In this document: one piece after another, positions 1-30,754 of the stretch
How the letters are laid out: every line of letters starts with the position of its first letter
How positions within the stretch are numbered: position 1 is the first letter of the stretch
IMG/VR virus record: IMGVR_UViG_3300024346_000341
Coordinates: 1-30,754 of that record
Direction: 5' to 3' (one strand)
Origin: a virus
Length of the DNA stretch: 30,754 nucleotides
The notes under the pieces: model-generated
Database searches by the model: none
The model's input: the letters and a program-made list of their open reading frames with translations, nothing else
What the model was told of the DNA's origin: nothing
Position numbers and translations under genes: made by a program

Positions 1-1060
1 AGACGATAGGGTTTGTAACAGAAAGAGAAGATGTTGAAACTGTGTTACCAGAACCTTGCAAGCTAATCGCACCAGTAATTGTTACGTTACCACCAACGTT
101 CAAGTTACCAGCAAGACCCATACCACCATTAACAACTAACGCACCTGTTGTTGTGCTAGAAGAGTTTGTTGGAATATTGATGAAAACTCTAACGTCTGGC
201 TCAATCTGCATCTGAGTATTACCAGTTGCGAAACCACCAGCACCGAAAATAATCTTTCTAGATGTACCCGCCTCACCTGTAGCAATAACTAAGTCACCAG
301 TGCCTGTACTGCCTGCTGGTGCTTCATAAAGCATGTATGCGTCATCTTTCTTTGTCAATGCAAAAGCTGGATCATTATAGTTAGAACTATTGATACCCAT
401 TGAGATCCAACCAGAGTCTGTGTTACCCACATTATTCATTGCAATGAATTCTGAGTATGCTAGAGTGCCTGTAGATTGATTAACAATCGCTACGTCAATC
501 GCATCGTTAGAAGATGCGGCACCAATGAATGTGTGCTTTTCTTCATTAGAATTAGTCTCTGTCAAGAATCCTGTAACTTGAGAACCCGATTGAACAGCAC
601 TTGATGCTTTAACTGTTGCCACAGAAACGTTTGCAGTCGCACCAGAAATTGTTCCGTTTGATGCAGTAATAGTTAACTTGTCAGTATTGACTGTGACATT
701 TCCAACTAATGAGGATGTGCCAGAATTGACTAGATTACCTGAAGTTGTTGTTCCAGTAACAGTAAGTGCATTTGTTGTTGTATTGAATGTCAATCCAGAA
801 TCATCTTGAATAACACCTGCTGTGCCTGCTAAAACAACTCTTCCTGAAGTTAATGAAGAAATTTTCGCATTAGTTGTGTTTGCATTTGTAGCAGAAATAT
901 CTGTGATAGTCGCAACATTTGCGTCAAATATGTCTGCGGACACAAGTACAGTTCTGTTAGATGCAGTTGTGAGGCTAGTTAACGTATTTGCTACGTCATT
1001 ATGCGCTGTTCTGAATTCGTTGAACGTATTAGACAATGCTACGTTTGTGAAAGTTGTCAT
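1..1060 (-). CDS. Fibre-like virion structural protein, N-terminal part (runs off the window)
   Basis: I read an open frame of 353 codons without a stop from an ATG at 1060 down to the window edge; the C-terminus lies outside. It begins MTTFTNVALSNTFNEFRTAH and is very rich in Thr, Asn, Ser, Val and Gly. A segment reading GVIQDDSGLTFNTTTNALTV is typical of beta-structured tail-fibre and adhesin stalks in marine T4-like phages, and a similar stretch with GLAGNLNVGGNVTITGA recurs near the edge. The ATG lies 2 bases after the stop of the 82-residue gene and has a GA-rich stretch (GAGAGAGAA) upstream. It is the last visible gene of the baseplate transcript, a usual place for fibre genes. Whether it is the receptor-binding fibre itself or a connector cannot be told without the C-terminus. 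Composition and context are seen; the fibre role is inferred. Confidence 0.7.
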   Translation of the reverse strand, partial: MTTFTNVALSNTFNEFRTAHNDVANTLTSLTTASNRTVLVSADIFDANVATITDISATNANTTNAKISSLTSGRVVLAGTAGVIQDDSGLTFNTTTNALTVTGTTTSGNLVNSGTSSLVGNVTVNTDKLTITASNGTISGATANVSVATVKASSAVQSGSQVTGFLTETNSNEEKHTFIGAASSNDAIDVAIVNQSTGTLAYSEFIAMNNVGNTDSGWISMGINSSNYNDPAFALTKKDDAYMLYEAPAGSTGTGDLVIATGEAGTSRKIIFGAGGFATGNTQMQIEPDVRVFINIPTNSSSTTTGALVVNGGMGLAGNLNVGGNVTITGAISLQGSGNTVSTSSLSVTNPIV

Positions 1061-1062
1061 AG

Positions 1063-1311
1063 TTATTCTCTCTCTTTAGTAATTTTTAATAATAGATGTT
1101 TGATTTCGCCGAGGTCTGACTTGATTTTGTCTACTTCTCCACGAATCAATGCGATTTCGTTCGTACTCTTATTTATATCAGAAATTTTTCGTTTCTGGAT
1201 TTTATATTTTAAGAGAGAATCAATATCCGTATTGAGAATTGCTTTAGAATTTCTGTCTCTCTCTGTGAACCCACGGACAGGTTCGGCAATTTTAATCTTT
1301 TCTATTATCAT
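1063..1311 (-). CDS. Small coiled-coil protein of the tail operon, unknown function
   Basis: 82 residues. Residues 10-35 (EPVRGFTERDRNSKAILNTD) are followed by a charged helical stretch from about 36 to 82 with heptad-like spacing of Ile/Leu (IRGEVDKIKSDLGEIKHLLL), so a coiled coil is likely. No signal peptide or membrane segment. The ATG overlaps the stop of the 2048-residue upstream gene (ATGA), and the stop is 2 bases before the fibre-like gene, so the three are translationally coupled. Small proteins of this type sit next to DUF4815 proteins in marine T4-like phages as I recall, always as hypotheticals. A role as fibre attachment factor or assembly chaperone is a guess from position only. 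Confidence 0.75.
   Translation of the reverse strand: MIIEKIKIAEPVRGFTERDRNSKAILNTDIDSLLKYKIQKRKISDINKSTNEIALIRGEVDKIKSDLGEIKHLLLKITKERE
1170..1177 (-). promoter_or_regulatory. T4-type late promoter, exact TATAAATA, internal to the 82-residue gene
   Basis: The minus strand carries TATAAATA exactly, followed by AGAG. T4 late promoters consist essentially of this -10 octamer, so transcription would start near 1164, about 100 bases before the fibre-like ATG at 1060. It could give the fibre gene its own late transcript. It lies inside coding sequence, so chance occurrence in AT-rich DNA is not excluded. Confidence 0.5.
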
Positions 1312-4300
1312 GCTAATGCAATTCCTCTCAAATCTTTAACTTTTGATGCGAAACTTGGATTGCCAGATAAAAAGACAATCTTAATTGCAAAATACTTGTA
1401 TCCTTGGAATGTTCTTCCATCAGGTGTTGTATATGCAACTGTATTATTTAGAACACGGAAAACGTTTTCTCCAGAAGAAATTGTAGAGAATACAGATTCA
1501 ACTGTCAACGATGTATTATTTGCAATCGTAGCTACAACTTTTTCTGTTCTAGCCAAACCGACAGCAATTGTGTCGCCAATCTTCAAGTCTTCAATGAAGC
1601 GAGTGGATGTGCCAGTAACTGTAGTTGACGTATTAGAGGTTGCAACTGTACCAGAAAGCAATTCAGAACCACCAGTTTTGGCTACAGACGGAACAACATA
1701 CTTTTCTTCTTTGTACTCATTTTGATTGAGCGTAAACGTTTCTGTTCCAACCAAATCCATAGGAGTATAGAATTTATCGTCAAACGCATCTGTGTCATTT
1801 TCGTTCAATAATTTAGCGTAGACTTTAATTGAAGTTCCTGGTGGACGATTGATTCTCAAATAGGTAACTAAATCGGCCGCTTCAAATCCGTCATTCAGCG
1901 TCACAACTTTAGTGATGTATCTAGACTCTGAAGAATATGGTCCTGTTGGATTTTCTTCATTACGAATAGTCATTGCTTGACTGACTGCATTAGCTGTGGT
2001 AAAGTTATTTGTAACAGTCAAATATGTATTATTTGCTACTGAAGCAACTCTACGATACTCATCGCCAAAGTAAGCATACTCACCAGGAAATACTTGTGTC
2101 GTAAAACTTGTACCAGAACCAACAACAATATTATTGCTAGAACCGTATGTGACTGTTCCAGTTATTGCTGTTTCATAAGAATTGTTGATAACATTCTTAT
2201 CAAAGTGAAAGATAATATTCTCATCATCGATATAAGGACTGATAAACTTATTCGTTGTAGACAGCGTTGCTCTTACTTGCAGAGACTTAAATGCATTTGT
2301 TGTTTCTGCGGCAGTTGTTGAGATTTGTTTTCTAGAACGTAATATTAATCTTTCATAGTTTTTGATTGTCGTATAATCAGAATCAACTGCATATGTGCTG
2401 TCTGCTGTCTTAATGTCGTAACTGATATTTGTTCCTGGAAGAATCTGATCGCTAATAGCAGGAGTTAATGCATCGTATGTGAATGCAGTTGGTACTGAAA
2501 TATTAGTCCAATATGCAAGTTTAGCAGAAGTGCTAAATTCTGCAACTCTCATTGTGAATTTCATATCAGTATTTTGTTTTGCTGTCCACGTTCTGTCGGT
2601 AGAAGATGTGAATAACAATCCGCTATTGTATGCTTGTTCTATTCGTGTTTGCTTGTCTGGATTAGTGATATCAATTGCGCCCAGTTCAGCAACCCAAATT
2701 GCAAAGTCTGGATCATTATTCTCAGGTTTAACAGCAAAGCAATAATCATTACCAGCATTTAAGTAAATAGGATTTTTGAATGTGAATTTTGTTGCTGACG
2801 TTGCATCATCACTAATGGCAATATTTCTATTGTTGACAAGTGCAATATCGCCATCACTAACAAATTGTGGTGATGGATATCCATTTTCAAGTTCACGAAT
2901 TTCAACAGTAACGTTTCTGTTATTGTCTTGAGATTTTGATTTGAAGAACAAATCAATAGAAGTCAAATAGAATCCTTTTGGATAAGTATCTGGATCAACA
3001 TAGAAACTCTGAGACAATGGATCAGTACTTCTTGGCGGCGGTTGTGCTATTGGCACACTTGCAGTTTCAACACGTTGTTGAGAAACAACTTTTCTACCTA
3101 AGTTTGTGATGTTATTGGTATTGTTAAATGATACGTTAAACGGACGAGAGTTAATTGTGACTGTGCCAGTCTTTTGTATAATACCTTGTGCATAGATGCT
3201 GTTTCTTGCGCTAGTTAATGTTGTACTTTCAGAATTCGTTGGACTGTCGGTGATTTTAAATTCACGTTGGCCTGTGTAGAATTTTGTTGAAGGAACTTCA
3301 AACAACAAATAAATTTGATTGTTTTTAACAATGAGTGGCTGTGTTTCGCCATCAGCAATTATTCTATGTGTTACGCCTACACCTCCCAATTCAATAAGAC
3401 CCGTTGTAGTACTAACGGCAAACTTAGCATTTAATGTTTGTAGCGTAGTAGATGCACCAATCAATTCAATTTGATAGCAGTTTGCAGTAACGTTAATACC
3501 ATCAAAAAATGCATAAACTCTAGAGTTATTTTTCAAGCCTCTAGCTTGAATAACGAATTCACGTTGACGCATCCAAAGTGCGGCTTCAACTTGAACAACC
3601 CTGTCAAATTTAACATCTTGTGTAGAAGCAGTTGATTGATTGCCTGAAGCTAATTGATTGTATGCAACTTGAGTTGTTTGCTGTAATGCAGTAGTGACAT
3701 TAAAGTTACCGACTTGAGTTGTTTGATTTGTACCAGCAACAATTCCAGTTTGTTGGGTGCCACCAAGCCATTTTTGATTTAATGGAGCAACTTCCGTATT
3801 CCATGCGTTTTGTAAAGCCTTCCAGTTGTCTGCACCTTGGTCATCATTATATACAACTGCTTTTGCTGGATCATTTTCAGTTTGAAAGAAGTTGTCCGTA
3901 AATGGCATGACAGATAATTCACCAGTCCAAACAAAGTTCAATTCTTCTGCAAGTCTTAGTTGCTTAGACGCATATGCTTGTTTTAATCCTGGTGCTTCAA
4001 CTTCAGTATATGGTAACATAACTTTGTTACCAGAATTTATTGTTGTTGTTGATGGAGTTGGAGAATGGCGAAGTCCAACTGTGTTTGCATTATCTTGCAA
4101 GCAAGTTAAGAATTTATTTTTCTTGTCGATAGAACAATTTTTACCATCATTAGACGTAGATGCTACAGCCCACCCCGAAAATGGGTCAACAAGAATACCA
4201 TTCTTAAATCTGTCTAGACCATCAGCATCTAATTCTGTCGTATCTGTTGCTTGTTTCTCTAAGAAACTTAATGCAGTAAAGTATTCAAGTCTTTCGAGTC

Positions 4301-7300
4301 TTTCATTCATTTTAGCAACATCACGCATCGTGAAGCGTTTGTTTTTCAACAATTTAATTTTAACTTCAGATGGCAATGATGGGTATGCTGGAATAGTTAA
4401 TTCTGCAATCTCTAACGTGTCGGGTTTAGTTGGTGGTGTTTCTGCTCTCTGATTACCAGCTTGTGCAGGAACGCCATCGTTAATACCAAACACACCACGA
4501 TTGTTGATGTATACTTTAGAAACTCTACCTTTGTAGTAAATCAAATCTGCATCAAAATCTGAGCCAGATTCAGGAATACGAAGCCCAAAAGTTGGAACTT
4601 GATATGTGCCAACATCAATTGGATTTAAAGATGTGTTCGCAGTTTTAATTGGTCTAAAATCAATACAGTCACGAAGTTTAAAAACGTTCTTAGTTGTAGG
4701 ACTTGTGAATATAGGAATGTCGCCAGTTGTGATTGTAGTATTTGATGTTGCGTCATCATCAACTGGATATGAATTAACTGATGTATATCCAACACCCTGA
4801 GATGTATCGTGTGTGAAGTTGTCAAAGACTGCTAACAATCTACCCGTTGGGACGTAACCGGCAATCGGTGTAATTGTTCCGTGTTCATATGCATAATCAC
4901 GTTGCCCATTATCCAATGTGTAGTATGCAGTAACGTTTGTGTTTGCTGTAGTAGCGGCAACTGCGAATGACGATGATTGATAAACAGCAGATAGCTGATA
5001 GATATCACCAATACCTAAACCAAATGGTCCAGACAATCCATTGATGTGTGTATTTGGATTAATATTCGCTTGAGTTTGAAAACTTAATGTTTTAATTTTT
5101 TCTTTTGCACTTGCTCTGTCCATAGACACAATAACGTCAGCAGTAAATGTTGCGTTTTCTTTAACATCAATTGCTACTGATCCAGGAGACGTAACATTAA
5201 CTGTTCGTGTGGCTCCTGAACCACCATTGCCAGAAAGCGATAAGATTGTTCCTGTTGGAATAATCTTGGTGAACGTGTTAGCAGTAGAACCAGTTGTGTG
5301 TGCAGATGACAGAATCAACGATGTTGCACTTGTGATAGAAGAGACTTGTCTAGTCAAACTGTTGACTTTAATTAAGTCTCCAACATTCAATTGTGTAGTG
5401 AATGCTGTTCCGCTTCCAGTAACAATGGTGTTGGCAGCCGCTATAGTAAGAGTACCAGTCAATGCAGAAGTTTCTACGTTTGCGCCAGCATTGTTAACGA
5501 CAACCATGTAGTAGTCATTTTTCTGAGTAGCATTTAATGTGTCTGTACCAATGAATGTTTCTGTAACAACGTCAGTCGCAACAGTTGCAACACCAGAAGA
5601 GAATGAAACATTAAATTTCTTTTTGAATCTAAATGCAGTTTTAACGTTTTCTGAAGAATCACGTACTGTTTTAATTGCATCATATGGCAATGGAAAAATC
5701 ATTGTATTGAATGATGTTTCTTGTAAAACAGCACCAGCGGCAGTTGTTACAATATCAGCAAAACGTTTTGGTGTTGCAGAATCATAAATGGAACGAACGT
5801 CTTTAAAATCTTTTCCTGAATTCATCACAATATCATACAAGTAAAAATAGTATCTTGCATCGGCAGTACCTTTAGTACCACTCACATATTCAATCGAACG
5901 CACTCTTGCAGTACCAATTGCACTACCCGCTACGGATGCAGTTGAGTGTGCTAAGTTTGTAATAACTTGTTGTGCTGTATTGTATAGATCAACAGTAGTT
6001 GATTCCATAATGTCCCAACCACCAACAACTTCTTTGACTTCAATATATTGCCCGTAATTGATTTGTGTATTAGTTTGTTCCACGTAAGCTGTGCTAAGAC
6101 CTTTTTCAATTTCTATTGGAGTTTTTGCAATGATTTGATTTCTATAACCAGACACATAAGATGTGAATGGATCAACTTCAACCAAAAGCAAATCTGTGTT
6201 ACCGCCTTCAGCCGAAGTGTATCTACCACCATTATCACCATTTTGTAAATGCTCACGAACATAAACAATTGGATCAGACAACGTATAATTGCCAGATTCT
6301 TCTTGTGTTCGTTTTGCTAAAACATCTTCTAGTTTACTATCTACAGTAATTGTTTTTCTTTTTCTAGCAACGCCACCATCAATTTCTGTAACTGTGATGA
6401 ATTCATTTTCATCGGTAGTTGCATCTAACGCAATTTTTGTTAGAATTGTATCAATTTTTAATCTATCAGCACCAGGTGCTTGAAAGTTTGGTGTGCCTTG
6501 TGCATTGTCAACGAGAGTTTGATCTTCAATGTAATCAACAAAAGATTTGCTTGGAACTAATCCAACTTTATAAGAAGGTTCGTTCGTGTATTTGTCAAGA
6601 ATAATTGTTTGTGTGGTATGTTTAACAAAATGATCTGCAACATATACAACACCCTCAGAAACAGTAATCTTAGAACCGTAGTTATAGATTTGCTGTGTCG
6701 CAAGGCCTTCGTCAACAACATTTCTTACTGCATTTGTTGCCGCTGCCAACGCATATGATCTACCTGTTGTGTTTGCTGTAAAGATAGTTTCTGAATTTGC
6801 AAATGAAGTATTTGCGCTTTGATTTGAAACGTTTGTTACATTAAGCACTTGATTTGCACCAGTGCTTAATGTCGTGTTTGCTGTTGTTGCAGTTAATGTT
6901 CCAGATGTGTTTGAAACGAAGATTTTAATTGAACCAGAAATTGGGTCTGTATAAAATGTTTCAATCGTAGCAGTATTACCTGTCGAAAAGGTAATTGTAT
7001 TTCCCGATGTGAGTGTAGATGGTGCAACGTTTACTGTAAGAACTTGCGTTCCATTTGTTGCGTAACTAATGAACAATGTTTTTGGATCATCACCATCAAC
7101 ATCGGTAACTAATCCAGAGTATGCTTTGATACCGCTGTTTGCACCGTAAATTATGCTACCATTAAAGTCTTCAACATCAACCGTGCTACCATTATAAGTA
7201 GGCTGAAGTTTGACAAAACTTAAATTTAAATCTAGATTTTGTTCACACCCGTCAACTAATGCGCCTTGCTTGAAAAAATATTCAGCAAAGCGTCTAGTCT

Positions 7301-7454
7301 GCACTTGTTGAAGAGTTTGTGCTTGCGTAAGTTCTCTAGCCTGAACAGCACGTCCAGGACGATAGAGAACCCTTACAAACTTCTTTTCTTCATCATAATC
7401 ATCAAAGTATGGACTGGTGTCTAAGTCTACACCACCAGGATTTGTATTTGCCAT
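1308..7454 (-). CDS. Giant DUF4815-type virion structural protein (baseplate/fibre connector)
   Basis: 2048 residues. The N-terminus (residues 12-60: DTSPYFDDYDEEKKF, then YRPGRAVQARELTQ and LQQVQTRRFAEYFFKQG) matches what I know of the DUF4815 family of marine T4-like phage structural proteins. Residues about 1040-1070 form a charged helix (RDVAKMNERLERLEYF). Residues 1478-1530 (DPLSQSFYVDPDTYPKGFYL) lead into a beta-sandwich-like stretch. Three copies of a module of about 67 residues with a GSGTxF core occur at 665-731, 1764-1830 and 1933-2001. There is no signal peptide or transmembrane helix and few cysteines. It follows gp8 by 28 bases, where T4 has genes 9, 10 and 11, and overlaps the next gene by ATGA; it may replace gp9/gp10 in linking wedge and fibres (inference). 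Start: ATG at 7454, weak SD (TAGGTTTGA). Confidence 0.85.
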   Translation of the reverse strand: MANTNPGGVDLDTSPYFDDYDEEKKFVRVLYRPGRAVQARELTQAQTLQQVQTRRFAEYFFKQGALVDGCEQNLDLNLSFVKLQPTYNGSTVDVEDFNGSIIYGANSGIKAYSGLVTDVDGDDPKTLFISYATNGTQVLTVNVAPSTLTSGNTITFSTGNTATIETFYTDPISGSIKIFVSNTSGTLTATTANTTLSTGANQVLNVTNVSNQSANTSFANSETIFTANTTGRSYALAAATNAVRNVVDEGLATQQIYNYGSKITVSEGVVYVADHFVKHTTQTIILDKYTNEPSYKVGLVPSKSFVDYIEDQTLVDNAQGTPNFQAPGADRLKIDTILTKIALDATTDENEFITVTEIDGGVARKRKTITVDSKLEDVLAKRTQEESGNYTLSDPIVYVREHLQNGDNGGRYTSAEGGNTDLLLVEVDPFTSYVSGYRNQIIAKTPIEIEKGLSTAYVEQTNTQINYGQYIEVKEVVGGWDIMESTTVDLYNTAQQVITNLAHSTASVAGSAIGTARVRSIEYVSGTKGTADARYYFYLYDIVMNSGKDFKDVRSIYDSATPKRFADIVTTAAGAVLQETSFNTMIFPLPYDAIKTVRDSSENVKTAFRFKKKFNVSFSSGVATVATDVVTETFIGTDTLNATQKNDYYMVVVNNAGANVETSALTGTLTIAAANTIVTGSGTAFTTQLNVGDLIKVNSLTRQVSSITSATSLILSSAHTTGSTANTFTKIIPTGTILSLSGNGGSGATRTVNVTSPGSVAIDVKENATFTADVIVSMDRASAKEKIKTLSFQTQANINPNTHINGLSGPFGLGIGDIYQLSAVYQSSSFAVAATTANTNVTAYYTLDNGQRDYAYEHGTITPIAGYVPTGRLLAVFDNFTHDTSQGVGYTSVNSYPVDDDATSNTTITTGDIPIFTSPTTKNVFKLRDCIDFRPIKTANTSLNPIDVGTYQVPTFGLRIPESGSDFDADLIYYKGRVSKVYINNRGVFGINDGVPAQAGNQRAETPPTKPDTLEIAELTIPAYPSLPSEVKIKLLKNKRFTMRDVAKMNERLERLEYFTALSFLEKQATDTTELDADGLDRFKNGILVDPFSGWAVASTSNDGKNCSIDKKNKFLTCLQDNANTVGLRHSPTPSTTTINSGNKVMLPYTEVEAPGLKQAYASKQLRLAEELNFVWTGELSVMPFTDNFFQTENDPAKAVVYNDDQGADNWKALQNAWNTEVAPLNQKWLGGTQQTGIVAGTNQTTQVGNFNVTTALQQTTQVAYNQLASGNQSTASTQDVKFDRVVQVEAALWMRQREFVIQARGLKNNSRVYAFFDGINVTANCYQIELIGASTTLQTLNAKFAVSTTTGLIELGGVGVTHRIIADGETQPLIVKNNQIYLLFEVPSTKFYTGQREFKITDSPTNSESTTLTSARNSIYAQGIIQKTGTVTINSRPFNVSFNNTNNITNLGRKVVSQQRVETASVPIAQPPPRSTDPLSQSFYVDPDTYPKGFYLTSIDLFFKSKSQDNNRNVTVEIRELENGYPSPQFVSDGDIALVNNRNIAISDDATSATKFTFKNPIYLNAGNDYCFAVKPENNDPDFAIWVAELGAIDITNPDKQTRIEQAYNSGLLFTSSTDRTWTAKQNTDMKFTMRVAEFSTSAKLAYWTNISVPTAFTYDALTPAISDQILPGTNISYDIKTADSTYAVDSDYTTIKNYERLILRSRKQISTTAAETTNAFKSLQVRATLSTTNKFISPYIDDENIIFHFDKNVINNSYETAITGTVTYGSSNNIVVGSGTSFTTQVFPGEYAYFGDEYRRVASVANNTYLTVTNNFTTANAVSQAMTIRNEENPTGPYSSESRYITKVVTLNDGFEAADLVTYLRINRPPGTSIKVYAKLLNENDTDAFDDKFYTPMDLVGTETFTLNQNEYKEEKYVVPSVAKTGGSELLSGTVATSNTSTTVTGTSTRFIEDLKIGDTIAVGLARTEKVVATIANNTSLTVESVFSTISSGENVFRVLNNTVAYTTPDGRTFQGYKYFAIKIVFLSGNPSFASKVKDLRGIALA
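1452..1658 (-). repeat. GSGTxF beta module, copy 3 in the DUF4815-type protein
   Basis: Residues 1933-2001 of the giant protein. Pattern: GTV(x)n-TTVTGTSTRF-x5-IGD-I-x10-V-x2-IANNTSLTV. Same pattern as residues 665-731 and 1764-1830 of this protein and the last 56 residues of gp7. Protein-level repeat; the DNA copies are diverged. Confidence 0.7.
1965..2165 (-). repeat. GSGTxF beta module, copy 2 in the DUF4815-type protein
   Basis: Residues 1764-1830: ITGTVTYGSSN, then VVGSGTSFTTQ, a Gly-containing turn, and VASVANNTYLTV. The VANNTYLTV end is close to VANTTYMIT in the gp7 C-terminal copy. Confidence 0.7.
5262..5462 (-). repeat. GSGTxF beta module, copy 1 in the DUF4815-type protein
   Basis: Residues 665-731: LTGTLTIAAANTIVTGSGTA, FTTQLNVGDLIKV, and VSSITSATSLIL. 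It sits in the middle of the protein while the other two copies lie near the C-terminus, so the copies are not in simple tandem. Confidence 0.7.
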
Positions 7455-7482
7455 TTATTTTTCAAACCTACGTTTTTTTAAA

Positions 7483-8763
7483 TTAGAATTGAATGATTAG
7501 TTTAACGTCTTCAATTTGGTCAGCCGCTCTAGAGATTGGCACACGATTTTCAACATAGATAATGTCGCCGCTATATGGTTGTAAACCTGGAGTTGTGATA
7601 ACTGCAATAGTACCAGTGGCAGCCGATGTACCACCTGTCACGCTTGTTGTATTAGCAAATACTTTGTGTACTGGCAATGTAGTAAACAAGTTTGGTGTTG
7701 TAAATTCAACAACAGACGCTGTGTTTGATCCGCTAGTAACAGTTTCGTCTAATGTGAACGTGCCAGAGATTCCAGACAATTGATACTTGAATGATTGTCT
7801 AAAAGAAGAAGCAACCGCTCTTGTGCTTGTGCCATACAAATATGGATCACGAACAATACCAACTTGACGGAATTCGTTAGCTGTAGAGAATGTATTAGAT
7901 TCAGTACCATCTAAACGAACGTTCAACATGATGTATTTACCACCGAGTTCTTCAACTGCATTAGAACCATGCCCACCTTTTGGTGAAATGATTGCTGTTG
8001 CGGCCGCCGCACCAGATGCAAATGTGACAGATGCTCTTGTGTATCCTGTTCCAGCATTTGTGATTGTAACTGCCGTAACTGTATTAGCTACGATTGTAGA
8101 GTTTGCAGTAGCGCCAGTGCCATCGCCAGTAATTGTAACAGCTGGAGCAGTAGCATATCCAGAACCACCTGATGTTACTTTAACAACGTGAATACCACCA
8201 TCAACTGCGGCTGTTTGAACGTCATATTGATCCTCACCACCATCAGATGCTAAAAGTTCTACTGGAATATAGTCATTCGTCAAGAATTTCAATGCTTTAG
8301 CAGTCGTAACTGTATACATGTATTTCCAAATGTATCCGTCTGCGGCTGTAAATGGCGATGTGCTTACGCCTGTTGGCTTTGTAGTAGAAGCGGCACCACT
8401 TGCGTTCCACAAACACTTGTAAACGTTATAGTCTTCTGTAAGTACATAAAAGTTATCAGACTCAACCAAGTTTGTATCGGTATCATCATAGTACACATAA
8501 ACTGTACCAGAAGTCCAATTGTATCTTGGAATTGCATGTGATACGTCCGATGAGGTAATGCGTTTTGCGGCATACATGTCACGCCATGGAGTATATTCAA
8601 CGTTAGCTGTTGAATTTACTGGTGTTGGTGGATTGTTATCGTCCGCAAATGCTGTGTTTTTGCCAATGAACAAATACATAATAGTATTTGCTGTTTCAGA
8701 AAATGCTTCTGCGAATTGCTGTGCATTGTGTACTCTGAATTTTGTAGTTACAATTGATGCCAT
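7483..8763 (-). CDS. gp8: Baseplate wedge protein gp8 with inserted beta repeats
   Basis: 426 residues against 334 in T4 gp8. The N-terminus (IVTTKFRVHNAQQF) resembles T4 gp8 IVTSKFRTEKM, the middle keeps HAIPRYNWTSG (T4 AVIPRRDWG), NVYKCLWN, and DGYIWKYMY (T4 DGYVWEYLF), and the C-terminus SGDIIYVENRVPI...DQIEDVKLII matches T4 SGEMIYMENRPPI...DQTEEINILF. Two stretches look inserted: residues 192-260, two Gly-Tyr repeats (GGSGY, GTGY), and 334-393, two TSG modules. gp8 forms a dimer in each wedge and links gp6/gp7 to the outer baseplate. It has a strong SD (AAGGAG, 8 bases before ATG) and its own late promoter at 8813, so it starts a transcription unit downstream of gp7. Confidence 0.93.
   Translation of the reverse strand: MASIVTTKFRVHNAQQFAEAFSETANTIMYLFIGKNTAFADDNNPPTPVNSTANVEYTPWRDMYAAKRITSSDVSHAIPRYNWTSGTVYVYYDDTDTNLVESDNFYVLTEDYNVYKCLWNASGAASTTKPTGVSTSPFTAADGYIWKYMYTVTTAKALKFLTNDYIPVELLASDGGEDQYDVQTAAVDGGIHVVKVTSGGSGYATAPAVTITGDGTGATANSTIVANTVTAVTITNAGTGYTRASVTFASGAAAATAIISPKGGHGSNAVEELGGKYIMLNVRLDGTESNTFSTANEFRQVGIVRDPYLYGTSTRAVASSFRQSFKYQLSGISGTFTLDETVTSGSNTASVVEFTTPNLFTTLPVHKVFANTTSVTGGTSAATGTIAVITTPGLQPYSGDIIYVENRVPISRAADQIEDVKLIIQF
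7984..8190 (-). repeat. Gly-Tyr beta repeats inserted in gp8
   Basis: Residues 192-260 of gp8 hold two units: VVKVTSGGSGYATAPAVTIT followed by GDGTGATA, then VTAVTITNAGTGY followed by ASVTFASGAAA. The same unit occurs about six times in gp7 but not in T4 gp8, so this looks like a transferred or expanded module. Confidence 0.7.
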
Positions 8764-8812
8764 GTGGTTTTCTCCTTTTGAATACTGTACTTAAAGTTGT
8801 TTTTCATTTACT

Positions 8813-8820
8813 TATTTATA
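8813..8820 (-). promoter_or_regulatory. T4-type late promoter for gp8, exact TATAAATA
   Basis: The 116-base gap between the gp7 stop (8880) and the gp8 start (8763) is the longest intergenic gap in this block. On the minus strand it reads GTATAAATAAG, an exact match to the T4 late -10 octamer. Start of transcription would be near 8807, leaving a leader of about 43 bases that includes the AAGGAG ribosome binding site. No clear terminator hairpin for the upstream gp7 transcript is visible in the gap. Confidence 0.75.
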
Positions 8821-8879
8821 CAAAGTTTTTTGAAATTTTGTGAATTATACGCTTGTCTACCATTATTTAGGGGGCTATT

Positions 8880-9050
8880 TTATGCTGAAATCCTGTGTGC
8901 AACAACACCGCTAAATGCATTTGCAGGTAATCTATCTGTTATCATGTATGTGGTATTTGCGACACTCTCTACTTCGAAATACTCATTGTTTGCAACAAAT
9001 ACACTACCAGAACTAAAGTCTGATACAAAGTTTGTTCCAGAACCAATCAC
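8880..9050 (-). repeat. GSGTxF beta module at the gp7 C-terminus
   Basis: Residues 1174-1229: VIGSGTNFVSDFSSGSVFVA, YFEVESVANTTYMIT. Same unit as the three in the DUF4815-type protein; it ends the polypeptide. Confidence 0.65.
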
Positions 9051-12000
9051 TATCGGAACTAAATCTGAAAATAATGATTCATCAATCACATCGATTGCAA
9101 TTGCACTATATGTTGAAATTGGTAATGCCTCAAATCCTGCGTTAGCAGAAGAAACTGTTCCTGCAATTTTTACGTATGTAGTATAATCTGATGCAGTATA
9201 TGTTGATGGATAAGTTGTGCCGAATGTCTCTGCACTTAATGGTCTGTCATATAGAGTTGCTGATATTGCATAGTTGGACAATGCCGAAACTGGCAAGTCA
9301 CCATATGGCAATCCATACACATCTGATTCGCTTTGAATTTCAATTTGAATTTCATCTCTGAATATGTCAGTTGGATTTCTTCTAGCAGATTGGCCAGAAA
9401 CATATGGTGAAGTTGTCGCTTTGATTGTCTTGTCGTATGTTGTAGTTCCAAGATTTGTATCAAATGTAAAATCAGCTAATGTAGATATTGGTGTCGATGC
9501 ATAATCGGATAACAAAGCATCGTCATAAATTATATATCTAAATCCATTTCCTTCAGAGCGAACAACAATTTCTCTATTCACGGATAGATTATTGAGGTCT
9601 GTTTTAATAACAGGAATTTGTTTAACATATTCTTGATATGTTAATGGATAATTTAGATATGTAGTTTCAAATGTAGAATTTGCAAATGAACCTATTATTC
9701 CTTCATATGCATTTTGAGGCAAATCGTCACCAAACACACTACCAGCAACATCTAAAATTGCAACATCTTGTAATTGTATTTTATACAATGCAATTAGATT
9801 CTCTGCATTTGCGAATTTTTGTGGTGTAACAGAAGATGCCGCAATAGACAAATCAAGCACACTTGGTGTTGGAGATATGATTACAACATAATTACCATAT
9901 GTGTTTAGATTTGAAAGTGTTACAAGAACTGGCAACTCACGATCCATTACAGTTGACATAGACACGCCAACGTCATTGAGTGTAAGTCTAACTGGAATCT
10001 CTGGTTTGACAGTTAATGATTCTGTAGTGATGATAGATTCTAATACAGGAATCGTTCCACTAACAGCAAACGTTTCATACTTAAGTCTTGTTGTCGTTGA
10101 TAGCGTAGAAACGTCAATCCTATCATCAATGAATAAATTCATAATTGATTGATACGCAGGATTTTCTCCATACAAATCGCTGAATCTAGCATTCTGTAAT
10201 ACTGAAATTGGAGTAACAGACCAGTCTTCACCATAAACACCACGTGGTGTCATAGGCAAATTGCCGTATGTGTTATATCCGTATCCAGGTAATGTGTCTA
10301 TGTGTCCAATAACAAATTTTGTTGTCGGTAACGTAGCAGAATTTGAAGTTACATCTAATTCAAATGGAGTTTGAATAATGAACGAATGTCTAACATCTCC
10401 CTGATTGATTGTGATTGCAACATCGGTAAGTCCAGTTACTTCATCTCCTTCAGGAACTAAATGTATAACATATTCTTTAACATTAAGTAAGTTTGTGTCG
10501 AGTCTGAGTTTTGGCGCTTCAACCTTAATTTGCATGTTGATGCTAGAGAATTCATACTGGGCACCCACAGTAAGATGCGTGAATATCTGAACAAGCATTC
10601 TCTGAATGTCTGGATTATTAATCAATTCTGCACGAATATCAAGATCGTTAAGAATCTGAATCTCACCAAAGTATATGAGTCCAGCAGGGTGAATGATTGA
10701 TTTTAATGTATCTGAATACGTTTGAAAAGTTAATCCACTCTTGATAACATAAGAGTAATCTTGATAGTAGTATGAGTCTTGAATAATCTTGTAATCAATT
10801 TTACCATCGTCATTTAGAAAAATACCGTTTTTGATTCCTAAACCAGAAATGACAGGTATTAAGTTTGCGTTTCCGTCACCAATAGTAGCCGCAGACGCAT
10901 TAGCCGCACTATAGTCGATACCAAAATTTGTAATTTCAACAGCACGAATCGAACCAATACCTGTGATGTTATTCGATGTGTCAACAGTAACGTTTGCGCT
11001 TTTACCTTGAATATTTGTTGCTACTAGATTTGCACTTGAACCAGTTGTTGTGGTAATTGAAATTGAAGGTAAATTTGCAGAACTATATCCAGTACCAAAA
11101 TTTGTTAATTCAATACGTTTGATTGGACCTTTTACTGACCAATCTTGATTTTTAATAATGTCGTAGTAACTACCATCAGCTTTCATTTGAAAGCCATCTT
11201 CAAATAGAAGGTCGAATGATGTGCTTTCTACAACTGATGCAATTTGACCAGCGGCACCTGTACCAGATCCACCCGTAAATACTAATGTGTTTCCAACGCC
11301 ATAGTTAGAACCAGCATTACTAATTGTGATTAATTTGTCCGACAACAATCCCAAAGATGCAATTGTTGTGTCTTGTAGTGTGATAGAAGGTTTCTTAAAA
11401 TATCCTTCACCTCTATTGAGAACAGATACTTCAGAAATTTCACCAACAGTAAATGTATTTGCACCAGAAGTTACGCTGTATGTATTTGCAAGCGCAGTAA
11501 CTTGGACAAGAAATCCACTACCACCAGTTCCGCTATTGTCGATGGTTGCGTTAGTATTTAATTGATATCCATGTCCGATTGTATTTACTTGTAATGCACT
11601 AATTGGAGATTCTTTAATTGATGAAACTTTAGCTTGGGCCTCTGATCCATTGCCAGTAATTGTAATAACATCGCCATCTTCATATCCAGAACCACCATCA
11701 ACAATTGTAACACTTGATACAATACCATAAATTGTTGTAGATAAATCTTCATCATCAATATCAACAATATCTTCACCCGCAGTAAAAGTACCGCTGACGA
11801 GTTTAAGTGTCATCTCTGAGATTTCTAATGCACCAATAAAGAATTTTTTAATGTCAACTACGTTTGCGAGAACACCAGAAGTTTGTCCACGAATAGTTTT
11901 ATTTAAAAATAAAAATATATCTCTAGTGTCGGCAGATATAGCAATTGTTCTGATGATTTGTGTCTTTTCAAAATTACCATCAGATATACGAAGAATGTCA

Positions 12001-12569
12001 GTTCCTGGATAATAAAAATCAATGTCTTCATTGTATAGAAGTTTGAACAAGAATCTGTAAGACTGTTCGTTACTCTTAGATTCATAAAAATCTTTAAAAT
12101 ATTGTGCAACTAGTTGTTTATTACCATAATATGTTGCAGGTATGCTAGGATATAATTCTTCTCTGAGGTAATCAACATACTTGTCAACGGAAGTTTCAAG
12201 ATTCTTATAGTTTAAAATATTTCCTGATGCACGACCAACGTTGTCTTTAATTATACTGATTGTTGCAGTAGCACCAGAAGTCTGACCAGTAACACTTTCA
12301 GTATATGCAAATACAGTTCTTGATGTTAGTGCAATTACAATAGAATTTGTTTTAACTTCTTTGATCGATGCAATTGCGCCAGAAGTTGCGCCAACAATTG
12401 TTTCACCAACAACAAACGTTTCAGTTTTATTGGTTACTGATAATGTTGTAGATTGCATCCATTCATAGTATGCTTTCATAAACAGCAAAAATCTTTCCGT
12501 ATTAACGGAAGAATTTTCACCAATAAATGATTCTACATTTAATGAAGGTTTGAAAAATGAATCATTCAT
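8880..12569 (-). CDS. gp7: Baseplate wedge initiator gp7-like
   Basis: 1229 residues (T4 gp7 has 1032). It lies between gp6 and gp8 as in T4, starting 3 bases after the gp6 stop. Residues 21-40 and 122-180 are helical with conserved-looking aromatic patterns (FLLFMKAYYEWMQ; YVDYLREELYPSIP; YRFLFKLLYNEDIDFYYPG), and 604-640 (YSYVIKSGL...IIHPAGLIYFGEI) is a hallmark I associate with gp7 of marine T4-like phages. Three TSGA modules (55-75, 93-110, 225-240) and about six Gly-Tyr units (284-576) make up the N-terminal half. The last 56 residues are a GSGTxF module shared with the DUF4815-type protein. In T4, gp7 nucleates wedge assembly with gp10 and binds gp8 and gp6. Direct identity to T4 gp7 is not obvious by eye; position and family resemblance carry the call. 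Confidence 0.82.
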   Translation of the reverse strand: MNDSFFKPSLNVESFIGENSSVNTERFLLFMKAYYEWMQSTTLSVTNKTETFVVGETIVGATSGAIASIKEVKTNSIVIALTSRTVFAYTESVTGQTSGATATISIIKDNVGRASGNILNYKNLETSVDKYVDYLREELYPSIPATYYGNKQLVAQYFKDFYESKSNEQSYRFLFKLLYNEDIDFYYPGTDILRISDGNFEKTQIIRTIAISADTRDIFLFLNKTIRGQTSGVLANVVDIKKFFIGALEISEMTLKLVSGTFTAGEDIVDIDDEDLSTTIYGIVSSVTIVDGGSGYEDGDVITITGNGSEAQAKVSSIKESPISALQVNTIGHGYQLNTNATIDNSGTGGSGFLVQVTALANTYSVTSGANTFTVGEISEVSVLNRGEGYFKKPSITLQDTTIASLGLLSDKLITISNAGSNYGVGNTLVFTGGSGTGAAGQIASVVESTSFDLLFEDGFQMKADGSYYDIIKNQDWSVKGPIKRIELTNFGTGYSSANLPSISITTTTGSSANLVATNIQGKSANVTVDTSNNITGIGSIRAVEITNFGIDYSAANASAATIGDGNANLIPVISGLGIKNGIFLNDDGKIDYKIIQDSYYYQDYSYVIKSGLTFQTYSDTLKSIIHPAGLIYFGEIQILNDLDIRAELINNPDIQRMLVQIFTHLTVGAQYEFSSINMQIKVEAPKLRLDTNLLNVKEYVIHLVPEGDEVTGLTDVAITINQGDVRHSFIIQTPFELDVTSNSATLPTTKFVIGHIDTLPGYGYNTYGNLPMTPRGVYGEDWSVTPISVLQNARFSDLYGENPAYQSIMNLFIDDRIDVSTLSTTTRLKYETFAVSGTIPVLESIITTESLTVKPEIPVRLTLNDVGVSMSTVMDRELPVLVTLSNLNTYGNYVVIISPTPSVLDLSIAASSVTPQKFANAENLIALYKIQLQDVAILDVAGSVFGDDLPQNAYEGIIGSFANSTFETTYLNYPLTYQEYVKQIPVIKTDLNNLSVNREIVVRSEGNGFRYIIYDDALLSDYASTPISTLADFTFDTNLGTTTYDKTIKATTSPYVSGQSARRNPTDIFRDEIQIEIQSESDVYGLPYGDLPVSALSNYAISATLYDRPLSAETFGTTYPSTYTASDYTTYVKIAGTVSSANAGFEALPISTYSAIAIDVIDESLFSDLVPIVIGSGTNFVSDFSSGSVFVANNEYFEVESVANTTYMITDRLPANAFSGVVAHRISA
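10842..11720 (-). repeat. Array of about six Gly-Tyr beta repeats in gp7
   Basis: Residues 284-576. Each unit has the plan V-x-I/V-x3-GxGY-x5-8-I-x-I-x-G/GSGxxAxA. Gly-Tyr cores are at about 292 (GGSGY), 331 (GHGY), 387 (GEGY), 420 (GSNY), 492 (GTGY) and 550 (GIDY). Spacing is irregular (about 40-70 residues) and the DNA copies are diverged, so the expansion is old. Confidence 0.7.
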
Positions 12570-12572
12570 TTT

Positions 12573-14390
12573 TTATCTGTTGACTAAACTAATTGATTTA
12601 TCATCAATCATTGTGACTGATATGTCAGCATCTCTAATTGTAATAATCTGACCTCTTAATGGAAGAATGTCTTTGTCTTGTGGCACCGCAGTTATTTTTA
12701 ATGTTGTGCCACCATCATTGAACGCAGTTGGTGCAAAGTTAGTTAATATAATCTTACCTGTAACGTAATTAATTGATCCGGCATTAACAGATACAGCAAC
12801 GTTTTCAATCCCAAGTACTCTGTAGATACGAATTAAACCATTGTTATCTTCTAAGTAACAATTTGAAAACCCACCCAAAGTAAATGCATTGGATGTGATT
12901 TTATTACCAACACCAAATGATTGAGTTGTTGGTCTGCCATCAGTTGCATCGTCAATTGCATTTGAGAAATTAATCTCATATCGTGTGCCTACACCCAATT
13001 GAACGTCAACTTCTTTTCGCATTTGTGCTGTAGTAACACTACTTAAGATTGATCTCTCAGAAACATCAATCAGTCTAGATAATTTAGAATATCTGAAATA
13101 TTTTGAGAATTGATTAATTTCATCTGTATTGTATGTTTTAATTGTGTCAATTACAAGTTGTTCAATTTCAGCCGAAGTTGATATTGTTGCATCAGACTGA
13201 TACTTTACAGTCACATCAACAATAATATATGTGTATTCGGGATCAACAATTTCTGTAGATATAGTTAAAACTTTTTTAGGTTTAATTATAGAATTAATCA
13301 AATTAAGTTTTTCTGTTGCCGTCAATACATCACCAACGGTAGGTTTAACTGCAATGAATACTTTACCATATGTTGGTGGATCATTGTCTTCACCACCCCA
13401 AACAATGCAAGAATCTACTGTTGCTTGCTGTAACATTAGAGTTTTATAGTCATCGGCTGTTACCACACGATTCTGTGCTTCATATGCTTTTGGTGCATTG
13501 AATTTAATTTGATTGATTGTTTCTCTGTCTGCACCACCAGCGGCTGGATCGGATGCAACAAAGGCAATTGTTGTCACGTTTGCAATAGCATCTGAATATG
13601 TCAATGTCTCGATTTCGTTTGCTGAAGAACCATTAGACACAAGATATTCAAGCACAATAATATTGCCTGCATTTAACGCAACACCAAAGACACCATCACC
13701 AAATTTAATTTCAAATTGGCCATCTTCAGCTTCTTCAATGTAATAAACTCTAGTTGTAGATGTGACTTCAACTAAATTAACAACTTTTGAAAATGTTCTT
13801 GTTGTGCTATCGACTGAAGAATTTAAAACACTAACAGTCAATGTTGATGTGTCTACGTCTTTATTTGGAATTAAAAATCTTTGATCCGAATCATTCAGAT
13901 TTACAGTATATCTTCTGTTAATATATCGTCCCTCTCGAAGAGACATTGTGCTACTATAAACACCATTTGTTGGTGATACAATAACTGAACTTGTGTTTAA
14001 AAAGTTAAATGCTTTTCCATCTACTGTACCCCTAAAAGAAGTATATGCAGGAATAGTTATACTTACTGGAGAACTAGTAAGTGTCAATGTTGCAGTTCCG
14101 CTAATAGATGCAGATGTGATTGAACGTGGTGTGTAGTTTAAAGACTTTGCTAAGTTGACAACTGAATTTCTTTTTTGTGCTGTCGGCAAAAATGCTTCAG
14201 CGGCTACCATGTTTAGGTAGAAAGAATTGTAGTATGTATTATATGCTAACAGGTCAAGCAGAACATTAAGTCCAGAGCCTTCAAAGTTATAGTCTCTGAA
14301 TTGATCTTGCGCTTGCAGATAGGATTTAAAATTGGTTTTTATTCCTTGAAAGTCTAGCGCATCTAGTTTTAAATTATTATCGGATGCCAT
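12573..14390 (-). CDS. gp6: Baseplate wedge protein gp6 (baseplate J-like)
   Basis: 605 residues (T4 gp6 has 660). The N-terminal region (DYNFEGSGLNVLLDLLAYNT at about 33-52, then EAFLPTAQKR near 65-74, and LNYTPRS) is the strongly conserved gp6/baseplate-J signature. The middle (residues about 220-330, EEAEDGQFEIKFGDGVFG and VVTADDYKTL) is also typical of baseplate J proteins. gp6 dimers form the inner ring that holds the wedges together around the hub. The ATG overlaps the gp25 stop (TAATG), and the stop is 3 bases before gp7: the order gp25-gp6-gp7-gp8 is the conserved wedge module. No membrane segment; no oddities beyond slightly shorter length. Confidence 0.94.
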   Translation of the reverse strand: MASDNNLKLDALDFQGIKTNFKSYLQAQDQFRDYNFEGSGLNVLLDLLAYNTYYNSFYLNMVAAEAFLPTAQKRNSVVNLAKSLNYTPRSITSASISGTATLTLTSSPVSITIPAYTSFRGTVDGKAFNFLNTSSVIVSPTNGVYSSTMSLREGRYINRRYTVNLNDSDQRFLIPNKDVDTSTLTVSVLNSSVDSTTRTFSKVVNLVEVTSTTRVYYIEEAEDGQFEIKFGDGVFGVALNAGNIIVLEYLVSNGSSANEIETLTYSDAIANVTTIAFVASDPAAGGADRETINQIKFNAPKAYEAQNRVVTADDYKTLMLQQATVDSCIVWGGEDNDPPTYGKVFIAVKPTVGDVLTATEKLNLINSIIKPKKVLTISTEIVDPEYTYIIVDVTVKYQSDATISTSAEIEQLVIDTIKTYNTDEINQFSKYFRYSKLSRLIDVSERSILSSVTTAQMRKEVDVQLGVGTRYEINFSNAIDDATDGRPTTQSFGVGNKITSNAFTLGGFSNCYLEDNNGLIRIYRVLGIENVAVSVNAGSINYVTGKIILTNFAPTAFNDGGTTLKITAVPQDKDILPLRGQIITIRDADISVTMIDDKSISLVNR

Positions 14391-14773
14391 TATGCTGTCC
14401 TCTTGATTGTTGTTTGTAGACCTGAAATACCAGTCGCATTTTTAATGGTATATTCCAACTTGATATCAAATCCATCATCCGAGTAGTTAACCTTTATGTC
14501 TTTTAAAGTTATACGCTTTTCGTATTTCTCAATGTCAATTTTAAGACTGTTTCTAAGTTCATACAATGTGAATGCGCCATTTCTAGAGAACAGATAATTT
14601 TTAACACTGCTACCATAGTCTGGCATAAATGGTCGTGTGCCTTTTGGTGTATTAATTAAATTAGACAAAGACCTTCTGATCGCAACTTCATTTGTGATGG
14701 GACGAACGTCACCCGTCACAGGATGAGGTGTGAAATCTAAAGGTAAATCTTTATAAAATACAATATCTGCCAT
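14390..14773 (-). CDS. gp25: Baseplate wedge protein gp25 (sheath initiator)
   Basis: 127 residues, the family length (T4 gp25 has 132). IRRSLSNLINTPKGTRPF at 32-49 aligns with T4 IKNSLLGIITTRKGSRPF, and PDYGSSVKNYLF with PEFGCDLSDQLF. gp25/TssE/W proteins nucleate sheath assembly on the gp6 ring; their conserved EPR motif (NYEPRI in T4) reads KYEKRI here (residues 83-88), with Glu and Arg kept but Pro replaced by Lys. It follows the Hc1-like gene and overlaps gp6 by one base. A one-mismatch late promoter lies just upstream, but there is no clear SD sequence before the ATG (GAAAAAAATGG). Confidence 0.95.
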   Translation of the reverse strand: MADIVFYKDLPLDFTPHPVTGDVRPITNEVAIRRSLSNLINTPKGTRPFMPDYGSSVKNYLFSRNGAFTLYELRNSLKIDIEKYEKRITLKDIKVNYSDDGFDIKLEYTIKNATGISGLQTTIKRTA

Positions 14774-14783
14774 TTTTTTCTTT

Positions 14784-14791
14784 TATTTATG
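14784..14791 (-). promoter_or_regulatory. Possible late promoter (CATAAATA) before gp25
   Basis: One mismatch to TATAAATA, same variant as at 21345. Predicted start would leave only about 5 bases before the gp25 ATG, too short for a normal ribosome binding site, so this may be chance or may yield a nearly leaderless mRNA. Confidence 0.28.
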
Positions 14792-14795
14792 TCTG

Positions 14796-14972
14796 TTATT
14801 CGGCAGTCTTTGCGTCTTGGATTTCTTTTCTGCGTTCTTTTGCGGCTTTAGTGAACTCTGCTAATGCTTTTCTTGCTCTAGTGCCAGCCGCTTTATTTCC
14901 TTTTTCGTCAAACTTTGCGCTTTCTGCAAGATATGATTCAAATAAATTTACTAAGTTTTCGTGATTTGTCAT
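14796..14972 (-). CDS. Hc1/histone H1-like small basic protein
   Basis: 58 residues, read by hand from ATG at 14972 to TAA at 14796. The core KGNKAAGTRARKALAEFTKA (residues 24-43), followed by KERRKEIQDAK, closely matches the small Hc1-type histone-like proteins I know from Bacteroidetes and several large phages, with a predicted two-helix layout rich in Lys, Arg and Ala. An SD sequence (AAGGAAA) lies 6-7 bases upstream of the ATG. It sits alone between the gp5-like gene and gp25, in the late tail block. Possible roles are DNA condensation in the head or interference with host nucleoid; neither is shown by the sequence. Acidic N-terminal residues make the protein only moderately basic overall. 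Confidence 0.8.
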   Translation of the reverse strand: MTNHENLVNLFESYLAESAKFDEKGNKAAGTRARKALAEFTKAAKERRKEIQDAKTAE

Positions 14973-14992
14973 TATTATTTCCTTATAAAATG

Positions 14993-15026
14993 TTGACTTT
15001 TGCTTGACAGTATGTTATATTACTGT
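14993..15026 (+). promoter_or_regulatory. Sigma70-like promoter overlapping an inverted repeat, antisense direction
   Basis: In the 72-base gap downstream of the gp5-like gene, the plus strand reads TTGACT, 17 bases, TATATT. The -10 (15016-15021) lies in a perfect 6-base inverted repeat, ACAGTA / TACTGT (15007-15012 and 15021-15026, 8-base spacer). Any transcript would run antisense into the gp5-like gene. Alternatively the repeat is a weak AU-rich hairpin at the end of that gene. Unproven. Confidence 0.25.
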
Positions 15027-15044
15027 GTAGACTGTGATTTTAAG

Positions 15045-16985
15045 TTAGACACTACCTTTTAGATTAGAGGGTACTGCTAGATAACGATTTGGTGCACCTA
15101 ACAGATCATACACATCGGTTACACCGCCAGTTGTTGTGGGAATCTGATTTATTCCAGCGTTCTGAGTGATATAAGCCAATGCATCTGCTTGATTCATTGT
15201 GGGAGTTATTTCTAATGCACATGCCAATACACCACATACTTGAGGTGAAGCCATGCTAGTGCCGCTGAGTTTGGCAACGTAATATCTGGAATCTCTGGCA
15301 TCAGGCACAGGAGTAGGTAAAACTCCTTGAGATGTAATGACGTTTGTAAGCCAAGCACTGGTAATAATTGCTCCAGGAGCAAACACATCCACACGAGGCC
15401 CTCGGTGACTGAAGTTGGCTTTTCTGTCAGCGCCTGGACTATCAGTTGATGATGATATTGCTCCCACACATATAACACCCGAAGTCGCACCCGGTGACTG
15501 GCCACGACTATAATATATAGGGTTGCCTGAATTAGCGCCTGTTGCCGTCACCGTGTTGTTGTAATCAACATCGCTAGGATTTGTTGTCATTCTATAATAA
15601 TAATTTCCTGCCGCGGCGACCATGATAATACCCGCATTGATACAAGATTCTATATCAGCATCCATTGCGTCATTTCTCAATGGAATACGAGCAATGTTGT
15701 CATCAGAGTCAACGGTGATGCCATATGCTGCCAATTGATTAATAGTAAACGGACCTGTGTAAGTTGATCCTTGATATGTCACAGATGTAATATCAGTATA
15801 ATTTATTGTGTATCGTGAAATCCAACTGTTGTTTACAATTGTTGGTGTCATGTCACCAGCCGCACGTTTTTGATTATGCCAATACAAAATATATTTGTAT
15901 AAGTAAGCATATTGAACACCGCCCGTTACATACTGCGGACTTATGTTGTAAATATTAGCATTAGGTGCCCAGCCTTGTGTGTTACCTGCCACAGTGCCTG
16001 CCACATGAACAGCATGTCTACTGTCATCGGAAGAAGAACTACGATTGGTTGTTATGGGAGGACTGTATGTCTGACCATAACTAGAATCACCTGGTATGTT
16101 TAGAGAATACCAATTGAAATATTTTACTCTACTGCCACCCGTGCCGTCTGGATTCACAGCAAATTCGGGATGATTCGGATCTATGACACCATCCACAATA
16201 ACTACATCAACTCCACTGCCGCTGGCTTTGAGTGAAACTATACCAGATAAATCGGTCTTTGTGGCAGTGGCACCGCTTGATCCCCAAGTAGTATCAGGAT
16301 TAGACCCATACCAAGACCTGTACAATCCCCAATTGCGATCCTTAACTCCGCCCACGCCAAATTGTTGACCTGGAGTCAAAGTCAAAGCCTTGCTCCAAAA
16401 CTCTGAATATTGATACGCAGGAACAAGAGGGACTGTATTCAATTGGTTCACAGTAGCGACTATATCCAATTTGTCTTCAAGTGTTAATATTCTTGAAAGT
16501 AATGCATTAAGTGTAGTTGTATTTACACTATCAGACAAGGTTAAATTATTTTTTCCTCTTAACGTTAAGTTTGTGTCTGCTGAAATTCCAATTGATGCAT
16601 TGTTCACATCCCACAAAACATCGTTTTTATTAACAACGTTAGCAAAGTTTCTAGTCATGTTTGGTGCAGTACCGAAATACTCTGCGGCCGCTTGTGGAAT
16701 TGCAGGAAGATATCCTAAAATTGCTGGCTCTTGTGCAGACAACGCATCTAAGAAGAAACCAAAAACCCATTCACCAACTCTAGGCGTTCCGTAGAGGTTT
16801 GGTGTATTCAGAGGATGAATAGATAGTGCAAATGGTAAGTCTTCAGTCAGAACTAAATTAGTTGACTTTGCAGGATGATATCCAAAGCATCGCACTTTGC
16901 ATCTTCCAAGTGTCAAAGGATCGTTGATATCTTCAACAACTCCAATCCACCAAACAAATCCATCTTGCCCAATAAAATTTCTCAT
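15045..16985 (-). CDS. gp5: gp5-like baseplate hub/spike protein fused to a subtilisin-like (S8) protease
   Basis: 646 residues from ATG at 16985; a TTG one codon upstream is possible but less likely. Residues 11-40 (FVWWIGVVEDINDPLTLGR, then FGYHP) align directly with the OB-fold of T4 gp5 (FVGVVEDRMDPLKLGR...GLHP). Residues about 125-190 are a short Asn/Thr/Leu beta stretch and a Leu-rich helix. The lysozyme domain of T4 gp5 is absent. From about 215 to 635 there is a subtilase domain with Asp265 (VVIVDGVID), His324 (RHAVHVAGTVAG; usually HGTHVAG), oxyanion Asn461 (AAAGN) and Ser577 (SGTSMASP): the full set. Neighbours include a gp27-like hub gene upstream, the partner of gp5. I infer a protease-tipped spike, possibly for proteinaceous cell surface layers or for self-processing. 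No signal peptide. Confidence 0.92.
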   Translation of the reverse strand: MRNFIGQDGFVWWIGVVEDINDPLTLGRCKVRCFGYHPAKSTNLVLTEDLPFALSIHPLNTPNLYGTPRVGEWVFGFFLDALSAQEPAILGYLPAIPQAAAEYFGTAPNMTRNFANVVNKNDVLWDVNNASIGISADTNLTLRGKNNLTLSDSVNTTTLNALLSRILTLEDKLDIVATVNQLNTVPLVPAYQYSEFWSKALTLTPGQQFGVGGVKDRNWGLYRSWYGSNPDTTWGSSGATATKTDLSGIVSLKASGSGVDVVIVDGVIDPNHPEFAVNPDGTGGSRVKYFNWYSLNIPGDSSYGQTYSPPITTNRSSSSDDSRHAVHVAGTVAGNTQGWAPNANIYNISPQYVTGGVQYAYLYKYILYWHNQKRAAGDMTPTIVNNSWISRYTINYTDITSVTYQGSTYTGPFTINQLAAYGITVDSDDNIARIPLRNDAMDADIESCINAGIIMVAAAGNYYYRMTTNPSDVDYNNTVTATGANSGNPIYYSRGQSPGATSGVICVGAISSSTDSPGADRKANFSHRGPRVDVFAPGAIITSAWLTNVITSQGVLPTPVPDARDSRYYVAKLSGTSMASPQVCGVLACALEITPTMNQADALAYITQNAGINQIPTTTGGVTDVYDLLGAPNRYLAVPSNLKGSV

Positions 16986-16988
16986 CAA

Positions 16989-17222
16989 TTATCCCACATG
17001 CTTAAAATATTGAATTTGTCTCTCTTGATTCGCAACCCATTCATCTGATGGTTTACCTTCACCTTTGTAGTAGCGCAATGGTCTACCCGTCTTCTTAGAG
17101 ACTAGCGCCCATTTGCCATCTACTTGCTTGAGTGTCTCAATCAATTCTGGACCAAAAACTTCTTCTTCCCACTCTTCTTGTGAAAGAGTAGTGCCTTGTA
17201 TAAATTCTTTAAATTTTTTCAT
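16989..17222 (-). CDS. 77-residue protein with MKKFKEFI N-terminus, unknown function
   Basis: Begins MKKFKEFIQGTTLSQEEWEE and contains KWALVSKKTGRPLRYYKGEG and KPSDEWVANQERQIQYFKH, a short module I have seen in hypothetical proteins of marine T4-like phages, alone or as a C-terminal domain. The ATG overlaps the kinase stop (ATGA) and the stop lies 3 bases before the gp5-like ATG region, so it is co-translated with both. The N-terminal ten residues resemble the T4 capsid-targeting peptide (MKTYQEFIAE) of internal proteins. No function can be assigned. Confidence 0.8.
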   Translation of the reverse strand: MKKFKEFIQGTTLSQEEWEEEVFGPELIETLKQVDGKWALVSKKTGRPLRYYKGEGKPSDEWVANQERQIQYFKHVG

Positions 17223-18169
17223 AACTTATCTAATTCTGATGTGTCTACTGCACCTGGAGGAACATTGTCTTTAATCCAAGTGAGTAATTGTTTTTTCACA
17301 TCAAGTTCCTTTTTAGCAGGCTTTCCTGGTTCCTTAAGTACCAAATACTTGAAGTCTTTAATAACAGGATTGCCTTTTTTATCTTTGTATGCTTTACCTG
17401 TTTGCGGATCAACAATGAAAATTGTATTTTCTGGATTATTTAGAATCACATAAATACCTCCCTGCACTGAGGGCGGCATAGATGTTGTCACTAAGTTATA
17501 TACAGTCTGTGCCGCACCCGCATGAGTCGCAAGCAGAATGTCTTCTGGCACAACTCTCGCTCTTGATTTATTATTCTTGATTGCAATCTGATAGTTAGTC
17601 AGAACCCACGATACGTGAATGTTCTTTGGTTCGTATCCAGCGGCAAACAGTTTCGGCAAAACATCTGTCATGTCAGAGACTTCTTTAAACGTGCTGTCAA
17701 AAATAAGATTTGGCAATTGACCTTTTTCAGCGCCAGCAAGCATCAAGTCTAACGTCTTGTTTTTTACGTCAGTCGCACGAATGAGAACGTGTAAAATATA
17801 TACATGAGTTGGTGTTTTCAAATCCAATTGACCCATCTTTAAATTCTTGTCAGTCAATTCTCTTTGAATAAGTTCTTTATCTTTCTCAGAAATTTTGTCG
17901 CCATACTTGTTTAACAAATCTTGTGTCGTGAATTTGCCAAGCGCATCTAGCTTTTGAAATGCAATCTTCAATTCATCAACGTCACGTATTTTAAACTCAG
18001 AGCCTTGCATGAAGTGTTTGATTGCAAAGCCTTTGCCCGAGCCAGCACCACCAGCAAGGAACACAATCTGTCCATACTTTGCGCCATTGTTATAAAGAAT
18101 TTGTTTCTCTACAAGTTGAGTCGCTTTGTAGTCTTTTAAATCTACATATTCTGAAAATTTTAGTTTCAT
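17219..18169 (-). CDS. P-loop kinase of the zeta-toxin/polynucleotide-kinase type
   Basis: 316 residues from ATG at 18169, which overlaps the upstream stop as ATGA; a TTG at 18190 gives seven more residues but is a weaker choice. Walker A at residues 40-47 is GGAGSGKG in VFLAGGAGSGKGF: Gly stands where Ser/Thr is usual, as in adenylate kinases. A conserved Asp follows in NLIFDSTFKEVSD (about 158-170), and NNKSRARVVPEDIL (about 198-211) looks like the Arg-rich lid of zeta-like kinases. N-terminus MKLKFSEYV recalls that of the next gene. Zeta-type kinases phosphorylate UDP-sugars or nucleotides; the substrate here is unknown. It is embedded between two hub genes and probably made late, which is odd for an enzyme. 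No antitoxin-like partner gene is seen. Confidence 0.75.
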   Translation of the reverse strand: MKLKFSEYVDLKDYKATQLVEKQILYNNGAKYGQIVFLAGGAGSGKGFAIKHFMQGSEFKIRDVDELKIAFQKLDALGKFTTQDLLNKYGDKISEKDKELIQRELTDKNLKMGQLDLKTPTHVYILHVLIRATDVKNKTLDLMLAGAEKGQLPNLIFDSTFKEVSDMTDVLPKLFAAGYEPKNIHVSWVLTNYQIAIKNNKSRARVVPEDILLATHAGAAQTVYNLVTTSMPPSVQGGIYVILNNPENTIFIVDPQTGKAYKDKKGNPVIKDFKYLVLKEPGKPAKKELDVKKQLLTWIKDNVPPGAVDTSELDKL

Positions 18170-19668
18170 GGTACCAGACCTTTTCTCCAATAGTTGTCAA
18201 CTATTGTTGTTGACTCTGTGTTATCTGCATATCTTCTGTTTGGTAAAACTGATTTAATTTGATCTGATCCAAGCCCAGTATTAAAATCATAAGGCACAGA
18301 CGCTCTGCTTAGTTCCAATGATTTTGTGTATGCACCCAATGAAATTTTATGGGTTACTGACACAACAAAATATTTACCCGAATAAATTTTATCATTCGGT
18401 GGATTTGGATTTAATGGATCGGCTAACTTCTCAAAAGAACTGGGAATTGTAAAATTTACAATGTGTCCAACGCCAATATTATTTTTACCGCCCTCAATTT
18501 CAACACCAATTTGAAATAGATTTTTACTTAAATGTCCGTAGATATTATTTCCAAGCCATGCATCTCTGTTTACTGAATCATTTAAAGATGATGTGATTAA
18601 TTTTCTTCCAGGAGTTTCTCCAGCAACATCGTCATATCTAGAAAAAATATTAAAATTATCTATAGTTTTGAATGAGTAAAAGTCTGTGCTTTCGTTTTCA
18701 CCATTTGCATACGACAATTTTTTCATTGCGTGTGTTCTTGATATTGGATCAATTGACGTAATCGTTGTATTGTAAAGTCCCAACAGCATTGCGTTCAAAT
18801 GATTAAAGTTCTCTCTTCTTTCATACTTGAGAGTTCTTATTGTTGAATCTTCCTGGTTTGCTTGTAATTTTTCAGAAAATTTAATGTTATACACACCAAA
18901 TTGTGCTGAATCTGCAATTAATTTGCTTAGGCTACCAAAATAATATGAAGAAGTAAAGGCTTCATCCGTTTCTGTGTTTGTCGCAAATACTGGATTTAAT
19001 CTTTCAAAGAATACATAAAAGTCACCTTTGCCACATGCTCTATGTGTCATGGCTTCAATCGCTTTATGTGGCATAAGTCCTGTAGATATAAATGGTTTCT
19101 CTAAAGTAATTCTAGGGTCTTCTAAAACTAAATCGTTTTGACCACCCATCTCAGAAAACATAGACGATACTGCATCGCCAATCGACATATTCTTATAGCT
19201 TTTAAATAAGCATTTTTTAGTTGAATTCACAAAAGTTCTTGACACAAACTGCAATTGATATACGCTACTCAATGTAGTTTGATCTACTACGCTTTCACTA
19301 ATTTTATGTAATATTAAATCTTTTCTCCAAATGATTACATCATTACTTTTTGGTTTTGCAATTTTAACACCAATAGTTTCACCACCACGTATTGCAAACT
19401 TTTCTAAACCACCGCCAGTATCTTCAATAGTAATGACACCCTCAATTGACGCTGAAAACATATCTTCAACAATTTCAATGTCTCTGAATGCACCCTTTAA
19501 ATCTACTTTTTCGCCATAAGCAGTAATTAAGAAAAGTTCTTTAACATCAACATCAGACCCAACTCCAGGACGAGTAACTGGATCTTGAGTTATCTCTATG
19601 CTTGATTTTTCCGATAAGTTAGGAGAAAATCTAGTGAACGCTGGAAAATTTGCGTTTGTGGTTACCAT
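18166..19668 (-). CDS. gp27: Baseplate hub protein, gp27-like
   Basis: 500 residues (T4 gp27 has 391). The N-terminal third (VKELFLITAYGEKVDLKGAF, then IEIVEDMFSASIEGVITIED and IRGGETIGVKI) fits the tandem beta-barrel start of hub proteins that encircle the spike, and the C-terminal part ends with YSGKYFVVSVTHKISLGAYT, a common ending in hub proteins (binding of the tube fold). In T4 a gp27 trimer makes the cup on the gp5 spike; here the gp5-like gene is three genes downstream in the same operon. The start overlaps the gp53 stop (TAATG). Similarity to T4 gp27 is structural in kind and not obvious residue by residue; it could also be described as a gpD-like hub. Extra length compared with T4 is unexplained. 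Confidence 0.72.
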   Translation of the reverse strand: MVTTNANFPAFTRFSPNLSEKSSIEITQDPVTRPGVGSDVDVKELFLITAYGEKVDLKGAFRDIEIVEDMFSASIEGVITIEDTGGGLEKFAIRGGETIGVKIAKPKSNDVIIWRKDLILHKISESVVDQTTLSSVYQLQFVSRTFVNSTKKCLFKSYKNMSIGDAVSSMFSEMGGQNDLVLEDPRITLEKPFISTGLMPHKAIEAMTHRACGKGDFYVFFERLNPVFATNTETDEAFTSSYYFGSLSKLIADSAQFGVYNIKFSEKLQANQEDSTIRTLKYERRENFNHLNAMLLGLYNTTITSIDPISRTHAMKKLSYANGENESTDFYSFKTIDNFNIFSRYDDVAGETPGRKLITSSLNDSVNRDAWLGNNIYGHLSKNLFQIGVEIEGGKNNIGVGHIVNFTIPSSFEKLADPLNPNPPNDKIYSGKYFVVSVTHKISLGAYTKSLELSRASVPYDFNTGLGSDQIKSVLPNRRYADNTESTTIVDNYWRKGLVP

Positions 19669-20198
19669 TATAATACTGGCCTTTTGGCAATTGTATTTAA
19701 GTCTGACGTTATCGCAGTAATCAAACTTCTCTTAACAACTTTTATTTTTGCTTTGTTAGAATTTACTCGCAACTCATATTCATATTGTGTTTCTGAACGT
19801 CTTGCAGTTGAAGCGAGATTGTTATATGTTGTTTGGTCAATAATATCAAGACTTGAATTGTAGTAATATTTTACAGTAGACATGGCTGATGATAGACTTC
19901 CATATTTTTCAATTATGAAAGTCTCTAAATCAAAAGAGTTTCTTGGCCAGTCATCGTATACGCTATACATATCGTTTGCAATCAATAGAATCCAATCATA
20001 GCTTGGATCAGCATAAAGTTTATTTGAAACAATGTCAGGTCGATCACCGTTTTTTACAATGTACGGAGTATACAATATACCCCTATAGCTTTTCAGATAG
20101 TCTTTTATTTTTATAGCCGATGTTATATCAATCGCTCTTAACGAATCATATTCATCGACTTTATAATTTATTTTTGGGAAGTATGTGTATATTGACAT
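19668..20198 (-). CDS. gp53: Baseplate wedge protein gp53
   Basis: 176 residues (T4 gp53 has 196). Starts with YTYFPKINY (T4 FTFFDPIEY), and the middle keeps YIVKNGDRPDIVSNKLYADP, then SYDWILLIANDMYSVYDDWP (T4 YYIKGSPRPEELANAIYGNP, LYWVLLMCNDNYDPYYGW), a clear match. The C-terminus IKVVKRSLITAITSDLNTI parallels T4 IKIIAKSDINSFMNDL. gp53 clamps adjacent wedges and completes the hexagonal baseplate; its central part is LysM-like in T4. The gene lies 2 bases after gp48 and overlaps the hub gene by one base. Confidence 0.93.
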   Translation of the reverse strand: MSIYTYFPKINYKVDEYDSLRAIDITSAIKIKDYLKSYRGILYTPYIVKNGDRPDIVSNKLYADPSYDWILLIANDMYSVYDDWPRNSFDLETFIIEKYGSLSSAMSTVKYYYNSSLDIIDQTTYNNLASTARRSETQYEYELRVNSNKAKIKVVKRSLITAITSDLNTIAKRPVL

Positions 20199-20200
20199 AA

Positions 20201-21316
20201 TTAGAAAATTGTTCTGCCTGCTGTTCCGTGTTCTGCTGATGCATATCCAGCTGTAATCAATACGCTCTCTTTTAGTGCAATTGTCATATTGACTTCAGAT
20301 GGAAAATAATCACCTGCTTCAGCCGACTCTGGACTTGAAAGAAATACCATTTTGTTTTGTGCGCCATAATCTAAACCAACATTCTCAATCATACAATATT
20401 CAGACTGAAATAACATAGTTATGGTGTCAAGATTATCATCAATATTTGGTCCAACACCTGAGGGAGTTCCTGAACCTTTTTTGTATAATATAAATTCTAA
20501 CTGAACCATGTCTGGATATCCAAATGTTAAAGGTGCATTGGATCTTTCTGTGATATCAGTTCCAACATCATTATTAAATGCATCTAATCCTAGTTCAGTT
20601 AATTTTATTCTTTTTTGTTCATCTGGCAATGCATTAATTGCGTCAAGTTGGTTTTGATCTGTAACAGAGTTTATCAATGCATTTTCATCATCTGGCGCTA
20701 ACTTATCTTCAGTATTTCCTCTAGGAGACGATGCCACACGAAATGTATGAATAATGTCACGCATTATTTTTGCTTCTTGATAGCTTGTTGGTTTCATATT
20801 AAATGGTAATTGAAATGATCTGAATCTAGGTCCCTGATAGATCACTTGTTGAAAACTGTTAAATAATTTTCTAGTCAAAAATTCTAATTGAGGTTTTCCC
20901 GATTGACCAGCACTACCAATATATCCAACGCCAGCACCAAGAGCATTTGCTAAGCCTTTTTGTATTGCTTCTAAAGCACTACCTTTAACTTGACCTAGTA
21001 AGTCTGTAAATCCCGCCAACCCACCTTCAACGCCAATTGTTTTGCCTGGTTCAACACCTCCAAATATACCCGATGTTTCTTGATATCCATTACTTAATTG
21101 TGTATTAAATGTACCGCCAAGTCGTATATAAATACTTGGTGCAGTTGATTCTTTGCCTGTTGCATCAAAGAATTTAAATCTGGCCATAGGAATCACATAT
21201 TCTGAGTGTGCATAGTCACTACCAAATATCAGTTCGGTGTCTTTAGCAGGATACTCAAATGTATCACGTATTATTGTAAAGGGCGTTCGATCTTCTGGTG
21301 GTAAAGCAGTTGCCAT
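20201..21316 (-). CDS. gp48: Baseplate tail tube cap, gp48-like
   Basis: 371 residues, close to T4 gp48 (364). The C-terminus (DYFPSEVNMTIALKESVLIT, then GTAGRTIF) parallels the T4 gp48 end (LPSTFTLEITMREIITLNRA, YTGTF), and the middle has QLPFNMKPTSYQEAKIMRDI followed by IHTFR, matching the pattern WDLTPRSTEDLMAIINIYQYF of the tube-like fold. gp48 with gp54 caps the hub and starts tube polymerisation. First gene of the minus-strand baseplate block; SD GGAAAG lies 6-7 bases before the ATG, and a one-mismatch late promoter overlaps the start codon of divergent gp4. The central Gly/Ala-rich stretch (about 85-155) is low complexity. gp54-like is an alternative label. Confidence 0.8.
   Translation of the reverse strand: MATALPPEDRTPFTIIRDTFEYPAKDTELIFGSDYAHSEYVIPMARFKFFDATGKESTAPSIYIRLGGTFNTQLSNGYQETSGIFGGVEPGKTIGVEGGLAGFTDLLGQVKGSALEAIQKGLANALGAGVGYIGSAGQSGKPQLEFLTRKLFNSFQQVIYQGPRFRSFQLPFNMKPTSYQEAKIMRDIIHTFRVASSPRGNTEDKLAPDDENALINSVTDQNQLDAINALPDEQKRIKLTELGLDAFNNDVGTDITERSNAPLTFGYPDMVQLEFILYKKGSGTPSGVGPNIDDNLDTITMLFQSEYCMIENVGLDYGAQNKMVFLSSPESAEAGDYFPSEVNMTIALKESVLITAGYASAEHGTAGRTIF
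21127..21134 (+). promoter_or_regulatory. T4-type late promoter (TATAAATA) for the plus-strand block, inside gp48
   Basis: The plus strand carries TATAAATACT, matching the T4 late octamer exactly and also the CT that often follows it in T4. Transcription would start near 21140 and read about 210 bases antisense to the gp48 5' end before gp4. No other good promoter precedes gp4. Confidence 0.5.
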
Positions 21317-21344
21317 TACTCTTTCCTTATATTAATCATTATTC

Positions 21345-21352
21345 TATTTATG
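21345..21352 (-). promoter_or_regulatory. Late-type promoter (CATAAATA) for gp48, overlapping the gp4 start codon
   Basis: Only 33 bases separate the divergent gp48 and gp4 starts. The minus strand has CATAAATA, one mismatch from TATAAATA; initiation near 21339 leaves a leader of about 22 bases with the GGAAAG binding site. Its last three bases are the complement of the gp4 ATG. Confidence 0.45.
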
Positions 21353-21793
21353 TCATACAAAGGTAAATTTAAACCTAAAAACTATCAAAAGTACAAAGGT
21401 AACCCAACAAATATTACGTATCGGAGTTTGTTGGAAAGAAGATTCATGGTGTATTGTGATGAGACTTCATCTATACTCGAATGGTCTTCTGAAGAAGTTG
21501 TTGTTCCTTATGTGTCTCCTGTTGACAATAGATATCATAGATACTTTGTTGATTTCTGGATGAAATACAAAGACAAGAACGGAGAGATAAAATCTGTATT
21601 GATTGAAGTCAAGCCAGACATACAAACACGTCCTCCAGTTAGAAAAAACACACCCAATGGTAAACCAACTAGAAGATTTATCAATGAAGTAATGACATGG
21701 GGTGTCAATCAAGCAAAATGGGAAGCGGCAACAAAGTACTCAATTGAAAGAAATTGGGAATTTAAAATCATAACTGATAAAGATTTGAGATAA
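21350..21793 (+). CDS. gp4: Head completion protein gp4 (nuclease fold)
   Basis: 147 residues (T4 gp4 has 150). MSYKGKFKPKNYQKYKGNPT matches the T4 start (MAYKGRWKPKN...Y-G-PT), followed by YRSLLERRFMVYCDE and ILEWSSEEVVVPY. The putative PD-(D/E)XK residues of this TnsA-like fold are in place: Glu29, Asp68 (YFVDFW), Glu86 and Lys88 (IEVKP). gp4 acts after DNA packaging to complete the head so that the tail can join. There is no SD sequence before the ATG; the alignment to T4 nevertheless supports this start. It opens the plus-strand block and is divergent from gp48. The next gene begins 7 bases after its stop. Confidence 0.95.
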   Translation: MSYKGKFKPKNYQKYKGNPTNITYRSLLERRFMVYCDETSSILEWSSEEVVVPYVSPVDNRYHRYFVDFWMKYKDKNGEIKSVLIEVKPDIQTRPPVRKNTPNGKPTRRFINEVMTWGVNQAKWEAATKYSIERNWEFKIITDKDLR

Positions 21794-21800
21794 ATAGAAG

Positions 21801-22397
21801 ATGATATTTGATAACATACTCATTCAAGGCGCTAGACAAGGCATCATTCCTGCAAGAACAGTTGCGGCAAGGGATTGGTACAGATCAGCCGCAGGCAAAT
21901 TAATGTCAAACATAAGTCCTGGAGTCTTTGAAAAAAGAACCGATGAAGCGAGAAAAGTTTCGTCAATGGAATTTGGATATATGTATGCATTCAAGTATGA
22001 TCCAAAAACAAAAAACGATTTACCATATTACGACACATTTCCGTTAATCTTTCCTGTGAGAATGGACTCTGATGGATTCTTAGGAATCAACTTTCATTAC
22101 TTGCCACCAGTTCTACGTGCTAAGTTAATGAATGCATTGTATTCTACACTAACAAACAAAAAATATGATGACACAACAAAAGTCAAAATCTCATACTCTA
22201 TTCTACAGTCTGCATCTAAGTACAGATACTTTAAACCAATGCTAAAGAAATATTTAAGAAGTCATGTGCGTTCTCAGTTTTTAGAAGTACAAGTGAATGA
22301 GTGGGACATTGCTATCTTTCTACCAACAGAGTCTTTCAGAAAAGCAGACACAGGTCGTGTTTGGGAAGAGTCACGCAAAAAAATAGGAAGAACATAA
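21801..22397 (+). CDS. Conserved-looking phage protein of unknown function next to gp4
   Basis: 198 residues. A central stretch, YDPKTKNDLPYYDTFPLIFP, then DGFLGINFHYLPP and RAKLMNALY, looks strongly constrained and I associate it with hypothetical proteins found beside structural genes in T4-like marine phages. N-terminus (GARQGIIPARTVAARDWYRS) is basic; the C-terminus (AIFLPTESFRKADTGRVWEE) is followed by a Lys/Arg-rich tail. No membrane helix or signal peptide. Position between gp4 and a tube-fold gene suggests a role at head completion or the head-tail joint (for example a DNA-end protector), but this is inference from position only. SD is weak (AGAAG directly before ATG). Confidence 0.85.
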   Translation: MIFDNILIQGARQGIIPARTVAARDWYRSAAGKLMSNISPGVFEKRTDEARKVSSMEFGYMYAFKYDPKTKNDLPYYDTFPLIFPVRMDSDGFLGINFHYLPPVLRAKLMNALYSTLTNKKYDDTTKVKISYSILQSASKYRYFKPMLKKYLRSHVRSQFLEVQVNEWDIAIFLPTESFRKADTGRVWEESRKKIGRT

Positions 22398-22398
22398 G

Positions 22399-23019
22399 AT
22401 GGCATTACCACCACCACCAAGTCCTTTTAGCATATCAGACTTTAAGACTGCTATTGGTAAACCAGTTCGTCCCAACTTATTTAAAGCAGTATTGCGTGGA
22501 TGGGATAAAGCATCTACTGACGAAAACGATCAGCTTGCCGCTTATTTAGCCAGAAACGATGTAACAGACATTGATGAATTTTCATTTCGATGCGAAAAAG
22601 CTGAATTTCCTGGTCGCACAATTGCAACATCAGAAGACACTGGAGGTGGTGGGCCCTCATTGAAACTTCCGTACGATGTTACTTACAATGACATTCAACT
22701 TTCTATTATATGTTCAGCAGACATGAAAGAGCGTTTGTTTTTTGAATCTTGGATGGATTCAATTATAGGTCCAGCGGGCGAGAAAGTTGGTTTTAGCACT
22801 GGAGGATTAGTTTCATATTTTGAACACTATGCTAGAGGAATTTCATTGGAAGTTCAACAACTGGATGAATCTGGCGAAATTATTATTGCGTATACAATGA
22901 ATGACATTTATCCGACTGCATTATCAGCGATGAATGCAACATGGGAAGAAGTAAATTCATATCAGCGTTTTGGAGTCACTTTGTTTTATCGTCATTACAC
23001 CTATGCAAAACCCGTTTAA
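22399..23019 (+). CDS. Tail-tube-fold protein (gp19/gp54-like)
   Basis: 206 residues. After a Pro-rich start, PNLFKAVLRG and FSFRCEKAEFPGRTIATSED are followed by YDVTYNDIQLSIICSADMKE, FFESWMDSII, IAYTMNDIYPTALSAM and the closing FGVTLFYRHYTY: the order of elements of the T4 gp19 tail tube family (T4 gp19 has 163 residues). In T4-like genomes gp19 lies next to gp18 and gp20, which are not here, whereas gp48, gp26 and the tape-measure-like gene are near. I therefore favour a second tube-like protein acting as tube initiator (gp54 role), but the major tube protein is possible. AGGAAG lies about 9 bases before the ATG. Confidence 0.8.
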   Translation: MALPPPPSPFSISDFKTAIGKPVRPNLFKAVLRGWDKASTDENDQLAAYLARNDVTDIDEFSFRCEKAEFPGRTIATSEDTGGGGPSLKLPYDVTYNDIQLSIICSADMKERLFFESWMDSIIGPAGEKVGFSTGGLVSYFEHYARGISLEVQQLDESGEIIIAYTMNDIYPTALSAMNATWEEVNSYQRFGVTLFYRHYTYAKPV

Positions 23020-23062
23020 ACAATCACATTTTTTTAATCATTAACACCCTTGGAGGTATATC

Positions 23063-23803
23063 ATGGCATTGCCAAAAATTAACACACCTATCTTTGAATT
23101 GACTTTATCATCATCTGGTCAGCCGGTTCAATATCGCCCATTCTTAGTGAAAGAACAAAAAATTCTTTTACTTGCATTAGAGAGTGGAGAACCAAAATCA
23201 ATTATGACAGCAGTAAAACAAATTATCAGAAACTGCGTTGTCGGTGACAATGTTGACGTTGATAAGTTGCCGACATTTGATTTAGAATATTTCTTTATGA
23301 GATTGAGAGGCAAATCAATCGGTGAAGTAGTAGATTTACAATTACGTCATCCTACTGGATTTAATTCAAAAGATGAAGAGTGCGACAACGCAACTCAATT
23401 CAAATTTAACATTATGCAAGTTGAAGTTCAAAAGACAATTGAACACAGCGATAAAATCATCATTGATGAAAATACTGGATTAGGGATTAAGCTAAAATAT
23501 CCAACAGCAGATTTTGCTGAAATGGATTTAGAAAATCTGAGTCAACTAGATATTGCATCTAAAATGTTGGTTGCAAGCATTGACTATATTTACGACAAAG
23601 AAGAAGTCTATAAAAAAGAAGATTCTTCAGAAAAAGAATTGTCAGAATTTATCGACAATCTTTCTCAAGAACAATTCACTAGTGTAATGAAGTTCTTTGA
23701 AACAATGCCTAAACTTAAACATACCATCAATTGGAAATGTTCAAAGTGCGGTTGCGATGATGAAGTTACTTTGGAGGGAATGTCCAATTTTTTCGCATTG
23801 TGA
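23063..23803 (+). CDS. gp26: Baseplate hub/tail assembly protein, gp26-like (T4_baseplate family)
   Basis: 246 residues in frame zero (T4 gp26 has 208). LPKINTPIFELTLSSSG, YRPFLVKEQKILLLALESGE and FDLEYFFMRLRGKSIGEVVD follow the family pattern (T4 base plate protein, PF12322 as I know it). The C-terminus has a CxxCxC knuckle, KCSKCGCDDEVTLEGMSNFF; with only three clustered Cys metal binding is uncertain. Strong SD (TTGGAGG, 7-8 bases before the ATG). Near the end, an SD-like GGAGGG and a T_TTT_TTC slippery site would shift ribosomes into the overlapping -1 frame, giving a product of 310 residues. Placed two genes before the tape-measure-like gene, this mirrors the G/GT tail assembly chaperones of other phages. 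Confidence 0.88.
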   Translation: MALPKINTPIFELTLSSSGQPVQYRPFLVKEQKILLLALESGEPKSIMTAVKQIIRNCVVGDNVDVDKLPTFDLEYFFMRLRGKSIGEVVDLQLRHPTGFNSKDEECDNATQFKFNIMQVEVQKTIEHSDKIIIDENTGLGIKLKYPTADFAEMDLENLSQLDIASKMLVASIDYIYDKEEVYKKEDSSEKELSEFIDNLSQEQFTSVMKFFETMPKLKHTINWKCSKCGCDDEVTLEGMSNFFAL

Positions 23804-23831
23804 TGGGGCATGATAGTCTACTAAACTATTA
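23773..23831 (+). other. Candidate programmed -1 ribosomal frameshift site
   Basis: Three elements: SD-like GGAGGG at 23773-23778; heptamer T_TTT_TTC at 23788-23794 in the correct frame (codons AAT TTT TTC); and a weak 7-base stem at 23811-23817/23825-23831. The SD-like element is 9 bases before the heptamer, like the stimulator in E. coli dnaX. After slippage the frame reads CGC ATT GTG ATG GGG and continues to the stop at 23992. The zero-frame stop is 7 bases beyond the heptamer. The stem starts 16 bases after the heptamer, farther than usual, so the upstream element is the better argument. Confidence 0.6.
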
Positions 23832-23994
23832 CAAGACCAATTTCGCCTTGATGCAACATCATAAATACAATTTAGGTGATTTAGAAGATATGATCCCTTT
23901 TGAGCGTGATATTTACATAATGTTATTAAGTCAGCATATAGAAGAAGAAAATGACAGAACACAACAGCAAAATCAAATGCACAGAAGAGGTTAA
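23803..23994 (+). CDS. Second-frame tail assembly chaperone segment (T-like), probably frameshift product
   Basis: 63 residues from ATG at 23803, whose A is the last base of the gp26-like stop; a GTG at 23800 also exists. MGHDSLLNYYKTNFALMQHH, then LGDLEDMIPFERDIYIMLLS and QHIEEENDR: helical, acidic, with the FERDIY stretch I associate with small proteins that follow gp26 in cyanophage-like genomes. There is no SD within 15 bases of either start; the nearest is 25 bases up, at the frameshift site. It is therefore better explained as a C-terminal extension of the gp26-like protein (66 added residues after Phe244) or by re-initiation. It stops 5 bases before the holin-like gene. Confidence 0.72.
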   Translation: MGHDSLLNYYKTNFALMQHHKYNLGDLEDMIPFERDIYIMLLSQHIEEENDRTQQQNQMHRRG

Positions 23995-23999
23995 AATCG

Positions 24000-24518
24000 A
24001 TGGCTACGCAAAAAGAATACGAAAAGCTGAGTGACAGCGACAAGAAAAAAGAAGATTGGATGAACAATAAGTGGCGTCCAATGATGGGTTGGATTTACAT
24101 GGTAACGTGTGTGACAGACTTCATTCTCTTTCCTATTCTTTGGGCTATGTTACAAGCGGCACTGAAACAACCAGTGACTGCTTGGCAGCCAATCACACTA
24201 CAAGGTGCAGGATTATTTCATTTGTCTATGGGTGCTATTATTGGTATTGCCGCATTTGGTCGTACACAAGAAAAACTAGCAGGAGCAAACAATGGAGGTA
24301 TGCAACCCATGGGACAAAGCGTCACAACAACATATGGCTCTCCGTCATCAGGAGGATTCGGTCCATCCAGTAATTTTGGTGCATCAACAACACCATCGAC
24401 ATTCAATAGCAGTTCATCAAGTATGGGAAGCAACTCAATGGGGATGTCAAAACCAATGGGTGGCAAATCAGCAAGATTTGCTGAAGCCGATCCAGACTCT
24501 GTATTTGACAGAGGGTAA
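24000..24518 (+). CDS. Holin-like small membrane protein
   Basis: 172 residues. A charged N-terminus is followed by NKWRPMMGWIYMVTCVTDFI and LFPILWAMLQ (membrane helix about 28-54), WQPITLQGAG and LFHLSMGAIIGIAAFGRTQE (helix about 68-88). The WRP start, the second-helix ending and spacing resemble the GTA-type 3TM holin family (PF11351). The last 80 residues are a Ser/Gly/Met-rich tail (for example SSSSSMGSNSMGMSKPMGG), likely disordered. SD AGAGG 8-9 bases before the ATG. It lies between the chaperone and the tape-measure-like gene, where a lysis protein is not expected in T4; a role in tail membrane insertion or channel formation is an alternative. No endolysin gene is adjacent, though the next gene has a lytic domain. 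Confidence 0.7.
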   Translation: MATQKEYEKLSDSDKKKEDWMNNKWRPMMGWIYMVTCVTDFILFPILWAMLQAALKQPVTAWQPITLQGAGLFHLSMGAIIGIAAFGRTQEKLAGANNGGMQPMGQSVTTTYGSPSSGGFGPSSNFGASTTPSTFNSSSSSMGSNSMGMSKPMGGKSARFAEADPDSVFDRG

Positions 24519-24525
24519 CTAATAT

Positions 24526-27500
24526 ATGGCAACAATAGGTAATTACAGCGCCGCACTAGGAGGCGCACTCAAGCAAACTGCTGGAGGTATTGTCAAAGGT
24601 TTTGGATACGGTCTCAAAGGCGCAATGCTTTCTGAGATGCCAGGCCTTGTTGCCGGCTATGGTGCATTCTCTAGTCTAAGAAAAGACGCAAATAGCATGA
24701 GTCAGGCAAAACAAGCGCCGGCTCAAACACCAACACGCTCTCAAACAAAACCTTCAGCTACTGGAAATCCATTTGCACAAATGGTTCAGCAGTTAGCACA
24801 AATTAATTCTAATACTGCAATGGCGGCAAGTGTCGCTAAAGCATCTGCACAAGCCGAACAGTATAAGATGATGTTTGAAGAAGAAAAGGCTAGAGAACAG
24901 GCACAACAAAATCAAGCACTCATTGATGCAATTAAGAATTCAGGATTTGGTGGCGGAGGAAATAAAAGTGGCGGCTCGGGCGGTGGTGGAAATGGAAATG
25001 ATAAAAATGGTATTTTTGATTTTTTAAAAAACAACGCTAAAGAGTTGGGGGGAGGTGCGCTTGCTTTTCTATTAAGAAGACAAATAGCTGGTATGGTGAG
25101 TAGTGTCATGCTAAGAGCATTAGCATCACCACTTACAGGTGCAATTGTTGGCGGTGGTATAGCGGCTGCATCGATGGGCGCAACTATTGTTACTATGCTT
25201 AGAGGATTGATGTTTACTGCATTGCGTGGTTTGCTATTCACTCCAGCTGGATTAGTTGCCGCTGGCATTGGTGGCTTAATGTATTACAGCAGAAAGACTG
25301 AAAACAAACAAACAAAAGATGCTGTAAAAAATAATCTTCCTGTTGCGCCTATGCCAAATAAAACTTTTGAGCAAGAAGCAAAAGAATTGAGAGAGCAAGC
25401 TAAGAATGAAAAAGATCCACTTAAAAGAACAGAACTTGAAACTAAAGCTAAAGCCGCACAAAACAATGTAGCGCAAGAAAAAATTAAAAATTCTCCTTTG
25501 ACTTTAGAAAATAGACAGAAAGCGTGGAAAGAAAAGTACGACAAATCTCATAATGCAACCGGTGCGCCGAAAGTAGTTACTACTGGAAACTATCTTGATA
25601 ATTTAGCTAGAGCCGAATCGGCAGGTGATCCTAATGCTAAAAATCCAATGCCAGGTCAGAGTGCATCTGGATTATTCCAATTCACACAAGCGACTTGGAC
25701 AGGAACAGTTGAAAAGATGGCTAGCAAAGGCTTAATAAAAAAAGAAGATTATGCGGACTTAAAATACAGATTTGATCCAGCCAAATCAAGAAAAGTTGCA
25801 GAATTTTTTACAGAAGAAAATCGCCTTGGTTTAGAAAAAGCATTAAATCGTCCTATCACTCAAACAGACCTCTATATGGCTCACTTTTTGGGTCTTGGTG
25901 GAAATGAGAATGGCGCAATTAGATTTTTAAAAGCATATGCAAAAGACCCAGATGGGTTAGCAATTAATTATGCTGGTGCGGATCAAGTGGCCGCCAATCC
26001 AAGTATTTTTTATACAAAAGACGCACCTCCTAGACCACGCACATTAAAAGAAGTGTATGCGTTGATGAGTAAAAAAATTGGTGGTGGAAATAAACCAAGT
26101 GTTGGTCCACAAACAAGTGAGAATGACAAGAAACCATCAACTGGTGATGTTCCTGTAGTAGGCAATCGTTCATCAAGAAAAAATTCTAAATTTAATGTTC
26201 CTGGATATGCCGCACAAGTAAATAAAAAATTAACAGACAATGCAGTTACAAAATATTATAAAGCAATGTCTGAGGGAAAAACAGAAGCAGAAGCAAAAAA
26301 ACTTGCACTTGAAATAGCATCAACTAATACTGTTGCAAAACAAGCAGTAGAAGTAGCATCAGAAAAATTCAAAGCTGAAGTTGCTGGTGGAGGAGGCGAT
26401 TCTGAGAATGGGGTTAATGGTGATGGATATGATTTTAGAAAACTTTTTGGTTCAAGTAAATTTGGTGATAATCCAAATGCTATAAAACTAGCCGCTGGTT
26501 CTGGATTCAATCTTGGTGCACCATTGATTGAAATGGGTGATGGTGCCGTAGCTGAAGCCGCGGCTGCAAGCCCAACTTCAAATGCGGTTGTAAACGCAAG
26601 AAATAAAGCTATAGCAGACAAGTTTTTGGCTGAGCGTAAAGCAGAAGAAAGTAAAAAAGAAGTTGTTAAATATTTACGTCAAACATCCGAAAATACTTTT
26701 AATACTGCTAAAGAAGTTAAGAGTAATCGAATTACAATGTCTAAGGGTAAATTTACTAGTCCCGAAGATATATTATCTAAAGCAAATAAACAATTCACAG
26801 ATAGTCTACAGAAACAGTTAACTAAAACTATTTCTGGCACTTTGATGAGTGCATTGTATCCAGGTGGATATAAAAATGTAAGCCAGAAAACTGCATCAGG
26901 ACAATTGTATAGAGGTGAACAACTCAACAAGATGTTGGGTGTTACGCCAGCACTTGTCAAACTTGGAACATCTGTATTTGGTAAGCAATACGGTCCTGCA
27001 TTCGGACAAATCTTTGGAAAAGCCGCAACATCTTATATGGAAGTTGGTGCTAGGTCTGTAGCACAAGGTATCTTTGGTTCAATGGGTATGAATTCTGACC
27101 AAGCAAATATTCTTGGTGGACAGATTTTAGGTAATCTTGCTAAAGGAACACAACAAGGTAAGTTAACTGCGCTTGAACAGATTATTTTTGGTGTGAGTGG
27201 AGGACAAGTTGCACTTGGTCCAGAAACCATATTTGCAAAATATGGTTTTGCATCACCACAAGAAGGCATTAGCTACATGGCTAATGTATTGGGTGCGGCC
27301 GCCATGGGACCAATTGATAGTGCGTTAGGAACTACACCACTCAATATGCGTAACATGGATCCAAGAATGAGACAGATGGGTGCATTTGGTGGCTATGGTG
27401 GTGAGTATGGTGGTATGCCTGGAGGAATGCCTTCAATAGGAACACAAAATGCAACGCTTAGAAATGATCCTATTTTACAATTAAACAAAGACGGCATGGT

Positions 27501-29412
27501 TACTATTACAGATAATATGCCTGCTCAAACAAAAACTCTAGCAGAGCAACTCAATGTTTCAAAGCAAGCAGAAAAAGATGCACAACTGATGTTTGATGTT
27601 TCAGAAAAAAATAGTCAAGAACAACATGTTGCTATGACAATGTTAAATGAGGCGCAGTTACAATCGGCACTATTATCTAATCAACTTCTTGCATCAATGG
27701 CGTCTAGAGGAACTGGCGGTGGTGGTGGAACATCAATCAACATAGGTGGTAGCAAAGGTGGTGGATTCTTTAGCGGAGGTGGTCCTCTTGCTGAAGTTGG
27801 CAACATGGCTCTTGACTTGGGTAAGTCTGTTATCACACAAAAAGTGGTTCAATCTCTGGGCATTAAAAATCCATACATGGGTTTGCTTGCATCTTTTGCA
27901 GTCAATAAGGGTGTAAGTTATCTTGGCGGTAAAGCACTTGATTTATTTAAAGGTACAGAATTTGGCCAAAGTGTTACTGGCGCATTCTCTAATATATCAA
28001 ACAGTTATCAAATGGCCGCACCGTCATGGGCGGGTGGATATAGTGATGCACAAAAAGCATTTTTTAATGCCGCTGATGCGGCTGATGCTGCCGAAGGCGC
28101 TGCCATGGCAGCCAATGCGGGCACTGAGGTAGCCACATCAACTACGTCATTTCTTCAAGGATTTGACTTTATGGATGCATTGCCGTATGCAGGTGCTATA
28201 ATAAAATTATTTCAAGGCGACATTAAAGGTGCGGCATTGTCGGCTGCAGGAGTATTCATCGGAAACTTAATTCTTCCTGGTATTGGTGGTTTCATTGGTG
28301 GTTTCTTGGGTGGTTTATTAGGTGGTGGTGGAGGTGGTGGAAGACAACCTAATCCAACCATTTGGCGTATTATTCGTGTCAATGGCAATAATAATATTGC
28401 CGCAATTGTAGATTTACAAGCACCAGTAGATAATCCACCTAAAGAATTTTTTGACCTTTGTGATGCTTTACTCAGGGTTGGATTTAATGCAACAAAAGCA
28501 GCCGAAGGTGCAACTAAAAAAGCACCACCTTTTGATTTTCTTATGACTTCAATGAACGCTGTCGATGGTGTATATTTTAGTATGAGAAAGGGTGATCCAG
28601 CATCTGCTGATACCTACGCCATTCACCTGGGCAAAACAGACAAGACGTTTAATGCAGGTAAAGCCTCTTCAGAAATTGTTAAACTTATTACGACTGCATT
28701 TAAAGAAGCATATGCCGCTGATGCAACCGCTCTTGATAACGCATCCAAACTTTTAAATAAAAAAACTTACAAAGAGTTATCTACTGGCTTGACAAAAGAA
28801 TTGAAAAAGGGCACCGACAAACTAGGTACTGGAAAATTAGATACGACAATAGACAGAGGTGTTTTTGGTGGCACAGCCGCAGAAGATGCAATTATTGTAG
28901 CAGGTAGAACAAATACACCACAAGCCGCTGTTAGCGGCTATGACAATGATGGCTATACCGGCAATAGTTCACCGCCTATGGTTTATAGTATGAAAGAAGG
29001 CAAATATATTGAAGCACCATCAGAGATGAAAGAAGTTGATGTTGTTGCCGAAAATGATTATGGTATGCGAACTACTGTAAAAGTAAAACGAAAAGTTTAT
29101 GATACTAGCGTATTGCTGTTTGACAAAGAGGGTAAACCAATATACGACAAAAATAATAGTGGCGGTATTGACTTAGCAGACATTGTTAAACCAACTCTAA
29201 CAACAACTCCAGCTACAATTACATCTGGCACAACAGCGGCAACAACCACATCAGGCGCAACAGGAACAACTACTCCCGTGACTGTTGTTACTAATGCAGA
29301 TAACAGCCAAAGAAACAATCAATCTATTAATACATACTACCAAAACACATTGAGTAAAACTAAGAATCCTATTAGAGATGCTATGTTACAGACTGGTTTA
29401 GCGCCTGCATAA
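24526..29412 (+). CDS. Tape-measure-like tail protein with lytic transglycosylase domain
   Basis: 1628 residues. Residues 80-140 are Ala/Gln-rich helical, then a Gly-rich linker. Residues about 176-255 are strongly hydrophobic and could span membranes. Residues 355-516 form a lysozyme-like SLT domain: catalytic Glu364 in LARAESAGDPNA, GLFQFTQATW at 382-391, MAHFLGLGG near 451. Later parts include a coiled region around 1003-1055, a second Gly-rich hydrophobic block (LILPGIGGFIGGFLGGLLGG, near 1250-1272), and near the end a 12-residue EF-hand-like loop (DKNNSGGIDLAD) followed by a Thr-rich stretch. The position after chaperone-like genes indicates a tape measure (gp29 in T4, 590 residues). The lytic domain would open peptidoglycan during DNA entry. 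The stop codon runs directly into the A-tract and hairpin of the terminator. Confidence 0.75.
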   Translation: MATIGNYSAALGGALKQTAGGIVKGFGYGLKGAMLSEMPGLVAGYGAFSSLRKDANSMSQAKQAPAQTPTRSQTKPSATGNPFAQMVQQLAQINSNTAMAASVAKASAQAEQYKMMFEEEKAREQAQQNQALIDAIKNSGFGGGGNKSGGSGGGGNGNDKNGIFDFLKNNAKELGGGALAFLLRRQIAGMVSSVMLRALASPLTGAIVGGGIAAASMGATIVTMLRGLMFTALRGLLFTPAGLVAAGIGGLMYYSRKTENKQTKDAVKNNLPVAPMPNKTFEQEAKELREQAKNEKDPLKRTELETKAKAAQNNVAQEKIKNSPLTLENRQKAWKEKYDKSHNATGAPKVVTTGNYLDNLARAESAGDPNAKNPMPGQSASGLFQFTQATWTGTVEKMASKGLIKKEDYADLKYRFDPAKSRKVAEFFTEENRLGLEKALNRPITQTDLYMAHFLGLGGNENGAIRFLKAYAKDPDGLAINYAGADQVAANPSIFYTKDAPPRPRTLKEVYALMSKKIGGGNKPSVGPQTSENDKKPSTGDVPVVGNRSSRKNSKFNVPGYAAQVNKKLTDNAVTKYYKAMSEGKTEAEAKKLALEIASTNTVAKQAVEVASEKFKAEVAGGGGDSENGVNGDGYDFRKLFGSSKFGDNPNAIKLAAGSGFNLGAPLIEMGDGAVAEAAAASPTSNAVVNARNKAIADKFLAERKAEESKKEVVKYLRQTSENTFNTAKEVKSNRITMSKGKFTSPEDILSKANKQFTDSLQKQLTKTISGTLMSALYPGGYKNVSQKTASGQLYRGEQLNKMLGVTPALVKLGTSVFGKQYGPAFGQIFGKAATSYMEVGARSVAQGIFGSMGMNSDQANILGGQILGNLAKGTQQGKLTALEQIIFGVSGGQVALGPETIFAKYGFASPQEGISYMANVLGAAAMGPIDSALGTTPLNMRNMDPRMRQMGAFGGYGGEYGGMPGGMPSIGTQNATLRNDPILQLNKDGMVTITDNMPAQTKTLAEQLNVSKQAEKDAQLMFDVSEKNSQEQHVAMTMLNEAQLQSALLSNQLLASMASRGTGGGGGTSINIGGSKGGGFFSGGGPLAEVGNMALDLGKSVITQKVVQSLGIKNPYMGLLASFAVNKGVSYLGGKALDLFKGTEFGQSVTGAFSNISNSYQMAAPSWAGGYSDAQKAFFNAADAADAAEGAAMAANAGTEVATSTTSFLQGFDFMDALPYAGAIIKLFQGDIKGAALSAAGVFIGNLILPGIGGFIGGFLGGLLGGGGGGGRQPNPTIWRIIRVNGNNNIAAIVDLQAPVDNPPKEFFDLCDALLRVGFNATKAAEGATKKAPPFDFLMTSMNAVDGVYFSMRKGDPASADTYAIHLGKTDKTFNAGKASSEIVKLITTAFKEAYAADATALDNASKLLNKKTYKELSTGLTKELKKGTDKLGTGKLDTTIDRGVFGGTAAEDAIIVAGRTNTPQAAVSGYDNDGYTGNSSPPMVYSMKEGKYIEAPSEMKEVDVVAENDYGMRTTVKVKRKVYDTSVLLFDKEGKPIYDKNNSGGIDLADIVKPTLTTTPATITSGTTAATTTSGATGTTTPVTVVTNADNSQRNNQSINTYYQNTLSKTKNPIRDAMLQTGLAPA

Positions 29413-29439
29413 AAAAAGGGAAGCATTTTACTGCTTCCC
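29411..29439 (-). terminator. Intrinsic terminator at the end of gp32 (converging with the tape-measure-like gene)
   Basis: An 8-base perfect stem, GGGAAGCA / TGCTTCCC (29418-29425 and 29432-29439), with a 6-base loop. On the minus strand it is followed by seven T, the classic form, ending the gp32 transcript. On the plus strand the hairpin is followed by TATCAAG, without a T-run, so termination there would be weak. The 27 bases between it and the gp32 stop hold no gene. Confidence 0.9.
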
Positions 29440-29468
29440 TATCAAGTCACAAAGGAGATTACGAAATA

Positions 29469-30380
29469 TTAATCTTCAGCTAACTTCTCAAAATAACTCA
29501 AGTCTTCATCATCATCAACTGAGTCTGCAACTGTAGTTTTCTTAGCAGGTGCTGGCGCTGGTTTTACTGAAGCTAGACTTGTCACATTAGATTTTGCAGA
29601 CTGATAATTATCACCAGCAGAACCATCTTCAAGTCCAAGCACTTTATTCAAACGTGCTTTCAACTCATCATAAGACTTAAAGTTCTTTTCATCTAAGAAT
29701 TCAGACAAGTTGTACTCTTGTTTCCAAATGCGCTCTAGATCATCTTCGTCACCAGACAATGGTGTTGATGCATCAAACTCAGACTTATCATAATTCTGAT
29801 AGCCTTCAACTTTACGAATCTTCAACTTGAAGTTCGCACCTTCCCAGAGATCAAATGGATTAACAGCGGTCTCATCTTCAAACTCGGGATTCATCTTTTC
29901 ATTTAGCTTGTCAAAAATCTTCTTGCCGAATTTAAACAATTTAACTGTTCCGTCATTGTCAGAGTTTGCAGGGTCTTTGACAATATAAACGTTTGCGATA
30001 TACTGCAATTTACGCTTTTGCTTACGTGCAATGTCTTTGTTAGCATCAGAACCAGAGTTCCAGAGAATGCTATTGTGTTCAGACACAGGGTCTTTTTTGT
30101 TGAGTGTAGTCAACGAATTTTCAATGTACCATCCACCGGGACCTTGAAACGAGTGCTGAAATATTTGAACCCAAGGCACATCTTCGCCTGAGGGTGCGGG
30201 AAGAAAACGAATCGTTGCGAATCCGTTGCCTGCTTTGTCTACTGTGGGTTTCCAGAAGCGAAGGTCTTCATAAGACTTCTTACCTTCTTCTTTGTTTGTG
30301 AGTTTGGAAACTGCGTCTGTGAGTTTTTCCAAATCTTTGGTGCGTGACTTTTTCAAATCTGCAAATGATGTTGATGACAT
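29469..30380 (-). CDS. gp32: Single-stranded DNA-binding protein gp32
   Basis: 303 residues (T4 gp32 has 301). The N-terminus has a basic cooperativity patch (LKKSRTKDLEKL), then AGNGFATIRFLP (T4 AGNGQAVIRFLP), GGWYIENSLTT (T4 KWYIETCSST), LQYIANVYIVKDPANSDNDG (T4 YWANILVVKDPAAPENEG), FKFGKKIFDKLN and DLWEGANFKLKIRKVEGYQN. Residues 76-100 keep His76 but the three zinc cysteines of T4 are replaced (N88, D97, S100 by my alignment), so the zinc site is lost. The C-terminus is acidic (DDDEDLSYFEKLAED), as needed for contacts with replication proteins. It coats single-stranded DNA in replication and recombination. Gene order gp59, small gene, gp32; SD AAGGAAT. Terminated by the hairpin at 29411-29439. 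Confidence 0.96.
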   Translation of the reverse strand: MSSTSFADLKKSRTKDLEKLTDAVSKLTNKEEGKKSYEDLRFWKPTVDKAGNGFATIRFLPAPSGEDVPWVQIFQHSFQGPGGWYIENSLTTLNKKDPVSEHNSILWNSGSDANKDIARKQKRKLQYIANVYIVKDPANSDNDGTVKLFKFGKKIFDKLNEKMNPEFEDETAVNPFDLWEGANFKLKIRKVEGYQNYDKSEFDASTPLSGDEDDLERIWKQEYNLSEFLDEKNFKSYDELKARLNKVLGLEDGSAGDNYQSAKSNVTSLASVKPAPAPAKKTTVADSVDDDEDLSYFEKLAED

Positions 30381-30400
30381 ATTAGTATATTCCTTGTATG

Positions 30401-30517
30401 TTAAGTATTGAATGTATGTTTTGCTTGTCCACTTTTATCATAATCTACTATAGTATATAGTCTATCACAATTCTCTTTTTGTGACAATAGTCGGCAAACC
30501 TTCTTGGGTTTACTCAT
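30401..30517 (-). CDS. Small protein between gp59 and gp32, unknown function
   Basis: 38 residues from ATG at 30517, 8 bases after the gp59 stop: MSKPKKVCRLLSQKENCDRL, then YTIVDYDKSGQAKHTFN; basic, two Cys. In the same frame an earlier ATG at 30604, preceded by AGAGG, would give 67 residues but would overlap 79 bases of gp59; the added residues look like an off-frame reading of gp59. T4 has no gene between 59 and 32. The short form is my choice, translated by coupling; whether it is made at all is uncertain. Confidence 0.45.
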   Translation of the reverse strand: MSKPKKVCRLLSQKENCDRLYTIVDYDKSGQAKHTFNT

Positions 30518-30525
30518 TACTGCCA

Positions 30526-30754
30526 CTACGCCACTACTAACTCTCTGAGTGACTTTTTCATCCGTGCCGTATCGTAATTTAAAAAGGGCTGGTACTTTTT
30601 GCATAACTTGCTTACCTCTTTGTAGATTGGATCATGTATCATTGTATCATATCTTTTGACAAAATGCAATAGTGAATTCAATATTGCTAAAGTCTCCAGA
30701 CTGATTTCTCCTCTTAAATATTTCTTGATGATTGGTGGATGATCTCCACTTTTA
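30526..30754 (-). CDS. gp59: DNA helicase loader gp59, C-terminal part (runs off the window)
   Basis: I read 75 codons open to the window edge, ending in TAG at 30526. The sequence PPIIKKYLRGEISLETLAIL, then NSLLHFVKRYDTMIHDPIYK, and KLCKKYQPFLNYDTARMKKS follows the T4 gp59 C-terminal domain (SSYIFKLLQSNIISFETFIL, LDSFLNIIDKHDE, KLKAYRKILNIDSQKAKNVF) element by element, and its position upstream of gp32 is as in T4. gp59 loads the gp41 helicase on gp32-coated DNA at forks and recombination intermediates. The missing N-terminal part would be about 140 residues if T4-sized. Confidence 0.8.
   Translation of the reverse strand, partial: KSGDHPPIIKKYLRGEISLETLAILNSLLHFVKRYDTMIHDPIYKEVSKLCKKYQPFLNYDTARMKKSLRELVVA

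Follow-up and report, generated by a model that had tools for sequence, protein, structure and literature searches.

Phage spikes are known to bear cell-wall enzymes or metal-tipped needles. T4 gp5, the tail-associated lysozyme of the baseplate hub, docks on the hub with its N-terminus. In the 'evolved' VgrG proteins of the T6SS, an enzyme is placed on the C-terminus of a gp5-like spike, and such effectors act in the target cell. Secreted subtilases, among them Meiothermus keratinase, aqualysin I and proteinase K, are exported with a prodomain, which the classical extracellular enzymes need to fold. Stand-alone proteases of cyanophages (S-H38 QPB07966, S-CREM1 UYA57622, Sf-FR1 XYM58789; PHROG 9158) are encoded, as annotated, next to baseplate genes. 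Most jumbo myophages are reported to have PAAR tips to which no effector is fused (PMC7824862).

The window, by which we mean the whole stretch of 30,754 nucleotides that was analysed, contains a gene in which a gp5-type spike and a subtilase are joined in one reading frame (Table 1). The product shares with T4 gp5 a homologous OB-type N-terminus and a kindred gene neighbourhood with gp53, gp25 and gp6 but differs from it in a spike without lysozyme, a short needle and a C-terminal subtilase. As in an evolved VgrG, which would be its functional likeness, the enzyme is C-terminal on a gp5-like spike, whereas the window genes with named matches are phage genes, with no T6SS gene cluster among them. 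The active site and the fold, which for the window protein is predicted, are those of keratinase, aqualysin I and proteinase K; the secreted subtilases differ in not being virion proteins. The protease module is 39-41% identical to the cyanophage proteases, which differ in their length of about 550-570 aa, an I9-like prodomain of their own, a short C-tail and the lack of a spike part.

Table 1 Positions in the window of the fused gene, its parts and neighbouring features
Feature	Position	Strand	Basis
Fused gp5-type spike and subtilase gene	15045..16985	(-)	646 aa, stop codon inside span
gp5 N-terminal OB-type region, residues 1-105	16671..16985	(-)	PHROG 694/430/1922; T4 gp5 structures
Short needle and coiled coil, residues 106-188	16422..16670	(-)	model; motif RILTLE at 165-170
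Subtilase module, residues 190-646, without I9-like prodomain	15048..16418	(-)	profile, alignment, model
Asp265 codon	16191..16193	(-)	alignment
His324 codon	16014..16016	(-)	alignment
Asn461 (oxyanion) codon	15603..15605	(-)	alignment
Ser577 (nucleophile) codon	15255..15257	(-)	alignment
Spacer before gp25	14774..15044	(-)	conserved with short-gp5 phages; marks 3' edge of insertion
gp25 baseplate wedge	14390..14773	(-)	PF04965, 7.9e-14
gp6 baseplate wedge	12573..14390	(-)	PHROG 219, 1.1e-169
Hub protein, gp27 position	18166..19668	(-)	PHROG 350 tail protein
Lytic-transglycosylase-like domain in 1628-aa tape-measure-like protein	25558..26130	(+)	structure and PHROG match

The fused gene

Translation may start with ATG at 16985 (646 aa) or with TTG one codon earlier (15045-16988). 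The frame 15045-16985 on the minus strand contains no internal stop, and stops are abundant on the plus strand across the same span. The first-pass annotation had given these coordinates exactly and had left the strand unstated. In an IMG/VR scan with the whole protein, which yielded 78 loci, the fusion was recovered in two further contigs, L001 (98% identical) and L002 (93%), which keep the gene neighbours of the window throughout the available contig. The zeta-like kinase, orf77, gp25 and gp6 flank the fused gene in L001; in L002, the contig of which ends just 3' of the gene, the zeta-like kinase, the hub, gp53 and gp48 lie upstream. Comparison of the window with L002 gave dN/dS values of 0.024/0.222 (about 0.11) for the spike, 0.036/0.361 (about 0.10) for the linker and 0.040/0.228 (about 0.18) for the protease. 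These low ratios in all three parts indicate a single frame, as had been claimed, under purifying selection throughout. Between the window and L001, no difference was found over 365 protease-core codons and 29 bases differ over 74 linker codons, which looks like intragenic recombination.

A contig chimera or a frame error would be compatible with the nature of the window, a 30.7-kb IMG/VR virus record, and with a GC content that is higher in the protease part (0.434) than in the spike part (0.376). Against such an artefact, to which we give next to no credence, stand L001 and L002, which share the fusion together with the flanking genes and differ from the window at many synonymous positions; the same fusion in two differing contigs is not an assembly error, and these two fusions rule out a chimera or frame error. 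A frame error separating the two parts, an objection raised in the first-pass annotation, was thus not found, in keeping with the dN/dS values of 0.10-0.18.

The earlier view that the novelty lies in the attachment of the protease to the spike gained support. In the GenBank phage collection, none of the 1694 matching records spans 80% of the fused protein. In BFVD, S8 proteins of phages and, as separate entries, gp5 OB-fold proteins score best, and a fused protein is absent from the best 50. No description of a subtilase on a phage spike was found among the listed titles and abstract beginnings of open-licence PMC papers.

The protease module and its active site

PF00082 matches residues 257-615 (TTG numbering) with E=8.2e-24 and 84.8 bits, against a cut-off of 21.8. 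The Asp-His-Ser triad and the oxyanion Asn follow in order as D265, H324, N461 and S577 (ATG numbering), exactly at the positions noted earlier. Alignment A2 (79 rows) includes 55 of 68 near-unique subtilase stretches as well as the full-length proteins of the window and of the two other fusions; each of the four residues is kept in 56 of its 56 rows that bear a subtilase. All four are present in 152 of 153 aligned family rows (156 minus L018, L093 and L118, some contigs being present twice), and this conservation reaches down to about 40% identity. The sole exception is the prodomain-less L175 (L175:1257-3158), which has Glu in the Asp265 column, so that its active site is shifted or altered. 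The surroundings of the histidine vary freely among the 56 rows (HGTH 18, HGAH 9, HGMH 8, HAVH 4, others 17), and the HAVH of the window, taken at first for an unusual motif, is therefore an ordinary variant. NCBIfam yielded S8 matches only, far under the cut-off.

The AlphaFold2 model of the whole protein has a mean pLDDT of 81.7, with values mostly above 90 in the subtilase part. Foldseek found the keratinase 5wsl at 2.0e-17, and in a VIA-align comparison with the same structure 274 of 282 residues were superimposed (model 190..641 on chain 1..279, Z 35.8, rmsd 2.2). A PDB profile search that was empty at 1e-20 was rerun at 1e-6. Of the 50 listed VIA rows, 16, among them 15 of the 17 best, have the aligned mature start at residues 186-191, and the remaining 34 have it at 214-216, from which it follows that the mature enzyme would begin between about 186 and 216, just past the coil. 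By profile, active-site residues and predicted fold, the window protease is a member of the S8 family, and the completeness of the subtilase claimed at the outset is borne out. Tail sheath proteins have a domain called 'subtilisin-like' (PF04984), as mentioned elsewhere (PMC12796325). This domain was rejected as an explanation, the window protein matching PF00082 with a full active site.

The spike part and the site of insertion

Residues 4-134 match the PHROG gp5 families 694, 430 and 1922 (E=4e-24, 5.7e-24 and 2.1e-23) and the spike part matches PDB structures of T4 gp5 with E of about 3e-7, which confirms the earlier recognition of an OB-fold start like that of T4 gp5. Of the two profiles proposed for the search, PF00082 was clearly found; Pfam Gp5_OB was marginal (E=0.094, under the cut-off), and the PHROG families identified the gp5 part. 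In the low-confidence monomer model, in which the spike part has pLDDT values of 45-79 in blocks of ten, the needle region consists of a short strand-rich stretch followed by a coiled coil, the helix of which covers residues 159-183. We take the RILTLE sequence in this helix to be a trimer-type R-h-x-x-h-E motif. The motif occurs in 55 of 62 complete gp5 proteins of the lineage and is missing from all seven extended ones.

Of the 78 IMG/VR loci, 66 have this gp5, in 53 cases in a short form, in seven extended, in two fused and in four cut by the contig end. The short gp5 proteins (53 of the 62 complete genes, with L062, L063 and L065 of 223, 223 and 192 aa assigned to this class by hand) comprise about 190-270 aa. 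Compared with these spikes (e.g. L014, L026 and L031), the window has a spike part that is 65-87% identical and the same coiled-coil motif and downstream spacer, but they stop after about 190-256 aa and lack a protease. No Pfam lysozyme profile matched at E≤10 in the window protein and eight further gp5 proteins or parts, a set that included the 350-aa gp5 of Pelagibacter phage HTVC008M. The assumption that the protease had replaced the lysozyme has to be abandoned, as no lysozyme was seen in this spike lineage; the protease was rather added to a lysozyme-less spike.

The insertion has clean boundaries. Similarity to short-gp5 phages extends from upstream through the coiled coil, and the subtilase starts about where the spikes of the lysozyme-less relatives end. 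On the other side, the spacer toward gp25 aligns with short-gp5 phages nearly from the stop codon of the fused gene, so that the graft ends, on its 3' side, no more than about ten bases from the ancestral stop. A 58-aa ORF (14796-14972, minus strand) between spike and gp25 is kept in the spacers of the aligned relatives.

Other forms of the spike were encountered among the relatives. L053:709-3018 encodes the same gp5 spike, extended C-terminally by 541 aa. The extension is beta-propeller-like (PF08450, 3.7e-06) and, as judged by eye, also bears tail-fibre-like repeats; it is another cargo at the same spike position. L071-L074 have extended gp5 needles with THIHD or THVHG near the C-terminus, presumably akin to the HxH tips with which other phage spikes bind metal. 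The gp5 of L003 and its kin seems to be split (L003:3763-5689) into an OB part of 364 aa and a 276-aa ORF that matches the middle part of the gp5 families (PHROG 430, 1.9e-38).

Relatives of the protease and loss of the prodomain

Two deep scans of viral contigs revealed at least 530 and at least 572 relatives of the protease, each among 599 pattern matches; the best 80 relatives were retained from each. Among 84,980 bacterial and archaeal species, represented by one genome each, three loci were found, all in one Rhodobacteraceae metagenome bin. All three adjoin gp25, gp6, gp7, gp8 and gp10-like genes and are therefore probably of phage origin. On sequence grounds, the protease module is that of a large phage family, in which the window protein is one grafted member. 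This family, the main context of the locus, was missed in the first-pass annotation, the interpretation of which is otherwise supported in part.

The usual form is a stand-alone gene of about 550 aa with an N-terminal domain of about 82 aa that ends in SRNTHY...DPRVLAVEL and is predicted to have the order strand-helix-strand-strand-helix-strand. Of the 50 listed VIA rows, only that of fervidolysin extends to residue 1 (351 residues, model 1..519, Z 30.2); its structure is taken by us to contain its prodomain. Pfam I9 did not match at E≤1 in four prodomain-bearing proteins scanned. With a profile of the relatives' prodomain, built from 30 of the matching proteins, such a stretch was recognized in 94 of 114 distinct family proteins (132 of 156 when repeats are included) and was absent from 20 (24 of 156). 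The 20 include L018 and L161, which are cut by the contig end, and L093, a shorter piece of L176. The window protein did not match the profile, and its coiled coil occupies the place where the prodomain would be. The protease genes L165:6582-9173 and L167:6615-9185 are larger, about 860 aa, and that of L165 has a long stretch between the Asp and His regions.

The neighbours of the family members were sought by similarity to window proteins, and most stand-alone loci were without a match. The wedge order gp25-gp6-gp7-protease-gp8 was found in five loci (L104, L162, L165-L167). In 13 further loci the stand-alone protease directly precedes a gp8-like gene, and in three (L080, L139, L161) the gp8-like gene lies further downstream. 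Upstream of the protease, a gp8-like match occurs in L101, L123, L124, L129 and L155 and a gp10-like match in L119 and L137. Not all stand-alone relatives belong to the wedge operon. Some are found within tail-fibre clusters or next to other genes, and the annotations of S-H9-1 and P-SSM2 place the gene among tail-fibre and structural genes.

In a tree of 97 dereplicated modules (156 minus nine with a domain span below 300 or above 560 residues and minus 50 near-duplicates), all 13 untruncated rows without a prodomain fall into a single clade with an SH-aLRT of 100, requiring one state change. L161 is among the 97 rows and was left out of the prodomain-less count. The tree is a quick one with SH-aLRT support only, a 10-row group inside the clade reaches 71, and L121 is one of the long branches there. 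The prodomain thus appears to have been lost once, after which the module came to be placed on many carriers. At least seven kinds of carrier, sorted among close modules and told apart by eye, occur in the clade: the gp5 spike (window, L001, L002); an unrelated N-terminus of about 290 aa (L003-L008); a repeat protein encoded between a gp7-like and a gp8-like gene (L009, L011 and the cut L010); a large N-terminus (L012, L013, L089-L091, L173); L121 and L175, each of its own kind; and a protein of 5852 aa that contains the subtilase twice (L176). The 746-aa protease of L003-L008 has a module 82-84% identical to that of the window and is encoded between gp5 and gp25; it differs in its carrier and in the separate gp5 gene, and the other baseplate proteins of these loci are only about 23-45% identical to those of the window. 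Neither Pfam nor PHROG gave a match at E<0.05 for the 290-aa N-terminus of L003 and the N-termini of L012 and L013. In the 11 printed prodomain-less rows, the carrier ends, by eye, at the position of the prodomain end, shortly before NWGL, and no member of the grafted clade has the module outside a longer protein. In L176:2006-19564, the GTSMA and H-x-x-H-V patterns (second position G, S or A) occur only in the first copy.

Baseplate genes and tape measure

The fused gene lies in a baseplate cluster, with the gp27-position hub, gp53 and gp48 upstream and gp25 and gp6 downstream. The hub protein had no PDB sequence match at E≤1, and among cultured phages the closest gp6 was that encoded by Pelagibacter phage HTVC008M (39.6%). 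Window genes with named matches encode phage tail, baseplate, DNA-end-protector, holin-like and P-loop proteins. Among them is a zeta-toxin-like P-loop protein (17219-18190, minus strand; PF06414 4.8e-06, PHROG 5268 2e-50) between the hub gene and gp5, which in some relatives is better conserved than its neighbours (in L014, 98% as against 46% for the hub). Comparison of window positions 7483-21316 with L014 reveals a mosaic baseplate operon, in which gp6 (89%) and gp5 (87%) are closely similar and gp25 (49%), the hub (46%) and gp53 (58%) are not.

The tape-measure-like protein contains a stretch that matches the structure of endolysin gp144 (E=2.4e-15), presumably the protein of phage phiKZ, and the PHROG 4067 transglycosylase (E=2.5e-22). 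Judged by these matches, the domain is a candidate cell-wall cutter of the window phage. It does not track the protease: among 16 relatives with some tape measure, two have it (L058, L066), ten skip the stretch and four are too short.

Possible function of the spike-borne protease

The reading that we favour, with a little more belief than doubt, is that of a protease at the spike tip that acts on proteins of the host envelope. In this reading, the fused gene encodes the spike at the centre of a T4-like tail and, if the spike is a trimer, three protease domains would be placed at the host-facing end. The protease indeed follows the short needle on its C-terminal side, as stated in the first-pass annotation, and we infer the host-facing placement by analogy with T4 gp5. 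During tail binding and contraction, the proteases would cut proteins of the outer layers of the host, such as S-layer, pili, outer-membrane or periplasmic proteins, and so ease penetration, and the transglycosylase-like domain of the tape measure would open the peptidoglycan. Digestion of the host surface, already suggested earlier, is our best guess for its activity and substrate. The module itself comes from the phage family described above, whose usual member is encoded on its own, has an I9-like prodomain and is often located in the wedge operon. A spike-tip role is supported by the single selected frame in three differing contigs, the conserved active site and the predicted fold, by the adjacent baseplate genes (gp48, gp53, the hub position, gp25 and gp6) and the trimer-type motif, by the other cargo at the same position in relatives (L053, and the HxH tips of L071-L074), and by the stand-alone relatives near gp7-like and gp8-like genes and the transglycosylase-like domain in the tape measure. 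Against it speak the poor monomer model of the spike part, the position of some stand-alone relatives outside the wedge operon, the failure of the transglycosylase-like domain to track the protease, and the absence from the window protein of the prodomain that classical subtilases need. The protease is also dispensable in the lineage, as it is carried by only two of the 62 complete fetched gp5 genes, besides the window.

Other roles have to be weighed against a protease at the spike tip. The junction might be an old prodomain cleavage site at which the protease, once folded on the spike, cuts itself at about residues 185-215, to be carried or released as a free enzyme into the periplasm or the cell; it would then be an effector and not a fixed tip. 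Mature starts that align just past the coiled coil and the I9-like prodomain at that place in the stand-alone relatives would fit such a release, as would the cleavage that T4 gp5 itself undergoes in tail assembly (PMC10038345). We nevertheless consider release unlikely, given that no prodomain remains to direct the cleavage and that the constant occurrence of the grafted module in longer proteins suggests that the tether matters. Alternatively, the enzyme could trim tail or baseplate proteins during assembly and have no role at the host surface. The stand-alone gene inside the wedge operon in part of the family points in this direction, and in jumbo phages well-conserved peptidases are said to be commonly interpreted as maturation enzymes (PMC7824862). 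A maturation protease would hardly be so patchy in one lineage that otherwise shares its baseplate genes, and on the differing carriers its position relative to the substrates would differ, which makes this role improbable.

The subtilase fold might also serve adhesion, with catalysis unused. Tail tips often bear binding domains, the propeller-like region of L053 is found on the same spike, and the prodomain-less L175 has Glu in the column of Asp265. The retention of the four residues in 152 of 153 rows, over such sequence divergence, and the need of the prodomain forms for catalysis in order to mature render a mere binding module very improbable.

The missing prodomain could be explained as follows, although we regard the proposal as rather doubtful. 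Its single loss would have produced a graftable domain for which the carrier, here the coiled coil, serves as a folding aid, an inhibitor or both, and the protease would stay silent until contraction drives the spike into the host, which would make it a protease needle triggered by contact. In this family, pro-enzyme and graft form natural pairs for the study of how subtilases fold and are silenced without a prodomain, and the coiled coil in the place of the prodomain makes this question testable. The family also provides an example, taken from nature, of enzyme swapping on a contractile spike. A spike-borne protease would mean that the barrier breached at the point of puncture consists of protein and not of peptidoglycan alone.

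Follow-up and report, generated by a model that had tools for sequence, protein, structure and literature searches.

Very Probable Programmed -1 Ribosomal Frameshift in the gp26-like Tail Assembly Chaperone Gene of a T4-like Phage

Described Frameshift Systems and the Position of T4

A lambda-type chaperone frameshift, with homologues in long-tailed phages, was reportedly described by Xu, Hendrix and Duda in 2004. In this arrangement, a short protein (gpG) is accompanied by a rare -1 fusion (gpGT), the slip site lies near the end of the first ORF, and the gene is located after the tail tube gene and before large tail genes. A related signal is known from E. coli dnaX, in which an SD-like element lies about 10 bases upstream of the slippery heptamer. 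Atkins et al. (2016) describe the G-T frameshift as a broadly conserved feature of long-tailed phages "except T4" (PMC5009743). For T4-like phages, poly-T slippery sites in the chaperone gene are mentioned in a paper from 2025 with reference to Vladimirov et al. (2022) (PMC12846349), and the PRFect paper cites the same work for a short gene accompanied by a longer, fused one in some T4-like phages (PMC10885494). Going by these second-hand citations, poly-T frameshifting in T4-like chaperone genes is already known as a kind, and the T4-like and Vandenendeviridae genes so described share with the locus analyzed here the gene type and a poly-T -1 signal. The motif given for the group of phage Adele is GTTTTT (PMC12846349), whereas the window and most of its relatives carry the full tandem T_TTT_TTN. 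An earlier note on this DNA had suggested that the frameshift might not have been established for T4 gp26. This holds for T4 itself, which does not frameshift here, but not for T4-like phages, which the statement in PMC12846349 credits with such sites. The present analysis adds the breadth of conservation, a selected SD-like element, a start-codon test and T4 as a negative control; part of this may already be published.

The Chaperone Locus and Its Slip Signal

The window is the whole 30,754-base virus record IMGVR_UViG_3300024346_000341 (positions 1 to 30,754), and Pfam and PHROG profile matches reveal T4-type genes in it. Both parts of the gp26-like locus (Table 1) match profiles of the T4 gp26/gp51 family (PF12322, phrog_150 and phrog_634). 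The profile matched by the -1 part, phrog_634, carries the label "baseplate hub assembly catalyst", and elsewhere this domain is either annotated in the same way or given no annotation. The C-terminal end of phrog_150 is matched by the -1 part as well, which suggests that both parts are joined in one protein in some members.

Table 1. Features of the chaperone locus and its neighbors in the window.
Feature	Positions	Strand	Basis
Tail-tube-family protein (gp19/gp48/gp54-like), just upstream	22399..23019	+	phrog_45 E=1.7e-34, PF23849 E=3.7e-9
gp26-like gene, short tail assembly chaperone (TAC-N), 246 aa	23063..23803	+	PF12322 E=9e-62; phrog_150 E=3.5e-68
Internal SD-like GGAGGG, probable stimulator	23773..23778	+	9 bases to slippery heptamer
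Slippery heptamer T_TTT_TTC, in phase of gp26-like frame	23788..23794	+	sequence; T_TTT_TTN in 146/150 clusters
-1 frame C-terminal domain, 66 codons + stop	23794..23994	+	phrog_634 E=4e-29; 585 phage records
GTG and ATG start-like codons overlapping gp26 stop (TGATG)	23800..23805	+	sequence; without SD at proper distance
1,628-aa gene, candidate tape measure or virion lytic protein	24526..29412	+	position; transglycosylase-like segment, about residues 262-575

The gp26-like frame ends in TCC AAT TTT TTC GCA TTG TGA, which places the heptamer in the X_XXY_YYZ phase shortly before the stop codon at 23801-23803. Past the heptamer, the -1 frame stays open for 66 codons until the stop at 23992-23994. 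The phase of the heptamer, the GGAGGG upstream of it and the length of the open -1 frame are thus as the earlier note had described them. The second ORF lies in the -1 frame and overlaps the end of the first, with the slippery heptamer in the overlap, which is the arrangement of the G/GT type.

The locus very probably encodes a programmed -1 ribosomal frameshift. Most ribosomes would terminate at 23801-23803, producing the short chaperone. For a minority, contact with the internal GGAGGG would cause a pause; these ribosomes would slip back one base with Phe-tRNAs on the TTT and TTC of the heptamer and continue in the -1 frame, yielding a 310-aa fusion in which the additional residues correspond to the domain that closes T4 gp51. 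If the lambda gpG and gpGT model applies, the short form would coat the tape-measure protein in many copies, and the long form, present in few copies, would bring in the tail tube subunit. Both the slippage and this role in tail assembly are proposed from the sequence and from the analogy with lambda.

The assignment of the gp26/gp51-type pair to the lambda G/GT type, which the earlier note had suggested, is supported, because it is in line with the conserved slip site, the -1 position of the C-terminal domain, the synonymous selection acting on the SD-like stretch and the gp51 fusion of T-even phages, which is in frame; the predicted chaperone fold agrees as well. The likeness to lambda is drawn from the arrangement and the slip signal, not from sequence similarity. 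As in lambda, the gene follows a tail-tube-family gene and precedes large tail genes. The locus differs from lambda in its T_TTT_TTC heptamer with an upstream SD-like element and in the far greater length of the part before the slip (244 aa). With dnaX, the locus shares a heptamer and an SD-like element about 10 bases upstream, but dnaX has an A_AAA_AAG heptamer, a strong downstream hairpin and an unrelated protein.

Conservation of the Slip Site and Competing Explanations

The open -1 frame by itself is weak evidence, since several neighboring genes in the window overlap -1 ORFs too. Such a frame was consequently dropped as a stand-alone argument, and the strength of the case comes from conservation. 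In the window's genes, T_TTT_TTN occurs in phase 3 times in 9,601 codons. A -1 shift would be productive only in the 13 codons that follow the last -1 stop and precede the gp26 stop, and the expectation of a heptamer there is about 0.4%.

A set of 341 loci was gathered from the window, viral contigs and phage isolates, and the C-domain profile was searched in all forward frames of the 339 loci whose gp26 end is complete. The domain was found in the -1 frame in 332 of them and in any other forward frame in none; the remaining seven, including four T-even records, had no downstream match. After clustering at 80% protein identity and setting aside the four T-even gp51-type records, 150 clusters were left. 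The earlier note had proposed aligning homologues for conservation of the heptamer, and an in-phase T_TTT_TTN is indeed present at the junction in 146 of the 150, starting 7 to 31 bases ahead of the gp26 stop (last base C in 97, T in 39, A in 9 and G in 1). The fair comparison is with other Phe-Phe pairs of the same genes, where the motif occurs at 6 of 165 sites. The codon before the first Phe ends in T in 146/146 clusters, compared with 89 by codon usage, and the first Phe is TTT in 146/146, compared with 97, although these counts presuppose that the site is present and take the clusters to be independent, so that their significance is overstated. The second codon varies (TTC, TTT, TTA or TTG) with the T-run kept, and in ten clusters it encodes Leu instead of Phe, which means that the bases are conserved and not only the protein.

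The four clusters without the canonical heptamer (two of Ackermannviridae, Vibrio phage K448 and a single further locus, L274) keep the C-domain in the -1 frame and have a run of only four Ts. Their junctions read GATTTTC or AATTTTC in Ackermannviridae and close contigs (L175, L261-L273; e.g., Salmonella phage bering), ACTTTTC in K448 (L177) and GGTTTTA in L274. Such a run resembles the T7 gene 10 type of site. It also resembles the GTTTTT motif reported for the group of phage Adele (PMC12846349).

The SD-like stretch shows conservation of its own. In the window, the duplex of GGAGGG with the 16S 3' end has an energy of -9.8 kcal/mol. Across clusters, the strongest predicted pairing with the 16S 3' end belongs to the 7-mer starting 15 bases before the heptamer, with a mean of -6.1 kcal/mol in the 146 clusters versus -4.2 in synonymous shuffles. 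The Glu codon of the Glu-Gly pair encoded there is GAG in 70 of 101 cases, where 25 are expected, and the stretch lies about 10 bases upstream of the heptamer at a roughly fixed spacing in relatives. Selection beyond the amino-acid requirement is thereby indicated, which fits a ribosomal stimulator as in dnaX, and GGAGGG would have this role in the window. On the 3' side, the picture looks lineage-specific. RNAalifold gave no conserved downstream hairpin in the window's own clade, and the 60 bases 3' of the slip in the window contain no strong hairpin (folding z -0.4). Strong hairpins that differ from one another occur about 5-11 bases past the slip in other lineages (L169, L204, L256, L225, L258; L046, L048, L074; L179, L222, L248), and the mean folding z is about -0.9 past the slippery site versus about -0.3 in the gene body. 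Many loci show another minimum of folding z (-0.8) some 220 bases beyond the slip, close to where the -1 ORF ends or the next gene starts.

These data also bear on the possibility that the T-run causes transcriptional rather than ribosomal slippage, with an extra U in some mRNAs. The homopolymer is conserved, as such a mechanism would require, and 39 clusters have seven or more Ts. However, most sites have exactly six, a run shorter than bacterial RNA polymerase usually needs for slippage, and synonymous selection on an SD-like stretch at roughly fixed spacing is explained by a ribosomal and not by a transcriptional mechanism. Slippage of the polymerase is therefore extremely unlikely here.

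The second frame could alternatively be a separate small gene, gp51, translated from its own start or by termination-reinitiation at the TGATG that overlaps the gp26 stop, and most database records do annotate a separate ORF. The earlier note had stated that the second frame lacks an SD of its own. None is indeed found nearby, but GTG 23800 and ATG 23803 do exist at the stop and are the only initiation positions ahead of most of the domain. Comparable starts are absent in most relatives. Ahead of the slip, 139 of 146 clusters lack any ATG, GTG or TTG in the -1 frame, and in 93 of 146 the first such codon comes at least 10 codons past it, yet conservation of the -1 protein begins at the codon directly after the slip (Arg245 at 0.87). 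The earlier note had named homologues whose second frame is well separated and has its own SD as evidence against a frameshift; an SD before the first -1 start is present in just 4 of 145. A separate gene would, moreover, leave the near-invariant heptamer and the in-frame fusion of T4 unexplained, and the records of ACG-2014d and S-CAM1 annotate nothing over the domain. Taken together, independent initiation is a highly improbable account of the second frame, and a programmed ribosomal frameshift is the preferred one. In the cyanophage records KJ019115 (L341) and HQ634177 (L342), the conserved -1 domain stands as an unannotated intergenic gap.

Relation to T4 gp26 and gp51, Fold and Neighboring Genes

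In T4, IME13, Krischvirus PTE-Eco09 and PspYZU05, a single gp51 ORF spans both parts. Their gp26 is encoded separately, has diverged, and stops at the same point as the short product. Residues 12-291 of the predicted fusion align co-linearly with T-even gp51, through the junction (hhalign E 1.9e-21), while T-even gp26 aligns with the fusion only up to the junction. The T-even gp51 C-termini match the C-domain HMM with E 1.5e-13 to 5e-18, the 15 rows of this HMM including the T4 sequence. The T4 hub assembly chaperones gp26 and gp51 are consequently homologous to the short and the long product, respectively, but T4 has two divergent separate genes without a slippery site in place of one gene with a frameshift. 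T4 gp26 ends in GLKEFFELL, and at the junction its gene reads GAG TTC TTT, without a slippery run. Since the shift is not needed there, T4 serves as a negative control. The gp26 of bacteriophage P1 is a different protein, which aligns with T4 gp53.

Frameshift pairs are also found inside Straboviridae (phi-Grn1, AsFcp_2, LPCS28 and EniLVp02), so both designs coexist in one family. Frameshifting is probably ancestral for the tail chaperone of the whole T4 supergroup, its lineages sharing a selected internal SD-like stimulator. The split into T-even gp26 and gp51 would then be a later development: a gene duplication, after which one copy became fused and the other lost its slip site. Straboviridae, where this would have happened, retain both arrangements. 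T4 is listed as the exception to the conserved G-T frameshift (PMC5009743), but its wider relatives, including marine and freshwater cyanophages, carry the standard signal. The proteins termed "baseplate hub" and "gp51" in databases for these phages would be one and the same chaperone, in its short form and as the tail end of its long form. A joined gene could replace the present annotation in hundreds of records, and cyanophage tail assembly becomes testable in lambda terms.

The fold of the short product was assessed with an AlphaFold2 model (pLDDT 89.6), with the window and IMG/VR sequences as alignment rows. For residues 1-95, the best solved match is the Bacillus protein 3FGX (Z 8.4; function unstated), followed by the HK97 tail assembly chaperone 2OB9 (Z 7.1), YqbN 3KLU (Z 7.0) and 5IR0 (Z 4.9); the row after these has Z 2.6. 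The match by Foldseek alone was not significant, and a sequence search of solved structures returned nothing relevant. A Foldseek search against viral models retrieved one gp51 besides gp26 proteins from phages of the T-even type. No conserved stretch emerged from an alignment search started with a Cronobacter phage sequence. Because Z values of 7-8 are middling, the predicted tail assembly chaperone fold is supportive rather than conclusive.

The gene order around the pair consists of the tail-tube-family gene directly upstream and a holin-like ORF followed by a large gene downstream. The earlier note had placed the pair before a tape-measure-like gene. A large gene does follow, but not immediately, and its identity as a tape measure is tentatively suggested by position. 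The intervening ORF (24000-24518, 172 aa) matches GTA_holin_3TM with E 8e-7, which is an odd place for a holin, between a chaperone pair and a large tail gene. The large gene is far longer than T4 gp29, and its lytic-transglycosylase-like segment resembles a segment of one annotated tape measure protein.
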